A DNA stretch of 64,000 nucleotides from Phaeobacter sp. 11ANDIMAR09 (GTDB lineage: Bacteria > Pseudomonadota > Alphaproteobacteria > Rhodobacterales > Rhodobacteraceae). Shown piece by piece: positions 1 through 64,000 of this stretch; the first letter of the stretch is position 1; each line of letters begins with the position of its first letter. The notes beneath the pieces are model-generated. The model had not been told where the DNA came from. It was given only the letters and a program-made list of their open reading frames with translations, and did not search any database. Position numbers and translations under genes: made by a program. The stretch spans positions 39,009 through 103,008 of the forward strand of contig NZ_LIKT01000016.1 of the NCBI RefSeq assembly GCF_001294455.1. Reading direction: 5' to 3'.

Positions 1-655
1 ATTCCAATGCGCCAGGCTTCGCCCTGTGGGTTGTGGCCTGCCGTAACCAGATCACCGCCAATTTCGACCATGTAGTCGCGGATCCCAGCCTCGGCCAGAA
101 CCGCAGCGACCTGATCAACGCCATATCCTTTGGCGATGGCCGCCAGATAGACCGAGGTCTCGGGCAGATGTTTGGCCAGGGTGGCGGCGCCGCTGTCCAG
201 GGTCAGAACCTTGCTCTGGCCCACAACATCAAGTGCGGCGGCGATTTTCTCATCTGCGGGCACCGGGCTGTCGGGGGTCCGGGCGCCAAAGCCCCAAATT
301 TCGATCAGTGGCCCCAGGGTCACATCAAACAGGCCTTCGCTCTTGTCATGGATCGCATTTGCAGCAGTCATGACAGAGGTCAGCTCGGGCGAGATCTTGA
401 TCGGATCAGAGGAGGTCGCGCTGTTGAACCGCGAGATTTCGGAGTTCGGATCCCAGTTCGACATCTGGCTGTTCACTTTGGCCAGGGTCGCAGTGATTGC
501 CGCTTCCAGGGCATCCGATGACAGATCCGCCGTTTTGTCGATGGCGACGATATTGTAACTCGTTCCCATGGTCTCGCCGCTGAACTTCAGCGTGACGGGA
601 TCTGATTTACAGGCTGCTAAGAAAAACATCAAAGCGACAAGAAAGAGACGTGCCA
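1..655 (-). CDS. apbE: FAD:protein FMN transferase ApbE, lipoprotein (partial)
   Basis: Reverse-strand frame from ATG at 655 running off the left edge (about 218 residues present). It begins MARLFLVALMFFLAAC, a lipoprotein signal with the lipobox LAAC, so the protein should be anchored in the cytoplasmic membrane facing the periplasm. The GETMGTSYN motif, a WDPNSEISRFN stretch and a later VEIGGD motif are typical of ApbE, which transfers FMN from FAD to a threonine of target proteins. It diverges from nqrABCDEF, whose NqrB and NqrC products both carry SGAT flavinylation motifs, so they are the obvious targets. The C-terminus lies outside the window. Confidence 0.93.
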
Positions 656-866
656 TTTGTTCACCTACCCTTGAAACGCCCTTGTATTGTACGCTATTCG
701 CGGCCCTGTCAATCAAGGGCGGATTCAGTCGGAAATGGCACGGTAACGGGCTTTTTCGTTTTTCCCTGTGGGAAAATGGTCCGGATCAGACTATTTGCAG
801 GCCGAATCCGAACGACGGCCCAGACATGTTGGTTCAGACCCAACAGCAAAAGAAGAAGAGATAGAG
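656..866. promoter_or_regulatory. apbE/nqr divergent promoter region with palindrome
   Basis: This 211-base gap separates the divergent apbE and nqrA starts. On the minus strand TTGACA (complement of 707-712) and TACAAT (complement of 686-691) are 15 bases apart and could drive apbE. On the plus strand TTGAAA at 671-676 is followed 17 bases later by CTATTC, a weak candidate for nqr. A perfect inverted repeat, TTTTCCC-tgt-GGGAAAA, occupies 760-776, about 90 bases before the nqrA start. No T-tract follows, so an operator is more likely than a terminator. Promoter assignments are inference. Confidence 0.4.
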
Positions 867-2204
867 TTGCGGCAATATAAGCTACGAAAAGGACTCGAGC
901 TTCCGGTTGCGGGTACCCCCGCGCAGGAAATTCATGATGGTCCCGCAGTCAGGACCGTTGCCCTGCTGGGCAGCGACTACCTGGGTTTGAAACCCCGTCT
1001 TGCGGTGCAGGAGGGCGATGTCATCGCCGCCGGTGCCCCGGTCTTTGCCCATAAGGACACGCCTGATGTCCAGGTGGTCGCGCCGATCTCCGGTCGCGTC
1101 AAAGCGGTGAACCGCGGCGCACGCCGGGTGCTGATCAGCGTCGAGATCGAAGTGGACGCTGCCGCAGCAGAGCCCGTCGATTTCTCCGGCGTCGGCGATG
1201 TTGCCACGTCTGAGGGCCTGGTAGAGCGCCTGTGTGCCGCGGGTCTGTGGACCTCTTTCCGCACGCGCCCCTATTCCAAGGTGCCCGCCTCCGATACGCG
1301 CCCTGCCGCGATTTATGTGACGGCGATGGACTCCGAGCCCCTCTCGGCAGATGCCAGCGTCATCATCAACGCAGCGGCGGATGATTTTGCGGCGGGTCTC
1401 AAGGCCATTGCGGGTCTGAGCGAAGGCAAAACCTATCTGTGTCAGTCCAGCACAGCCTCCATCCCCAGCGCTGAGGGTGTTGAGGTTGTCGGCTTTGATG
1501 GGCCGCATCCTGCTGGCCTTGCCGGCACCCATATGCATTTCATCGAGCCCCCCACCGGCACCAAGACCGTTTGGTCCATCGGCTATCAGGACGTGATCGC
1601 CATTGGTCGCCTGCTGGCGACCGGCGTAATCAACCCTGAACGCATCGTGGCGCTTTCAGGTCCTCTGGTTAACAGCCCTCGTCTGCTGCGCACTGTTGAA
1701 GGCGCCTCCATGGCAGATTTGACTGCGGGTGAAGTTGACGCTTCGGTTGCGGCGCGGATGATTTCCGGCTCGATCCTTTCGGGTCGTGCGGGCGAAGGCG
1801 GTGATGGCTATATGGGCCGCTATGCGCGTCAGATCACCGTGATCGAAGAAGATCACAAGCAAATCCCCATGGGCTGGATTCGCCCGATGGCGAGCAAATA
1901 TGCGGTGCAGCCGGTGCTTGGCTCGCTGTTTTCCAAAAAGCTCTATGCGCTGACATCCAACCTCAACGGTGGTCGCCGCGCCATGGTGCCCACTGGTACG
2001 TTTGAGCAGCTGATGCCGCAGGACTATCTGCCAACGCAGCTTTTGCGTGCGTTGCTGGTCATGGATACCGATCAGGCTCAGGCGCTGGGGGCGCTGGAAC
2101 TGGACGAAGAAGATCTCGGGCTGGTCGGCTTTGCCTGCCCGGCAAAATACGAATACGGACTGGCGCTGCGCGACAGTCTGACGAAGATCGAAAAGGAGGG
2201 ATAG
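867..2204 (+). CDS. nqrA: Na+-translocating NADH:quinone reductase subunit A
   Basis: First gene of a complete nqrABCDEF operon for the sodium-pumping NADH:ubiquinone oxidoreductase. NqrA is the peripheral cytoplasmic subunit implicated in quinone binding. The reading frame is open from 768, but the family N-terminus (Y-K-L-R-K-G-L-E-L-P-V-A-G) begins just after a TTG at 867, which has the purine-rich stretch AGAAGAAGAG six bases upstream. I therefore choose TTG 867, giving 445 residues, close to the usual length. Four bases separate its stop from nqrB. Confidence 0.93.
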   Translation: MRQYKLRKGLELPVAGTPAQEIHDGPAVRTVALLGSDYLGLKPRLAVQEGDVIAAGAPVFAHKDTPDVQVVAPISGRVKAVNRGARRVLISVEIEVDAAAAEPVDFSGVGDVATSEGLVERLCAAGLWTSFRTRPYSKVPASDTRPAAIYVTAMDSEPLSADASVIINAAADDFAAGLKAIAGLSEGKTYLCQSSTASIPSAEGVEVVGFDGPHPAGLAGTHMHFIEPPTGTKTVWSIGYQDVIAIGRLLATGVINPERIVALSGPLVNSPRLLRTVEGASMADLTAGEVDASVAARMISGSILSGRAGEGGDGYMGRYARQITVIEEDHKQIPMGWIRPMASKYAVQPVLGSLFSKKLYALTSNLNGGRRAMVPTGTFEQLMPQDYLPTQLLRALLVMDTDQAQALGALELDEEDLGLVGFACPAKYEYGLALRDSLTKIEKEG

Positions 2205-2208
2205 TCTC

Positions 2209-3408
2209 TTGGGTCTCCGTAACTTTTTTGACCGCATTGAGCCGAATTTTACCAAAGGCGGCAAGTGGGAGAAACTGTTCCCCATCTATGAGATGGTGGA
2301 AAGCTTCCTCTACACACCTAAGACGGTCACCACCGTTGCACCTCATGCGCGGTCCTATATCGATATGAAGCGGATCATGACCTATGTGGTCATCGCGACG
2401 ATCCCATGTATTCTGTTTGGCCTGTATAACACGGGCCTGCAGGTCAATACCGCCATTGGCACCTATGGGGCCTCGGGTTGGCGCGCTGCGCTGATCGAGT
2501 TCTTTGGCATTGGCTTCAACCCGGAAAACCCGCTGGGCAATATGCTGCACGGGCTTTTGTATTTCCTGCCGATCTATATCACCACGCTGGTGGTGGGTGG
2601 TATTTTTGAGGTGATCTTTGCCACCGTGCGCGGCCACGAGGTCAACGAAGGCTTCCTGGTGACTTCGATGCTTTATGCACTGATCGTCCCTGTGAGCATT
2701 CCATTGTGGCAGGTTGGCCTTGGCATTGCCTTTGGCGTCGTCATCGGCAAAGAAGTCTTTGGCGGTACAGGCAAGAACTTCCTGAACCCCGCGTTGACCG
2801 GTCGTGCTTTCCTCTATTTTGCCTATCCAGCCTATATGTCTGGTGACAGCATCTGGACGCCTGTTGACGGTTTCTCCGGCGCCACGGCTCTGTCGGTTTC
2901 TGCCTCGGCTGGTTTTGATCAGCTGGCGGCCAACGGGATCGAGTGGATGGATGCCTTTGTCGGCACGATCCAGGGCTCCTTTGGCGAGACCTCTACGATT
3001 GCCTGCCTGATCGGTCTGGCCTTTCTGTTGATAACCAAGATTGCCAACTGGCGTCTGATCGTCGGCTGCATGGCAGGCATGGTGGGTTTCTCGCTGCTGC
3101 TCAACACCATTGGGTCTGACAGCAACCCGATGTTTGCGATGCCCTGGTATTGGCATTTGGTAACCGGTGGTTTTGCCTTTGGCATGGTCTTTATGGTCAC
3201 TGAGCCGGTGTCTGCCAGCCATACCAATATGGGCCGCTACATCTACGGCGCGCTGATTGGCTTCATGGTGGTGATGATCCGGGTGATCAACCCGGCCTTC
3301 CCCGAAGGCATGATGCTGGCCATCCTATTCGGCAACGTCTTTGCGCCGCTGATCGACTATTTTGTTGTGCAGGCCAATATCAAACGGAGAGCGAAGCGTC
3401 ATGTCTGA
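2209..3408 (+). CDS. nqrB: Na+-translocating NADH:quinone reductase subunit B
   Basis: Integral membrane subunit of Na+-NQR with many hydrophobic segments and the family start GLRNFFDRIEPNF. The start codon is TTG at 2209, preceded by a strong AAGGAGGG Shine-Dalgarno at about 2192-2199. The motif FSGAT (F222 to T226) marks the threonine that carries covalent FMN, attached by ApbE, whose gene is divergent from this operon. Length is 399 residues, normal for the family. The 3' end overlaps nqrC by 8 bases. Confidence 0.95.
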   Translation: MGLRNFFDRIEPNFTKGGKWEKLFPIYEMVESFLYTPKTVTTVAPHARSYIDMKRIMTYVVIATIPCILFGLYNTGLQVNTAIGTYGASGWRAALIEFFGIGFNPENPLGNMLHGLLYFLPIYITTLVVGGIFEVIFATVRGHEVNEGFLVTSMLYALIVPVSIPLWQVGLGIAFGVVIGKEVFGGTGKNFLNPALTGRAFLYFAYPAYMSGDSIWTPVDGFSGATALSVSASAGFDQLAANGIEWMDAFVGTIQGSFGETSTIACLIGLAFLLITKIANWRLIVGCMAGMVGFSLLLNTIGSDSNPMFAMPWYWHLVTGGFAFGMVFMVTEPVSASHTNMGRYIYGALIGFMVVMIRVINPAFPEGMMLAILFGNVFAPLIDYFVVQANIKRRAKRHV

Positions 3409-4207
3409 GCAAACCAACAAAGGCGCGATTCAGCGCTTCCTTGAGGCCTCACCAGATTCCACCGGCAAAACTCTGTTTGTCGCCGTGGCGCTCTGCCTCT
3501 TTGCTTCGATGGTTGTCTCCGCAGCTGCGGTGGCCCTGCGTCCAACGCAGGAAGCCAACAAGCTGAAAGACAAGCAGATCAACATTCTGCAGGTCGCAGG
3601 TCTTTATGAGCCCGGCGTCGATATCACCGAGGCCTTTAGCGCTTCGTTTGAACCAAAGGTGCTGGAGCTGGCCACCGGTCGCTTTACCGATGCGTTCGAC
3701 GTTGCCACCTTTGACGATCGCGCTTCTGCGGATGATCCGGCGACCTCCACCGCTTTGGAAGATGACCCGGCCTCGATTGGCCGTCAGTCGAAATACATGA
3801 CCGTCTATCTGCTGAAAGATGACGCGGGCGAGATCGACAAGGTGATTCTGCCGCTGCATGGCTATGGTCTGTGGTCGACGCTCTATGGCTTTATCGCTGT
3901 GGAAGAAAACGCCAATGACATCTTTGGCCTGCAGTTCTACAGCCATGCCGAGACCCCCGGTCTGGGTGCCGAGGTGGACAACCCCCGCTGGAAGGCGCTG
4001 TGGAACGGCAAGCGCCTGGCGGATGACAATGGCGAATTGCAGATCACCGTGGCCAAAACCGCACCTGCCGCTGGCAAAGACTTCCATGTGGATGCGCTCT
4101 CCGGTGCGACGCTGACCTCGGTCGGTGTCGACAATCTGGTGCGCTTCTGGATGGGTGAAACCGGCTATGCCCCCTTCCTTGCCAATCTCAAAGCAGGAGA
4201 TTTCTGA
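3401..4207 (+). CDS. nqrC: Na+-translocating NADH:quinone reductase subunit C
   Basis: Subunit C of Na+-NQR, with one N-terminal membrane helix and a soluble flavoprotein domain. The frame is open from 3362, but ATG 3401 ([10 protein letters not shown]) fits the family start and has a GGAGAG-type ribosome site inside the end of nqrB. The C-terminal motif LSGATLTS holds the FMN-bearing threonine at about residue 237. The stop overlaps the nqrD start by one base (TGATG). Length is 268 residues. Confidence 0.95.
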
Positions 4208-4860
4208 TGGCCCAGACACGTAGGGAAATGCTGCTCGACCCATTGGTCGACAACAACCCGATTACCCTGCAGGTGCTTGGCATCTGTTCCGCCCTGGCGG
4301 TGACCTCCTCGCTCAAGGTGGCGCTGGTGATGACCCTCGCGGTAACCCTGGTGACGGCGTTCTCGTCGATGTTCATCTCGATCCTGCGCAACCAAATCCC
4401 CAGCTCGATCCGGATCATCGTACAGATGGTGATCATCGCCTCCTTGGTGATCCTGGTCGATCAGGTGCTCAAGGCCTATGCCTTTGAGATCTCAAAAACC
4501 CTGTCGGTTTTTGTCGGTCTGATCATCACCAACTGTATCGTCATGGGCCGCGCCGAAGCTTTTGCCATGAAGAATCCGCCCATGGCTTCCTTCATCGACG
4601 GCATCGGCAATGGTCTGGGCTATGGCCTGATCCTGATGCTGGTTGGCTTCTTCCGCGAGCTCTTTGGCTCTGGCTCGCTCTTTGGCGTGACCATTCTGGA
4701 AACCGTGAACAACGGTGGCTGGTATGTCCCCAATGGCCTGCTGCTGCTGCCGCCCTCTGCTTTCTTTGTCATCGGTCTTTTGATCTGGGCCTTCCGCACA
4801 TGGAAACCAGGACAGGTAGAAGAGCGTGAATATAAAATCCAAGTCGTAGAGGCCCACTGA
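4207..4860 (+). CDS. nqrD: Na+-translocating NADH:quinone reductase subunit D
   Basis: A six-helix type membrane subunit of Na+-NQR, homologous to NqrE and to RnfE-type proteins. It starts [18 protein letters not shown] and contains the conserved [11 protein letters not shown] segment in a transmembrane helix, part of the Cys ligand set for the intramembrane iron centre shared with NqrE. It starts at the last base of the nqrC stop and ends one base into the nqrE start, so translation is coupled. Length is 217 residues. Confidence 0.95.
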
Positions 4861-5468
4861 TGGAAGCGCTCCTCTCTCTTGCGGTCAAGGCAATCTTTGT
4901 TGAGAACCTGGCCCTCTCCTTCTTCCTCGGCATGTGTACCTTCATTGCCGTGTCCAAGAAAATCTCAACCGCGATTGGTCTGGGGATTTCGGTGATGATC
5001 GTGCAGGCCATCACCGTGCCCGCCAACAACCTGATCCTGACCTATCTGCTGGCGCCCGGCGCGCTGGCCTGGGCCGGGTTCCCGGATGTGGATCTGACCT
5101 TCCTTGGTCTGATCTCTTACATCGGCGTGATTGCTGCACTGGTGCAGATCCTCGAGATGGTTTTGGATAAATACTTTCCGCCGCTCTACAACGCACTAGG
5201 TATCTTTCTGCCGCTGATCACCGTGAACTGCGCCATCCTCGGGGGCTCGCTCTTTATGGTGGAACGCGACTACGGCTTTGCCGAGGCGGCGACCTATGGT
5301 CTGTCTTCGGGCTTTGGCTGGGCGCTGGCGATTACCGCCATGGCCGGTGTACGCGAAAAGCTTAAATACTCTGACATCCCGGATGGTTTGCAGGGTCTTG
5401 GCATCACCTTCATCACTGCAGGACTTATGGCCATGGCCTTCATGTCCTTCAGTGGCGTGAAACTGTAA
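4860..5468 (+). CDS. nqrE: Na+-translocating NADH:quinone reductase subunit E
   Basis: Membrane subunit of Na+-NQR, a paralogue of NqrD with inverted topology. Key motifs are [12 protein letters not shown] near residue 20 and VNCAILGG near residue 120, whose cysteines contribute to the iron site between NqrD and NqrE. Overlaps the nqrD stop by one base. Length is 202 residues, typical of the family. A 14-base gap leads to nqrF. Confidence 0.95.
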
Positions 5469-5482
5469 GGGGGGCTGACACA

Positions 5483-6706
5483 ATGGCTACTTTTGGACTT
5501 GGCATTGTCCTCTTCACCCTGATCGTTCTGGCGCTAGTCAGCATCATCATCGCGGCCCGTTCCAAGCTGGTGTCGACCGGCAATGTGAACATCACCATCA
5601 ACGGCGAGAAAACCATCTCAGTTCCCGCTGGGGGCAAACTGCTGCAGACGCTGGCAGCTGAAAAGCTGTTTGTGCCTTCAGCCTGTGGCGGCGGCGGCAC
5701 CTGTGCCCAGTGTCGCGTGCGGGTGCATTCCGGCGGCGGGTCTATCCTGCCGACCGAAGAAGGCCATATCACCAAGCGTGAAGCCGGTTGCGGTGACCGT
5801 CTGTCCTGTCAGGTTGCGGTCAAACAGGACATGGAAGTGGAGGTGCCCGAAGAGGTGTTTGGCGTGAAAAAGTGGGAATGCACCGTGCGTTCCAACGAAA
5901 ACGTCGCCACCTTCATCAAGGCGCTGGTTCTCGATCTGCCCGAAGGCGAAGACGTGAACTTCCGCGCGGGTGGTTACATCCAGATCGAAGCTCCGGCCCA
6001 TGCGCTGAAATACACCGATTTTGACATCGAAGAAGAGTACCGCGAGGACTGGGACCGCTTTAACCTCTGGCAGTATGAGTCGGTGGTGAATGAGCCAGTT
6101 GAACGCGCGTATTCCATGGCCAACTACCCGGATGAGAAGGGCATGATCATGCTCAACGTGCGGGTGGCCTCTCCGCCCCCCGGCTCAGAGGGCATCCCTG
6201 CCGGCCTGATGTCGAGCTACATCTTCAACCTGAAGCCCGGTGACAAGGTAACGATCTCTGGTCCCTTTGGTGAGTTCTTTGCCCGCGACACCCAAAAAGA
6301 GATGGTTTTCATTGGTGGTGGTGCTGGCATGGCTCCGATGCGCAGCCATATCTTTGACCAGCTCAAGCGACTTGAAAATCGCGATCGCAAGATCTCCTTC
6401 TGGTACGGTGCGCGCTCCAAGAAAGAGATGTTCTTTGTCGAAGATTTCGACACGCTGGCAGAGGAGTTTGACAACTTTGACTGGCACGTGGCCCTGTCGG
6501 ATGCGATGCCCGAGGACGAGTGGGAAGGCTATACCGGCTTTATCCATAACGTGCTGTTCGAAGAGTATCTGAAGAACCATCCCGCACCCGAAGACTGCGA
6601 GTTCTACATGTGTGGCCCGCCGATCATGAACCAGTCGGTGATCAACATGTTGCTCGACCTTGGGGTCGACCGCGAAGACATCATGCTGGACGACTTCGGC
6701 GGCTAA
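5483..6706 (+). CDS. nqrF: Na+-translocating NADH:quinone reductase subunit F
   Basis: Electron-input subunit: an N-terminal membrane helix, a plant-ferredoxin-like 2Fe-2S domain (cysteines in [12 protein letters not shown], with a fourth in LSCQV), an FAD domain (RAYSMANYP) and an NADH-binding domain (GGGAGMAPM). It oxidises NADH and passes electrons through FAD and the 2Fe-2S centre to the rest of the complex. Length is 407 residues, normal. It is the last gene of the operon, and a strong intrinsic terminator follows 25 bases after the stop. Confidence 0.96.
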
Positions 6707-6731
6707 GCCACTCCAATAAAACCAATAAAAG

Positions 6732-6762
6732 GGCGGCTCCTGTTTCAGAGGCCGCCTTTTTA
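6732..6762 (+). terminator. Intrinsic terminator of the nqr operon
   Basis: Hairpin GGCGGC-TCCTG-ttt-CAGAG-GCCGCC (6732-6756), an 11-base stem with one mismatch and one G-T pair, followed directly by a run of Ts. It lies just after the nqrF stop and fits a rho-independent terminator. Confidence 0.85.
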
Positions 6763-6816
6763 TTGTTTGATTGGTGTTTGAGCGAGCGCCGTCTTTTGTT
6801 CTAGAAAGGCCGCTGC

Positions 6817-7257
6817 TCAGTCCGTTTCCTGGGGCGCGGATTTGCCCAGGGCTTTGCGGCTCAGATCCAGAAAGATCCTGCGTTCCTGCGGCGTCAGCTC
6901 TTGCAGCATTTCATCTTGCATCCGTTCCACCTTTGGCAGGATCTCCTGAAACAGAGCGCGGCCTGTTTCTGTAAGCCGGACCTCGCGGGCGCGCCGATCC
7001 TTTTCGCTGACGGTGCGGGTGACATGTCCCTTTTGAACCAGCCGGTCGATCACCCCGCCAATGGTGGCGCGGTCATAGGCGATCTTGGCGGCGACCCCAG
7101 CCTGGTCAATGCCTGGGTTCGAGGCGATAGTGTCCATGGCCGCAAACTGGACAGGGGTAAGATCCACGCCATCTTCCTGCATCTGTTTGGCAAAGATATG
7201 GGTCGATGTCTGGTTCAGGCGCCTGATCAGGTGACCTGCCATTTCCTGAACTTTCAT
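6817..7257 (-). CDS. MarR family transcriptional regulator
   Basis: A 146-residue winged-helix protein with the MarR pattern: N-terminal dimerisation helix (LIRRLNQTSTHIF), the recognition region around AKIAYDRATIGGVIDRLVQKGHV, and the wing (R-x-V-S-E-K-D-R-R-A-R-E-V-R-L-T) ending in the family DxR signature. It diverges from the FAD monooxygenase gene at 7425, so it most likely represses that gene and is released by an aromatic ligand. This regulatory link is inference from gene order. Confidence 0.88.
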   Translation of the reverse strand: MKVQEMAGHLIRRLNQTSTHIFAKQMQEDGVDLTPVQFAAMDTIASNPGIDQAGVAAKIAYDRATIGGVIDRLVQKGHVTRTVSEKDRRAREVRLTETGRALFQEILPKVERMQDEMLQELTPQERRIFLDLSRKALGKSAPQETD

Positions 7258-7341
7258 CGGTCTCTTTCTCCCACATTTCCGTACCCTATGTGCTGTTTAT
7301 TACAGGCTGGGCGACGATGATAGCAGGGGCTGGATTGTTTC

Positions 7342-7370
7342 TTGACTCAATATAGTAAGTATAGTTATTA
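7342..7370. promoter_or_regulatory. Candidate operator/promoter between marR and monooxygenase
   Basis: In the 167-base divergent gap an AT-rich stretch holds TTGACT (7342-7347) and two copies of TATAGT in direct repeat (7351-7356 and 7360-7365, a 9-base period). It stands out from the GC-rich surroundings and is where a MarR dimer would be expected to bind. No convincing -10 at the right spacing from TTGACT was found, so promoter assignment is weak. Confidence 0.35.
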
Positions 7371-7424
7371 AAATGAGAGCTAGGTGATCCGCGAGGATCT
7401 GGTCTAAAAATGGGGGATGCGGTG

Positions 7425-9341
7425 ATGCAGTTTTACAAGGACGGTTTTCGAGGAGGCGATCCTGATGTGAAACCCGCGGCACCTTCAGTCCGGAGCTATG
7501 AGACCTTCGCGCCCCTGCCGGATAAAGTGGATGTGCTGATTGCAGGCTGTGGTCCTGCTGGCCTGTGTCTGGCGGCTCAGCTGGCCCAGTTTCCTGAGAT
7601 CACGACCATGATTGTTGACCCAAAACCGGGTCCGATCGAAAAGGGACAGGCCGATGGGGTCAACACCCGCAGTATGGAGATGTTCCAGGCCTTTGGCTTT
7701 GGCGAGACGGTTAAACGCGAAAGTTATTGGGTGAACCAGACGGCCTTTTGGTCGCCTGACCCTGACAATGCAGCGCATATCCGCCGCATTGGGAGGGTGC
7801 AGGATGTGCCCGAGGGCTCTTCGGAAATGCCGCATACGCTGATCAACCAGGCGCGGGTGCATGAGCTGTTTCTGAATGTGATGAATAATGCCCCAAGCCG
7901 GTTACAGCCGGATTACTCTTGGGCGGTGCAGGGCGTAGAGGTCGATCCCGGCAGGGCGGATCATCCGGTAACTGTGACGCTGGAGCAGACTGGCGTCAAC
8001 CTGGGTGAAATCAGGACAGTGCGGGCCAATTATGTGGTGGGCTGTGATGGGGCGCGCTCAACGGTGCGGCAGGCCATTGGCGGCGAGCTGCACGGCGATG
8101 CAGCGCATCAGGCCTGGGGTGTGATGGATATCCTGGCCAATACGGATTTCCCCGATGTGCGGCAGAAATGTCTGATCACTTCGGCCGAGGAGGGCAATAT
8201 TCTGATCCTCCCCCGCGAGGGTGGTTATTTGTTTCGGATGTATGTGGAACTGGACAAGCTGAACCCGGATGAACGGGTCTCGGCGCGAAAGTTTTCCGCC
8301 GAAGATATGATTGCGGCGGCCAATCGTATCCTCACCCCCTATACCCTGGAGGTGAAAGAGGTGGTCTGGTGGTCCATTTATGAGATTGGCCATCGCCTGA
8401 CCGATCGTTTTGACAATACTCCGAAGGGGTCAACCGAAAAACCGCGGGTCTTTACCGCTGGAGACGCCTGCCACACCCATAGTCCAAAGGCCGGGCAGGG
8501 GATGAATGTCTCGATGCAGGACAGTTTCAATCTGGGCTGGAAACTGGCGCAGGTTCTCAAAGGGCGCTCTGATCCGGATTTGTTGTGCACCTATTCTGCG
8601 GAACGCTGGGTCGAGGCGAAGCGACTGATTGAGACCGACCACAAATGGGCGCGGATCATGTCTGCCCCCCCTGGAGAATCCGAACTGGATGACGGTGGTA
8701 TGCCGCGTTTCCAAAAGCAGTTTATCGAAAATTTGGAGTTCACCGGCGGGTTGGCGGTGAAATATGACCGCTCGCGACTGACAGGCGGAAGCAGCCACCA
8801 GGGTTTGGCTCCCGGGTTTGAGATTGGCCGCCGCTTTCACTCGGCGCCGGTTGTCCGGGTGAGCGATGCCATGCAGATGCAGCTGGGCCATGTCGCAGAA
8901 GCGGATGGTCGTTGGCGGATCTATGCCTTTGCCGGAGAGACCTGCCAAGCGGGGTCAGGTCTCTACGGGCTTTGCGACTGGCTGATGAAGGATTCTCATT
9001 CGGTTGTGCAGAAATATCGCCATAAGGAAGAGGACATCGATGCTGTGATCGACCTGCGCGCCATCTTTCAGCAGGATTTTGAGGCGATACTGGATTTGAA
9101 GCTGGCCGAGATCCTGAAACCGCACAGGGGTGAGATGGGGCTACAGGACCACGAAAAGGTGTTTTGCGTCGATCACAAGGGGGCAGGGGATATCTACCAG
9201 ATGCGCGGAATTGACCGCCAGGCGGGCTGCATGGTTGTGGTGCGGCCGGATCAATATATTGCCCATGTTTTGCCGCTTGAAGCCCATGACCAGCTGAGCG
9301 ATTTTTTCGCCGGGATTTTCCTGCCGCTGGCCCCGAGCTGA
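7425..9341 (+). CDS. FAD-dependent aromatic hydroxylase (3-hydroxybenzoate 4-monooxygenase/phenol 2-monooxygenase type)
   Basis: Class A flavoprotein monooxygenase of 638 residues. It has the FAD Rossmann motif (VLIAGCGPAGLCLA, residues about 35-48), the middle motif GCDGARS, and the GDACHTHSPKAGQGMN motif that contacts FAD, then a C-terminal thioredoxin-like extension typical of phenol hydroxylase and MobA. It should hydroxylate a phenolic substrate using NADPH and O2. ATG 7410 is in frame, but ATG 7425 is preferred because GGGGGA lies 7 bases before it. It diverges from a MarR regulator. Substrate cannot be told from sequence alone; the aromatic ring chemistry is likely catabolic rather than part of the cluster to the right. 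Confidence 0.8.
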   Translation: MQFYKDGFRGGDPDVKPAAPSVRSYETFAPLPDKVDVLIAGCGPAGLCLAAQLAQFPEITTMIVDPKPGPIEKGQADGVNTRSMEMFQAFGFGETVKRESYWVNQTAFWSPDPDNAAHIRRIGRVQDVPEGSSEMPHTLINQARVHELFLNVMNNAPSRLQPDYSWAVQGVEVDPGRADHPVTVTLEQTGVNLGEIRTVRANYVVGCDGARSTVRQAIGGELHGDAAHQAWGVMDILANTDFPDVRQKCLITSAEEGNILILPREGGYLFRMYVELDKLNPDERVSARKFSAEDMIAAANRILTPYTLEVKEVVWWSIYEIGHRLTDRFDNTPKGSTEKPRVFTAGDACHTHSPKAGQGMNVSMQDSFNLGWKLAQVLKGRSDPDLLCTYSAERWVEAKRLIETDHKWARIMSAPPGESELDDGGMPRFQKQFIENLEFTGGLAVKYDRSRLTGGSSHQGLAPGFEIGRRFHSAPVVRVSDAMQMQLGHVAEADGRWRIYAFAGETCQAGSGLYGLCDWLMKDSHSVVQKYRHKEEDIDAVIDLRAIFQQDFEAILDLKLAEILKPHRGEMGLQDHEKVFCVDHKGAGDIYQMRGIDRQAGCMVVVRPDQYIAHVLPLEAHDQLSDFFAGIFLPLAPS

Positions 9342-9371
9342 CAGTTGCCTTTGGTCTGTTTCCAAAGCGGG

Positions 9372-10391
9372 TCACTGGCCAAAGAAATCAGGCAGCTCCA
9401 GACTGTCCCCACGCGCGACGGCCTTGGCGTAGACATAACTCGCCAGGGCCACATCCAGGACCCCCATGCCAAAGGGCGAATAGATCACTGGCTTGCGATC
9501 CGTGAGGGTCACATTGCCCTCAATCACCTGGGTGAGAGAGCCGGCAACAAAATCGCGCCCACCAGATAGGGTCTCGGCAAGATGGGGAGAGGTCTGCGCC
9601 TTGAGGCAATGGTCCACATCGTCAAAGACATTCTGTGCCGCTAGGATTTGCTGCGGTGCGATATCGCGTAAAGATACGTTTAAAATGGTCTGTCCAGGGG
9701 AAAACTGAAACGTTTCAGGTAGGTAGGGCGTTACCGCGTTGGTGGCAAAGACCACGAGTTCCGCATCCAACGCCTGCTCCAAGCCGACAGATTGCGCTGC
9801 AAGGCCGCAGCCCTCTGCGGCATGGTCAACCAGCGATGCGGCGGTGTCTGGATTGAGGTCGTGGCAATAGACCTTACCGATGTGCCAACCCCGGGCGCAA
9901 AACTGGTACAGAATATTGCGGGAAATCAGCCCCCCGCCGACAAAGGCGATGGATTTTACCCGACGTCCCAGGTTTGAACAATGATCCGCCCCCAGCACGG
10001 CGGAGGCTGCCGTGCGCATGGCGCTGATCTGTGCCCCTTCCAGAACCGCAAAGGGGTAGCCGGTTTCAGCGTCGTTGAGGATGATCACGGCTGAGGCGCG
10101 GTCCAGTCCTTTGCTCAGATTGGCGGGGTAGCTGGCGATCCACTTGATGCCCGAGACCTGGAGGTCCTTGGTGGCGATGGCGGCGGGCAGGGCAATGATA
10201 CGGTTGCGGTCGCTGTCGGGAAAGCGCAGAAAATAGCTGTCAGGATTGACCGTTTCTTGCTGGTGATGCGCCTGATAGGCACGCGCCACCAATTGTTCGA
10301 TCTCCTCGGCATTGCCCTGCAGCACCTTGCGGATTGCATCCGCTTTGATCAGCTGCAGGCCAGGCTTTGGGGGTTGGGGTTCGGTTTCCAT
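9372..10391 (-). CDS. sbnB: SbnB-like 2,3-diaminopropionate synthesis dehydrogenase
   Basis: Ornithine cyclodeaminase/mu-crystallin superfamily, 339 residues, with the ASAVIILND and GAQISAMRTAAS motifs and the NAD-binding segment IAFVGGGLISRN near residue 140. Placed one base after the SbnA-like gene, it matches SbnB, which oxidatively hydrolyses N-(1-amino-1-carboxy-2-ethyl)-glutamate to L-2,3-diaminopropionate and 2-oxoglutarate. Ornithine cyclodeaminase is the alternative, but the SbnA partner argues for diaminopropionate. The gene faces away from the NRPS genes and is the left end of the biosynthetic cluster. Confidence 0.87.
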   Translation of the reverse strand: METEPQPPKPGLQLIKADAIRKVLQGNAEEIEQLVARAYQAHHQQETVNPDSYFLRFPDSDRNRIIALPAAIATKDLQVSGIKWIASYPANLSKGLDRASAVIILNDAETGYPFAVLEGAQISAMRTAASAVLGADHCSNLGRRVKSIAFVGGGLISRNILYQFCARGWHIGKVYCHDLNPDTAASLVDHAAEGCGLAAQSVGLEQALDAELVVFATNAVTPYLPETFQFSPGQTILNVSLRDIAPQQILAAQNVFDDVDHCLKAQTSPHLAETLSGGRDFVAGSLTQVIEGNVTLTDRKPVIYSPFGMGVLDVALASYVYAKAVARGDSLELPDFFGQ

Positions 10392-10392
10392 G

Positions 10393-11391
10393 TCAGCTGA
10401 CCTCGCTTGCCGCCTCTTCCAATCGTTGCCGGGGACGGTCGGCGCTTAGATCCAGCGCGGGTAGGGCGCCATAGACCTCCTGCACCCAGGCGTCGTTGTA
10501 GACCGTGTCCAGGTATTTTTCGCCGCCATCCGGCGAGAGCGCGACGACTTTGGTCCCTTTGGAAAATAGATCTGCACGGGCCCGAATGCCGGCCAGAACC
10601 GACCCGGTGGAGCCCCCTGCCAGATAGCCATGGCTGGTGGCCAGCCAGCGACACAGGCGTATGGCTTCTGGTTCGGGAACCAGGACGCTATGGCGCAGCT
10701 TGTCGGCCTGATAGATTTCCGGGATGCGGCTGGTGCCGAGACCGGGAATGAAACGCGGGCCAGCTTGGCCGCCAAAGGTGATGGAGCCGGTTGAATCTAC
10801 CGCCAAAACCTGGGCCGGATGACGGATACCGTCGAAATAGTCGAGAAACCCCATGAGAGTGCCGGTGGTGCCAGCTCCAACAACGACCCAATCGGCCTCC
10901 GGGTGAGCCATAGCGATCTCGACCGCTGTAAGCCGCGCATGGGCCGCCGGGTTGGCTGGATTTGCATATTGGTTGGTCCAATAAAGGGTAGGATCGGCCG
11001 CTAGCATTTCTTTGATTAAGGCAATGCGGGTTCCCAGATATCCCCCCTGTGCATCGCGGGCGGTGACTTGGATAACCTTACCGCCAAAGGCATGGATCAT
11101 GGCCACGCTTTGGGCGGAAACATTCGGATCTACCACACTGGTAAAACCATAGCCGCGTTTTGCACAGAGAGCGGCCAGTGAAATGCCTAGATTGCCGGAG
11201 GTGGATTCAATAACCGTGCCACCGGGTTGCAACCTACCCGAGCGTTCAGCCGCATCAATCAGGCTGATAGCCGTTTTGTGTTTGATGGATCCCGAAGGGT
11301 TTACGGATTCTATTTTCAGAAACAACTCCGCCTCAATCAGACCGGATAATTTCATAAAGAAGGCATCTGGTAATTCATCTCTAGCGGGCAT
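10393..11391 (-). CDS. sbnA: SbnA-like N-(2-amino-2-carboxyethyl)-L-glutamate synthase
   Basis: PLP-dependent cysteine-synthase-fold enzyme of 332 residues. The PLP lysine lies in NPSGSIKHKTA (about residue 38), the substrate loop is STSGNLG, and the phosphate-binding loop is GAGTTGT. SbnA condenses O-phospho-L-serine with L-glutamate, the first step to L-2,3-diaminopropionate. A GGAGGT Shine-Dalgarno precedes the ATG, and sbnB follows after one base. It diverges from the phosphopantetheinyl transferase at 11447. A plain cysteine synthase is unlikely given the SbnB partner and NRPS context. Confidence 0.87.
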   Translation of the reverse strand: MPARDELPDAFFMKLSGLIEAELFLKIESVNPSGSIKHKTAISLIDAAERSGRLQPGGTVIESTSGNLGISLAALCAKRGYGFTSVVDPNVSAQSVAMIHAFGGKVIQVTARDAQGGYLGTRIALIKEMLAADPTLYWTNQYANPANPAAHARLTAVEIAMAHPEADWVVVGAGTTGTLMGFLDYFDGIRHPAQVLAVDSTGSITFGGQAGPRFIPGLGTSRIPEIYQADKLRHSVLVPEPEAIRLCRWLATSHGYLAGGSTGSVLAGIRARADLFSKGTKVVALSPDGGEKYLDTVYNDAWVQEVYGALPALDLSADRPRQRLEEAASEVS

Positions 11392-11446
11392 TTAACCTCC
11401 AAGCAGCTTTCTAAAGTTTGAAAACCACTATAACGAGTAATAATGT

Positions 11447-12190
11447 ATGATGATTCAGTCAATAGGGGCGTTTGTCTTGGAAAGGCCATATCTCCGGTCA
11501 AATACAATAAAATCAGGCATTTCGCTCTTTCTTTGTTTGGTGAATGCGCCAGGTAGCAGTTTGGTTTCGGCCCTGTTGCCTGGGTTGACGGATCAAGAAC
11601 GCCAAAGAGCTGCGCGCTTTGTCTGCCCTGAGGCGCTGCATCTGTTTGTTCTGTCTCATGCCGCTTTGCACTGGGCCCTGCGGGGCGCCGGAATTTGTAG
11701 CTACAGCTTTGCCTGCACTGCGCAGGGCAAACCCTATCTGGCCGATCACCCTGCGTTGCATTTTAATTTGTCGCATACAAAGGGGTTGATTGCTGTGGCG
11801 CTGAGCGCGGGCCATCCGGTTGGTGTGGATGTCGAACGGCTGACGACCCCACAAACCTACCGTGAACTAGCCCCGCGTGTCATGACCCCAGCGGAGTGTA
11901 CCTATATGGCGGCGCAACAAAGGCCAGAGGATCGCTTTACCCAGCTCTGGTCTGCCAAAGAGGCGCTGATGAAGGCGACCGGGCTTGGTTTTACCCTGCC
12001 GCCGCAGGACATCGAATTTGCGGGACCAAAGCCCACCCTGACCCGTCTGCCCACCACTCAGGGTCCGGTCGCAACATGGCAGCTGCGTACCCAACGTTTG
12101 CCGGGGCATTGGCTCGCCCTGGCTGCGCAGGCTCCAGCGCTGGCGTTTGATCCGATCCACCTCAGTCCGCAGGATCTTGTGGCGCCATGA
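11447..12190 (+). CDS. Sfp-type 4'-phosphopantetheinyl transferase
   Basis: A 247-residue enzyme with the Sfp signatures: FNLSHTKGLIAVAL, GVDVERL (Mg-binding acid residues) and WSAKEALMKATGLG. It moves phosphopantetheine from CoA to carrier-protein serines and so would activate the ACP, PCP and free carrier proteins encoded nearby. The first ATG (11447) is used; a second ATG follows immediately. Its 3' end overlaps the convergent aminoacyl-carrier-protein ligase by 29 bases. Part of the cluster by position and function. Confidence 0.93.
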   Translation: MMIQSIGAFVLERPYLRSNTIKSGISLFLCLVNAPGSSLVSALLPGLTDQERQRAARFVCPEALHLFVLSHAALHWALRGAGICSYSFACTAQGKPYLADHPALHFNLSHTKGLIAVALSAGHPVGVDVERLTTPQTYRELAPRVMTPAECTYMAAQQRPEDRFTQLWSAKEALMKATGLGFTLPPQDIEFAGPKPTLTRLPTTQGPVATWQLRTQRLPGHWLALAAQAPALAFDPIHLSPQDLVAP

Positions 12191-13337
12191 CAGCTCTGCG
12201 CACAGGATCGGGCCAGCCCGAAGGATCCAGGCCCTTTTGACGCACAAAGGCATAGAGCCAGCGCTCCAACCCAAAACCCATACAGGCACTTTCGGCCCTG
12301 GTTCCGTCGGCAAAAGCAATGTCATAGGTGCTGGTGTAGAAATCACGGTGCAGGTTGAAGCTGGAGGCCGCTAGGGGGGCGTCCCGGTCTGATATGTGAA
12401 ACAGCAGCTCGTATTTCACCTCTCCCATTCGCTGATAGACCACCTTGTCTCGGCTGCTATCCACAAAAAAAGGATCATTCGCCAGCTCGAGACTGACCTG
12501 CATCCCCAGGGTCTCGCAAAAGGCAAACACCCGCTCCATCACCTCGGCACGCAGCCGGGTCAGTTCCGCTCCGGAGCCAAAAAATACAATGTCGCGCACT
12601 GAAAAATCCCAGCCGCGCGACAGGGGTTGAAACCGGTTAGCCTCGTAGCGGAACACATGGTTTTGCATGGTCAGCCGTCGCACTTCGCCTCTGGCCAGCC
12701 GCAGACCTGCGTGTTGAGAGTAGCAGGGCAGGCAGACCGCGGGGGTCAGCACGTGCTCGGGTCCTTCCATGACGGCGCCCAGCTCGGCTGCGCGGGCTTT
12801 GGAGAGCGGTTCCTTGGCCATCTGTGCCACCTGTTCTAGAACTGGCAACTGGTCGGGGAAATGACTGCACAGGGTAACATGCTGGGGAAAATTGCTTGTA
12901 TAGCCAACCTCTTGCAGCAGTTTGGCAGGCATCATAACCGGATAGTGCTGATCCAGTGCGGCGTAGTCGTCGGCCAGATCCGCAAAGGTGGCCTCAAAGT
13001 ACCGAAACAGCTTGAGCAACTGTCCAGAGATCCCGGTCAGCCCATCAGCAAAGAAATGCAGATCTTCGCTGGCCGCCAGATCTTCATCCGAGCACCCCTG
13101 CGCGCTAGGCGCGGAGGTTTCCCGCAGCACGCGGCGGGCCACCAAACGGTGGGTTTTGCGCATCGCTTCGGCAAATCCCAGGGCTTCGCCCATCTTGGCT
13201 TCTCCGGTCGCGGAGATCTGCGCTATGCCGTCGGGCTGCAGCTCTACCGTCACCCCAATCGCCAGTAACCCGTCAACAATGGCAAGCCGGCTTTCTGGAG
13301 TCAGCGCCGTGAGGTCAAAATCACAGGTCCGGGTCAT
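12162..13337 (-). CDS. Seryl-tRNA-synthetase-like amino acid:[carrier protein] ligase
   Basis: Class II aminoacyl-tRNA synthetase fold without the tRNA-binding coiled coil. Motif 2 is visible around FRYEANRFQPLSRGWDFSVRD and motif 3 at GFGLERWLYAF. Cysteines in TPAVCLPCY and AESACMGFG and the motif 2 glutamate match the zinc-binding Cys/Glu/Cys set of atypical SerRS homologues that load amino acids onto the phosphopantetheine of small carrier proteins (first described in Bradyrhizobium, using Gly or Ala). Length is 391 residues; the first ~90 residues are extra compared with the catalytic core. The ATG (13337) overlaps the stop of the acyl-CoA dehydrogenase-like gene by 4 bases, and a free carrier protein sits just beyond. 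Substrate is unknown; serine is inferred from the oxidising enzymes in the operon. Confidence 0.85.
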   Translation of the reverse strand: MTRTCDFDLTALTPESRLAIVDGLLAIGVTVELQPDGIAQISATGEAKMGEALGFAEAMRKTHRLVARRVLRETSAPSAQGCSDEDLAASEDLHFFADGLTGISGQLLKLFRYFEATFADLADDYAALDQHYPVMMPAKLLQEVGYTSNFPQHVTLCSHFPDQLPVLEQVAQMAKEPLSKARAAELGAVMEGPEHVLTPAVCLPCYSQHAGLRLARGEVRRLTMQNHVFRYEANRFQPLSRGWDFSVRDIVFFGSGAELTRLRAEVMERVFAFCETLGMQVSLELANDPFFVDSSRDKVVYQRMGEVKYELLFHISDRDAPLAASSFNLHRDFYTSTYDIAFADGTRAESACMGFGLERWLYAFVRQKGLDPSGWPDPVRRAVMAPQDPAD

Positions 13338-14476
13338 GAGAGATGCACCTCTGAGAGGGACAGCCGGGCGATCATGCTTTCCAGCACCTGGGTGGTGCCC
13401 TCGATCACCTCCATGATCCGTGAGTCGCGATGGAATAGCGCCATGGGGGTGTTGGGGCCGATGCCTTCGGCGCCAAAGATCTGCTGCGCATCGCGGGTGA
13501 CGCGTCCGACCATCTGCGAGGCAAAGTATTTGGCCATGGTTGCCTGTTTCGCCGCATCCATCTGGCGCAGGGCGCGCGCGGTGGCGGCCGATTGGCACAT
13601 CAGCCTGGCGGCGTGGATGTCCGTTGCCATACGGGCCAGCATTTGCTGCACCAGTTGGAAGTCACCAATTGGCTTGCCAAATTGCTGGCGGGTCTTGGCC
13701 CGCCGCAGCGCCAATGTGCAGGCGGCATCTGCCAGGCCGACACAGCCCCAGGCGAGGTTAAGCCGCCCGGCCTCCAGCCCAGTGACCGCGACATGCGACG
13801 CTCCAAAACCGGGGCGGCCCAACAGGTGATCCTCGGGCAGATAGGCCGCCTCTAGGTGCAGATTGGCCATCATATAACCGCGGCACCCCAACAGGCCCTC
13901 GATAGGGGCAATGCGCAGGCCCTTGGTCTGTTTTGGCAGCAAAAAGGCCGTTGGTCCGGCTTCCGTTTTGGCGATCAAAACAAAGAGGTCTGCAAAATCT
14001 CCACAGGTAATCCAGGCTTTTTGACCGGTGAGCTCATAGCCGCCTGAAACGGGTCTGGCCTGGGTCTGCACCGCCGAGATGTCGCTGCCAACTTCGGGCT
14101 CGGTCATGGCAATCGCGCAGCAGATCTCGCCGCTGAGCACCCGTGGCATCCACTGGGATCTTTGTGCTTTGCTGCTCCATTTTGCCAGCGCGCTGCCCCC
14201 CATGTGGTGGACATTCAGCACCCCCTGAACCGAGGCGCTGGCCGCGCCCAGGGCCTGATGCATCTGGCCATGGTCCAGGCTTGCAGAAAGTGCCTCCGCC
14301 TGATCTGTTGCGGGCCCGCCAGGAAAGCCACTGGCAAAGGCCCCAGCCTGGCGTAGCGCCATAATCACCTGTTGCGGCACCCGGGCGTCCTGATCAATCT
14401 GGGCGGCCAAGGGCGCTATGACCTCCTGCGCCAGGCTGTCCCATCGGGTATGGTCCGGAGTGGTCTGGACAGTCAC
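13334..14476 (-). CDS. Acyl-CoA dehydrogenase-like flavoprotein, probably acting on a carrier-bound substrate
   Basis: A 380-residue acyl-CoA dehydrogenase family protein: AMTEPEVGSDISAVQT (FAD contact), a middle beta domain, and the C-terminal RDAQQIFGAEGIG and IMEVIEGTTQ segments. In methoxymalonyl- and aminomalonyl-ACP pathways such enzymes oxidise a carrier-bound aldehyde to the acid. The start is GTG, giving a GTGA overlap with the carrier protein stop; the end overlaps the ligase start by 4 bases. This tight coupling ties the enzyme to the carrier protein. An ordinary fatty-acid role is unlikely here. Confidence 0.85.
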   Translation of the reverse strand: MTVQTTPDHTRWDSLAQEVIAPLAAQIDQDARVPQQVIMALRQAGAFASGFPGGPATDQAEALSASLDHGQMHQALGAASASVQGVLNVHHMGGSALAKWSSKAQRSQWMPRVLSGEICCAIAMTEPEVGSDISAVQTQARPVSGGYELTGQKAWITCGDFADLFVLIAKTEAGPTAFLLPKQTKGLRIAPIEGLLGCRGYMMANLHLEAAYLPEDHLLGRPGFGASHVAVTGLEAGRLNLAWGCVGLADAACTLALRRAKTRQQFGKPIGDFQLVQQMLARMATDIHAARLMCQSAATARALRQMDAAKQATMAKYFASQMVGRVTRDAQQIFGAEGIGPNTPMALFHRDSRIMEVIEGTTQVLESMIARLSLSEVHLS

Positions 14477-14733
14477 GCGGCGGCCATGGCTTGCTTGCGG
14501 GCAACCAGGGCGGCAACGCGATTGATCGAACGAAAATTGTCGATCTCCAGATCTTCTGCTTCAATGTCCAGGCCAAAATGTGATTCAACAAAAGCAACCA
14601 GCTGCATGGCAAACATGGAATTGCCATAGCCGGCTTCAAAGATATCCTGATCGGGTTCGATCTTTGCGCCGTCAAAGGAGCGCGTCATGAATGCGGCGAT
14701 GGCGCCCTGGGGATTGGTCTTGGTGTCAGTCAT
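14473..14733 (-). CDS. Free-standing acyl/aminoacyl carrier protein
   Basis: Small carrier protein of 86 residues. The phosphopantetheine serine is in GYGNSMFAMQL, followed by the helix III region DIEAEDLEIDNFRSINRVAALV. The usual aspartate before the serine is replaced by asparagine, as can occur in aminoacyl carrier proteins. The frame is open upstream to 14859, but ATG 14733 (MTDTKTNPQ) gives a normal size and has a purine-rich ribosome site. It should be charged by the ligase at 12162-13337 and presented to the two dehydrogenases flanking it. Confidence 0.88.
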   Translation of the reverse strand: MTDTKTNPQGAIAAFMTRSFDGAKIEPDQDIFEAGYGNSMFAMQLVAFVESHFGLDIEAEDLEIDNFRSINRVAALVARKQAMAAA

Positions 14734-14746
14734 GGGAACCTCTTTG

Positions 14747-15601
14747 TTATTGATCATAGGTGTGAAAGCCGCGCCCGGCCTTGCGTCCGGTTTGCCCGGC
14801 ATAGACAAGCCGTTTGAGCAGGGGGCAGGGGCGGTACTTGGGGTCGTTGAATTCGTCATAGAGAATATCCAAAGACAGTTTTACGGTATCTAGCCCGATC
14901 AGATCAGCGGTCTCTAGCGGACCCATTTTGTGGCCAAAGCAGGTCTTGAACAGCCGGTCCACGCCCTGAACATCGGCCACGCCCTCATGGACTAGAAACA
15001 TGGCCTCATTGACCATCAGCATCATCACCCGATTGGTGACAAACCCCGGGCTGTCGTTGACCAGAATCGACTGTTTGTTGGCAGCCGCGACCAGATCCGC
15101 TGCCGCCTGCAACGCCTGCGGCGTGCTATGGGTGGCACGAATGATTTCGACCATGGGCATGATTGGCGGCGGGTTCATAAAATGCATGCCAATGACGCGG
15201 TTAGGATGGCGCGAGAAGCTGGCAATGCGGGTGATCGGGATGGCGGATGTATTGGCGGCGACCGGCGTCTCGGGGGGCAGAATGTGATCAATCTCGTGGT
15301 GGACTGCCGTTTTCAGAGCCACGTTTTCGGTGATATTCTCAATCACGAAACCAGTCCCCGACAGAGCTTCCATATCCGTTGTAAATGTCAGCCTGTTCAG
15401 GACGCCGGCAGGGGCGGGTAGGGATTTGTGCACCATGCCATAGAGGCGGGCGTTCTTGGTGATGTTTTTGCAGGCGGTTTCCAGCTGCTCGGCGACGCTG
15501 TCCACCAGCACCACCTGCAACCCGGATTGAGCAAAAAGTTGGGCAACACCTGATCCAATAGTCCCGGCGCCAACAACGCCGATGGTTCCAAAGTCTCTCA
15601 T
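14747..15601 (-). CDS. 3-hydroxyacyl-CoA dehydrogenase-like enzyme (FkbK/ZmaG type)
   Basis: A 284-residue NAD-dependent 3-hydroxybutyryl-CoA dehydrogenase family protein. It has the Rossmann motif GVVGAGTIGSGVAQ at the N-terminus, the catalytic segment GMHFMNPPPIMPMVEI (His), and NDSPGFVTNR. In extender-unit pathways this family oxidises the hydroxyl of a carrier-bound glyceryl or seryl group to an aldehyde. A clear AAGGAG ribosome site precedes ATG 15601. It sits 13 bases before the carrier protein gene and 2 bases after the kinase. Ordinary 3-hydroxybutyryl-CoA dehydrogenase is the alternative. Confidence 0.83.
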   Translation of the reverse strand: MRDFGTIGVVGAGTIGSGVAQLFAQSGLQVVLVDSVAEQLETACKNITKNARLYGMVHKSLPAPAGVLNRLTFTTDMEALSGTGFVIENITENVALKTAVHHEIDHILPPETPVAANTSAIPITRIASFSRHPNRVIGMHFMNPPPIMPMVEIIRATHSTPQALQAAADLVAAANKQSILVNDSPGFVTNRVMMLMVNEAMFLVHEGVADVQGVDRLFKTCFGHKMGPLETADLIGLDTVKLSLDILYDEFNDPKYRPCPLLKRLVYAGQTGRKAGRGFHTYDQ

Positions 15602-15603
15602 GG

Positions 15604-16260
15604 CTACTCCTTGGTTTGTGACCTGTTTCTAGGGGCCTTTGCGGCTGCGGGGTGCAGCGCGGCGATGGCCTGCTGTGCCTGGGCTGCCAGTTCCGGCAGC
15701 GTGTACATCCCGTCAAGAATCCTGTCGGCCTGCGCTCTGGCCTGCGCCTCTGCCAGGCGATAGGCCTGCCGTTGTGGCCCCAGATATGCCTGAAACTGGG
15801 CAGCAAGATCCTCCAGGGCTTCTGCGTGCCAATGCGCATGCGCCGGGTCCGGTTGTGCCTGGGCGCGGCGCAGCGAGCGACGGGCCAGCGCAATGTCCGG
15901 GGGTAATTCTAGGTGCAGCGCCAGATCGATCAGCGGCGCAAGGGCGCTGCGGGCGCGGCCAAAGGGATCTTCCAGCAGGATCAGCTCGGCCGGAGCGACT
16001 GGCGCGCGACCTCCCGAGGGATGGATGGTTTGATTAGACTGTAGGGCCAGCAGATCATCCGTGAGCCCTGGTGTCTTGATGGCATCCGCAGGGGCACCCT
16101 CCGCGACCCATTGCTGGATCTCATCCACATCGGTGCCCAGCTCGACATAGTCATCAAAAAACAACAGGGCCGCGCCGCCCTGCAGTGCCGCGAGGTGGCG
16201 CATCAGAGAGCTTTTGCCCGCACCTGAGGTGCCCGAGACAACAACGGTGATGGCCATCAT
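15604..16260 (-). CDS. P-loop small-molecule kinase of unknown substrate
   Basis: A 218-residue P-loop protein with Walker A GTSGAGKSS at residues about 9-17 and an acidic FFDDY motif around residue 35, resembling uridine kinase/phosphoribulokinase-like small-molecule kinases. The ATG overlaps the asparagine synthetase stop by 4 bases (ATGA), and the gene belongs to the minus-strand biosynthetic operon. Possible roles are making a phosphorylated amino acid for the threonine-synthase-like enzyme or masking the product by phosphorylation; the window also encodes an exported phosphatase at the other cluster end. The substrate cannot be deduced. Confidence 0.7.
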   Translation of the reverse strand: MMAITVVVSGTSGAGKSSLMRHLAALQGGAALLFFDDYVELGTDVDEIQQWVAEGAPADAIKTPGLTDDLLALQSNQTIHPSGGRAPVAPAELILLEDPFGRARSALAPLIDLALHLELPPDIALARRSLRRAQAQPDPAHAHWHAEALEDLAAQFQAYLGPQRQAYRLAEAQARAQADRILDGMYTLPELAAQAQQAIAALHPAAAKAPRNRSQTKE

Positions 16261-18122
16261 ATCCCTCCCGGCCCCAAGCGGGGCATGTCAAAGCATTCCA
16301 GGAAAATTCCAAAGCTGAGCACCGTCAAAAGCGCGTCATCCGGCGCCCCGCCGGAAGGCAGCGCAGGCCCTCTCAGTGCAGCGCGTTTGAGCGCTTCCAC
16401 GGAATCGACGTTAAAGAAGCCCTGGGCGCGGATTGTTGCGGGGGACAAGAGGTCAGCAATCCAGGGGCAGTTCTGCAAGAGCAAAAAGGCGCTGCCCGGG
16501 GCGCCAAAGGCAAATTTCTCCCGGTTGATGATTTCTGCGGGGACATGCGGTTTGGCCGCCTGTTTCAGGACATGTTTTTCCTCAAAGCCATGCAGCAATT
16601 GGTCCGGTGGGATTTGCGTCACCAGCTGCACGAGATCGCGATCCAAGAAGGGAAAGCGCCCCTCGACTGAATTGGCCATCAGCATCCGGTCCCCGTGATC
16701 GCCAAGCAGGTGATCCCCAAGGCGCAGTTTGAAATCCAGGTAGGAGCGTTGGTGAATCACATGCCGATCCTTGACTTTGCTTGGGTCCACCAGCGCAGTA
16801 TTGGAAAAGCAAAACTGCTGTAGTTGGTCCGCCAGCGGGGCCGAATAAAGCCAGCGGCGCTGTGCTTCGTGGGCAAGGAGGTCTTTTTCATAGAACAGAT
16901 CCGCTGCCCCAAAGGCTCTGGCGCGCAGTTCAGCCTCGGCGGCGGGTGGATCGACCTGGCCACGTAGGGCCCGAAAGGCATCATAACGATAGCCCAGGTA
17001 GCCCGCGAACAGCTCGTCTGCGCCTTCACCCGACAGCACAACCGGCACCCCGGCGTCACGGGTGGCAGCCGAGAGCGCCAGCGACGCGGTGTTGTAGCTT
17101 TCTTTGATTGGGCATTCGGCGTGCCAGATGGATTGCCGCAGAGCGGCGGCGATATCTTCGGCGGGATGCAGTGAGCTGCGGTGAATGGTTCCGCATTCTT
17201 TGGCAACGAGGCTTTGGTAGCTGTCTTCGTCAAACATCGGTTGATCGAAGGTGATTGAGAAGCTGTTCAGCGCCTCGCAGCCTTGGTCGGCCATCAGAGC
17301 GGTGATAAAGGCGCTGTCCAGCCCGCCGCTCAGGTAGCTGCCAACCGGGACATCCGCCATCAATCTGCGCTCGACCGATGCAGCCAAGGAGGCGCAGACC
17401 TGCCTGTCATGCTGGGCAGTGCTGTCGGGGGCCTCTGCCGTTGTCGGATAGTTTAGATCCCAATAGGCTGTGCACCGCGTCCCGGCCCCATCCACCACCA
17501 GTTTGCATCCGGGCGGCAAGCTGTGAATGCCTTTGAACATGGTTCTGGGGCTGACCAGGCCGGGCAGGGACAGCACTTGATCCAAACCAGTCAGATCCAC
17601 TTCTCGTTTGATGCCGGGATAGGTCAAGATCGCCTTTATTTCCGAGGCAAAGATCAGGGCATTGCCGTGTTCCGTGTAAAAGAAAGGGGCCACTCCAAAG
17701 GGGTCGCGGGCGCAAAACAGACGCTTGTTGTCACTGTCATAGAGGGCAAAGGCGAATTGGCCGTTGAGCTGATCCAACAGTGCCTCACCATGGTCCTCAT
17801 AGAGGTGGAGGAGGACCTCCACGTCCGAGCCGGTGGCAAAGCGATGGCCCCGTGCCATCAGCCGTTTGCGCAGCTGCGGCGCATTAAAAATCTCGCCATT
17901 GCAGATCAGGTGCAGGCTGCCATCCTCGTTGGCGATGGGCTGGTTGCCGCCTTCCAGATCCACAATGGCAAGGCGGCGAAACCCGAGCGCTGCCCTGTCA
18001 TCCAGAAACATGCCCTCATCATCCGGGCCGCGATGGGCCAGTTGTGCCTGCATTCGGGCCACCACCTGTGGCGAAGCCGGAGGCGGGCCAGATGCGGAAA
18101 AAGCGCCACATATTCCGCACAT
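16257..18122 (-). CDS. asnB: Asparagine synthetase (glutamine-hydrolysing), AsnB-like
   Basis: A 621-residue two-domain enzyme. The frame extends upstream to 18167, but MCGICGAF at 18122 gives the required N-terminal nucleophile Cys2 after Met removal. The glutaminase domain carries AHRGPDDEG and ICNGEI; the synthetase domain has the PP-loop SYLSGGLDSAFI and LSGEGADELFAGY. It converts aspartate (or a related acid) to an amide using glutamine and ATP. It lies 2 bases after the threonine-synthase-like gene and overlaps the kinase. Within an NRPS cluster it may supply Asn or amidate a nonstandard carboxylate. Confidence 0.9.
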   Translation of the reverse strand: MCGICGAFSASGPPPASPQVVARMQAQLAHRGPDDEGMFLDDRAALGFRRLAIVDLEGGNQPIANEDGSLHLICNGEIFNAPQLRKRLMARGHRFATGSDVEVLLHLYEDHGEALLDQLNGQFAFALYDSDNKRLFCARDPFGVAPFFYTEHGNALIFASEIKAILTYPGIKREVDLTGLDQVLSLPGLVSPRTMFKGIHSLPPGCKLVVDGAGTRCTAYWDLNYPTTAEAPDSTAQHDRQVCASLAASVERRLMADVPVGSYLSGGLDSAFITALMADQGCEALNSFSITFDQPMFDEDSYQSLVAKECGTIHRSSLHPAEDIAAALRQSIWHAECPIKESYNTASLALSAATRDAGVPVVLSGEGADELFAGYLGYRYDAFRALRGQVDPPAAEAELRARAFGAADLFYEKDLLAHEAQRRWLYSAPLADQLQQFCFSNTALVDPSKVKDRHVIHQRSYLDFKLRLGDHLLGDHGDRMLMANSVEGRFPFLDRDLVQLVTQIPPDQLLHGFEEKHVLKQAAKPHVPAEIINREKFAFGAPGSAFLLLQNCPWIADLLSPATIRAQGFFNVDSVEALKRAALRGPALPSGGAPDDALLTVLSFGIFLECFDMPRLGPGGI

Positions 18123-18124
18123 GG

Positions 18125-19363
18125 CTAGTGCTCCTGCCAGGTGGGCGGGGCCACCAGGGTGTGCCAATCCTCGGGATGCAGGCAGGGGGCGGTCTGGGCC
18201 TCAGCGGCGGCAATGGCAACGCGCAGATCCTTGAGCCCGGTTCCGGTGCCCAACAGGACCACCCGCTCATCCGTGGCAAAACCGCCCTGTTGTTGTAGTT
18301 TTTCAAACCCGGCATATCCGGCGGCTGAAGAGGGTTCCAGAAAGATGCCAAATCTAGAGGCCATAGCCATGACCGCCTTGGAGATTTCTGCATCATCCAC
18401 CACCACCGCGCGGCCATTGCTGTGGCGTAGCGCCCGGACGGCGGCGCGTTCATCCATCGGCGCCGGGACATGGATGCTATCGGCGCAGGTGGTCTGCGCC
18501 CCGCCTTGTAGACGAGGGTCAAAGGCCTGGGCAATAGGGCAGGCGGCGGCGGTTTGCACTGCCAGCAACCGGGGCAGATGCGGGATCAATCCGCAGGCTT
18601 TGAGATCGGAAAACCCTTTGGCCATGGCGCTGAGGATATTGCCATCTCCGGTTGGAACCACCACCCAATCGGGGGGCTGCCAGTCCAATTGTGCCGCTAT
18701 CTCCAGCGCGCAGGTCTTTTTCCCTTCGCGGGTAAAGGGATTGAGGCCGGTTGTTCGGTTCAGGGCACCGCGCGCCCGTGCCAGGTTGCCAGCAACGGTG
18801 CAGGCAGCGGCATAGGGGCCTTCAATTCTGTGCACCTCAGCGCCAAAGGCTTGAATCTGGGCCAGTTTGGCTACCGGAATGTCCCGCGGCACAATCACAG
18901 TCACCCGGGTTTTCTGTGCGGCACCTACGGCCGCCAGCGAGGCCGCCGCATTGCCCGTAGAGGCCATGATGACTTCGTCGATCTCAAAGGCCGCCGCCAC
19001 TGCGAGGACCAGCTCGCTGGCGCGATCCTTGAGCGAGCCGGAGGGGTTTCTGGTCTCATCCTTGAGCCAGAGCCTGGGGCCCTGATGGGGGCCGAGATCC
19101 AGCAAGGGGGTGCCGCCAACCTGCAAATGCGAGCCCCAGCCAGCCCTGAGGGGTAAAAAATCTTCAAATTGCCACATGCCAGACTGCGGCGACGTCTGAA
19201 CCCCATGTCGCAGCCTGTCTGGAGAAGCCGCGAGGGGCTGTGTCAGTTCAAGATTGCCGCCGCAGGCGCAGGCCAGGCTGCGCGCAGTGATGGCGTGCTG
19301 GCGCCCACAGTCCAGGCAAGCGCCCGAAATACGATGGAATTGGGATAGATCGGATAGCTCCAC
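18125..19363 (-). CDS. Threonine synthase-like PLP enzyme
   Basis: A 412-residue PLP enzyme of the threonine synthase group. An N-terminal zinc-ribbon-like part (CLDCG and CACGG) is followed by the PLP lysine in NPSGSLKDRAS, the loop STGNAAAS, and the PLP phosphate-binding GTGTGL near the C-terminus. Threonine synthase turns O-phosphohomoserine into threonine. The start is GTG at 19363 with a good GGGAGGG ribosome site, and it is the first gene of the seven-gene minus-strand operon. With the kinase two genes on, it may make or modify an amino acid building block; a primary-metabolism paralogue cannot be excluded. Confidence 0.82.
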   Translation of the reverse strand: MELSDLSQFHRISGACLDCGRQHAITARSLACACGGNLELTQPLAASPDRLRHGVQTSPQSGMWQFEDFLPLRAGWGSHLQVGGTPLLDLGPHQGPRLWLKDETRNPSGSLKDRASELVLAVAAAFEIDEVIMASTGNAAASLAAVGAAQKTRVTVIVPRDIPVAKLAQIQAFGAEVHRIEGPYAAACTVAGNLARARGALNRTTGLNPFTREGKKTCALEIAAQLDWQPPDWVVVPTGDGNILSAMAKGFSDLKACGLIPHLPRLLAVQTAAACPIAQAFDPRLQGGAQTTCADSIHVPAPMDERAAVRALRHSNGRAVVVDDAEISKAVMAMASRFGIFLEPSSAAGYAGFEKLQQQGGFATDERVVLLGTGTGLKDLRVAIAAAEAQTAPCLHPEDWHTLVAPPTWQEH

Positions 19364-19543
19364 GTTCCCTCCCTGTGTTGGTCAAAACAACCGTCCACAC
19401 CGTCACAGAGGCCTTGGATGGCCCTGACTGAACGGTCCGAAGCGTTGCGGGTCGCCAAATTCATCGTCGGGCGATCGGTGTAGTGATAGGCGATGGGCAC
19501 CCAGCGCAGGGCGCAAGGGTGCCCAATGGTGCTGGCGCAGGGA

Positions 19544-19762
19544 TCAGCCGGCCATGGCTTCGGCTTTTTTCTCGCCTTTAATTGATTTGGCAGAGGCTTT
19601 AGCGGAATCTTTTCCTGCTTTCTCCTTTGCCTTCATATCCTTGGCCTTTGCTTTTCTCTCGTCTTTCTGGGCTTTGCCCTCGGCTTTTCCTTTTGCCTTA
19701 TGTTTGGCTTTCATCTCGGCTTTCATGGAGTCTTTTTTGGCTTTGGCTTCCGCTTTTTCCAC
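19544..19762 (-). CDS. Small Lys/Ala/Glu-rich low-complexity protein
   Basis: A 72-residue frame made almost wholly of Lys, Ala, Glu, Met and Asp in AKAK/AEGKAQKDERK-type repeats, highly basic and likely helical. GTG 19762 is preferred because AGGAGA lies six bases upstream; the ATG at 19777 overlaps that site. It lies between the two arms of the biosynthetic cluster, 180 bases before the threonine-synthase-like operon and on the same strand. No family is recognised; the composition recalls bacterial histone H1-like tails. Real expression is likely given the ribosome site but not proven. Confidence 0.55.
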   Translation of the reverse strand: MEKAEAKAKKDSMKAEMKAKHKAKGKAEGKAQKDERKAKAKDMKAKEKAGKDSAKASAKSIKGEKKAEAMAG

Positions 19763-20285
19763 GGGGATTCTCCTCATGTTAGATAGATCGGGATGTCAGT
19801 ACCGGTGCTGTCAGTCGAAAAACAAAAACAACCTAAGCAGGAATAAAGCAGTAACATGAAATTTTTCAAACATCCATATACTGTTTTGAGTTGTGTAATA
19901 CATATTTAAGTTGTGTTGATAATTATTTTGTGGTTTCAAATATATGGCGATCTCTTGCCTGTGGATTTGAAGTTTTAAAATCTAGCTTGCCAGGTTTGAG
20001 AAAGTCGTAGCGGTTTCTGTCTGGAGTTTTATTTGACCAAAAATCTCCAAAGGTTTGAATCATAATTAAAAAACCAAGGCAGATGCAACGGCCTTCGCGC
20101 GCTCCGGGCCTCGTAGGAATCAGTCCAGTGTGGCCTGACACGAGGGGTGGTCTTGGTTGAAGCGCAGGGGTTTGAAATCCGCAGACTGCTGGGCCCTGAC
20201 TCGGGGCCGCGTAGAGCGTGGATAGGATGAGTGGTGTTGCGACATGCGCGGCCTGCGCCAAAGGGAGAAGAGAGGGAGAGAAAGA
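19763..20285. promoter_or_regulatory. 523-base divergent regulatory gap between the two cluster arms
   Basis: No convincing gene lies here; a minus-strand open frame (19923-20321) has no family features. The left part (about 19850-20060) is strikingly AT-rich against GC-rich neighbours and has two AGTTGTGT repeats (around 19890 and 19910). The right part is GC-rich with a short inverted repeat near 20192-20209 (GGCCC/GGGCC). The assembly-line operon must be transcribed from here. I could not place a confident -35/-10 pair or a recognisable regulator box. Confidence 0.45.
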
Positions 20286-23200
20286 ATGGGGTTCGACACA
20301 GGATTGATCAGAAGTTTGCAAGACCGCGCAACCGAAGGAAAACAGGTCGCATTTTCGTTCCTAGTGTCACCCGATCAGCCCCCGGAAACCTTGACCTATC
20401 AGGGCTTGGATGGCACTGCCAAAACCCTGGCTCTTGCCCTGCAGGCCGAGGCTAAGACCCTGCAGTTTACGTTACGACAGGCTCCTGTGCTTATCGCGCT
20501 ACCTGCCGGGTTGGCCTTTTTGCAGTGTTATTTTGGCTGTCTCTATGCCGGGGCAATTGCTGTGCCAATCAAGTATCCGCAGCGAAATAAGCCGATGGAT
20601 CACACAGAAAATGTCGCGGCTGATTGCGGCGCCCGTCTGGTGATCGCGACTCGGGAGATGAAGGTGCGGTTGAGCGAGGCTTTGCCGGATCTACGGGTGC
20701 TTGCTATTGAGGATCTGTTGTCCCGCCCCGCCCCGGCGGGTGCGATCTGGACCGACCCGGATCCCAAGGGCACTGATATCGCGCATCTGCAATATACCTC
20801 GGGTTCGACGTCAGCGCCCAAAGGGGTAGCGATCAGCCATAACAATATTGCGCAGAATGCAGCGGATGTTTGCAGCAGTTTTACAATTGATGAGACCAGC
20901 CGCCTGTTGTGCTGGTTGCCGCATTACCACGACCTGGGGCTGATCTTTGGCTGTATCGTACCGGTGTTTTCAGGCAGTCACAGCCTTTTGATGCCGCCGG
21001 CCCATTTTGCACAACGTCCCGTGCGGTGGTTGCAGGTGATGCAGGCGCATCAGGTCACCCATTCGGCTGCGCCAAATTTTGCCTTTGATGCCTGTCTGGC
21101 GGTGCCTCGCAGTGTGACCGCAAATCTGGATTTGTCCTGTGTGCAGGCTCTGTTGAATGGGGCAGAACCCGTCCGGGCGCAGACCGTGCAGCGTTTTGTC
21201 AGCCGTTTTGCTGAAAACGGGCTGGGAGCGGATGTGCAATGCCCCTCTTACGGGATGGCTGAGAACACCTTGGTCATTAGTGTCAACGGTCCGGCCAATC
21301 CGCTGACATGGGCGCGGTTTGATAGCGAGGCTCTGCGGCAGCGCCGGTTGGTACCTGTGGAAGAGTCGCATCTGCGGCACCGCGCATTGGTGGTTTGCAG
21401 CGGAGCAGAGTTGGGTTGTGAAATTCGCATTGTAGAGCCGCAAAGCCTGCAGGCCTGCGCGCCGGGTGAGATTGGCGAGATTTGGGTGCAGGGGCCTTCT
21501 GTTGCGGCGGGCTACTGGCAGCGCGATGCGCTGACGCAAGAGAAGTTTCAGGCCCGGCTTAAGGGGGAAACTGGCCTGTGGCTGCGCACCGGAGATCTGG
21601 GTGGGTTCTGCGACGCTGGCCTGATCGTTATTGGCCGGTTGGATGATGTAATGGTTCTGCGCGGCATCAATTACAGCCCCGAAGATATCGAACTCTCCGT
21701 TGAGGCCTGCGACCCGGCGTTGGAGCCGGGTGGGGCTGTAGTTTTTGCCAGTGAAATCACAGCGCAAGCCATGGGGCAGGTTGATGGTGAAAATGGCGCT
21801 GAAAATAGCGGTACCCAGCGGTTGGTTGTGGTGCATGAGGTTACGCGGAGCGCGCTTCGGACGCTGCGGCGTGGTGGCGCGGCCTCGGAGGATCTAATGC
21901 AGCATCTTGTGGCCATCATTCGGGCACAGGTGGCAGAGCAGCATGACCTTGATCTGGGCGCTTTGGTCCTGTTGCCGCCCAAAGGGGTGCCCAAGACCCA
22001 TACCGGCAAAAAGAAGCGGCATGCCTGCCGGAGCGGATTTGCTGATGGCACCTTGACGGGCGAGGCGCGCTGGTTTTCGTCGCGCTATACCCGCGCAGTT
22101 TCGACTACTCTATCAGGTGATACCCCCTCTCAGACCTGCGGCCAGCAAGAGCCCTCACCGGATGCAGAGGCGCTGTCCAGCACCACGAGGGATCTGATCG
22201 ACTGGCTGCGGCACTACGGCGAAACACGTCTGAACTCTCGCCAAATGGATGAGCGGCGCACGATGCCGCCCTATGTGGTGATGGATTTTGCCAGGCAGGG
22301 GCTTTGGGGCATGGTTGCGCCACAGCACTATGGTGGGCTGGGTCTGCGCAACAGTGATTTTGTGGATGTCGTACAGCAGATGGCGGCAATCGACACCACT
22401 TTGGCCTCATTCACGGTTGTCAATAATGCCTTGGGCCTGCGCCCCATTCTGCGCCACGCTCAGCCGGATCTAGTGGAGCGGCTGATGCCCGAGCTGGCCA
22501 GCGGGCGCAGGCTTGCCTCCTTTGCCATGACCGAGGCTGGAGCGGGCTCGAATATTCGCAATCTCTCAGCCAGAGGGGTGCCGAATGGCCGCGGGGGCTG
22601 GCAGCTGCAGGGGCGTAAACTCTGGTCAGGCTCAGCGGCCTGGGCAGGGGTGATCAATACCTTTGTCAGGATCGAAGATCCCCGGGGCGGCCAGGCGGTC
22701 AGTGGCTTTGTGGTGGAGGCTGAGACCGCAGGGCTGCGCCAGGGCCCCGAGGCCTTGACTCTGGGGCTGCGAGCCATGGTGCAAAATGAGGTGCTGCTGG
22801 AGGGGGCAGAGGTCACTGCGGATCAGCGTCTGGGGGAAATCGGACAGGGCATGGTCGCGGCCTCGGATGCGATGGAATACGGGCGTTTTGCCATCGCTGC
22901 GATGTCACTGGGCGTGGTGAAGCGCTGTCTGCAACTGATGCTGCGTCACGGCAGCCGTCGTATGATTGCCACGGGCGCTTTGCTGGACAACCCGGCAACC
23001 AGCCTGCGGGTTTCTGAACTGGCAAGCGCCGCTACTGGCATCGACGCCCTGGTGCGGACGGTAGCCGCGCAGCTGGATGCCGGTCAACCGCCCCCGGCCG
23101 AGATGTTTTGCGCCTGTAAATCTCTGGCGCCTGAATATGCCTGGAAGGCCGCGGATGGGCTGATCCAGCAAATGGCGGGTCGGGGCTATATCGAGACAAA

Positions 23201-24248
23201 CATCGCCCCTCAGATCCTGCGGGATGCACGGGTGTTGCGAATCTTTGAGGGGCCAACAGAGCCGATGAATGCGCATATCGGCGCGCGTCTGGCGCAATTC
23301 CCGCAGGCGCTGGAGGACTATGTCGGCACCCGGTTGCAGCAACCGGAGCTGGGCACAGAGTTGGCTCTGAGCGCCCAGCAGATCTGGCGACATCACCTGG
23401 ACCATCAGATCCTTTGGGGCGGATATGCTGCGGCCAAGGCCCAGGCGCATCTGGCGATTGGCGAAGCCGCAAGCCATGGCTTGATGCTGGCATGCCTGGT
23501 TCATCAGGGCGAGACAGGGGCTGCAAACCCAGATGGGGCCAACAGGCGGGCGCAGGATTGGGCGCGACGTCAGTTTGACAGGGCCTGGGCCAAGGCCCTG
23601 ACCATGTCTCCTGCACAGGCGGTGCGGTTGGATCAAATGGAGATGGAGGCTCTGCGCGACAGTTGCGCCGCCGCGATTGGTGATGTCGAACAGCAGATGG
23701 CGGGATCAGATCATGAGCTCGACGGGTTGCTGAGGCGACAAAAACCGCAGCCAAAGCAAGAAGTGGCGCCTGCACAGCAAGGCGGGGCACAGGTCTCCTC
23801 TGGCCAGGGTGATGCGTTGCAGTCGGGTGATGGGGAGACATCGAAAACGGCTGAGGTCCGCGCGCTTAGCGCCTGGATCAAACGCTGGATGGCTTCAGAA
23901 TTTCAGATCGAAATTGCTGCGATCGACGAGGCGGCCCGGTTTTCAAGCTTTGGCATGGATTCGGTGGCGGCCATGTTGCTGACAGGGGCGCTGGAGGACT
24001 GGACTGGCGTGGACCTCCCTGCCTCGCTGGTCTGGGAACATCGCAGCATCCGGGCTCTTGCCAGCCATGTTGCGGGTCTTGCTGGGGTGACAATTCCAGG
24101 ACTGAAAACTGTTGCTGCAACAGATCCTCAGGCGGAGGTCGAGGCGGTGGATTTGATGTCCTTGTTGGCCGGTGCGGATGATCTGTCCGAGACAGAATTG
24201 GCGGCGCTGATTGCGCGTCTTGAACAGACAACACCGGAGGTCACATGA
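20286..24248 (+). CDS. FAAL-acyl-CoA dehydrogenase-ACP starter protein
   Basis: A 1320-residue loading protein. Residues 1 to about 610 form a fatty acyl-AMP ligase: YTSGSTSAPKGVAISH (P-loop), LPHYHDLGLIFGCI, SYGMAENTL, RTGDLG, and RGINYSPEDIE. Residues about 640-1030 are an acyl-CoA dehydrogenase domain (FAMTEAGAGSNIRN; catalytic region RIFEGPTEP). A C-terminal ACP has its phosphopantetheine serine at about 1226 (GMDSVAAML). It should activate a free fatty acid, load it on the ACP and introduce an alpha,beta double bond before handing it to the first condensation domain. ATG 20286 (MGFDTG) is preferred to 20244 because purine-rich GGGAGAG precedes it and the family starts nearby. Its stop overlaps the next gene (ATGA). 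Confidence 0.92.
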   Translation: MGFDTGLIRSLQDRATEGKQVAFSFLVSPDQPPETLTYQGLDGTAKTLALALQAEAKTLQFTLRQAPVLIALPAGLAFLQCYFGCLYAGAIAVPIKYPQRNKPMDHTENVAADCGARLVIATREMKVRLSEALPDLRVLAIEDLLSRPAPAGAIWTDPDPKGTDIAHLQYTSGSTSAPKGVAISHNNIAQNAADVCSSFTIDETSRLLCWLPHYHDLGLIFGCIVPVFSGSHSLLMPPAHFAQRPVRWLQVMQAHQVTHSAAPNFAFDACLAVPRSVTANLDLSCVQALLNGAEPVRAQTVQRFVSRFAENGLGADVQCPSYGMAENTLVISVNGPANPLTWARFDSEALRQRRLVPVEESHLRHRALVVCSGAELGCEIRIVEPQSLQACAPGEIGEIWVQGPSVAAGYWQRDALTQEKFQARLKGETGLWLRTGDLGGFCDAGLIVIGRLDDVMVLRGINYSPEDIELSVEACDPALEPGGAVVFASEITAQAMGQVDGENGAENSGTQRLVVVHEVTRSALRTLRRGGAASEDLMQHLVAIIRAQVAEQHDLDLGALVLLPPKGVPKTHTGKKKRHACRSGFADGTLTGEARWFSSRYTRAVSTTLSGDTPSQTCGQQEPSPDAEALSSTTRDLIDWLRHYGETRLNSRQMDERRTMPPYVVMDFARQGLWGMVAPQHYGGLGLRNSDFVDVVQQMAAIDTTLASFTVVNNALGLRPILRHAQPDLVERLMPELASGRRLASFAMTEAGAGSNIRNLSARGVPNGRGGWQLQGRKLWSGSAAWAGVINTFVRIEDPRGGQAVSGFVVEAETAGLRQGPEALTLGLRAMVQNEVLLEGAEVTADQRLGEIGQGMVAASDAMEYGRFAIAAMSLGVVKRCLQLMLRHGSRRMIATGALLDNPATSLRVSELASAATGIDALVRTVAAQLDAGQPPPAEMFCACKSLAPEYAWKAADGLIQQMAGRGYIETNIAPQILRDARVLRIFEGPTEPMNAHIGARLAQFPQALEDYVGTRLQQPELGTELALSAQQIWRHHLDHQILWGGYAAAKAQAHLAIGEAASHGLMLACLVHQGETGAANPDGANRRAQDWARRQFDRAWAKALTMSPAQAVRLDQMEMEALRDSCAAAIGDVEQQMAGSDHELDGLLRRQKPQPKQEVAPAQQGGAQVSSGQGDALQSGDGETSKTAEVRALSAWIKRWMASEFQIEIAAIDEAARFSSFGMDSVAAMLLTGALEDWTGVDLPASLVWEHRSIRALASHVAGLAGVTIPGLKTVAATDPQAEVEAVDLMSLLAGADDLSETELAALIARLEQTTPEVT

Positions 24249-27200
24249 CACAGAAACTCCCCCCAAAGGACCTCAGCAAAGACGCGTTAAAAGCCCAGTT
24301 GAAAAATCTTGTGCGCCGTAAAATGGGTGCCTCGAGCAAGGGGCACCCGCTGAGCCACGGGCAGCAATCCCTGTGGTTCTTATGGCAGATGGCACCGGAT
24401 AGCGCCGCCTTTACTATGGCATTTCCGATGCAAATCACCGGAGCCTTGGATCGGGGCGCTCTGGACCGCGCCTTTGCAGCTTTGGTGGATCGGCACGCCT
24501 GTCTGCACAGTGCCTTTTCCGAAGAAGGTGGCAGTCTACGTCAGGTCAGACACGATGGGCCAGAGCCGCACATTCAGCATCAAGACGCCAGAGGATGGAG
24601 TGAGGAGGCGCTGCGCACGAAGCTGGAAGAAACAGCGCGCCAGCCCTTTGACCTGCGCCGGGATGCCTGCCTGCGGGCCCATTTGTGGCAATGCGGGGCA
24701 GAGCGGCATGTCTTTTGTCTGGCGATGCATCATATTACTGGGGATCTGTGGTCCCTGGTGGTGCTGATGGATGAGCTGCGCCAACTTTATAGGGCGGAGC
24801 AGCAGGCCCGTGGTGCGGCGCCTGCCGCGGGTGTATTGCCGGAGATTGCGGTCACTTATGGGGATTGTGTGCGGGCGATGCAGCTGGAGCACGCGCGTGG
24901 CAAGCATCAAACCGCATTGGCCTATTGGGCGCAGGAACTGGCCGGAGATTTGCCGGTGTTGGATCTGCCCACGGATTTTCCGCGCCCGGCCCGACAACAG
25001 TTTCACGGCGCAACGATTTTTCAGAGCCTGGATGCAGATTTGACCTCTGGCCTCGAAGCGCTGGCACGGGATCAGGATACCACCCTGTTTGTGGTGCTCA
25101 TGGCCGCCTATCAGGTGCTGTTGCATCGGTTTTCCGGCCAATCTCAGCTGCTGGTCGGAACGCCCTTTTCGGGGCGCAGCCTGCCCGGAACTGATGCGAC
25201 CATTGGCGATTTTATCAATATATTGCCGCTCAGGGCCGCCTTTGATGAGGGGACTACATTTGCCGCGCATGTGGCGGCCCAGCGGGACCACTTGCTGCAA
25301 GCGATGAAACATCAGCAGGTGCCTTTTTCGCAGATCGTGGATCGCCTGGCACCGGTGCGTGACCTCAGCCGGCCCCCGGTGTTTCAGACGACCTTTGTTT
25401 TGCAGAAATTTCATCGCTACCCGGCACTGCAGAATGCCTTTTTGCCGGGGAAGGGCGAAAGCCCGGTGGCCTTTGCTGATCTTGAGCTCACCGGGTTACA
25501 ACTGGCCCAGCAGGATGGGCAGTTTGACCTCAACCTGGAAATGAAGCGCGATAGTCTGGGGCGGCTGCAGGCGGCCTGGAAATACGACAGGGCTCTGTTC
25601 TCCGCAGACACTATTAAAGATATGGCGGGCTGTTTTCGGGTTCTGTTGCGCGCTCTGGTTCAAAACCCTGCCGAACCGGTGGCCAGACTGCCGCTTTTGG
25701 AAAGGGGCGAAGCCTCAGCGGTGATTGCAGCGGCCAAGGGGCCAGTTGTGCCCCGACCTGAGCAGAGCTCCGTAGTTGAGCTGTTTGAAGGCTGGGCGCA
25801 GAAAACCCCGGATGCGTTGGCCGTTTCCTGCCCCGCCGGAGGGCTTACCTACGGCGCATTGCGGGACAGGATGCAGCATCTGGCGCGGGCCTTGGCAGCA
25901 CGTGGGATCGGGCGTGAAACCATGGTTGCTCTGGTTTTACCGCGCGGCTGTGATCTGGCTCTGGCCATGCTTGCCACACAGCGTGCGGGTGGCGCCTTTC
26001 TGCCACTGGCGCCAGATACGCCGCCCAAACGGTTGCAACAAGTTCTGGGTCTGAGCGAAAGCCTGCTGGTTCTGACCTCTGCTGCCAGCGAAGCTGCGCT
26101 GCGGGTCACGCTCGGCGTTTCTGGCCCAAAGGTGCTGAGTATCGAGAGCCTGTTGTCAGGACCTCAGGATGGTGCTGTGCCTGAGCTGCCAGGGGACAGG
26201 GATCTGGCCTATATGATGTTCACCTCCGGGTCGACTGGCGCCCCCAAGGGAGTGATGGTGGAACATCTCGGCATGGTGAACCACACGCTGGGTAAGCTGG
26301 AGGATCTGGCGTTCACTGCGCGCGATTGTCTGGCGCAGAATGCCCCGGCCAGTTTTGATGTGGTGGTTTGGCAAAACCTGGCCCCCTTGGCCTGCGGGGG
26401 TTCGGTTCAGGTCATTGCAGAAGGCGACATCGAAGATCCGGCGCGGTTGTTTGCGGCCTGTCGAGACCGGGGCGTGACGGTTCTGCAGGTGGTGCCCTCG
26501 ATGATGCGGGCTCTGATCGAAGAGGCCGAGACGGCGGGACAGCCACCGGATCTCGGAGCGCTGCGCTGGCTGGTGCCAACAGGGGAGGCCCTGCCCACTG
26601 AGCTTTGCCACCGCTGGCTGGCTCTTTACCCCGAGATCCCGATCCTGAATACCTATGGGTCGACTGAATGTTCGGATGATCAATGCCATTATCGGCTGGT
26701 CAAAATGACGCCCGAAGATGACGTGGCACCCATCATTATGGTTGGCACGCCCATCCGTAATATGGCGGCCTATGTGCTGGATCCGGCGCTCAATCCGGTT
26801 CCCGCAGGCGTGACGGGTGAACTGTATATCGGGGGCATTGGCGTTGGCCGGGGCTATCGTGGGGATGTGGCAAAAAACCAGGCTGCATTTCTGCCTGATC
26901 CGTTTTCCAGCCGCTCCGGGGCTCGGCTGTATCGCTCGCGGGATATGGCCCGGCGGCGCCCGGATGGGCGGATAGATTTCCTGGGGCGGCTTGACGGTAT
27001 GGTCAAGCTGCAGGGGGTGCGGATTGAACCGGCCGAGATCGAAGCGGCGCTGGTTCAGGACCCTCAGATCTCCAGCGCCGTTGTCCAGGCGCGTTCCGAC
27101 CCCGAGGGCCGGCTGCGACTGGTTGGCTATATTGTGACCGCCCAGGGCCAGCCGCCGGATCAGGTGCAGATCCGGGCCAATCTGAGCCAACGTCTGCCCT

Positions 27201-27682
27201 ATTCGATGATCCCTGATCTTTTGCTGCCGCTGCCTGACCTGCCGCTGACGGCGAATGGCAAACGCGATCTGAACGCGCTGCCCGAGCCGGACTGGCCGGA
27301 TCAGGGGCAGGTGGATCTGGTGCCGCCGGAAACCCAAACCGAACAGCAGATTGCCGAGATCTGGGCGCGGCTGTTGGGGCGCGAGGCGGTCTCGGTGCAG
27401 GAAGATTTCTTTGCGGTTGGGGGCGACAGTATCAAATCCATCAGGCTGGCAGCCCGCGCCCAGGAGCTTGGCCTGCCGTTGGAGGCGGCGGATGTGTTCA
27501 TCAATCGTACTATTGCTGCCATCGCGCAACAGGTCGACCTGGCCCGGGTGACACGCGCGGATAAGGACCGGCTCAAATCCATTGCCAAGGCCGCCATCAA
27601 GGAAAACACCAAAGAGCTGTTTGATCCTGCGCTTTTGTCCAGGGCGGCAAAGCTCGTGACATTCGATCAGGACGACAATTGA
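24245..27682 (+). CDS. NRPS module C-A-PCP (first amino acid)
   Basis: A 1145-residue single module. The condensation domain has HHITGDLWS at about residue 161. The adenylation domain has FTSGSTGAPKG (about 659), YGSTE and YRSRDMARR. The PCP serine is in GGDSIKS (about 1061). Hand alignment to GrsA gives binding-pocket residues D-V-W-Q-V-T-T-D-D; the two aspartates at positions 330/331 could contact a basic side chain such as diaminopropionate, but this is a guess. No epimerisation or methylation domain. It overlaps the FAAL gene by 4 bases and lies 17 bases before the next NRPS gene. Confidence 0.93.
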   Translation: MTQKLPPKDLSKDALKAQLKNLVRRKMGASSKGHPLSHGQQSLWFLWQMAPDSAAFTMAFPMQITGALDRGALDRAFAALVDRHACLHSAFSEEGGSLRQVRHDGPEPHIQHQDARGWSEEALRTKLEETARQPFDLRRDACLRAHLWQCGAERHVFCLAMHHITGDLWSLVVLMDELRQLYRAEQQARGAAPAAGVLPEIAVTYGDCVRAMQLEHARGKHQTALAYWAQELAGDLPVLDLPTDFPRPARQQFHGATIFQSLDADLTSGLEALARDQDTTLFVVLMAAYQVLLHRFSGQSQLLVGTPFSGRSLPGTDATIGDFINILPLRAAFDEGTTFAAHVAAQRDHLLQAMKHQQVPFSQIVDRLAPVRDLSRPPVFQTTFVLQKFHRYPALQNAFLPGKGESPVAFADLELTGLQLAQQDGQFDLNLEMKRDSLGRLQAAWKYDRALFSADTIKDMAGCFRVLLRALVQNPAEPVARLPLLERGEASAVIAAAKGPVVPRPEQSSVVELFEGWAQKTPDALAVSCPAGGLTYGALRDRMQHLARALAARGIGRETMVALVLPRGCDLALAMLATQRAGGAFLPLAPDTPPKRLQQVLGLSESLLVLTSAASEAALRVTLGVSGPKVLSIESLLSGPQDGAVPELPGDRDLAYMMFTSGSTGAPKGVMVEHLGMVNHTLGKLEDLAFTARDCLAQNAPASFDVVVWQNLAPLACGGSVQVIAEGDIEDPARLFAACRDRGVTVLQVVPSMMRALIEEAETAGQPPDLGALRWLVPTGEALPTELCHRWLALYPEIPILNTYGSTECSDDQCHYRLVKMTPEDDVAPIIMVGTPIRNMAAYVLDPALNPVPAGVTGELYIGGIGVGRGYRGDVAKNQAAFLPDPFSSRSGARLYRSRDMARRRPDGRIDFLGRLDGMVKLQGVRIEPAEIEAALVQDPQISSAVVQARSDPEGRLRLVGYIVTAQGQPPDQVQIRANLSQRLPYSMIPDLLLPLPDLPLTANGKRDLNALPEPDWPDQGQVDLVPPETQTEQQIAEIWARLLGREAVSVQEDFFAVGGDSIKSIRLAARAQELGLPLEAADVFINRTIAAIAQQVDLARVTRADKDRLKSIAKAAIKENTKELFDPALLSRAAKLVTFDQDDN

Positions 27683-27699
27683 TCAGGAGGGACTTACGG

Positions 27700-30600
27700 A
27701 TGCAAACCCCAGAGGATCTTGATGCCTATCCGCTCACGGCAATGCAGGCGGGCATGTTGTTTCAATCGCTCTGCGTCCCGGATAGAGATCTGTATGTCGA
27801 ACAATATGCCTGTGCCCTGCATGGCGTGCTAGACCCCGAGGCGTTTGAACAGGCCTGGCGCCAGGTGATCACACGCCATGCGCCGCTGCGCACCGGATTT
27901 GCCTGGGAGGGAATGCCTGTGCCGGCGCAGCTGGTCCTGCCAGGAGTCAAGGTGCCGTTGCGCCATGTGGATCTGAGGCAAAAACAGCTCGGCGAATTTG
28001 AGACGCATCTCGCCGAGATAAAACTGGCGGAACGGCAGGCTGGGTTTGATCTGAACCATGCGCCGATGATGCGGCTGGTTCTGGTGGCGGGGCCTGCGGG
28101 TAGGCACCATATGATCTGGAGCTGGCATCACGCAATTCTGGACGCCTGGTCGGGCCCCATTGTGTTAGACGAGGTGTTGCATTGCTATGAGGCGCTGATC
28201 CTCGGCACTGAAATCACCCTGCCACCTGTGCGCCCCTTCAAGGATTTTATTACCTGGTCTTTGCAGCAGGACAAAGCCGCAGCGCAGACCTACTGGCAGC
28301 AGTTGCTGACCGGGTTGGAGCCCCCGGCTCCCATTGATCTAGGGGCGGCTGTGCCACTGGAACCGGAGGCTGCGACCTACGGGTTGCAATTCCTTGACCT
28401 GAAGCCTGGGGAGATGGATCATCTGCGGCAGGCGGCGGCCAGTCATGGGGTTACGCTCAACAGTTTTGTCCAGCTGGCCTGGGCGGTACTGCTAGGGCGC
28501 TACACGGGGCAAAGCGAGGTGGTCTTTGGCACCGCCACCTCTGGGCGTCCGGCGACCCTGCACGGGGTGGAAACCATGGTGGGGCTCTTTATCAACACCC
28601 TGCCGGTTCGGGTGTCTTTGCCGGAAACCCGTGAAGTAACAGTGTCGCTGCGCGCGCTGCAGGAGCAATTGCTGCGCAGCCGGGCGCATGAGCATATGCC
28701 GCTCGCTGATATCCAGAAACTGACCGGGCTACCAGCTGATCAGACGCTGCTGCACAGCCTGTTGGTCTTTGAGGATTTTGGCGAGCAAACCTATCGCACC
28801 GAGGCCGGGGGAATCCGGCTTGGTGCGCCGGAATTTACCGAACGGGCGAATTATCCGGTGACCATGCTGTTCAGTGTGCGTGCGCAACAGCAAATTGGCA
28901 TTGGCTTTGATCGAAGCCAGTTCGATGAGGGCATGGCGGCGCGCCTACTGACGCAGTTCCAGCAGGTCCTGCGCTCCATGTCGCAGGCGGAAACAAGGCA
29001 GCTTGGGCAAATAGACCCGCTTTCAAAGGTTGAGCGGGACTTGCATGCCGGGGTTTGGGCCCGGGACCAGAGCTGGGAGCCGCCAGCAGATCTGGAACTG
29101 TCTGTTGCGCGGGCCTTTGCCCAACAGGTGGCGCGCAGCCCGGACCAGCTGGCTGCGGTGTTCTGGACCCGCGATGGCGACCAATGTCTTAGCTATCAGG
29201 AGCTGGATCAGCGCTGCAATCAGATGGCCCGGCGCCTGCTGGCGCTGGGGGTTCAGTCCGGAGATCGGGTGGTGATCTGTCAGGAACCGGGTCTGCATCG
29301 GCTGGTGGCGCTTTTGGCCACGCTCCGGGTCGGGGGCATATATGTGCCGCTCGAGGCCGATCTTCCTGCAGCGTTGCTGGCTGAGCTGATCGCCGATGCG
29401 CAGGCGCGGTTGGTTCTCGTGGATGCCATCATGGAACCGGATCTGCCTGACCTGGGACAGGTGGAGACCTATGTTTGCCACCCAGAGGGGGCAGATTGTC
29501 GCCAGTTGTCGGACAGCACGTTAGAGCCACAGGCTGAAGGGGCAGATGCGGCCTATATGATCTATACATCGGGCTCGACGGGTCGTCGCAAAGGCGTGAT
29601 CATCGAACATGGTGCCTTGGCGCAGATGGTGGCAGCGCAGAGTCTGGCTTTTCAGGTGTCCCCCGGCGCACGGGTTCTGCAATTTGCCGCCTTTGGTTTT
29701 GATGCCTCTGTTTCTGAGATCTTTACTGCGCTTCTGACCGGGGCGACGCTTTTTATGGCGCCGCGTCAACAGCTTCTGCCCAGTCGAGAGTTCCTCACCC
29801 TGCTGGCGCGCTGGAAAATCACAACCTTGACCCTGCCGCCCACGGTCCTGGCACGCCTGCCCTATTGGGACCTGCCGGATCTGCGGGTTTTGGTCACCGC
29901 TGGCGAGCCCTGTCCGGCGGACCTGGTGGCCGTTTGGGGACCGGGTCGGGTTTTTATCAATGCCTATGGGCCGACCGAATGCACCGTCTGTGCAACGCTG
30001 GGAGAGGTGATACCCGATGGGCGCAAGCCCAGCATCGGGCGCGCTCTGGGCGGGGCCGAGACCTATATTCTGGACAGCGCCCAGCGGATTTGCCCGATTG
30101 GAGTGCTGGGCGAGCTGTATCTTGGGGGGCCGCAGCTGGCGCGGGGCTATTGGCAGCGGGAGACGCAAACACAGGCTGCTTTTGTGCCGCATCCTTTCGA
30201 CGATGCGCCCGGCGCCCGGCTCTACCGGACGGGGGATTTGGTGCGCCGTTTGGAAACAGGCCAGATCGAATACCTGGGTCGGCGCGATCAGCAACTCAAG
30301 CTGCGCGGCTTTCGCATCGAGCCCGGCGAGATTGAGGCGGCGCTGTGCCAGTCGTCACAGGTGGCAGAGGCTGCGGTGCTGGCAACGGGCGGGGCGGCGA
30401 CGAAACGGCTCACGGGTTTTGTTGCCCCACGGCCACCGGCTGAATGGTGGCCGTCGATTTCAGAATTTCTGGTCTATGACGACTTGGCCTATTACGCCAT
30501 GACCAGCGATGAGCGGCGCAACGACAGCTACCGCGAAGCCATCACCCGGCATGTGCCGGGCAAGGTTGTTGTTGATATTGGCACCGGCCCCGAAGCCCTA

Positions 30601-31971
30601 TTGTCCCGGTTCTGTATCGAGGCAGGCGCGCGCCATGTCTATGCAATTGAACTTCTGGAAGAAACCTACCTCAAGGCGCAGGCCCGGCTGGCCCAGCTTG
30701 GGCTGCAGGATCGGATCACTCTGATCCACGGCGATGCAACCACTGTTACCCTGCCAGAATTGGCAGATGTCTCGGTCTCCGAGATCGTGGGCGCCATTGG
30801 CAACGCCGAGGGGGCGGCACATATCATCAATGGTACACGCCATCTGTTGAAATCAAAGGCGCAGGTGATCCCGGAACGCTCGCGAACGCTTTTTGCGCCG
30901 GTACAGCTGCCGGATAGGCTGCTGTCCAACTTAGGTTTTGCTCCGCTTGCCAGACGCTATGCCGAGCGTATTTTTGACGCAAATGGTGGCCCTTTTGACC
31001 TGCGTCTTTCATTGCGCGGTCTTGGGTACGATGATCTTTTGGCCCCCCCGCAGATCTTTGAAGATTTTGATTATCGCACTGACCTTCGCGCTGAATTCGA
31101 CGCTGAGGCGCAGTTTGAAGTGACCCGTTCGGGGCGGTGTGATGGGTTTTTGGTCTGGCTCACGTTGGATTGTGGGGCTGGGCCGGTGTTGGATATCCTG
31201 CAGCACGAACATTGCTGGCTCCCGGTTTTCTTGCCCCTGGCAGCGCAGGGCCACCCGATGAAAACAGGCGACCAGATTGAGGCCCAAATCGCCGCGGTGT
31301 TGAGCGACGATGGCCTGCATACGGATTACCGGGTCATTGGCCAGTGCATGAGCTCTGGTCAGCTGCAGGGCTTTGACATTCAAGCGCAGCATCACGATCG
31401 CGGGTTCCGGCGCTCGGCCTTTCATGCGGAGTTCTTTGCCGATGGACCACTGCCGCGCGCGCAGACCCCTGCCCTAAACCTGGAGAGGTTGCACAGGCAG
31501 CTGCAGGCGAAACTGCCGAGCTACATGGTGCCGCACCAATTGGTCGAGATTGATCAACTGCCGCTGAACAGCTCGGGCAAGGTCGACCATCAGGCCTTGC
31601 AAAAACGGCTTGAAGACAGCCGTCCAGAGGCGAGCCAGAACAGGGGTGCAGGCGAAAGCTTTGACCAGAAGGAAGCTAAGGTCGCCGAGATTTGGCGAGA
31701 GGTGCTGAGCCAGGAGGTCACTCTGCACGGCAGCTTCTTTGAACAGGGGGGGCATTCGTTGCTGTTGCTGGACCTGCAAAGTCGGTTGAGCGCGGCATCT
31801 GGTCGCCAGATTGCTCTGACTGACTTGTTCAAATTTCCTACAATCTCCGCACAGGCCCGCCAGTTCTTGTCGGCGTCTTCTGCGGCGGAAGAGCCCGCAG
31901 ATGAGTCCCGTGTGGCCGAGCGCAAAGCGGGGCGGGGACGGATGGCCGCGCGCCGCCGGAGCCTGGTATGA
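27700..31971 (+). CDS. NRPS module C-A(inserted methyltransferase)-PCP
   Basis: A 1423-residue module. The condensation motif is WHHAILDAWS (Ala instead of the usual Gly). The adenylation domain (IYTSGSTGRRKG; LKLRGFRIEPGEIE) is interrupted after core A8 by a methyltransferase (about residues 910-1235) and resumes with LNSSGKVD. The insert has VVDIGTGPEALL (SAM motif) and SEIVGAIGNAEG, which resembles the double-E loop of protein arginine methyltransferases, then VIPERSRTLFAPV. The pocket code by hand is D-A-S-T-V-A-A-V-C, close to aromatic, Tyr-type codes. The PCP serine is in GGHSLLL (about 1353). ATG 27700 is chosen over TTG 27679 because AGGAGG sits 9 bases before it. It overlaps the PKS gene by 4 bases. 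Confidence 0.92.
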   Translation: MQTPEDLDAYPLTAMQAGMLFQSLCVPDRDLYVEQYACALHGVLDPEAFEQAWRQVITRHAPLRTGFAWEGMPVPAQLVLPGVKVPLRHVDLRQKQLGEFETHLAEIKLAERQAGFDLNHAPMMRLVLVAGPAGRHHMIWSWHHAILDAWSGPIVLDEVLHCYEALILGTEITLPPVRPFKDFITWSLQQDKAAAQTYWQQLLTGLEPPAPIDLGAAVPLEPEAATYGLQFLDLKPGEMDHLRQAAASHGVTLNSFVQLAWAVLLGRYTGQSEVVFGTATSGRPATLHGVETMVGLFINTLPVRVSLPETREVTVSLRALQEQLLRSRAHEHMPLADIQKLTGLPADQTLLHSLLVFEDFGEQTYRTEAGGIRLGAPEFTERANYPVTMLFSVRAQQQIGIGFDRSQFDEGMAARLLTQFQQVLRSMSQAETRQLGQIDPLSKVERDLHAGVWARDQSWEPPADLELSVARAFAQQVARSPDQLAAVFWTRDGDQCLSYQELDQRCNQMARRLLALGVQSGDRVVICQEPGLHRLVALLATLRVGGIYVPLEADLPAALLAELIADAQARLVLVDAIMEPDLPDLGQVETYVCHPEGADCRQLSDSTLEPQAEGADAAYMIYTSGSTGRRKGVIIEHGALAQMVAAQSLAFQVSPGARVLQFAAFGFDASVSEIFTALLTGATLFMAPRQQLLPSREFLTLLARWKITTLTLPPTVLARLPYWDLPDLRVLVTAGEPCPADLVAVWGPGRVFINAYGPTECTVCATLGEVIPDGRKPSIGRALGGAETYILDSAQRICPIGVLGELYLGGPQLARGYWQRETQTQAAFVPHPFDDAPGARLYRTGDLVRRLETGQIEYLGRRDQQLKLRGFRIEPGEIEAALCQSSQVAEAAVLATGGAATKRLTGFVAPRPPAEWWPSISEFLVYDDLAYYAMTSDERRNDSYREAITRHVPGKVVVDIGTGPEALLSRFCIEAGARHVYAIELLEETYLKAQARLAQLGLQDRITLIHGDATTVTLPELADVSVSEIVGAIGNAEGAAHIINGTRHLLKSKAQVIPERSRTLFAPVQLPDRLLSNLGFAPLARRYAERIFDANGGPFDLRLSLRGLGYDDLLAPPQIFEDFDYRTDLRAEFDAEAQFEVTRSGRCDGFLVWLTLDCGAGPVLDILQHEHCWLPVFLPLAAQGHPMKTGDQIEAQIAAVLSDDGLHTDYRVIGQCMSSGQLQGFDIQAQHHDRGFRRSAFHAEFFADGPLPRAQTPALNLERLHRQLQAKLPSYMVPHQLVEIDQLPLNSSGKVDHQALQKRLEDSRPEASQNRGAGESFDQKEAKVAEIWREVLSQEVTLHGSFFEQGGHSLLLLDLQSRLSAASGRQIALTDLFKFPTISAQARQFLSASSAAEEPADESRVAERKAGRGRMAARRRSLV

Positions 31972-34900
31972 CTTCGGTCTGTTTTGATGAAAACGCCATT
32001 GCGGTGGTTGGCATGGCCTGCCGATTGCCGGGCGCGCCGGATATCGACAGTTTTTGGCAGGTTCTGGCCCAGGGCCGGGACGTGATTTCCCGCTTCACCA
32101 AAGAGGAGCTGATTGCGGCAGGAATAGACCCAGCGGAGCTGCAGGCAGAGGGCTATGTCGCCGCCAAGGGCCTGTTGCAAGATGCCGATTGTTTTGATGC
32201 GGATTTCTTTGGGGTTCCGCCTTCGGATGCAGCGCTTATGGATCCGCAGCAGCGGGTCTTTATCGAATGCGCCTATAGCGCCTTGGAACATGCCGGCTAT
32301 GGTGCTGGCGCTGGGGCCCAGGTTGGGGTTTTTGGTGGCTCGATCCTGTCGATGTATATGTTGTCGCATTTGTGGCCGAACAAACCTCTGCTGGAGACAT
32401 CTGGCCTATTCAGTGTCGCGGTTGGCAATGATCCCACTTTTCTGGCCACCCGCGCGTCGTACTTGTTAAATCTGTCGGGCCCCAGCATGAGTTTGGGCAC
32501 GGCCTGCTCTACCGGTCTGGTGGCGGTGCATCAGGCCTGCCAGAGCCTGCTGGCGCGGGAATGCGACATGGCGCTGGCGGGCGGGGTGTCAATCCATTTG
32601 CCGCTGGTCGCTGGGTATCGCTATGGGCAAGGGTCGATCCTGTCGCCCGACGGGGCCTGCCGTCCCTTTGACGCGGCGGCTGCGGGCACAGTGTCCAGCG
32701 ATGGCTGCGGAGTTGTGACGCTAAAACGGTTGCAGGATGCGCAGGCGGATGGCGATACCATCCAGGCCGTCATCCGTGCCTCGGCCGTCAACAACGATGG
32801 CCATGACAAGATCGGCTTTACCGCGCCTTCGCTTACGCCGCAGGCGCGGGTCATTGCCGAGGCCCAGGCTCTGGCGGAGACGCCTCCTGACAGTATCACC
32901 ATGATAGAGGCCCATGCGGCTGGCACCAGCGTTGGGGATCCGGTTGAGCTGGCGGCTCTGAGAGAGGTCTTTGCCCAGAGTGGGCAGCCCTGTGCCATTG
33001 GCTCTGTCAAAAGCAACATTGGCCATGTGGATGCGGCCTCGGGAATTGCAGGGTTTATCAAGGCAGTCCTGGCTCTGCACCACCGGGCGATCCCGCCAAG
33101 CGTTCATTTTTCCAGCCCAAATCCGGCTCTGGGGTTGGAGGAGAGCTGCTTTTACGTGCCAAAACGCCTGTTGCCACATGATGCTGCTCTTGGGCCAATG
33201 CGGGCTGGGGTCAGCTCCTTTGGGATTGGTGGCACCAATTGCCATGTAGTCCTGCAAGAGCCCACAGCCGTGGAGAAGCCTGCGGCAACAGAACCGGTGC
33301 GCTCGGCGCATTTGTTGCAGCTCTCCGCGCGCAGCAACGAGGCCCTGGACCAGATGGCGCAACAGCTGGCTCAGACTATGGAACAGCCAGATGCGCCGGG
33401 TCTGGCGGATGTTGCCCATACGCTGCGCTGCGGCCGAACGGCCAAAGAGCAGCGGTTGAGCCTGGTTGCATCCAACACCTCAGAGGCGGCCCAACAATTG
33501 CGCCTGCCGGTTTCAGCCCGGTGCGCCAGCCCACAGCGGTTGGGTTTTATGTTTCCGGGGCTTGGGGATCATTACCCGGCCATGGGGTGGGAGCTTTATT
33601 GCCAGGAACCTCTGTATCGCGAACAGGTGGACGCCTGCGCAGCAGAGCTGGCAAAACATCGCCAAGGCGATATCCGCGATCAGCTCTTTGCCGGGAAAGA
33701 CTGGACCAATGCCAGTCCGGAGCTGATCGCCACAGCGCTCGCGCCGAAACTGGACATGCGTGCCATGTTGGGCCGGGGCGGCGGCGAGAGCCCGCCGGAT
33801 TTGTTTGAGGATCCGGTCAATGGGCAAGCGGCGATCTTTGTCACTGAATATGCGCTGGCCCAGCTGTTGCAAAGCTGGGGACTGCGACCTGCGGCGGTGA
33901 CGGGCTATAGCATTGGAGAGTTTGTGGCGGCCTGTCTGGCTGGGGTGTTTTCCCTATCGGATGCGCTGCGAATAGTGGCGGCCCGCGCCGGGTTGATCCG
34001 CGATCGGGCCGTTGCGGGGGGGATGCTGGCGGTGCCAATCGGGGAAGAGGAGCTGCTGGGAATTTTGCCTGTCCCCCTGTCTTTGGCTGCGGTCAATGGT
34101 CCCCGGCTCAGCGTTGTCGCCGGACCGGAAGCGGCGCTGAGCGCCTTTGCCACGCATCTGCATGACCTAGGCCATAGCTGCCAGCGGTTGGGGGCCACCT
34201 TTCCCTATCATTCCGCCACGATGACGGACATCGTCCCGGCACTTCGCCAGGTGATCAGCAGTGTCTCTTTGGCGCCCCCCGCGATACCCTGTGTTTCCTG
34301 CGTGACCGGGGATTGGCTCTCTGTTCAGGAAGCCACGGATCCGCAATACTGGGCCGGCCATCTGTGCCAGACGGTCCGGTTTCGCGATGCGGTGACAACG
34401 CTTTTGTCACAAGAGGATATGGCGCTGGCGGAATTGGGGCCGGGGCAATCACTGTGTTCGCATGCCATTGCGGCCTCTACTGCACGGGGTCAACGGGCCC
34501 CGGTGGCGGCTATGATGCGTTGGTCTTATAGCTCCCAACCCGAGTATCAGACCCTATTACAGGGGGTTGGTACCCTGTGGAGCGCCGGGGTGGAGGTGGA
34601 TTCTGCTCTGCTTCTGGCGGATAGATCTGCGCGGCGCGTGCCTCTTCCGACCTACCCCTTTGCGCGGCAACGTCACTGGATTGCTCCGCCCAAAGCTGCC
34701 GCTTCAACAGATCCGGAGGCGCGAAAACCGGTGGCAGACTGGCCGCTGGTGCCGCTATGGAAGCCAGCTCCACTGGCGGCGCAGGCGGCTCCGGCTCCGG
34801 CTCCGGCGCATTATGTGGTGCTGATGGATGGCTCCGAGGCCGGCAGAAAGCTGCTCGACGCCCTGCGGGAGGCAGGGGTAAAAGCCTCCGCTTTCTGGCC

Positions 34901-36587
34901 AGATGCCACCCGTGCAGTGACCTCAAAGAGCACGGCACCCTCGGCCTGGGAGCGCGAAGCGCTGGTGAGGCTTATTCAATCTCTGCCAGCTGACCCGGAA
35001 CTGCCGCTGCATTTTCTGCATCTGGATCTGCTCCGCGACTTTGCGGATTTCGAAACCACTCAGCGCCATGGCTACCACGCCATCGTGGCGCTGGTGCAGG
35101 CTATAGTTGAGACGCGGCAAGCGCAGGCGGCCATTACCCTGATCGGGTCTGGATTGGCGGACCCCGGCCAGGACCAGCGTTTGCAGCCAAACAAACTGCC
35201 AGTTCTAGGGGCTTTGACGGTGGCCACACAGGAGCGCCCCGGGCTGACAACTCAGGCTCTGGATATGGAGATACAGGATCCGGCCCGGATCGCCAGTCTG
35301 GCTCTTGCCAATCTGAGCCAACCGCTAGATGGGACGCCTGTCGCCTATCAAAAAGGCCGACGTCTGGTGCAAACTCAGGCGGCTTTGACTTTGCCGGAAC
35401 GGGATGTCGGGGCAATCCGCCCAGAAGGCACCTATGTCATTACCGGCGGCCTGGGTGGGGTTGGACTGGCGCTGGCGCGAGCGCTGGCGGCTCGGGGTCC
35501 CATAGGCCTAGCTCTGATTGGCCGCTCTGTCCCGGATCCGGAGCTGACGCTGCAACAGGTCGAAAAGATGCCCCCGGTCTCCCCGATCCGCCGCCGTTTT
35601 GAAGCGGTGCGCGCGCTGCGCAAATGCGGCGCGCGGGTGATGGTCCTGGCGGCGGATGTGACGGATACCGCAGCAATGGAGACGGCTTTTCGGCGGATCG
35701 AGGACCATCTGGGCCCAGTGTCCGGCGTCTTTCATTGTGCCGGGGCAATCGACGCCGAGACCTTTTGTGAGATCAGCGCCCAAACCCCGGAACAGGCGAC
35801 CCGGCAGTTTAACGCCAAGGTTCACGGGACTGAGGTGTTGGCGCAGATCCTCATACCCCGCGGGGCTGATTTCTGCGTGCTGATGTCCTCGCTCGCGGCG
35901 CAGCTGGGGGGGTTGGGCTTTGCCAGCTATGCGGCGGCAAACCTCTATTTGGATGGCTTTGCCGAAGCGCGCAACGGCAAGGCGGGCACCCGCTGGATCT
36001 CGGTGAACTGGGACGCCTGGCAGCTCGGGGAGGTGAAATCTGCGGTCCAGGGGTTTGGCTCAACCGTCAGTAATTTCTTCATGGAACCAGAAGCGGCCTG
36101 TGATCTGTTGTTCCGCATCTTGGCGCAGCAGGACCTGCCGCGTGTCATCGTCTCCAGCGGGGATCTCGAGCAGCGTCGCGCACAATGGGTGGAGCGCCGG
36201 GCCGAGCCTGTGCTGCCCCGCCAAACTCGGGAGCATAGGCCCACGGACCTGGCCCCGGCACAGACGCCAACCCAGGAAGTCTTGGTGGATATCTGGCAGG
36301 CGCTTTTTGCGCTGGAACCCATTGGAATTCATGACAACTTCTTTGCACTTGGCGGGCACTCCCTGTTGGCGACACAGCTGAATGCGCGGATTGCTAGCCG
36401 TTTGGGCGCGGACCTCTCTTTGGCGGCCGTATTAAATGCCCCCAGCATTGCACAGCTGGCTGAAGAGATTGACAGCAAGACCTTGCAACGGGCCGACCCG
36501 CAGATCCTGGGAGGGTTGCTGAGTGAGTTGCAAGAGTTGAGCGAAGAAGAGCTGGAGGCACTGCTGGCTCAGGAGGGCTCTGCATGA
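31968..36587 (+). CDS. Type I PKS module KS-AT-KR-ACP
   Basis: A 1539-residue module. KS: Cys180 in GTACSTGL, EAHAAGT (normally EAHGTGT; the His is kept) and KSNIGH, so it should be active. AT: FMFPGLGD, nucleophile Ser648 in GYSIGE (normally GHSxGE) and FPYHS at 745-749 where malonyl enzymes have HAFH and methylmalonyl enzymes YASH, so the extender unit is not obvious. KR: TYVITGGLGGVG and SYAAAN, apparently active. No DH or ER. ACP serine in GGHSLLA (about 1464), then an acidic tail probably used for docking. It would add one two-carbon unit and reduce it to a beta-hydroxy group. The cluster's carrier-bound extender cassette may feed this AT. Confidence 0.93.
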   Translation: MTSVCFDENAIAVVGMACRLPGAPDIDSFWQVLAQGRDVISRFTKEELIAAGIDPAELQAEGYVAAKGLLQDADCFDADFFGVPPSDAALMDPQQRVFIECAYSALEHAGYGAGAGAQVGVFGGSILSMYMLSHLWPNKPLLETSGLFSVAVGNDPTFLATRASYLLNLSGPSMSLGTACSTGLVAVHQACQSLLARECDMALAGGVSIHLPLVAGYRYGQGSILSPDGACRPFDAAAAGTVSSDGCGVVTLKRLQDAQADGDTIQAVIRASAVNNDGHDKIGFTAPSLTPQARVIAEAQALAETPPDSITMIEAHAAGTSVGDPVELAALREVFAQSGQPCAIGSVKSNIGHVDAASGIAGFIKAVLALHHRAIPPSVHFSSPNPALGLEESCFYVPKRLLPHDAALGPMRAGVSSFGIGGTNCHVVLQEPTAVEKPAATEPVRSAHLLQLSARSNEALDQMAQQLAQTMEQPDAPGLADVAHTLRCGRTAKEQRLSLVASNTSEAAQQLRLPVSARCASPQRLGFMFPGLGDHYPAMGWELYCQEPLYREQVDACAAELAKHRQGDIRDQLFAGKDWTNASPELIATALAPKLDMRAMLGRGGGESPPDLFEDPVNGQAAIFVTEYALAQLLQSWGLRPAAVTGYSIGEFVAACLAGVFSLSDALRIVAARAGLIRDRAVAGGMLAVPIGEEELLGILPVPLSLAAVNGPRLSVVAGPEAALSAFATHLHDLGHSCQRLGATFPYHSATMTDIVPALRQVISSVSLAPPAIPCVSCVTGDWLSVQEATDPQYWAGHLCQTVRFRDAVTTLLSQEDMALAELGPGQSLCSHAIAASTARGQRAPVAAMMRWSYSSQPEYQTLLQGVGTLWSAGVEVDSALLLADRSARRVPLPTYPFARQRHWIAPPKAAASTDPEARKPVADWPLVPLWKPAPLAAQAAPAPAPAHYVVLMDGSEAGRKLLDALREAGVKASAFWPDATRAVTSKSTAPSAWEREALVRLIQSLPADPELPLHFLHLDLLRDFADFETTQRHGYHAIVALVQAIVETRQAQAAITLIGSGLADPGQDQRLQPNKLPVLGALTVATQERPGLTTQALDMEIQDPARIASLALANLSQPLDGTPVAYQKGRRLVQTQAALTLPERDVGAIRPEGTYVITGGLGGVGLALARALAARGPIGLALIGRSVPDPELTLQQVEKMPPVSPIRRRFEAVRALRKCGARVMVLAADVTDTAAMETAFRRIEDHLGPVSGVFHCAGAIDAETFCEISAQTPEQATRQFNAKVHGTEVLAQILIPRGADFCVLMSSLAAQLGGLGFASYAAANLYLDGFAEARNGKAGTRWISVNWDAWQLGEVKSAVQGFGSTVSNFFMEPEAACDLLFRILAQQDLPRVIVSSGDLEQRRAQWVERRAEPVLPRQTREHRPTDLAPAQTPTQEVLVDIWQALFALEPIGIHDNFFALGGHSLLATQLNARIASRLGADLSLAAVLNAPSIAQLAEEIDSKTLQRADPQILGGLLSELQELSEEELEALLAQEGSA

Positions 36588-39500
36588 GTGATATGAAACT
36601 GAGGCTGCAGGATTTGACCCCGGCGCAACGGGCTGTCTTGTTGCAGCGGCTGGCCAAACGAGAGGCCGCCAAGGCGCCGCCAGCGCATGATGCCACGGAT
36701 CTGTCTTTTGCTCAGGAACGTTGGGTGTTTCAGGATCAACTGTCACCAGCGGATCCTGCGCATATCATCAATGGGGCGTTGCGATTGCAGGGACCGCTGA
36801 ACAAACAGGCCCTGCACCAGGCCCTGCAGCGGGTCTATCATCGTCACCTGCCGCTGCGGCAGAACTTTTCCAATGCGACGGGCAGGGCCCGCGCCCAGAC
36901 CCGCCAGAACTCGGAGCTGCAGATTGTCGATTTTGGTCCGGTGGAGTTTGACAGTGACACCCAAGATGTGACCCAGCACCCCGCCTATGTTGCCAGCGTG
37001 CAGAGAGGGTTTGATCTGTCGCGGGACCAGCTGATCCGGGTCACGCTTGGCCAGCTGGCCGAAGAGGACCATCTGCTGATCTTTGCCATGCATCACATCA
37101 TCAGCGATGGTTGGTCCCTGGATATTTTTCTGCGAGAACTCAGCATCGGCTATCAGGCCTTCAGTCAGAACAGATCGGTGGATCTGCCAGAACTGACAGC
37201 CAGCTACAGTGATTTTGTCGCCTGGCAAAAGCAGCAGCAGTCCGGCCCGGCTCAGGATGTAGCCCTCGCTTATTGGCGTGACCAACTGGCCGATGCACCA
37301 GGGCCAACCCGTTTGATCCCAGATCTACCTGTTGGATCGCAAAAGGCGCGTGATCTGTCTGGCGCAACGGTAGAGGCCCGATTGTCTGCTGGTCTGGCCA
37401 GTCGGCTGACCGAGCTGGGCCAATCAGCGGGCTGTTCATTGTTCACCACGCTTTTAACCGGGTATTTCGTGCTGTTGTCGCGCTTGACCCACCAAGATGA
37501 TCTGATCATAGGGACACCGGTGAGCGGGCGCCTGCGTGAAGAGTCAGAGCCCCTCATTGGCCTGTTCCTCAACTCGCTGGCGCTGCGGGCGCAGGTGAAC
37601 CCTGAGATGGACAGTGAAGCAGCGCTGCGGACCGTGAACCAAGTGGTGCTAGAGGCTCTGGAACATCATGATCTGCCCTTTGATCGTGTGGTTCAGGAGG
37701 TCGCTCCTGTGCGGACGGCCCAGGATCATCCTTTGTTTGAGATGCTGTTCAATTTCACGCCCAACCCGCCGCGCGATATACAAATGGGGGCTGTGCGGGC
37801 TGAATTTGTGCCACCGCCGAACCACAGCTGTGCCTTTGCCTCAGCCCTTTATGTGACCCAGTGGGCGGGGCAGTTGGAGTTGAGGCTGGCCTACCAGGCG
37901 GCACGATATTCGCAGCAGCGAATGCAGGATTTTTTGCACCAATATGAAGCGGTTCTGACCCAGATGGTTGAAGACAGTGGCTTGCCCCTGGCTGATTTTG
38001 ACCTGCGCGGGGGGCAGGCGGGTGGAGGGGGGGCAAGCCTTCCTGCGCCCAGCTGCCCCGAACAAATGGCTTTGACCCGGCAAATCGCGATCTGGGCCGA
38101 ACAAACGCCAAAGGCGCTGGCTTTGGATTGGGCGGACGGTTCCCTCAGCTATCAGGATTTTGCGACGCAGATGCGGGCTATTGCGGCGAACCTGCTCCAA
38201 CAGGGGGCAGTGCGGGGGCAAACCATTGCGATTTTTGCCCCCCGTGGGGCGGCGCAGGTTTTGGCGATGGCCGGGGTTTTGGAGTTTGGCGGCGTAGTGA
38301 TGACCCTTGATCCGGATCTGCCCGCCGAGCGGCGCGCGGTGATGCTCGAAACTGGCCGGGTTCAGCATATTTTATATGGTGGGGCGCTCTCTGTGGCGCA
38401 GATGGCGTGGCTGAGGGCGATTGACCTGCCGTATTTTCCCATTCCTGAAACCGGCACCGCCTTGGGGCCAAGCAGCCAGGTCCCCGACCCGTTCGACCCG
38501 CCGGCCGGCGCAGATGACCCGGCCTATCTGGTCTTTACCTCCGGATCCACCGGGACCCCCAAGGCGATTTTGGGCACAGCTGGTGGATTGGCACATTTCC
38601 TCAGCTGGCAGCGAGATAAGTTTGCGCTTGGCCCCGGTGACCGGGCGGCGCAGTTCACTGGCCTGTCCTTTGATGTTTTATTGCGCGATGTCTTTGCGCC
38701 CTTGGTGTCGGGGGCAACCCTGGTCCTTCCGCCCCCGGGCATTGGGCCAGCGCAACCCGGCGCCCTAGAATGGGTGGAGGCTGCCAATATCACCTTGCTG
38801 CACAGCGTTCCATCGATCTTGCAAAGCTGGTTGCTCAATGATCCGTCCGGATCGTCTTTGGGGCGATTGCGGCTGCTCTTTGTTGCCGGGGAAGCTTTTG
38901 AGGCTGGGCTGTTGCAACGATGGCATCAGCGTTTTGGCAAAGGCACGCGATTGATCAATCTCTATGGCCCAACCGAGACAACCCTGGCCAAATTTGCATG
39001 TGAGTTGGGCCCCGAGGCCTTTGAAACTGCCCAGCCAGTTGGCCATGCCTTGCCCCAAACAGAGGCCATCATTCTGACAGAAAAGGGAAAACCGGCGGCT
39101 CGGGGGGAGATCGGCGAGGTGGCGATTTCCACGCCCTTTCGGTCCTTAGGCTACGTCAACGATGTCACGATGACGGCGGCGCGATTTGTCCCCCACCCTG
39201 AAAGGGGCCGCGCTGAAAGGCGGACGGATGATCTGGTATATCTGACTGGGGATCTGGGGTGGTTCGACCCGACCGGGGTGCTGCATTTGGTTGGACGGAT
39301 GGATGATCAGGTCAAAATCCGTGGCGTCCGGGTGGAACCCAGTGAGATTGCTGCGCTGTTGCGGCGACATCCGGCCGTGGCGGCCAGTGCGGTTGTGGCG
39401 CGCCAGAATGCGGCGGGTGAGATGGAGCTGGATGCCTATTTTGTTGCCAAGAAGCGGGAGGGGGCTGGTGGAGGCGCTCCGGCGGCGCAGACCTCGCCGG

Positions 39501-40726
39501 ATTTGCGGAGTTACCTCAGGGCGCGCTTGCCTGCTGCATTGGTGCCAAACGGGCCGATGCAACTGCCAGAGCTGCCTTTGACGCGCAATCACAAACTGGA
39601 TCGTCGCCGTTTGCCCGCGATTGAGACGGCCCTGGATAGCCCGACACCAGCGCAGCCAAAAACACCCGTTGAGGCGCAGATGTTGCAGGTCTGGGAGCAG
39701 GTTCTGGAGCGTTCGGGCTTTGGGGTGACGGATGATTTCTTTGATATCGGCGGACATTCGCTTTTGGCGGTGCGTTTGGTATTGATGATTGAACAGGCCA
39801 TGGGGGTGAAAGTCCCCCTCGCTGAGCTGTTCAAATCTGCCACTGTCGCCCATCTGGCGCAGGTGGTTCAGACCCGCCAGGGAGGCGATGGTCTGGTGCC
39901 GCTGTGGCTTGGCGGTCAGGGTGCTCCCTTGTGGCTGGTGCATACCGGTGGAGGTATGCTGTGGAACTATCAACCCTTGGTGCAGGCAATGGCGCCGAAT
40001 TTTCCAATCTTCGGGTTTGAGGCCAAAGGCCTGTTTGATGGGGCCGCGCCCCAGAACTCGATCGCGGATATGGCCGCAGATTTCCTGACCGCGATGCGCC
40101 GATATCAGCCCCAGGGCCCCTATCGGGTGGCGGGGCATTCCTTTGGCGGTCTTGTTGCCTGGGAGATGGCCTGCCAATTGCAGGCCGAGGGCGTCGAGGT
40201 GGAAGGGGTCTCGTTGTTTGACAGCAGTTTGAGCCGCCCGGAAGATGCCTGGTATGCCAGCCAGAGCACGGCAGGGGCTGCGGCACGGGATCTGTCCAGC
40301 GCGGTTGAGGTCTTTGCCCGGTTTACTGGCGGCACCCAGCAGTTGGATGAAGAGCATCTTGCAGGGCTGTCCTGGGAGGCACAATTGGACAGCTCAGCGG
40401 CGGTCATGGCAGGCAGGGTCGGCTCGCAACAGGACGCCCGGCAGATGGTTCAGAGCCTGCTGCGCCTCGCAACCTGCCATCGTGCCGCGCGGTTGGGCTA
40501 CCAACCCGCCCAACTACGGGCCCCGGTGGCTCTGTTTCAGGCGGAGGAGCGCGACGAGAAAGACGAGAGCCTGCAGTTCTGGCGCAATCTGGCAGGGGGG
40601 GGATTTGAAACGCATGTTGTGCCGGGGGATCACGTCACCATGATGGCACAGCCTCATGTTCAGGTGCTGGCTCAAATCCTGGCTCAGACCTTGTGCCGTG
40701 GTCTTGAGCCAGCCCAACAGACCTGA
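36584..40726 (+). CDS. Terminal NRPS module C-A-PCP-thioesterase
   Basis: A 1380-residue module. Condensation motif HHIISDGWS (about residue 170), then a Gly-rich linker, an adenylation domain (FTSGSTGTPKA, YGPTETT, YLTGDLG), a PCP (GGHSLLA, about 1057) and a type I thioesterase with GHSFGG (Ser about 1186) and a late Asp/His pair (GDHVTMM). The pocket code by hand is D-V-R-H-F-A-L-L-A, for which I know no certain substrate. The thioesterase should release the finished chain by hydrolysis or cyclisation. Starts 4 bases inside the PKS gene (ATGA). Only 5 bases separate its stop from the convergent phosphatase gene. Confidence 0.93.
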   Translation: MSDMKLRLQDLTPAQRAVLLQRLAKREAAKAPPAHDATDLSFAQERWVFQDQLSPADPAHIINGALRLQGPLNKQALHQALQRVYHRHLPLRQNFSNATGRARAQTRQNSELQIVDFGPVEFDSDTQDVTQHPAYVASVQRGFDLSRDQLIRVTLGQLAEEDHLLIFAMHHIISDGWSLDIFLRELSIGYQAFSQNRSVDLPELTASYSDFVAWQKQQQSGPAQDVALAYWRDQLADAPGPTRLIPDLPVGSQKARDLSGATVEARLSAGLASRLTELGQSAGCSLFTTLLTGYFVLLSRLTHQDDLIIGTPVSGRLREESEPLIGLFLNSLALRAQVNPEMDSEAALRTVNQVVLEALEHHDLPFDRVVQEVAPVRTAQDHPLFEMLFNFTPNPPRDIQMGAVRAEFVPPPNHSCAFASALYVTQWAGQLELRLAYQAARYSQQRMQDFLHQYEAVLTQMVEDSGLPLADFDLRGGQAGGGGASLPAPSCPEQMALTRQIAIWAEQTPKALALDWADGSLSYQDFATQMRAIAANLLQQGAVRGQTIAIFAPRGAAQVLAMAGVLEFGGVVMTLDPDLPAERRAVMLETGRVQHILYGGALSVAQMAWLRAIDLPYFPIPETGTALGPSSQVPDPFDPPAGADDPAYLVFTSGSTGTPKAILGTAGGLAHFLSWQRDKFALGPGDRAAQFTGLSFDVLLRDVFAPLVSGATLVLPPPGIGPAQPGALEWVEAANITLLHSVPSILQSWLLNDPSGSSLGRLRLLFVAGEAFEAGLLQRWHQRFGKGTRLINLYGPTETTLAKFACELGPEAFETAQPVGHALPQTEAIILTEKGKPAARGEIGEVAISTPFRSLGYVNDVTMTAARFVPHPERGRAERRTDDLVYLTGDLGWFDPTGVLHLVGRMDDQVKIRGVRVEPSEIAALLRRHPAVAASAVVARQNAAGEMELDAYFVAKKREGAGGGAPAAQTSPDLRSYLRARLPAALVPNGPMQLPELPLTRNHKLDRRRLPAIETALDSPTPAQPKTPVEAQMLQVWEQVLERSGFGVTDDFFDIGGHSLLAVRLVLMIEQAMGVKVPLAELFKSATVAHLAQVVQTRQGGDGLVPLWLGGQGAPLWLVHTGGGMLWNYQPLVQAMAPNFPIFGFEAKGLFDGAAPQNSIADMAADFLTAMRRYQPQGPYRVAGHSFGGLVAWEMACQLQAEGVEVEGVSLFDSSLSRPEDAWYASQSTAGAAARDLSSAVEVFARFTGGTQQLDEEHLAGLSWEAQLDSSAAVMAGRVGSQQDARQMVQSLLRLATCHRAARLGYQPAQLRAPVALFQAEERDEKDESLQFWRNLAGGGFETHVVPGDHVTMMAQPHVQVLAQILAQTLCRGLEPAQQT

Positions 40727-40731
40727 ACCCG

Positions 40732-42447
40732 TCAATCAAGGACCTCTGGCAACATACGACCGGTGGTTCCCGAGGGCAGTCGGGTCCGGGCATAGGCGGC
40801 AATTGTCGGCGCCACATCAACCGTTTGTATTTTGCGATGCACAGTCTGCGGCGGAATGTTCGGCCCCATAAAGAAGACCGGGACATGGCGGTCATAGGCA
40901 TAGGGTGATCCATGCTGGGAGGCCCCTGCCAATGGGTCCGGGTCTTTCATGAACCAGCCGGGTGACAGTATCGGATAGAGATCCCCAGAGCGCGAGGGCA
41001 GAAAATTCGCGGTGACAGCTCCGCCCAGATGGGTATCTGGCAGATTTCCTAGGGCGATGCGCTCTTTCTCAAAAACCCAGGCCAATCCCGGAAGGCTGCG
41101 TAGGGTTGTCGCGATCAGGGCCTTTGCCTTGGCCGGATCGGCGCCGGCCGACTGCAGCAGGGCGTGATCTATGTAGATCCAGGGGGAGGTGTAGTGGCTG
41201 ATGGGATCACTGATGCCATAGAGAGCCTTGAACTTCTGAACCGCTGGAGCCTGCTCGACCTGATCATAGTCAAACAGCTGCAGATTGGTGCCGATGCGGG
41301 CGTTCATATAGTCTGGGACTTCGGTGGCGCCATGATCGGCTGACAGAACCAATAGGATATTCCCCAGCCCGACAGCTTCATCCAGATGGGCAAAGAAATC
41401 CGCCAATTGCGCGTCCAGCCGTTTGAGATTGTCTTCGGCCTCCAGAGAAGAGGGGCCAAAGGTATGGCCGATATAATCGACGGAGTTCAGGCTGATCGCC
41501 AGATAATCCGTCACCTCATCTTCGCCGAGCTGCTCGCCCGCGATCATTGCTTTGGCAAAGCTAAGCGTCAGCTCATCTGCCGCCGGGGACGTTTCGAGAA
41601 AGGCCTGATAATAGGCATTTGAAGTATCCGGGTAGAGGTGGTCGGCAAATACGATGCCCCAGCCCGGATAGTCCTTCTCCCAGGGCTGATCATCATAGTC
41701 TGCAAAGGCATAGTTTGCTTCGGGATACAGCAGCTCCCATCCTGACCCGGCATAGCGGGCGGGCAGCTCTTGCATGGTCCAGTCGTGCACCCATTGCGGA
41801 TAGTCTGCAAGATAGAACAGAGAACTGAGAAAGGTGGAGGCGTCGGTATTGTACCAATAGGCCGTGCCGGCATGACCCGTTGCACCAATGGCGGCGCGGT
41901 CCTTCATTGAGACCCCAAAGATTTTGGCCGCCTCACCGCGCGACAGGCGGATTTCATCGCCGATTGTGGTAACCAGCAGATCCCGTGGTGACCGCCCGTC
42001 TTTGGGGGAAGAGTGGCTGCCATCCGGGAAGACCAGCGGAGAGTGAGGGTCCTGGGTCGCAAAATGCAAAGCGTCAGAAACATCCAACACGATGCCTTTA
42101 TCCTCCGTGTCACTTTTTGTAGGGGCAGGCGGGGGTAAATGGGTATCGAGGTAATTGTTGCCGATCAGCCCATGTACTGCCGGGTCAGCCCCTGTAGACA
42201 GGGTTGTATGGCCGACCACTGTTTCCGTATTGGCATGGCGATGCTCGGCGTTTCTGAACCAGGTGCCTTGGGTCATCAGGAGCCGAAACCCGCCCTCGCT
42301 AAAGCCTGTCGAAAATCGCTCGATCAGGTCAGCGCGCAGCTGGTCTACGGTGATCTGGACAATCAGTTTGGGCGGCAGCGCGCGCCCCTGCGCCAAAAGC
42401 GGTGTTGATGCCACCAATAGACCAATAAACAGGAGTAAGAAGCGCAT
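40732..42447 (-). CDS. Exported alkaline phosphatase, PafA-like
   Basis: A 571-residue protein with a cleavable signal peptide (MRFLLLFIGLLVASTPLLAQG). Alkaline phosphatase superfamily features: first metal Asp in TVDQLRAD, nucleophile Thr in TETVVGHTTLST, second metal set in LNSVDYIGH and LSADHGATE, and a late His in YAYDRHVPVFF. It should hydrolyse phosphomonoesters in the periplasm. It converges on the NRPS operon with a 5-base gap and no visible terminator. It may serve phosphate scavenging, or remove a protecting phosphate from the cluster product. Confidence 0.88.
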   Translation of the reverse strand: MRFLLLFIGLLVASTPLLAQGRALPPKLIVQITVDQLRADLIERFSTGFSEGGFRLLMTQGTWFRNAEHRHANTETVVGHTTLSTGADPAVHGLIGNNYLDTHLPPPAPTKSDTEDKGIVLDVSDALHFATQDPHSPLVFPDGSHSSPKDGRSPRDLLVTTIGDEIRLSRGEAAKIFGVSMKDRAAIGATGHAGTAYWYNTDASTFLSSLFYLADYPQWVHDWTMQELPARYAGSGWELLYPEANYAFADYDDQPWEKDYPGWGIVFADHLYPDTSNAYYQAFLETSPAADELTLSFAKAMIAGEQLGEDEVTDYLAISLNSVDYIGHTFGPSSLEAEDNLKRLDAQLADFFAHLDEAVGLGNILLVLSADHGATEVPDYMNARIGTNLQLFDYDQVEQAPAVQKFKALYGISDPISHYTSPWIYIDHALLQSAGADPAKAKALIATTLRSLPGLAWVFEKERIALGNLPDTHLGGAVTANFLPSRSGDLYPILSPGWFMKDPDPLAGASQHGSPYAYDRHVPVFFMGPNIPPQTVHRKIQTVDVAPTIAAYARTRLPSGTTGRMLPEVLD

Positions 42448-42851
42448 AGCTTATCCAATCAAAAAGGCGGCGGAGATGCAAAACTGAGAATCTGGGGTCT
42501 TGAGGTCTGGTTTTGGCGTGCAGTCATGCCAGTGGCCCATGTGCCGCAGTATCAGGCAGAGGCAGGTTAACGCGTTATGAGTATTTTTCAATCGCCAAAT
42601 ACCCCCATAGGTAGAATATCAAACTCATATAATTCCAGCCCTCAAGATGTGCTTTTGCGGGGAGGCTCAGATCCGGTGGAACATCAGGCCTTTTGCGAGG
42701 TTATCTGAGGCGCCGAGAAAGCGGCAGACACTGCCGTAGGCGGCAGCTCAAGGCTTGCACTCTGGCTGCCAGAGCCGTACCCCGTTACAAAGTGCAGTGC
42801 GCCCGCGGCAAGGATTCACGTGCGCAGGTGGCAGGTTGAAAGGGATTGCGG
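42448..42851. promoter_or_regulatory. 404-base gap upstream of gmd with two tandem hairpins
   Basis: No gene is seen. The left half is AT-rich around 42570-42640 and could hold promoters for the divergent phosphatase and gmd genes. In the gmd-proximal half are two perfect short hairpins: CTGCCG-tagg-CGGCAG (42731-42746) and CTCTGG-ctg-CCAGAG (42760-42774). Neither is followed by a T-tract, so they look like leader RNA structure or protein sites rather than terminators. Confidence 0.35.
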
Positions 42852-43970
42852 ATGAAAAAAGCGCTTATTACCGGTGTGACCGGCCAGGACGGATCCTATC
42901 TGGCGGAGTTTTTGCTGGAAAAAGGCTATGAGGTGCATGGTATTAAGCGCCGCGCATCGTCGTTTAACACCCAGCGGGTGGACCATATCTATCAGGATCC
43001 CCATGTGGATCACGCGCGCTTCAAACTGCATTACGGTGATCTGACCGACAGCTCCAACCTCACGCGCATCCTGCAAGAGGTGGAGCCTGATGAAGTCTAT
43101 AACCTCGGCGCTCAGTCCCATGTCGCGGTGAGCTTTGAAAGCCCGGAATATACTGCAGATGTGGATGCGATGGGCACCCTGCGCCTGCTCGAAGCGATCC
43201 GCTTTCTGGGGCTGGAGAAAACGACCCGGTTTTATCAGGCCTCGACTTCCGAGCTCTATGGCCTGGTGCAGGAAACCCCGCAGCGCGAGACCACTCCTTT
43301 CCATCCGCGCAGCCCCTATGCGGTGGCCAAGATGTATGCCTATTGGATCACAGTGAACTACCGCGAAGCCTACGGCATGTATGCCTGCAACGGCATCCTG
43401 TTCAACCATGAGAGCCCGCGCCGCGGCGAGACCTTTGTCACCCGCAAGATCACCCGTGGCTTGGCCAATATCGCCCAGGGATTGGAAGACTGCCTGTACA
43501 TGGGCAACATCGACGCGCTGCGCGACTGGGGCCATGCCAAGGACTATGTGCGGATGCAGTGGATGATGCTGCAACAGGATGCGCCCGATGATTTTGTCAT
43601 CGCGACGGGGGTGCAGTATTCGGTGCGCCAGTTCATCTCTTGGTCTGCCGCCGAGCTGGGCATCACCCTGGAGTTCTCAGGGACCGGCATTGATGAAATC
43701 GCCACGATCGCTGCGATTGAGGGCGATATGGCTCCGGCGCTGAAGGTCGGGGATGTGATCCTGCGGATTGACCCGCGCTACTTCCGCCCGGCCGAGGTCG
43801 AAACCCTGCTGGGGGATCCGACCAAGGCGAAAGAGAAACTGGGTTGGGTACCGGAAATCACAACGCAAGAGATGTGTGCGGAAATGGTGCGGGAAGATCT
43901 GAAAACCGCCCGCCGCCATGCCCTGCTCAAGGACCATGGCATGGATCTGCCAGTCAGCACTGAAGGCTAG
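42852..43970 (+). CDS. gmd: GDP-mannose 4,6-dehydratase
   Basis: A 372-residue extended short-chain dehydrogenase with the Rossmann motif [40 protein letters not shown], catalytic Thr/Ser in STSELYG and [10 protein letters not shown] (Tyr, Lys). It converts GDP-D-mannose to GDP-4-keto-6-deoxymannose. TTG 42846 is in frame, but ATG 42852 gives the family start and follows AGGGAT. The fcl gene follows after 4 bases, giving the complete two-step route to GDP-L-fucose. Confidence 0.96.
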
Positions 43971-43974
43971 AAAG

Positions 43975-44955
43975 ATGGCGAAGAAAATCTATGTGGCCGG
44001 CCATCGCGGCATGGTGGGGGGCGCAATCCTGCGCCAGTTGCAGGTGCGCCGCACTGGCGGTGAAGATCTGACGCTGATCACTCGCACCAGTGCCGAGTTG
44101 GACTTGACCAACCAGGCGCAGGTGCAAGATTTCTTGGGGATGGAACGCCCAGATCAGGTCATCCTGGCGGCAGCCAAGGTGGGCGGCATTGTTGCAAACA
44201 ACAGCTACCCGGCGCAATTCATCTATGAAAACCTGATGATGGAGTGCAATGTCATCCACGCCGCCTATGAGGCTGGGGTGACGCAGCTTTTGCAGCTGGG
44301 ATCCTCCTGCATCTATCCCAAACTGGCGCCTCAACCGATGGCAGAGGATGCGCTGCTCACTGGGGTTTTGGAACCCACCAACGAGCCCTATGCCATTGCC
44401 AAGATCGCAGGCATCAAGCTCTGTGAAAGCTACAACCGCCAATATGGCGTTGATTATCGCTCGGTGATGCCGACCAATCTTTATGGGCCCGGTGACAACT
44501 TTCATCCGGATAACTCTCATGTTTTGCCTGCACTTATCCGCCGTTTCCACCTGGCAAAACTGAATGGGGATGCCAGTGTCACCATCTGGGGTACGGGATC
44601 GCCGCGGCGCGAATTCCTGCACGTGGATGACATGGCCGCGGCGGCGCTGTTTGTGCTGGAGCTGCCCAAAGCAATTTATGAGAGCGAAACGCAAGAGACG
44701 CTGAGCCATATTAATGTGGGCTGCGGCAGCGATATCTCGATCCTGGAACTGGCGCAGCTGGTGGCCCAGGTCACAGGTTTTACCGGTGAAATTCTGACAG
44801 ACCCAAGCAAACCGGATGGTACCCCGCGCAAATTGATGGATGTCTCACGTCTGGAGCGTCTGGGCTGGTGGGCCGGAATTGAACTGGGTCGGGGCATTTC
44901 CGAGACCTATGACTGGTTCCTGCAGCAAGATGCGACGGACCTGCGCAGCAAGTAG
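43975..44955 (+). CDS. fcl: GDP-L-fucose synthase
   Basis: A 326-residue epimerase/reductase with GHRGMVGGA at the N-terminus, the catalytic YAIAKIAG pair and the [12 protein letters not shown] segment. It epimerises and reduces GDP-4-keto-6-deoxymannose to GDP-L-fucose. The frame is open from 43918 inside gmd, but ATG 43975 fits the family. No glycosyltransferase is adjacent; the fucose probably goes to the capsule or exopolysaccharide system further right. Confidence 0.95.
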
Positions 44956-44987
44956 CGGCCTGCGCGGGGTCAGTGTCCTCTAAATCG

Positions 44988-45013
44988 GGGCGAGGCCAGT
45001 TATGGCCCCGCCC
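44988..45013. terminator. Possible bidirectional terminator between fcl and arsJ
   Basis: Inverted repeat GGGCGAGGCC-agttat-GGCCCCGCCC with one mismatch, placed between the convergent ends of fcl and arsJ. Position and stem stability fit a shared terminator, but there is no strong T-tract on either side. Confidence 0.5.
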
Positions 45014-45021
45014 GTCTCGTT

Positions 45022-46296
45022 TCAGGCATGGTTGATCGTTGGCTCAGGCCTGTGGCGCAGCTGGCCCGCCGCAAGCGCGCTGAGCGCGACCATTGTCGCG
45101 GCGGTGGCTAGGCAGGCTGGCAAACCGCCCAACTGATAGGTCAGACCCGACAGCAGGGTTCCCATCAGGCGACCGCCGGCATTGGCCATATAGTAAAACC
45201 CGACATCCATCGTCACCCGTTCGGCCTGAGTGAAGGCCAGGATCAGGTAGGAATGCAGCGAAGAATTCACCGCAAAGATAGCGCCAAATCCTAATAAACC
45301 CGCCACCAGGGTCGCCGTGAGCCAGGGCGCAGGGCCATCGGTAAAAAGCACCGCCAGAGCCAGGAGAGCAGGCACCCCCATAAGCAACAGAGCCCATGTG
45401 CGTGCGGCGCCGATCAGTTCAGCCTCGGAGCGAGAGGCGGCCTTTAGGATGCGCGGTGCGCTGGCTTGAACGATCCCGTAAAGAATGGTCCAGATGGCCA
45501 TGAAACTGCCGATCAAGAAAAAGGCCGCCCGATTGCCCTCATGACTGCCGTCCGAGAACACCGCATAGAAATAGATCGGGATGCCAACCACAAACCAGAT
45601 GTCGCGGGCGCCAAACAAAAACACCCGCGCCGCCGACAGCCAGTTCACGTTGCGCGACTTGGAGAACACCTCGGAAAACTTGGCGCCTTTGCGACCGGTT
45701 GGCAGGCCGGGCGGCATAGCGACGACCACGGTGATCAGGATCAGGCTTAAAATCAGCGCCATGCCCAGAACGGCCGTCATGAAGCCAAAGCTCGCCAAAA
45801 GGCCGGCGCCGAGAAGAAAGCCCATGCCTTTGATCGCGTTCTTTGAGCCGGTCAGAACCGCCACCCAGCGAAACAGCCCGTCGCCCGTTGCAGGAGCCAG
45901 CAGTTTGACCGCCGATTTTGACGACATCTTGGCCAGGTCCTTGGCCACTCCGGACAGACCCTGTACCAGCATGACAAAGACAACCGTGGTGGCGATCTGC
46001 CAGCTTGGGTCGAGCTGGGTCAGCGCCAGAAGGGCAACAATCTGCAGCGACAACCCGGCATATAGGGTTGAGGCCAGACCAAACCTGGCGGCAATCCAGC
46101 CCGCAGAGAGATTGGTCACCATGCCGGCGATCTCGTAGAGCACAAAGAGATAGGCCAGCTGCACCGGCGAAAATCCCATGGCGTGGAAATCCAGCAGGAT
46201 CAGCATCCTGAGAGCGCCATCCGTCAACATGAAGGCCCAGTAAGCCGCCGTCACGGCAAAATAGGCTGACAGCCCTCGTGCCGGTGCCTGTGTCAC
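45022..46296 (-). CDS. arsJ: Organoarsenical efflux MFS transporter ArsJ
   Basis: A 424-residue, twelve-helix MFS protein (N-terminal [31 protein letters not shown]). The neighbouring GAPDH identifies it: ArsJ exports 1-arseno-3-phosphoglycerate made by GAPDH from arsenate, which then breaks down outside the cell. The start is GTG, overlapping the gap stop (GTGA), so the two are translationally coupled. Third and last gene of the arsenic operon. A general MFS function is less likely in this setting. Confidence 0.88.
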
Positions 46297-47294
46297 AGCT
46301 GATCTCCGACCATGCGGGCCACATCCACCAGACGATAAGCATAGCCCATTTCGTTGTCATACCAGGCGTAGATTTTCACCTGGGTGCCATTCACAACCAT
46401 GGTAGAGGGCGCATCAATGATGCTGGAGCGCTGATCATTGGTGTAATCGGCCGAGACCAGCGGGCGGGTCTCATAGCCGAGGATGCCTTTGAGCGGACCT
46501 GTCTCGGAGGCGGCTTTGAACAGGGCGTTGACTTCTTCCGCAGTGGTTTCGCGCTCGACCTCAAAGACGCAATCCGTGATCGAAGCATTCAGCAGCGGGA
46601 CCCGCACGGCGTGGCCGTTCAGTTTGCCGGTGAGCTCGGGATAGATCAGCGTGATTGCGGTGGCGCTGCCAGTGGTGGTGGGGATCAGATTGGTCAGGGC
46701 CGAACGCGCCCGGCGCAGATCCTTGGCAGGTCGGTCCACGATGGTCTGGGTATTGGTCACGTCATGGATGGTGGTGATTGATCCGTGTTTGATGCCAAGG
46801 TTTTCATGAATCACCTTGACCACAGGCGCCAGGCAATTGGTGGTACAGCTGGCGGCGGTGACGATGCGGTGGCGATCCGGCTGGTAGATGTCGTCATTGA
46901 CGCCGACCACGATATTGGCAGCGTCGCCATCCTTGACCGGGGCCGAGACCACCACCTTTTTCACACCAGCCTCAAAATAGGGGGCCAGTTTGGCCTCCGT
47001 CTTGAACACGCCGGTGCAGTCGATGACCACATCCACACCTTCAAGCGGCAGGTCCTCAAGACGAGAGCTGCGATAGCTTGGCAGGCGGGTGCCATCAATT
47101 GTGATGGAGCTGTCGTCATGGCTGAAGGCGGCATCCCAGCGCCCATGGATCGAGTCAAACTCCAGCAGATGGGCGTGCATCTCGGGAGTGCCCACGGCAT
47201 CGTTGATCCAGGCGATCTTGGCCCCGCTTTCCAGCAGGGGTTTCAGCGCGAGCTTGCCCATTCGGCCAAGGCCGTTCAGTGCATAAACAGTCAT
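46293..47294 (-). CDS. gap: Arsenate-detoxifying glyceraldehyde-3-phosphate dehydrogenase
   Basis: A 333-residue GAPDH: catalytic Cys in [15 protein letters not shown]-binding [13 protein letters not shown], and the C-terminal [11 protein letters not shown]. The frame is open to 47384, but ATG 47294 ([10 protein letters not shown]) is the family start. Its position between the arsR-arsC fusion and arsJ shows it is the arsenic-operon paralogue that forms 1-arseno-3-phosphoglycerate rather than the glycolytic enzyme. The gap to the upstream fusion gene is 10 bases. Confidence 0.93.
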
Positions 47295-47304
47295 AATTTT
47301 TGTC

Positions 47305-48138
47305 CTATCCGGATGTGCGCGCGATTTCGTCGACGGCGCTTTGAAGAGAAATTCGATCCAATTGTTCGATGGGAAGGGCGGCAAACCCCTGCAGGCGGTG
47401 GTTCAGCACCCCGTAGGCTTGCTGAAAGGCAAGGCTTTTTTCGGCGTCGGTTCCGGTGGCCTTGACCGGATCTGGCATGCCCCAATGGGCGCTGATCGGC
47501 TGACCTTCCCAGGTTGGGCATTCCTCATTTGCGGCCTGGTCACAGACGGTAAAGACAAAGTCGAACTCCGGGGCGTCTTTTCCCTTAAATTCCTCGACGT
47601 TCTTGGCCCGCAGGGGGCTGATGTCATGGCCTTTGGCCTTGAGCATCTCGAGCGCAATGGGGTTGAGGCTGGATTGAGGCTGTGTCCCGGCAGAGAAGAC
47701 ACGGAAGCGGTCCTGACCCTTGGCGGTCAGGATGGCCTCGGCAAAGATGGAGCGGGCGGAATTGCCCGTGCAGATGAAGAGAACGTTGTATTTCCGGTCA
47801 GTCATATGTTGATCCTTTGGCGCAACAGGCTGCTGATAGGAGGAGCATAAATCCGGGCGGCCACGGCAGCAGTCCAGATACAATGAGTCGAGTGTTTCGC
47901 GTGTCGTGTTCATATTGACCTGGTAAAGCAGCCAGGTGCCTGTCCGCGTTTTGGTCACCAGATCCGCCTGCATCAAAGCAGAAAGATATGACGATAATGT
48001 GCTGGATTTGATGCCAAGCGCAGCGCTGATTTCCCCGGCAGGAACCTGGTCGGGGAAACGGCGCATCAACAAGCGGAACACCGCAAGGCGCTGGGGGTGC
48101 CCAAGGATGGACAGGCGGAGGGGAATCAATTTTTCCAT
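47305..48138 (-). CDS. ArsR regulator fused to ArsC arsenate reductase
   Basis: A 277-residue fusion. Residues 1 to about 100 form an ArsR winged helix ([17 protein letters not shown] recognition region) ending in C90-C91 and C98, like As(III)-binding cysteines placed C-terminally in some ArsR proteins. Residues 112-277 are a low-molecular-weight-phosphatase-type arsenate reductase with CTGNSARS and a later D-P loop ([10 protein letters not shown]). The ArsC part begins at an internal Met112 (ATG at 47805) that has its own AAAGGA ribosome site seven bases upstream, so free ArsC may also be made. It should repress itself and the gap-arsJ genes until arsenite binds, and reduce arsenate to arsenite. 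Confidence 0.88.
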
Positions 48139-48145
48139 AATTCAT

Positions 48146-48160
48146 GAAATAACGAAATAA
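48146..48160. promoter_or_regulatory. Candidate ArsR operator
   Basis: Two copies of GAAATAA separated by one base (48146-48152, 48154-48160), 8 bases before the arsR-arsC start, in an AT-rich 45-base gap between two divergent genes. It suits autorepression by the ArsR domain, but it is a direct repeat rather than the usual ArsR palindrome. Confidence 0.35.
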
Positions 48161-48183
48161 TATTGACTTTGCAATGGTAAGAC

Positions 48184-48828
48184 TTGCAACAAGCCTCGGC
48201 TATGGCACCGGCGGCGTCGAACGGTGCGCTGCAGCCTTTTGCGCATAACGGGGGGACGGGGAGAAGTGGTTCGGATAAGAGTTATATTCCCAACAAAGGG
48301 AAACTGTGGCATCCAAACAGGATGAAAATTGGCGATATCATCTCGGTCGACGACACAATGCAAAGGGGCTACCAATATAAGCTGGTCGCACCGGTTGGTG
48401 ATGTTCAGTGTGCGAAATTTAAACCGTATTTCTCTCCAAAGGAGATGCTCAGGATGGGTGTCTTTGAAGGAAAATACTGCACGGATTGTTCCAACGAATT
48501 TCCGCTGGATTGGTTTGAAGAAGCCAAATTTAGCAATAGGCCTGACCCGTCAATAAACTATTTTGGGGTCAAGAGTCGCCAAAGCCTGACGGTATGGCAG
48601 CAAAAGGGGTGGATTTTTGGACGTGATCCCCGTGGTTGGTTCCAATGGTTCTGTCGATACTACCTCGGGCGACGCCTCGGAGAGATCGATGACATTCAGA
48701 TCAAACGTTGGCGGGCCTTTGCGCGCCACGCAGGGCAGGTCCGAGCCAATTGCCAGCCCGCAGATGTGTTTTGCCGCCCGCGCCAGAGGCAAGCTCTTCT
48801 CCAATGGTCCTATGACCCATTGATCTAA
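48184..48828 (+). CDS. Conserved hypothetical protein
   Basis: I do not recognise a named function. The frame has up to 214 residues; the conserved-looking core starts around MKIGDIISVDD (ATG 48322) and carries CTDCSNEFPLDWF, DPRGWFQWFCRYYLGRR, DDIQIKRW and a C-terminal CRPRQRQALLQWSYD, all rich in aromatic and basic residues. The open frame begins at TTG 48184, with ATGs at 48202 and 48322; no ribosome site clearly decides. The first ~40 residues are low in features, so the true start may be downstream. It diverges from the arsenic operon and converges on kpsM. Confidence 0.6.
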   Translation: MQQASAMAPAASNGALQPFAHNGGTGRSGSDKSYIPNKGKLWHPNRMKIGDIISVDDTMQRGYQYKLVAPVGDVQCAKFKPYFSPKEMLRMGVFEGKYCTDCSNEFPLDWFEEAKFSNRPDPSINYFGVKSRQSLTVWQQKGWIFGRDPRGWFQWFCRYYLGRRLGEIDDIQIKRWRAFARHAGQVRANCQPADVFCRPRQRQALLQWSYDPLI

Positions 48829-48897
48829 GCTCTGGTAGAACAACAACCAAATCCAGAGGCACACGGAATGTTTGAGCTAGCTTAGGTGTGGGTCGCC

Positions 48898-49719
48898 CTA
48901 CTTGTTCAGGATATCACGATGGTAACGGCTGAGAAGAAGAACGCCAAAGAACATCGGAATTAGGCTGCAAAACAAGACATAGGGAACACTGACAAAGTGA
49001 GCTTCATAGAGGGGGAAGAAGCCCTGTCGCATAATGCCCAGGATGTGCACAAGCGGATTATACCACAAAACGCTCTGCGCCATCTGGGGCATGTCCTCAA
49101 AAATAAACAGCACCCCAGACGCAAGAAACAAGGGTCGCGTTGCCACCGACCAAAGCAAATCCCAGACCTGTATCAAGCCCATGAGAGCGCAGTTGAGTAC
49201 ACCGACGGCGAAACCCAATAGGAGAGCGAGGGCCACAGATTGTATGATGGGTAGCAGATTCAAAGCCGTTCGCGTTTCTGTCGCCAGAATAATCCCAGAG
49301 AACAAAATAAAGGTGACAAGAATGCCTGTCAGGGCGTTTAGCGTGAAGCGAGCGATAACTGCGTCAACCCAAGTTACGGCCGGGTAAAACAACAGCGGGC
49401 GCGAAAAAACCAGGGCCCTGGCGACCATGACCGAAACATTCTGATAGAGGTTGAAAGGTAGGAAGCCAGTGGCAAAGAATAGAATAAAGCTGCTTCCAAG
49501 TGGCGGGGTGTTGAACAGCAGGGAAAAACCCACTGCAAAAATCATAATGGCGCCAATGGGTTCGAGCAGCGCCCAGACATATCCACCCGGGGAACGCCCA
49601 TATCGCGTTGTCATCTCTCGCAACAACAAAGCCATGATCGTACGTGTCGTCGCGAAACGGCGCACGTAGCTCGTTTTTTCTGTCGAAGTGCGATCCTGAC
49701 GTGGCGCATCGGCTGTCAT
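48898..49719 (-). CDS. kpsM: Capsule polysaccharide ABC exporter permease KpsM
   Basis: A 273-residue ABC-2 type permease: a basic N-terminus, LLLREMTTRYGRSPGGYVWALLEP (typical KpsM/Wzm entry) and six hydrophobic segments. With KpsT it moves capsular polysaccharide across the inner membrane. Unusually it is transcribed away from kpsE and kpsT, separated by a 79-base divergent gap that should hold both promoters. ATG 49719 is the natural start. Confidence 0.92.
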   Translation of the reverse strand: MTADAPRQDRTSTEKTSYVRRFATTRTIMALLLREMTTRYGRSPGGYVWALLEPIGAIMIFAVGFSLLFNTPPLGSSFILFFATGFLPFNLYQNVSVMVARALVFSRPLLFYPAVTWVDAVIARFTLNALTGILVTFILFSGIILATETRTALNLLPIIQSVALALLLGFAVGVLNCALMGLIQVWDLLWSVATRPLFLASGVLFIFEDMPQMAQSVLWYNPLVHILGIMRQGFFPLYEAHFVSVPYVLFCSLIPMFFGVLLLSRYHRDILNK

Positions 49720-49798
49720 CTGGCTAAGTGTTCCTATAGTGACGTGTTATGCAGTCGCTTGTAGAACGCTGCTACTGATTTCTAAAGGGCCGAGTTTC

Positions 49799-51067
49799 GT
49801 GACCGATAATAAAGTAAAACCGCTGCCAGCAAAGCCAAATGAAGGTGCGCCTCAGAGCCCTGCAAAAGCGCCGACTCCTGTTGAAGTGCCCACTGCCACC
49901 AAAAAACCAACTGCTGCAAACACTGTCCGCGCGGTGGCCAGCCCGGCCCGAATGAAACGGCGCCATTGGGCCGGAGTTGGCAGCTTTTTTGGCTTGGTTT
50001 TGGCGCCTTTGATCATATTTTCCCTGTATCTTTGGATTTTGGCGGCTGACCAATATGCGTCAACCACAGGGTTTACCGTACGTTCGGAAGAAGGGGGCGG
50101 TGCGTCGGAGGTCTTTGGCGGCCTGATGCAGCTGGCGGGTAGTAGCGGAGGTGCGATGGATGCGGATATCCTGTTTGAGTACATCCAGAGCCAGGAAATT
50201 GTGTCTGAAGTCGAGAGTAAGCTCGATATCCGAAACCACTATAGCTCAAATTGGCCCAGTGATTTTCTATTTTCCATCTGGCCCGATGCAACCTCGGAAG
50301 AATTGAATTGGTTCTGGCAGCGTTTTGTCAATTTGTCTTATGATAAGTCTAGCGGGTTGATTGAGGTTCAGGTATTAGCCTTTGATCCGCAGACCGCCCA
50401 AGATATCGCAACTGAAATCGTTAAGTTGAGCCAGTCTCTTATCAATGATTTGAGCATTCAGGCGCGAGAAGATGCGACGCGATATGCCCGCGATGAATTG
50501 GAAGTTAACCTCGTGCGCCTTAAGGCTGCTCGGGAAGCACTGACCGGATTTCGAACGCGTACACAGATTCTAGATCCGGCTGCAGATATTCAAGCCCGTA
50601 TGGGCGTGCTGCAAAACCTGCAGCAACAATTGGCGCAGACACTTATCGAACATGACATGTTGAGCGAAACGGTCAATGCGAGTGACCCACGTATCGAAAA
50701 ATTCCAACGGCGCATTGAAGTGATCCGGCAACGTATCGCGAGCGAAGGTCAGACCTATGCTTCGGCCCGGACCACCACCGGTGCGGTTGGCGAGGACTAC
50801 CCGCTTTTGTTGGCGGAATACGAGAGCTTGATGATCGATCAGCAATTTGCTGAAGAGACATACCGCGTTGCATTGGCTGCCTTGGACGTGGCGAAAGCAA
50901 AAGCTGCGCGTCAAAGCCGCTATCTTGCCGTCTATATCCAGCCCACCAAAGCCGAGAAATCGGAATACCCCCGCCGTTTCGTTTTGTTGGGCCTCACAGC
51001 TCTGTTGCTGTTGCTTCTGTGGTCGACCTTGGTGCTGATCTATTACAGCGTCCGAGATCGCGGGTAA
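49799..51067 (+). CDS. kpsE: Capsule export inner-membrane protein KpsE
   Basis: A 422-residue polysaccharide co-polymerase type protein: a Pro/Lys-rich cytoplasmic N-terminus, a first helix around LVLAPLIIFSLYLWILAADQYAS, a long periplasmic coiled-coil part (for example QREDATRYARDELEVNLVRLKAAREAL region) and a C-terminal helix (LGLTALLLLLLWSTLVLIYY). It bridges the ABC exporter to the outer-membrane channel. GTG 49799 (MTDNKVK) is chosen; the frame is open further to 49739. kpsT follows after 16 bases. Confidence 0.9.
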   Translation: MTDNKVKPLPAKPNEGAPQSPAKAPTPVEVPTATKKPTAANTVRAVASPARMKRRHWAGVGSFFGLVLAPLIIFSLYLWILAADQYASTTGFTVRSEEGGGASEVFGGLMQLAGSSGGAMDADILFEYIQSQEIVSEVESKLDIRNHYSSNWPSDFLFSIWPDATSEELNWFWQRFVNLSYDKSSGLIEVQVLAFDPQTAQDIATEIVKLSQSLINDLSIQAREDATRYARDELEVNLVRLKAAREALTGFRTRTQILDPAADIQARMGVLQNLQQQLAQTLIEHDMLSETVNASDPRIEKFQRRIEVIRQRIASEGQTYASARTTTGAVGEDYPLLLAEYESLMIDQQFAEETYRVALAALDVAKAKAARQSRYLAVYIQPTKAEKSEYPRRFVLLGLTALLLLLLWSTLVLIYYSVRDRG

Positions 51068-51083
51068 GACAGGAGAGAGGGCT

Positions 51084-51737
51084 GTGATTAAGTTTGAAGA
51101 CCTGACCAAAGGGTTTTGGGTAAAAGACGAACGTAAGATTGTCATCGACAACCTAAATATTACTTTGCCAACTGGAAAATCCCTGGCGCTCCTGGGGCGG
51201 AACGGAGCAGGAAAGTCCACCCTGTTGCAGATTGTTGCGGGGAGTATGCGACCAGATCATGGGCGCGTCATAAGTGACGGCTCCATTTCCTGGCCTGTCG
51301 GGTTTGGGGGCTCGTTTCACGGTGATCTAACGGGCGCACAAAACGTGGCCTTCCTCGCGCGTGTCTATGGAGTTGATACCGACGAGCTTCTGGACTTTGT
51401 GCAAGACTTCTCTGAACTGGGAAAACATTTTGCAATGCCGGTTCGGACCTATTCCTCGGGGATGCGGTCACGGCTGACCTTTGGCACTTCGATGGGCATT
51501 CCTTTTGATACCTATCTCGTGGATGAGGTCACTGCCGTAGGAGATGCCGCTTTTCGGCGCAAAAGCCGTGCGGTTTTTGAAGAACGCATGCGTGTTTCGA
51601 GTGCAATTTTGGTCAGCCACGAAATGGGGCAGGTCCGACAGTATTGTGATGCAGGTATTGTTTTGGATCAGGGGCGGCTGGACTACTATGATGATCTTGA
51701 AGAAGCTATTGATCTGCACCAGCGCACCCTAAAGTGA
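51084..51737 (+). CDS. kpsT: Capsule polysaccharide ABC exporter ATPase KpsT
   Basis: A 217-residue ATPase with Walker A GRNGAGKST, the signature YSSGMRSRL, Walker B TYLVDEVTAVGD and the switch His in LVSHEMG. It powers KpsM. The start is GTG with AGGAGAG upstream. Shorter than Wzt-type ATPases and lacking a carbohydrate-binding domain, as expected for KpsT. It converges on the glycosyltransferase gene 28 bases away. Confidence 0.94.
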   Translation: MIKFEDLTKGFWVKDERKIVIDNLNITLPTGKSLALLGRNGAGKSTLLQIVAGSMRPDHGRVISDGSISWPVGFGGSFHGDLTGAQNVAFLARVYGVDTDELLDFVQDFSELGKHFAMPVRTYSSGMRSRLTFGTSMGIPFDTYLVDEVTAVGDAAFRRKSRAVFEERMRVSSAILVSHEMGQVRQYCDAGIVLDQGRLDYYDDLEEAIDLHQRTLK

Positions 51738-51765
51738 CGCAATGAGGTTTTACTGAGCTTCTTTT

Positions 51766-53541
51766 TCAAGACTTTTGAAGGACCTTCTGCCAATAGTGTT
51801 TGCTTGTCATCCTGCCATAGTCAGACCGGTAGGAGGCCTTCAGTCCTCTATATCTCTGGAAAAAGCGCATCAGCACTTTGCTTGTTTGCCAGGCAATTCT
51901 CACAAAGCGTAGCTTCGACTGCGCAACTGTATAGCCTTTGGTTTCTGCGGCGTTGAAATAGATAATCTTTTGGTATCCAAAGGCTTGGGGGATGGTCCCC
52001 CTGTCCTGAATACCAACCCTTCTCTGACCTGCCAGCGATGACCAAAACGGAATAATGTGGCCGTTGAGGGTTAGGAGACCAAGATAGAAAAGCACTCTTT
52101 CCGGCAGACGGCTGAAAACGCCCGGATGTTCAAATTGATCGACCTGGCTTGGCGCTTGCCAGTCTTCATCCCGAGATAGCTCTTTGATTTGAGCGCGTCT
52201 AAGGGTCATGTCGAGATGGTCGTCAAAGAAACCAGGCCCCTGTAGGATGTCGCGACAGGCCAGGAGCTGCGCCCGTGCGCTGCTGTAATGAAAGCGGAGA
52301 AGTGATCGCGCTAGAAAATGCAAGATTATCTTGGAAAACCCAAATCTATTGCGTGCCAGATCGTCAAAGACGAGATGATGCATCAGGTGATTGCGTAGAT
52401 CTAAGTATAGCGTTAGAGGGCTTTCTTTTTCGCTGAAATCTTCCTGAAAAGACACAACACCGTTCAAAGTGAAAATTCGAAAGTCATTGGCAAGAGAAAA
52501 GCCGACGTCATCCCCTCTGACAAAGAACGGAAAGGGATAGTGTTTCACCTCGCGGATTGGGAAGGCAAAAAACCACCAACCCCCGTAGAGTGTCTTGTGA
52601 TCCTGATCGGGGAAGAGCTCCATCTGGGCAACTTCAAGACGAGAGCGCAGATCAGTGCCAGAGTGCAAGGGGCTACAGGCGCCATCAAAATAGGCGCCAT
52701 TTTCCCACATCGCCCATTTGTTCGTAGTATTGATCATCGCGCCTGCCAAAGCCGTTGATGAGTCTTTTGCGAGGGCCAAGAAGGCATATGTCCGGACAAT
52801 GTTCTCCATGTGAAATGTCGCGTCATCATCCATAAACAGACAATGGGTAGATCCTGCGGCCTCAGCCTCCAACAACCCACGGGAAAACCCGCCAGCGCCG
52901 CCTAGGTTTCTGTTGAGGTAAACAGCTGTCTGGTCGCTGGGGGGGATCTGGACTGTGTGGCCGTTGTCGACCACCTGCACCTGGATGTTTTTGGCGAATT
53001 CAAAATGCTCCAGAAATCGCTCCAATCGCTGTACTGTCTTTTGTACCTCGATTTCTCGGAGGAAGGTTGTGATGCTGATCGCCAATTGGGGGAGCTGCGT
53101 CACGCGGGTCGAACTGACAAAGCGCCCGCGCAAAAAAACCGCTTTTGCGTCCAAAGCTTGGAGCTCCAGATGCAGAAGCCCAGTTTCTTCGTGCTGGGCA
53201 ACATCTGAAAGGTTGAAAAGTTGCGTTTGGTTGAGAGCGAGTGTGAGTTTTTTCTCCAGAACCGTTGCGGCGGTGGCACCGGGTTTGTTCAAAATGATCT
53301 TCAGATGGAACCTGCCTCTTCCGACTATCTCGAAACTCAAATCGGACAGCTCGCAGCCGGACTTCCAGCGGCCGAGGTTGAAAAGGTTGAAATAGGTCTC
53401 AAAACTGAGAGTTGCCCCCATATCCATCTGAAAACTATTGGTTTTTTCACAAAATGCAACACCGTCACCTCCCTGATAATACAGTTCCTCCTCGGAACAG
53501 ATATCTTGTTCCGGGCCGACAATGTTCTGCAGATTGATCAT
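51766..53541 (-). CDS. GlfT2-like family 2 glycosyltransferase (galactofuranosyltransferase type)
   Basis: A 591-residue protein with an N-terminal beta-rich part (about residues 1-150), then a GT-A domain with LNRNLGGAGGFSRG and the metal motif CLFMDDDATF, then GGWWFFAFP and VRGDDVGFSL, and a long helical C-terminus. This order and the DDD, WW and DD motifs recall the galactofuranosyltransferase GlfT2. It would add a sugar, perhaps galactofuranose, to the capsule. The start ATG 53541 (MINLQNIVG) lacks a strong ribosome site; the frame is open to 53685. Last gene of the nine-gene operon. Confidence 0.78.
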   Translation of the reverse strand: MINLQNIVGPEQDICSEEELYYQGGDGVAFCEKTNSFQMDMGATLSFETYFNLFNLGRWKSGCELSDLSFEIVGRGRFHLKIILNKPGATAATVLEKKLTLALNQTQLFNLSDVAQHEETGLLHLELQALDAKAVFLRGRFVSSTRVTQLPQLAISITTFLREIEVQKTVQRLERFLEHFEFAKNIQVQVVDNGHTVQIPPSDQTAVYLNRNLGGAGGFSRGLLEAEAAGSTHCLFMDDDATFHMENIVRTYAFLALAKDSSTALAGAMINTTNKWAMWENGAYFDGACSPLHSGTDLRSRLEVAQMELFPDQDHKTLYGGWWFFAFPIREVKHYPFPFFVRGDDVGFSLANDFRIFTLNGVVSFQEDFSEKESPLTLYLDLRNHLMHHLVFDDLARNRFGFSKIILHFLARSLLRFHYSSARAQLLACRDILQGPGFFDDHLDMTLRRAQIKELSRDEDWQAPSQVDQFEHPGVFSRLPERVLFYLGLLTLNGHIIPFWSSLAGQRRVGIQDRGTIPQAFGYQKIIYFNAAETKGYTVAQSKLRFVRIAWQTSKVLMRFFQRYRGLKASYRSDYGRMTSKHYWQKVLQKS

Positions 53542-53606
53542 GAGGGCATTCTTTGTTTGAGATTTTGAGGGCCGCCAGACAGAGTGGCGATGTCGGCCGG
53601 TTGCTT

Positions 53607-54482
53607 TCAGGCTAAGACCTGTGGTTCCGCAACGCCCTGCACGTTGGTTTTCACAGCAAAGGTTTGGCCTGCTGTTTGTCGCCAAGAGGTCGCGTCATCG
53701 GGCAGTTTCTGGGTCGCAGTCGTGATAAAAAGTATGTCCAAAGTCGCGCTGCCAAATGCGGGGCAAGAGGTGTGCCCGGTTGGCAAATCGATTGCCCTTA
53801 GAAAATCCCCGTTCGGGGAATACCGTGCTACTCGGGCCGCCCCCCATTGCGCGCTCCACAGGCAACCCTCGGCGTCAATCACTGCACCGTCCGGTTTGTA
53901 TTCCATTTGGTCTGCTTGGGCTGTCAGGTCCAGAAAAATACTGCGTTCTCCGATAGGCCAGCCTTTGTTTGGATCTAGGGGCTGCCTCCAGATGAGCCGG
54001 GTCTTGGTATCGCTGTAATAGGCGCAGTTCCTAGCCTTGTCGAAACAGATCGAGTTGGGTGTGGTTAGCCCCTCTTGCAAGATACGCAGTTCGCCATTGA
54101 ACCAGCGATACAGGGTGCCTTGTTCGAATTCCCCGCCCTTGCCCATTGTGCCGACCCAGAACCCCCCCCAGGGGTCGGCTCGACCATCGTTTGATCGCGT
54201 TGTGGTACGATCTGCCTCAATTGGGCAGAGCATTTCGTCTTGCCTGTTGGACAGGTTGAAACGACTGAGCCCGGTTTCGCTGGCAATCAGTAGATGCTCC
54301 CTGTCCAGCCAACCCGCTGCACTGACATGGCGGCCAAACTGCCAGTCCAGTGCTTGATCCTGGTGTCGCGACATCAGTCGGGACCCCATGATGTCAAACC
54401 AGAACAGTTGCTGGCGCAGCGGATGCCACAATGGTCCTTCACCTAGGGTGCAGCTTCGGCTGTCAAAAATGCTGGGTGTCAT
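53607..54482 (-). CDS. SMP-30/gluconolactonase family lactonase
   Basis: A 291-residue six-bladed beta-propeller lactonase: EGPLWHP (metal Glu), SNDGRADPWGGFWVGTM, TTPNSICF (metal Asn) and KPDGAVIDAEG (metal Asp). It hydrolyses sugar lactones, for example gluconolactone or arabinolactone. ATG 54482 lies inside the end of the DUF115 gene, a 20-base overlap that suggests coupling. Why a capsule operon needs a lactonase is unclear; it might act on a sugar acid made by the dehydrogenases in the same operon. Confidence 0.83.
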   Translation of the reverse strand: MTPSIFDSRSCTLGEGPLWHPLRQQLFWFDIMGSRLMSRHQDQALDWQFGRHVSAAGWLDREHLLIASETGLSRFNLSNRQDEMLCPIEADRTTTRSNDGRADPWGGFWVGTMGKGGEFEQGTLYRWFNGELRILQEGLTTPNSICFDKARNCAYYSDTKTRLIWRQPLDPNKGWPIGERSIFLDLTAQADQMEYKPDGAVIDAEGCLWSAQWGAARVARYSPNGDFLRAIDLPTGHTSCPAFGSATLDILFITTATQKLPDDATSWRQTAGQTFAVKTNVQGVAEPQVLA

Positions 54483-56220
54483 CACGTTTTTCCTTTGGCG
54501 GAAACAGGGTGTCAAAATCAGACCGTTCAAAAACATCAAGGCAGGTTTTGCGCGAGGCATTCAAGATCCTGATGTCCCGCGCAGCGCAGAAGTCGCGTGC
54601 TTTGCGGTAGGACACTTCCAGTACTTCCAGGTTGGGTTGATGCCATTTCTCTCCAGCAGTTCGATACTCAGGATGAAAATGGTTCTGCTCTCCTTCGTAG
54701 TGGTAAATGTTTCCTTCCTTGATCTTCGGTAGGGTATAGGAGTGATCCACGCCGATAAGAATGATCTCGTTGCAGCCCATATGGATGGCCATCTGAATTT
54801 GGCTATAGGTAATTGTTGATCCCCAGCAAAGCCCCTGGCACAGATCATCGCTGAACCCAGGGAAATCTGGATCAGCCAAAGGCTCTTGAAATGATTTGGG
54901 GGGCAGCAGCCTGGGATAAATGGCCTTGCCATCGGTAAATCCAAAAGCCCGAACCGTATCCGGAAAAATCTTGATGCTGCCATCCAAATCCGCGATGGCT
55001 CTTTGGTTGTTTTGAATCACTAAACTGTCCTCGACAGAATAGTAGGTTGGACGCCACTTTGTTTGACCATAGGCTAGGTAGATCTTGTTGGAGGCAAAGG
55101 TTACCTCAGTCTTGAGCCGGTCCAAATCTGCAATCTCAAGGCTTGGACCATTCCCAATGACCACAGCGCGCTTTCCTTTATGGCGGTTTTTCAATAGAGA
55201 CAGCATCATTCGGTTTGAGTGGGCCTGTTGCCGCCGACACTCAAACAGATCTCGCTGCAATCTTGAAAGCCTGCCATTGGGAGAGCGAGGGTGCGGAACG
55301 CTGAGATGTTGCCGGATTCGTTTTGACAGGGGGGGGCGGAGAGAAGCAGGTGTTTCCTGTAGTGTCTCCGGGGTGACAGAGCGTCGGGTCCCGTCTTGTA
55401 CTAACCGGTAAAGATAGTCTCGCAAGTCCGCGCGCGGCAATCCCACCTCGTAAATACATCGCAAATCAAACAGCGCGGCTGGCCAGGAAGATGACATGCC
55501 CGGATGGTGAAAAAAGCGATCCCGCGGCATGAAGCGAGATAGCATCAGGGCGCGGAGGAAAAGGTCAGGAAGAGGATCGTGATCTGCCTCAAGAATGCAG
55601 AGATGGGTGCATTCTTGACTGGTGAGGCGCCCATAAGAAACTTCATAAGCAGCTCGGCGTGGAAAGCTCCCGCGGCTCCCTGCCAGCACATGCACGCCTT
55701 CTACAGAGACACGGTTGCGAAGCGGTCGGGGATTGAGCCGACCTGTGTCAAAGAAGAGCCGACTGTCCGCCCCTGCGTTTTGATCTGACTCGAGGTCAGT
55801 AAACCCTTGGTACAGGTTAGATACACGCGTGATGACTTCGGCCGAGGCGCCTTGGATCAAGAAAGCAACGCGTGTGTCCGGGATTCTTGCCTCTTGCAGC
55901 GTGCCAAATGTTAGCTGGTAGCGGGCATCCTTTGTGGTGTTCACAATGACGGGCAGAACAGCAGTATCTGAAGAGCTAAACTTCAGGTACTGCGGCGCGT
56001 GCTCTGTGTCACAGGCGCGTAATCTCGCCGATTCCTGGCCCGTTTCTAAAGCTTCAAAGCTGACTTCTACGCTGCCGCTGGTAACCCGGAGTTCAGCACT
56101 GAAACCAAACAGCCCAGTTGCGCGGCTCCATAGGCCAGGATCGAAAATGTTTTCGCTCCGCTGGCCAGCTTGGGGGTCAAACCTTTGAAACCGCGCGCCG
56201 AGGGGCGACATTTGACTCAC
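54463..56220 (-). CDS. DUF115 (MAF/MptE-like) protein with extra N-terminal domain
   Basis: A 585-residue protein. The C-terminal half has the DUF115 signature: KGKRAVVIGNGPSLEIADLDRL, TFASNKIYLAY, PTYYSVEDSL, and a QMAIHMGCNEIILIGVDHSY core. DUF115 proteins include flagellin-glycosylation Maf proteins and surface-sugar enzymes. The N-terminal half is not recognised; its first ~110 residues look beta-rich and carbohydrate-binding-like, followed by a segment (CTHLCILEADHDPLPDLFLRAL) that could be a second glycosyltransferase-like fold. The start is GTG with a GTGA overlap to the upstream dehydrogenase gene. Confidence 0.7.
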   Translation of the reverse strand: MSQMSPLGARFQRFDPQAGQRSENIFDPGLWSRATGLFGFSAELRVTSGSVEVSFEALETGQESARLRACDTEHAPQYLKFSSSDTAVLPVIVNTTKDARYQLTFGTLQEARIPDTRVAFLIQGASAEVITRVSNLYQGFTDLESDQNAGADSRLFFDTGRLNPRPLRNRVSVEGVHVLAGSRGSFPRRAAYEVSYGRLTSQECTHLCILEADHDPLPDLFLRALMLSRFMPRDRFFHHPGMSSSWPAALFDLRCIYEVGLPRADLRDYLYRLVQDGTRRSVTPETLQETPASLRPPLSKRIRQHLSVPHPRSPNGRLSRLQRDLFECRRQQAHSNRMMLSLLKNRHKGKRAVVIGNGPSLEIADLDRLKTEVTFASNKIYLAYGQTKWRPTYYSVEDSLVIQNNQRAIADLDGSIKIFPDTVRAFGFTDGKAIYPRLLPPKSFQEPLADPDFPGFSDDLCQGLCWGSTITYSQIQMAIHMGCNEIILIGVDHSYTLPKIKEGNIYHYEGEQNHFHPEYRTAGEKWHQPNLEVLEVSYRKARDFCAARDIRILNASRKTCLDVFERSDFDTLFPPKEKRDDTQHF

Positions 56221-57137
56221 TCCGCGAGATGTTTGAACAGGTTTTCAAGCGTGTTTTCATGGACAAACTCGATGGCCTCGATCGTGCTGTTGGCGTTGTG
56301 GCTTGAAACAGCCACATTCTCAAATGACAACAGAGGGTGGTCCATTGGCAACGGTTCATTTTCAAATACATCTAGTGCGGCAGCGGCGACCTTTCCAGAT
56401 GTGAGCCCGGCCACCAAAGCCTGCTCTTCAATCAGGCCACCCCGTGCGACATTGACCACGATAACCCCATCTCGGGCTTGTTCAAATGCAGCCGCATTGA
56501 GGAGGTGGTAGTTTTCGTCTGTCTGGTTACAGCACAGGCAGATCACATCGGCCTGGGAAAGCAAATCTTCAAAGGAGACCAATGCTGCGCCATCTGGTGC
56601 GATCTGCATGAAGGGGTCATGCGCGATGATTTCCATATTGAAACCCCGCGCGCGTTGACCAACGCCCTGGCCGATAGCGCCATAGCCGATCACACCCATG
56701 GTCTTGCCGCTCAACCCTGGATAGCGCCCCTTTGGCCATTCTCCCTGGCGTATCATGCGGTCGGTTCGTGCCAGTCGGCGCGTGGCTGTCAAGAGTAACC
56801 CCATGGCGTATTCGCTGACGGCATCGCGAAAAGCGCCCGGAGAATTGCAAACAGGTAAGCGGAGCGTCTTGGCAGCCTCAAGGTCGATTGAATCGACGCC
56901 AGTGCCCCATTTGGAAATCACCTTGAGGCGCGGCAGACAGGCCTTCAGCACCTGTTCGGTGATTTGGTCGTCCCCAGCCAGCCAGCCGTCAAAGTTTCCA
57001 GCCAAAGACAGGCATTGTGCCTCATCCATGAACTGGTTCACCTCTGGCCAAATCGGGTCCAACCCGTGATCCCGTAGGATCCCATCAAAGCGCTCCCGCT
57101 CGTTTATCATCATAATATTGGAGACTAGGACCTTCAT
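56217..57137 (-). CDS. D-2-hydroxyacid dehydrogenase (phosphoglycerate dehydrogenase-like)
   Basis: A 306-residue NAD-dependent D-2-hydroxyacid dehydrogenase: GVIGYGAIGQGVGQ (NAD fold), VNVARGGLI (catalytic Arg region), FENEPLP (Glu) and SSHNANS (His). ATG 57137 follows a good AGAGGAAG ribosome site. It lacks the C-terminal ACT domain of long SerA proteins. In this operon it likely acts on a 2-keto or 2-hydroxy acid for a surface glycan building block. Confidence 0.85.
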   Translation of the reverse strand: MKVLVSNIMMINERERFDGILRDHGLDPIWPEVNQFMDEAQCLSLAGNFDGWLAGDDQITEQVLKACLPRLKVISKWGTGVDSIDLEAAKTLRLPVCNSPGAFRDAVSEYAMGLLLTATRRLARTDRMIRQGEWPKGRYPGLSGKTMGVIGYGAIGQGVGQRARGFNMEIIAHDPFMQIAPDGAALVSFEDLLSQADVICLCCNQTDENYHLLNAAAFEQARDGVIVVNVARGGLIEEQALVAGLTSGKVAAAALDVFENEPLPMDHPLLSFENVAVSSHNANSTIEAIEFVHENTLENLFKHLAE

Positions 57138-57168
57138 GATCACTTCCTCTTCCCTGCTGTGCAGTGGC

Positions 57169-57837
57169 TTACTTTTTGTCCAGAATTTTGAGCAGGGCCT
57201 CGGCAATATCGAGATCCTGCTGCGTCTTGATGACATGTCCGGAAATCGCGTCTACGGGGTAAAAGGCGATTTTGCCATTGTAGGTGCCGATACGGCCTGC
57301 TTCAACGGCCTCGAGATAGGGCTTGGCCTGCCATCCGGTGATGGACCAGGTGACCCGCTGCGTGGGCTTTAGATCTTGCGAGTTGGTTTTCTCTGCAAAG
57401 GTGAAGTTCACAGGCTGATCCTGATAGGCCACTTCGATCTGGTCCTCGATGCAGGATAGCATCACCTCTGCATCCGAAGCCACAAAAGCCTCGGTGAAGG
57501 ATTTCACTTCTTCTGCTGTCAGCAGAGGCGCAATGGAATGCACCTGTACCAGCCTGTCACAGTCTACATTCTTCAGGAAATCATAAACAAATTGCTCAGA
57601 GGTGGCGACGGAATTGCCCAATTCTTCAGGACGCTGATAAAACTTCACGCCGTATTGCTCTGCAAATTGGCCAAATTCAGTGTTTTCGGAATTGATGTAG
57701 ATCTCGTCAAAAAGCCCGGAGGCTTTACACTTCTCAATAGCATGCGTGATCAAAGGCTGGCCTGCCAGCGGCGCGAGGTTTTTCTTTTTGAGGCGCTGAC
57801 TGCCCATGCGGGCAGGGATCATGGCAATGGTCTTCAT
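57169..57837 (-). CDS. CMP-sugar cytidylyltransferase (NeuA/CMP-Kdo type)
   Basis: A 222-residue nucleotidyltransferase with the CTP-binding motif IPARMGSQRLKKKN near the start and QVHSIAPLLTAEEV further on, matching acylneuraminate/Kdo-type cytidylyltransferases. It would activate an acidic sugar or polyol phosphate with CTP. ATG 57837 is the family start. No NeuB- or KdsA-like condensing enzyme is seen in the window, so the activated molecule is unknown. Confidence 0.83.
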   Translation of the reverse strand: MKTIAMIPARMGSQRLKKKNLAPLAGQPLITHAIEKCKASGLFDEIYINSENTEFGQFAEQYGVKFYQRPEELGNSVATSEQFVYDFLKNVDCDRLVQVHSIAPLLTAEEVKSFTEAFVASDAEVMLSCIEDQIEVAYQDQPVNFTFAEKTNSQDLKPTQRVTWSITGWQAKPYLEAVEAGRIGTYNGKIAFYPVDAISGHVIKTQQDLDIAEALLKILDKK

Positions 57838-57889
57838 GGGGGTGATCCTTTGTGTTGTGTGGCCGGATGTTTCTGTGTCAGTCAACAGC

Positions 57890-58672
57890 TTAAGGCTGTG
57901 ACAGCGCCAGAAGCGGAGCGTAGTTCTCAAATAGGGGAGCGGGGGCGCAGAGGCTGAACTGATCCGCGTTGATTTTTGGCCGACCCTGGGCAGGAAGATG
58001 ATAGGCTCCATAAGTGAGCCCGGCCTCACGGGCAATCAGTGCCCCGGCCATATCATCCCAACCTTTGGCTTCGCGGCTGGCGACAAGACTAAGATTTCCC
58101 GCAGCGGCATAGCACAGATGCAGCGCCTGGCTGCCAAAATTGCGAAGCTTGAAGTCCTGCAGCAGCTTGCCCAGCGTTTGCGGGCTTTGTTCGGTCAAAT
58201 CACGCAACAGGCCTGAGCTGGCCACAGCCAGTTTGGCGACACGAGGCCGAGGCACAAGCGGGGTTCCATCCAGAAATGCCCCGCCGCCAAGTACGGCAGA
58301 GTAGGTGCGTTTGTGCGGCACGTCATATACCGCAGCAAGAACGGGCGTACCGGATTCGACCAGAACTACGGCGATCGCATAGGATGGCAGCCCGGCGACG
58401 AAGTTCACCGTGCCATCGAGGGGGTCCACCAACCAAAAGGGGGCGGATCCAGTTGCTTCCGCAAAGCCTTCTTCACCAACAACCTGCGAGCCTGGTAACA
58501 GCCTAGGCAGGGCCTCTTCCAAGGCAGCCTGTGCCGCAAAATCTACGGAAGTCACCAGGTCGAGGCCGTCCTGCCCCTTTTCAACTGTCGAAAAGCGGCC
58601 AGTGAAGATTTGCTCTGCAACCTTTGGCAAGAGCGCACAAAGCTCCGCGTGCAATCCAGTTAGATCAGCCAC
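57890..58672 (-). CDS. Inositol monophosphatase family phosphatase
   Basis: A 260-residue Mg-dependent phosphatase: GEEGF (metal Glu), VDPLDGTVNFVAGLP (metal Asp pair) and KGWDDMAGALIAREAG (late Asp). The family dephosphorylates inositol, histidinol or sugar phosphates and PAP. The start is GTG, one base after the GmhA-like gene stop, so the two may act in sequence on a sugar phosphate. Confidence 0.87.
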   Translation of the reverse strand: MADLTGLHAELCALLPKVAEQIFTGRFSTVEKGQDGLDLVTSVDFAAQAALEEALPRLLPGSQVVGEEGFAEATGSAPFWLVDPLDGTVNFVAGLPSYAIAVVLVESGTPVLAAVYDVPHKRTYSAVLGGGAFLDGTPLVPRPRVAKLAVASSGLLRDLTEQSPQTLGKLLQDFKLRNFGSQALHLCYAAAGNLSLVASREAKGWDDMAGALIAREAGLTYGAYHLPAQGRPKINADQFSLCAPAPLFENYAPLLALSQP

Positions 58673-58673
58673 G

Positions 58674-59300
58674 CTAGAACTTCCGTTGACCTATCAAGCT
58701 CTGGTCCATGTGACTCATGCGGAGATACTGGGTGAGGATGTGAATGAAGGCCATGTGAATGTCTTCGACCACGCCGTAGTTCTGCGCATCTACATGGGCG
58801 TTCAAATCCGCCAGTCGGCGGGAACGGCCGCCGGAAAACCCTGTGAATGAAACGGAAGCCAGGCCCTTTTCACGCGCTACCTCTAGCGCGCGGACCACAT
58901 TCCCGGAATCGCCGGAAGAGCTTACGGTCCAAACCAGATCCCCGGGGCGGGCCATTGATTCTAGCTGATAGGCAAAGACCTCGTCATAGGAAATATCATT
59001 GGCCAGGGCAGAATTCATTTCGGTATGGGCCGCCAGAGACATCACCCTTGGTAAAAGGCCTGTGTCGGTGCGCACACATTTGAGGAAATCGCATAGTGAA
59101 TGATTGGCAATGCCTGCAGAGCCGCCATTGCCGCAGATATAGATGAAGTTGCCATTTTCGATGGTTTTTTTCACCAGCGCAGCAATTTTGTCGAGCGCGC
59201 TAAGATCGCAGGCTTGGGCCGCCTTTGCCAGGGTGGCAAAATAGTCCGAAGCAAAGTTGGCGCAGTTATCAAATGGGGCGGCGGGGAATAGATCGGGCAT
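58674..59300 (-). CDS. SIS-domain phosphosugar isomerase, GmhA-like
   Basis: A 208-residue SIS protein with ICGNGGSAGIANH, SSSGDSGNVVRAL and FTGFSGG, resembling sedoheptulose-7-phosphate isomerase GmhA. No GmhB or HldE homologue is in the window, so either the heptose pathway is completed elsewhere or the substrate is another ketose phosphate. Lies 11 bases after the methyltransferase-like gene. Confidence 0.83.
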   Translation of the reverse strand: MPDLFPAAPFDNCANFASDYFATLAKAAQACDLSALDKIAALVKKTIENGNFIYICGNGGSAGIANHSLCDFLKCVRTDTGLLPRVMSLAAHTEMNSALANDISYDEVFAYQLESMARPGDLVWTVSSSGDSGNVVRALEVAREKGLASVSFTGFSGGRSRRLADLNAHVDAQNYGVVEDIHMAFIHILTQYLRMSHMDQSLIGQRKF

Positions 59301-59311
59301 AATAAATCCAG

Positions 59312-60280
59312 TTATGTTTCGAGAAGAAAGCGCAGAACACCTGATTTTAGACTGCGTTGTAGCAGGATCTGCAAATCATGCAGGCGATTTTTATCAGCTT
59401 CACGGAAAAATCCCGACCAAAACGGAATGTCTGCGTTATCTGCACTTTTGAAGTAACGCTCCAAGATTACCGCATCGAACCGCCCGGGAGTGGAGGTTTC
59501 CAGGATTTCGTAGCCTGACTTTTCGGCTAAGGTTTTGAAACCGCAAATGGAAAAAATGGTGAGCCGATCTAGAGGGATAAAACTGGGCGAATCCGCTCCA
59601 AGGATCTCATATTCCAAGCCATCGGCGCAGGACGAAGTGACAAAAACGATCGTTCCCGCCGGGGAGTTTTCGCGGATGACCTGCAACAGCATGGCAGGGT
59701 CCGCGGTGCGGTCCATTTCTGCCGGAACCAAAACGGCCTTAGGATTGGTTTCGCGCAGCTTTGCTTTCAGGCTGGCGAATGTGCCATCATCGGGCGTAAG
59801 TGGCAGAAAATGCCAGCTGCGATTGCGGCTTTGCCGTTGGACCGTATCCTGCCAATCTGGCGCTTGTGTGCAGAAGCGCACATCCAGAACGCTGTCTAGA
59901 GAACGCTCCAGGCGGGCTTCTGTCAGACTGATCCAATTCAAGAGCGAGATGAACTCAAACTCACGGTCTTTGCCTGGCTCAGTGGCGTTGATCTGTTCCA
60001 GGCGGAGGTTATCTAAAACAACCTGGGGGGGCACATCGGCGGCATAGATGGAGTTGCAATTGGAGCACCGCTGAAAGTCCATAAATGTATGGCTAAAGCT
60101 GCGACTTTTGCCGCGCTCTTGACCGCAAGCAGGACAAGCGCTGCGAGTTTGCCAGTCGCTGTGATCCTTCAATAGAAGGTCCAGCAAGGCCTTATTGCGC
60201 TGGTGTCGGTATTGCCCGGATTTGTGACTTACCACAGCGGAAACATCTGGTAGTTGGTCGATAAAAACTGGAGTCTGCAT
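59312..60280 (-). CDS. Zinc-ribbon, methyltransferase-like protein with degenerate SAM motif
   Basis: A 322-residue protein with an N-terminal zinc ribbon (ACPACG and RCSNC, about residues 46-75), as in sugar C-methyltransferases, followed by a Rossmann-like region. The usual SAM-binding glycine loop is replaced (SVLDVRFCTQ where VLDxGxG is expected), so it may not bind SAM. The latter half (GTIVFVTSSCADGLEYEIL; FSICGFKTLAEKSGYEIL) keeps the look of a class I methyltransferase. ATG 60280 (MQTPVF) is preferred. Function unknown; it belongs to the capsule operon. Confidence 0.6.
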   Translation of the reverse strand: MQTPVFIDQLPDVSAVVSHKSGQYRHQRNKALLDLLLKDHSDWQTRSACPACGQERGKSRSFSHTFMDFQRCSNCNSIYAADVPPQVVLDNLRLEQINATEPGKDREFEFISLLNWISLTEARLERSLDSVLDVRFCTQAPDWQDTVQRQSRNRSWHFLPLTPDDGTFASLKAKLRETNPKAVLVPAEMDRTADPAMLLQVIRENSPAGTIVFVTSSCADGLEYEILGADSPSFIPLDRLTIFSICGFKTLAEKSGYEILETSTPGRFDAVILERYFKSADNADIPFWSGFFREADKNRLHDLQILLQRSLKSGVLRFLLET

Positions 60281-60290
60281 CTTCGTAATC

Positions 60291-61331
60291 CTAAATGGCC
60301 TTGATCTGGGCATCGGCCTTTAGTTGGGCATTCCATTCCGGGTCGGCCGCATAGATTGCCTCAACCAACAGCATGACATCCAGCGCTTGCTGTGATGTTC
60401 CACAGCGCAATGGTTTGCCATGTGCAATTGCATCGTAAAACTCTGCCACTTCCTTGTCCCAGGATTTATCCTCGGTAAAGCGAATTTCCTGGCTCTCGGG
60501 GTTGGGCGAAGGGTTGCCGTCACGGTCGGGACGGTTCAAGGCCATGGTCAGAACCTCGGCACCATAACTTCCTGACGCGGACAGAATTCCGTCAATCGAA
60601 ATGAGGCCATTGCGCAGGTAGAGTTCAAGCCGGAACGTATGCTGCCATTGCGTGGCGGAGGAATGCACCGACGCGACAACGCCATCTGCATTTTTCATAA
60701 GCGCAAAGGCATTGTCTTCCACGGGAACCTCGGTCCAGAACTTGCGTTGGACAAAGCTTTGCACACTGGTAAAGCGCCCCGCAAACATCTGAAAAAGATC
60801 TAGCATATGAATGCCCTGATCGATCAAAATGCCCCCACCGGACAGCGCCGGGTCGTTGCGCCAATTTTGCGCATAGTTTTCTCCACCGGCTTTGCCATAG
60901 ACACCTCGCATGAAGTAAAGATCGCCCATCGTGCCGACGTCGATGACCTTTTTTGCCTCTTCAATGGCGTCATGTACCCGGTGATTGAAGCCAAACTTCA
61001 ACACTTGACCAGCATGAGCGGATTCAGCGTTTTGCATTCTACGTACATCGCTGGAATTGCGTCCGGGGGGCTTCTCAGAAAACACATGTTTGCCACGAGC
61101 AAGAGCTTCGCAGACCACATCTGGAATCATCATATTTGGAACGCTACAAATGATAACATCCGGGTTGTAGTCATACACTGCGAGCGGATCGGTGGTCATT
61201 GGGATCGTCGCGTTTGGGTCAATGGCAGTATCGCAGGCGACGACCACTTCAAATCCACCGTGGCGCATCATCGCATCATGCCGAATGCGCCCCATTTTCC
61301 CATAGCCAATAATGGCTGCTTTTAGTGTCAT
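60291..61331 (-). CDS. Gfo/Idh/MocA family sugar oxidoreductase
   Basis: A 346-residue NAD(P)-dependent dehydrogenase: IIGYGKMGRIRHDAM (nucleotide fold), FSEKPPGRNSSD (EKP motif) and GGGILIDQGIHMLDLFQ (catalytic Asp/His region). It oxidises or reduces a sugar or nucleotide sugar. First gene of the nine-gene minus-strand operon, diverging from the hydratase gene at 61592; the 260-base gap between them holds the promoter and a long T-rich tract near 61475-61500. Confidence 0.87.
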   Translation of the reverse strand: MTLKAAIIGYGKMGRIRHDAMMRHGGFEVVVACDTAIDPNATIPMTTDPLAVYDYNPDVIICSVPNMMIPDVVCEALARGKHVFSEKPPGRNSSDVRRMQNAESAHAGQVLKFGFNHRVHDAIEEAKKVIDVGTMGDLYFMRGVYGKAGGENYAQNWRNDPALSGGGILIDQGIHMLDLFQMFAGRFTSVQSFVQRKFWTEVPVEDNAFALMKNADGVVASVHSSATQWQHTFRLELYLRNGLISIDGILSASGSYGAEVLTMALNRPDRDGNPSPNPESQEIRFTEDKSWDKEVAEFYDAIAHGKPLRCGTSQQALDVMLLVEAIYAADPEWNAQLKADAQIKAI

Positions 61332-61591
61332 TTTGAAGCTCTATTTGGTTGCTGTATGTAGAGTTGAAAGTGGAGGCCAAAAGATGAGGATCTATACCCA
61401 ATTCTCGCGGCACTTTATGGCTGGAGTTGGGGTAGTGCAAGCCGTATCCATGCTGCCTTCCGTTCGTTGGCCCGTCTTTTTTTTCTCTTTTTTGCTTCAG
61501 GTTATGGATCTTGTCCGTTTCCACTGCCGGCAAGCTGGTCTAGAGTGCGCAAATTCTTTTCGATGAAGTTTGCTATAAGGGGAGATTGGCC

Positions 61592-62317
61592 ATGGTAGAG
61601 CTACTTGGTGAACTTAAGGCTGCAAGGGAGCAGGGGCGTGAGGCGGAAATTTCCCTGACTGATCTTCCGAAATCTACGTCCGAGGCCTATGCGTGGCTTA
61701 CTCCCCAGGTATCCCATGCCGCCGCTTGGAAAATTGGGGGCGCCAATCCTTGGTCGCGCGCTGTTTTTAACAATTCCGAGGTGTTTTTTGGTCCGCTGAC
61801 GGCCTCCGAATTGTTGGTGGAGACGGCCGAGATCTCGCTAGCTGGGCTGTATGCTCCACTTGCCGAACCCGAGGTGATGTTGCGGCTTGGCGATCTTGAA
61901 GCTGTGACACCAGATCGTCTGTTTGATAGGGTTGGCCTCGGTTTTGAGGTTCCGGCCTCTGTACTTCCGGGGGTTGCAAAGGGGGAATTGACGGGCCAGA
62001 TCGCTGATAGGGCCGGGGCGGGCGCTCTGTGGATTGGCGCGGTTCAGCCTTTTGCGGAAGAGTGGTTTTTAACGGATTTTGAATCTGAGTTTCGCCACAA
62101 CTGTGGGGAGCCGATAGTTGGGGGAAGTCGAAACATCATCGGCGGTCCACTGGGTGCTGCACGTGAGTTTGTGCAGCTCGCAAAAACTCACGGCTACGTT
62201 CTGAGGCCAGGGCAGTGGATCGCCTCTGGGGGGCTAAGCCCGGCTGTTTCCGTATCTCCAGGTGACCGTTTGACGTTTGTTGCTTTGGGCAAGACTGTGC
62301 AGGTGGAACTGGTCTGA
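61592..62317 (+). CDS. FAH-superfamily hydratase/hydrolase (2-keto-4-pentenoate hydratase-like)
   Basis: A 241-residue protein with the E-x-E metal motif in LAEPEVMLRLG and a C-terminal ASGGLSPAVSVSPGDRLTFV typical of the 2-keto-4-pentenoate hydratase/fumarylacetoacetase superfamily. TTG 61586 is in frame, but ATG 61592 (MVELLGELKAA) is preferred because AGGGGAG lies 7 bases upstream. It stands alone on the plus strand, so no pathway can be assigned. Confidence 0.75.
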   Translation: MVELLGELKAAREQGREAEISLTDLPKSTSEAYAWLTPQVSHAAAWKIGGANPWSRAVFNNSEVFFGPLTASELLVETAEISLAGLYAPLAEPEVMLRLGDLEAVTPDRLFDRVGLGFEVPASVLPGVAKGELTGQIADRAGAGALWIGAVQPFAEEWFLTDFESEFRHNCGEPIVGGSRNIIGGPLGAAREFVQLAKTHGYVLRPGQWIASGGLSPAVSVSPGDRLTFVALGKTVQVELV

Positions 62318-62426
62318 CCTGAGTTGCATCTCCTTGGGCGTTCCAATTTTCTTATGGCGCAAACATCTCTTGGAGCGGGGGCGGAAGGCGTCTTAACCTT
62401 TTCTTAGGGTTTGCAACCGGACGGCG

Positions 62427-62455
62427 TTGAAAACAGTCTTTTCACACATTATAGT
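62427..62455 (+). promoter_or_regulatory. Sigma70-type promoter of the M10 protease gene
   Basis: TTGAAA (62427-62432) and TATAGT (62450-62455) are exactly 17 bases apart, about 55 bases before the protease ATG. A TTGAGG ribosome site follows at 62498-62503, six bases before the start codon. Confidence 0.7.
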
Positions 62456-62509
62456 GGCCCGTGCTTTAGGGATTTCTTCAACCGTTCTCCAAATTTTTTG
62501 AGGTTATTT

Positions 62510-64000
62510 ATGTGTCAACTTTGTACCCAGACTGGGGTTTTTGATCCGCTCCGCCATTCTACTTTGTTAAATGACCTCAAAAATCTCCCGGACGGTTTGA
62601 TTGAAGTGCATTTCCCCATGGTGCAGGATGTCGATGCGATCGACAACTCGCAGCTCAGTGCGGCGGTTTTTGAAACCAGTGATGCGGCCAACGATCTGAC
62701 AAGTTCGACCTACACAATGTTTAGCGGAGACACGTTCAGCGGGAGCCTTTCCAGTACTGATCAGGTAGATGTTGTCAGGGTTTATTTGTCCCAAGGGCAG
62801 CGCGTTGAAATCAATCTGGGAGGAGTTAGCTCCGGCGGAGGTACTGTCTCGGACCCGGCCTTGGAGGTTTATGATCGGAATGGGAACTACTTGGGACTCG
62901 ATTTTGATGACGGTCCCGGCAATGATGCAAGCTACTCCCTGACGGCCTCTGCAAGTGGCTACTATAGGGTCGCCATTTTTGATTACGGACAATTTACCGG
63001 CTTTGGCGATGGCGGTAGCTACGCTTTGTCGATTCAAGATGCAGCCCCGCCTCAGGATGGTACATTGGATGAGATGGCTTACCAGCTGACCAACGGTGGG
63101 TGGGGTGGTCAGCAGTATAAATTCAACACTTCGGGTTCCAACCAGATCACAGTTGATTTGAGTGATTTGACCGCTGAGGGCAAGCAGCTGGCTCGTTGGG
63201 CGATGGAAGCCTGGGAAATGGTTGCCAACCTGGACTTTGTTGAGGTCAATTTTGGTGCGAGTATCGTGTTCGACGATGAGGATTCGAACAGAGCTTGGGC
63301 CTATGCGCCAAATACCACGCCATTTGGCAGCGATGACTTAAACGTTGGAAAGGGCTGGTTGTCCACCTACGGAACCAATATGGATTCCTATTCCTTCGCC
63401 ACCTATATCCATGAAATCGGGCATGCCATCGGCTTGGCGCATCAGGGAAATTACAACGGCTCGGCCTCATATGGCAGCGATGAGCTGTTTGCCAATGACA
63501 GCTGGCAGCTCTCCGTCATGTCCTATTTCAATCAAACAGAAAACACATCCACGAACTCGAGCTTCGCCTATGTGGCTAGCCCGATGATGGTGGATATTAT
63601 CGCCATTCAAAATCTATACGGCGCTCCAACTGCAAGCTCTGTGACCAGTGGCAACACAACCTACGGAGTGGGCTCAACGGTTGGGAATTATTTGGACGAT
63701 GTGTTTGCCGCACTGACTTCTGGATCCGGCAGTACAAATGCAATGACAGCTACTATCTATGACCGTGACGGGGTGGATACGATCAGCTTCGCGGGTGTTT
63801 CCCATTCATTGCGCCTAGACATGCGCGCTGAGCACTTTTCTGACGTCGGGGCGCTGACAAACATCCTGGGGATTGCGCGGGGAACCGTGATCGAAAAGGC
63901 GATCGGTGGCAATTTAGGCGATCACATTACAGGAAACAGCGCAGCCAATACGGTTTTTGGAGCGGGTGGCAATGACACTCTGGTTGGCGGCAGTGGCAGT
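62510..64000 (+). CDS. Secreted M10 (serralysin-type) metalloprotease with RTX repeats (partial)
   Basis: The reading frame runs off the right edge (497 residues present). Order: a Cys-rich start MCQLC without a signal peptide; a PPC-like beta domain (about residues 70-180, VDVVRVYLSQGQRVEINL to GYYRVAIFD); the zinc protease domain with YIHEIGHAIGLAH (three His and catalytic Glu) and the Met-turn SVMSYF; then the M10 C-terminal region and the first RTX nonapeptides (GAGGNDTLVGGSG). Such proteins are exported by type I secretion and fold on calcium binding. No type I secretion genes are seen before the edge. Confidence 0.92.
   Translation, partial: MCQLCTQTGVFDPLRHSTLLNDLKNLPDGLIEVHFPMVQDVDAIDNSQLSAAVFETSDAANDLTSSTYTMFSGDTFSGSLSSTDQVDVVRVYLSQGQRVEINLGGVSSGGGTVSDPALEVYDRNGNYLGLDFDDGPGNDASYSLTASASGYYRVAIFDYGQFTGFGDGGSYALSIQDAAPPQDGTLDEMAYQLTNGGWGGQQYKFNTSGSNQITVDLSDLTAEGKQLARWAMEAWEMVANLDFVEVNFGASIVFDDEDSNRAWAYAPNTTPFGSDDLNVGKGWLSTYGTNMDSYSFATYIHEIGHAIGLAHQGNYNGSASYGSDELFANDSWQLSVMSYFNQTENTSTNSSFAYVASPMMVDIIAIQNLYGAPTASSVTSGNTTYGVGSTVGNYLDDVFAALTSGSGSTNAMTATIYDRDGVDTISFAGVSHSLRLDMRAEHFSDVGALTNILGIARGTVIEKAIGGNLGDHITGNSAANTVFGAGGNDTLVGGSGS

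What the first reader, a model, noticed from the sequence alone, without database searches (positions are those of the whole stretch)
12162..15601. SerRS-like ligase replaces the usual loading enzyme in an aminomalonyl-ACP-type cassette
Four adjacent, overlapping genes encode a 3-hydroxyacyl-CoA dehydrogenase-like enzyme, a free carrier protein, an acyl-CoA dehydrogenase-like enzyme and a class II aaRS-like aminoacyl:carrier ligase. Methoxymalonyl-ACP (FkbH-K) and aminomalonyl-ACP (zwittermicin) routes use the same two oxidations on a carrier protein. Here an atypical SerRS homologue would load serine, which would then be oxidised to aminomalonyl-ACP. Known SerRS-like ligases load Gly or Ala and have had little clear metabolic role.
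Basis: partly seen in the sequence, partly recalled or inferred. Interest (0 to 1): 0.9.

Follow-up and report, generated by a model that had tools for sequence, protein, structure and literature searches.

The report
SerRS-like loader for aminomalonyl-ACP cassette
A bacterial natural-product gene cluster carries a relative of the enzyme that charges tRNA with serine, in the gene slot where related gene sets keep their carrier-loading enzyme, so it likely loads serine onto a carrier protein that two neighbouring oxidases would turn into a rare amino-bearing polyketide building block, a possible job for an enzyme family that has lacked one.

Summary
On the minus strand lie HBDH (14747-15601), a free carrier protein (14473-14733), an acyl-CoA dehydrogenase (13334-14476) and a SerRS-like amino acid:carrier ligase (12162-13337), the last four genes of a seven-gene run inside an NRPS-PKS cluster. 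Trees place HBDH, ACAD and the cluster's AT with FkbH-loaded, ACP-linked extender cassettes; 9 of 10 such cassettes seen have the same gene order, with FkbH where the ligase stands here. No FkbH was found in this genome. The AT carries GYSIG, like the published aminomalonyl- and hydroxymalonyl-ACP transferases. The whole set recurs in 6 of 6 related clusters, among them Azospirillum, Methylobacterium, an acidobacterium and a myxobacterium; two Streptomyces plasmids carry a second version with a discrete AT. BjGCL1-type ligase loci show no HBDH in the stretches seen, and their ACADs form a remote clade. Serine loading and oxidation to aminomalonyl-ACP is therefore well supported, but serine is inferred, not shown. 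New detail: the predicted zinc-ligand Glu of 18 of 18 other ligases compared is Asp in 120 of 120 listed homologues. Novelty: a known cassette with a non-orthologous loading enzyme.

The parts
12162..13337 (-). SerRS-like amino acid:carrier-protein ligase (LIG), 391 aa; predicted Zn ligands C202, D249, C352
13334..14476 (-). acyl-CoA dehydrogenase of the FkbH-cassette (extender) clade (ACAD), Glu of the I-E-G-T motif present
14473..14733 (-). free carrier protein (CP), 86 aa, phosphopantetheine site GNSM at Ser39
14747..15601 (-). 3-hydroxyacyl dehydrogenase of the extender-cassette clade (HBDH)
15604..16260 (-). small P-loop kinase-like protein, same run
16257..18122 (-). asparagine-synthase-like amidotransferase, same run (longer TTG ORF to 18167 listed)
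18125..19363 (-). threonine-synthase-like PLP enzyme, same run
9372..10391 (-). SbnB (2,3-diaminopropionate biosynthesis), 383 bits over cut-off 327
10393..11391 (-). SbnA (2,3-diaminopropionate biosynthesis), 364 bits over cut-off 350
11447..12190 (+). 4'-phosphopantetheinyl transferase
20244..24248 (+). AMP ligase - ACAD - ACP protein
24245..27682 (+). NRPS module C-A-PCP
27679..31971 (+). NRPS module C-A-(MT)-PCP
31968..36587 (+). PKS module KS-AT-KR-ACP; AT with GYSIG and SCQ in the place of RXR, the predicted user of the extender unit
36584..40726 (+). NRPS module C-A-PCP-TE
40732..42447 (-). type I phosphodiesterase/nucleotide pyrophosphatase, found in 3 of the 6 relatives' clusters

Best explanation
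The four genes encode an HBDH, a free carrier protein, an ACAD and a SerRS-like ligase that together would make aminomalonyl-ACP, the ligase likely loading L-serine on the carrier in place of the FkbH or adenylation-domain loader of related cassettes. Steps: the PPTase would make holo-CP; the ligase would form Ser-AMP, its zinc holding the amino group, and pass serine to the thiol; HBDH would oxidise the beta-hydroxyl to the aldehyde with NAD+; the ACAD would oxidise that to the carboxylate; the GYSIG AT of the single PKS module would take the unit from the CP, and KS and KR would build a 2-amino-3-hydroxy unit between two NRPS-derived residues. Shown here: gene content, order, clades, AT motif and recurrence. 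Inferred: every catalytic step and the amino acid.
For: (1) Gene order HBDH-CP-ACAD-ligase equals HBDH-CP-ACAD-FkbH in 9 of 10 FkbH cassettes seen (Chroococcidiopsis, Gloeocapsopsis, Nostoc, S. cattleyicolor, four other Streptomyces, Alkalihalophilus). (2) HBDH falls with the cassette HBDHs, 18 rows, 100/100, apart from 7 fatty-acid HBDHs; ACAD falls with the FkbH-cassette ACADs, 16 rows, 99/99, apart from 8 ACADs of the own genome and 5 of BjGCL1-type loci. (3) AT: best PDB match ZmaA-AT, the hydroxymalonyl-ACP transferase; GYSxG as in ZmaA and ZmaF (PMC4207774 Table 2, passages); GYS in 12 of 14 contigs or records with a cassette and 0 of 17 without. (4) No FkbH match in the own genome; the same query rang in G300. 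(5) Ligase, CP, ACAD, HBDH, SbnA, SbnB, PKS and NRPS genes in 6 of 6 relatives. (6) Streptomyces NBC_00984 and NBC_00557: HBDH-CP-ACAD-ligase-AT, ATs GYSVG and GYSIG. (7) A survey names L-serine and 1,3-bisphosphoglycerate as the two substrates of such modules (PMC6395733, figure legend); only serine is an amino acid.
Against: No direct evidence for serine: characterised relatives are reported to load Gly or Ala, although one review table lists Ser. Two of 8 ligase-cluster ATs in the motif table are GHSIG (Granulicella, Myxococcales), and the FkbH-linked discrete AT of Alkalihalophilus is GHSIG too, so the motif is not absolute. In Alkalihalophilus a related ligase sits beside an extender cassette that has its own FkbH, with a second carrier, so neighbourhood alone does not prove loading of that carrier. 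One FkbH cassette (Myxococcales MAG, L124) has CP before HBDH. The Streptomyces ACADs lie outside the extender clade and lack the usual Glu, and a third Streptomyces relative of those ligases shows no cassette in 25 kb.
Confidence: 0.72

Rival explanations
1. The ligase would load Gly or Ala as its characterised relatives do, and the ACAD (with or without HBDH) would modify that aminoacyl group, or the aminoacyl-CP would serve as a plain building block.
For: Reviewed aa:CP ligases use Gly or Ala. BjGCL1-type ligases stand beside an ACAD in 14 of 14 loci.
Against: No HBDH was seen in those 14 short stretches or in three wider ones; their ACADs form a remote clade (100/100) without Glu at the aligned catalytic place; one such CP gives no BLAST hit to this CP. 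HBDH, an enzyme class for beta-hydroxy thioesters, is present in 7 of 7 window-type clusters and has nothing to act on in Gly or Ala.
Confidence: 0.15
2. The cassette would make hydroxymalonyl- or methoxymalonyl-ACP from a glyceryl donor through an unseen loader, and the ligase would serve another carrier.
For: Closest HBDH, ACAD and CP relatives outside the ligase clusters are in FkbH cassettes; in Alkalihalophilus ligase and FkbH coexist.
Against: No FkbH match in the own genome nor in 4 of 6 relatives' genomes (Granulicella has a 31% match on another contig, the Myxococcales MAG has FkbH in a separate cassette). Only one free CP lies in the run, and the ligase gene overlaps the ACAD gene by 4 nt.
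Confidence: 0.08
3. Oxidation would stop at the aldehyde, or the ACAD would desaturate, giving a formylglycyl or dehydro-amino acyl unit instead of aminomalonyl.
For: The ACAD family normally desaturates; the chemistry is not testable here.
Against: ACAD clade and AT type match extender cassettes, whose known products are malonyl-type units (PMC6395733, passages).
Confidence: 0.05

Closest known systems
Aminomalonyl-ACP route of zwittermicin A (HBDH, ZmaH, ZmaI, ZmaJ; AT ZmaF)
   Same: HBDH, CP, ACAD and an ACP-specific AT; GYSxG motif in ZmaF and ZmaA-AT (passages)
   Different: Loader is the adenylating enzyme ZmaJ; here a class II aaRS-like ligase. zma sequences were not compared, except ZmaA-AT through the PDB search
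Methoxymalonyl-type ACP cassette with FkbH (named by gene content, products not known here)
   Same: Same gene order in 9 of 10 seen, same clades for HBDH and ACAD, related CP
   Different: FkbH loader replaced by the ligase
Amino acid:carrier-protein ligases (BjGCL1, PDB 3mey; NF005479)
   Same: Homologous catalytic core, CP gene nearby, two Cys of the zinc site
   Different: Separate clade (100/100), Asp for the predicted Zn-ligand Glu, different ACAD and CP, HBDH added
Methanogen-type SerRS (PDB 2cim, 3w3s)
   Same: Homologous catalytic domain
   Different: 391 aa against 522-527 in the PDB chains; 88 bits against the NCBIfam cut-off 611

Membership tests
ACP-linked extender-unit cassette | HBDH of the extender clade | tested here: met
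   18-row set 100/100 apart from 7 fatty-acid HBDHs
ACP-linked extender-unit cassette | ACAD of the extender clade | tested here: met
   16-row set 99/99
ACP-linked extender-unit cassette | free carrier protein of that type | tested here: met
   46-48% identity to CPs of two FkbH cassettes; no hit at E 1e-5 to one BjGCL1-type CP
ACP-linked extender-unit cassette | FkbH or stand-alone adenylation loader | tested here: not met
   no FkbH match in genome (control); among 38 of the 50 window ORFs scanned with Pfam, AMP-binding domains lie only in the multidomain proteins
ACP-linked extender-unit cassette | AT that takes ACP-bound units | tested here: met
   by sequence only: GYSIG; grouped with FkbH-cluster ATs, 14 rows 86/91, inner set 98/96
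aminomalonyl-ACP synthesis | serine loaded and oxidised to aminomalonyl-CP | not testable with these tools
   needs enzymology
aa:CP ligase NF005479 (BjGCL1 type) | curated score | tested here: not met
   148 bits, cut-off 357
aa:CP ligase (broad homology family) | homology to BjGCL1 and a CP gene in the same run | tested here: met
   E 2.2e-25 to 3mey; CP separated from the ligase by one gene
aa:CP ligase (broad homology family) | Cys-Glu-Cys zinc site | tested here: inconclusive
   both Cys invariant, Glu replaced by Asp in 120 of 120; site recalled from SerRS literature and consistent with the numbering
SerRS | full-length SerRS model | tested here: not met
   88 bits against 611

The most novel reading that the evidence does not exclude
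Class II aaRS-like ligases have been recruited as serine loaders of polyketide extender cassettes, perhaps twice (Proteobacteria/Acidobacteria/Myxococcota and Streptomyces), giving this enzyme family its first defined metabolic job; a Glu-to-Asp change of the zinc ligand marks, and may cause, the move from glycine to serine in the main clade.
Probability: 0.45. Interest if true: 0.85.

Novelty: new variant of a known kind. Interest (0 to 1): 0.72.

Why it matters
[quoted passage not shown] a role in nonribosomal synthesis had been suggested in general terms (PMC4849084, passages). This cluster gives a concrete, testable role, a third way to prime the same extender cassette (after FkbH and adenylation enzymes), and a small loading enzyme that may help to put amino groups into polyketides. 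The paper searches found no report of it: 0 papers hold both aminomalonyl and seryl-tRNA synthetase. The library lacks most subscription journals.

Tried and rejected
Rejected: that the ligase is the cell's SerRS (scores; three other class II synthetase genes lie in the genome, not named further). Rejected as evidence: the RXR position alone. Ligase-cluster ATs have an uncharged first residue, but so do some control ATs, and two have Arg at the third position. Not shown: two independent recruitments; trees separate the Streptomyces ligases and ATs from the main clade, but one-clade tests do not reject union (p-AU 0.082 for ligases, 0.063 for ATs), and the HBDH tree leaves it open (63/92 for all nine ligase-linked HBDHs). 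Adenylation-domain codes were read by eye from recalled motif positions and gave no safe product prediction. A third ligase group (about 30% identity) looks stand-alone: in 7 of 10 wide stretches (L099-L103, L105, L107) no CP, ACAD or HBDH hit was found; of the other three, L104 has CP plus NRPS/PKS hits, L106 only a FAAL-ACAD-ACP hit, and L108 is a BjGCL1-type CP-ACAD-ligase locus. Colibactin genes, which also use aminomalonyl, were not fetched as a yardstick because they make a toxin; zma genes were not located.

A correction made on checking: the AT of L058 was counted as 'no cassette', but L058 lies on the contig of the Myxococcales ligase cluster. One search recounts with it moved and with pieces of one contig merged; the result stands.
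Full report
Observation. The ligase is 391 aa from ATG 13337. CP and ACAD, and ACAD and ligase, overlap by 4 nt; HBDH and CP are 13 nt apart; upstream in the same run are a kinase-like gene, an asparagine-synthase-like gene and a threonine-synthase-like gene. Around them lie SbnA and SbnB, both over their NCBIfam cut-offs, a PPTase, and on the plus strand an AMP ligase-ACAD-ACP protein, three NRPS modules and one PKS module KS-AT-KR-ACP.

The ligase. It matches amino acid--[ACP] ligase NF005479 below the cut-off and methanogen-type SerRS more weakly; the four solved sequences matched are two forms of BjGCL1 (3mey, 4h2w) and two archaeal SerRS. A tree puts the seven window-type ligases in one clade (100/100), apart from eight BjGCL1-type ligases. 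Both Cys of the SerRS-type zinc site are kept (C202, C352). The third ligand, Glu355 of the Methanosarcina enzyme, aligns with D249 here; I recalled the ligand numbers, and the residue numbers of the alignment agree with them after an offset of 20. D249 is Asp in 120 of 120 listed homologues (the best 120 of 306 found, the first 99% identical to this protein) and Glu in 18 of 18 other ligases compared.

The other three genes are extender-cassette genes. The HBDH tree joins 9 ligase-linked and 9 FkbH-linked HBDHs with 100/100 against 7 fatty-acid HBDHs. The ACAD tree joins the 7 window-type and 9 FkbH-linked ACADs with 99/99, away from 8 ACADs of the own genome, 5 of BjGCL1-type ligase loci and the 2 Streptomyces ligase-linked ones. 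The CP is 46-48% identical to CPs of two FkbH cassettes and gives no hit at E 1e-5 to one BjGCL1-type CP. FkbH cassettes have the order HBDH-CP-ACAD-FkbH in 9 of 10 seen (by annotation; L111 and L115 by tblastn); in the tenth, of the Myxococcales MAG (L124), CP comes before HBDH. So the ligase stands in the slot of FkbH. I call these cassettes methoxymalonyl-type by gene content; their products are not known here. FkbH was not found in the own genome; the same query found it in the Myxococcales MAG, in that separate cassette, and found none in four of the other five relatives' genomes (Granulicella has a 31% match on another contig).

The user of the unit. The AT of the PKS module has GYSIG where CoA-dependent ATs have GHSxG. 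PMC4207774 (passages read) lists GYSFG for the hydroxymalonyl-ACP AT ZmaA and GYSLG for the aminomalonyl-ACP AT ZmaF. The AT's best match in the PDB is ZmaA-AT. Of 47 ATs collected, GYS occurs in 13 of 20 from contigs or records with an extender cassette and 0 of 27 from those without (Fisher p 5.5e-7; by contig 12 of 14 and 0 of 17, which corrects). ATs were picked by similarity and are not independent, and four of the 'without' records were seen only over 25 kb, so the p-value is only a guide. Two loci found later split: Streptomyces NBC_00557 with the ligase has GYSIG, Alkalihalophilus with FkbH has GHSIG. In the AT tree the ligase-cluster ATs and the FkbH-cluster GYS ATs form one set of 14 (86/91), with the GHSIG AT of Granulicella inside it.

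Recurrence. A scan of species genomes gave six loci: Pseudophaeobacter leonis, a Rhodobacteraceae MAG, Azospirillum, Methylobacterium crusticola, Granulicella and a Myxococcales MAG. All 6 of 6 hold ligase, ACAD, CP, HBDH, SbnA, SbnB, PKS and NRPS genes (in Methylobacterium the PKS is on another contig, so its link is assumed; in Granulicella HBDH lies about 20 kb from the ligase). The gene is rare: of 295 genomes of the family 5 match, the own one and four at 28-37% identity; of 398 of the phylum 45 match, all but the own at 26-37%; of 385 of the class 2 pass E 1e-60, the own included. Two Streptomyces plasmids have HBDH-CP-ACAD-ligase-AT, with ligases 31-33% identical to this one and ATs GYSVG and GYSIG. 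A third Streptomyces relative, 45% identical to the first of these, shows no cassette in the 25 kb fetched.

Contrast. BjGCL1-type ligases have an ACAD beside them in 14 of 14 loci L085-L098 and a CP hit in 10 of 14; these stretches reach only about 1.5 kb each side. Three wider stretches (L066, L108, L152) also show CP-ACAD-ligase and no HBDH. HBDH acts on beta-hydroxy thioesters (established for the family). Of the two substrates named for such cassettes, L-serine and 1,3-bisphosphoglycerate (PMC6395733, legend passage), only serine is an amino acid. That is the argument for serine; it is inference. A caution: in Alkalihalophilus a ligase and a complete FkbH cassette stand side by side.

Mechanism and limits. 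Serine would be adenylated and passed to CP, oxidised by HBDH and ACAD to aminomalonyl-CP, and taken by the AT for one decarboxylative extension followed by ketoreduction. None of the catalytic steps is shown.

Against literature. Reviews say aa:CP ligases load Gly or Ala (PMC5370406, passages) and that the role of the attachment remains unknown (PMC9437257, passages; its table also lists Ser). PMC4849084 (passages) repeats the 2010 suggestion of a part in nonribosomal synthesis. PMC2922099 (note added in proof) linked the SerRS paralogue to ACP and a redox gene in another pathway. 23 papers hold the word aminomalonyl; I saw passages of five (in PMC5318452 only the reference list matched), none with an aaRS-like loader. 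So this is a known cassette with a new kind of loader; the finding is of real interest but rests on sequence.

Noticed in passing
window 15604-19363: Kinase-like, asparagine-synthase-like and threonine-synthase-like genes run in one operon-like set with the cassette; all three hit in the four alphaproteobacterial relatives, no AsnB hit in Granulicella, none of the three in the stretch of the Myxococcales MAG. They may build another non-protein amino acid.
   Followed up: partly
L150 (Alkalihalophilus plasmid) 7935-14905: An aa:CP ligase with its own CP and a BtrH-like protein stands beside a complete HBDH-CP-ACAD-FkbH-AT cassette: apparently a different use of the same ligase family.
   Followed up: partly
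L067 13863-16811 and L154 6825-8825: Streptomyces plasmids with CP and aaRS-like ligase beside a diiron oxygenase (and in L067 a nitronate monooxygenase): another possible role for carrier-bound amino acids.
   Followed up: no
L153 1288-11858: aaRS-like ligase among DpgA-C, glycine amidinotransferase and a PGM1-related peptide ligase in Streptomyces decoyicus.
   Followed up: no
L066, L085-L098, L108, L152: BjGCL1-type ligases sit with a distinct ACAD; the 5 such ACADs aligned lack Glu at the catalytic position.
   Followed up: partly
L065 7189-10111: The Streptomyces NBC_00984 cluster holds a second ACAD-CP set with an adenylation-domain loader, some 8 kb from the ligase cassette.
   Followed up: no
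window 19544-19777: Small minus-strand ORF of 77 aa very rich in Lys, Ala and Glu, between the two halves of the cluster; may be chance.
   Followed up: no
window 768-6706: Genes of a Na+-translocating NADH:quinone reductase (nqr) upstream of the cluster.
   Followed up: no
L044-L045 (P. leonis): NRPS and PKS hits are split into pieces in different frames: draft errors or decay of the cluster.
   Followed up: no
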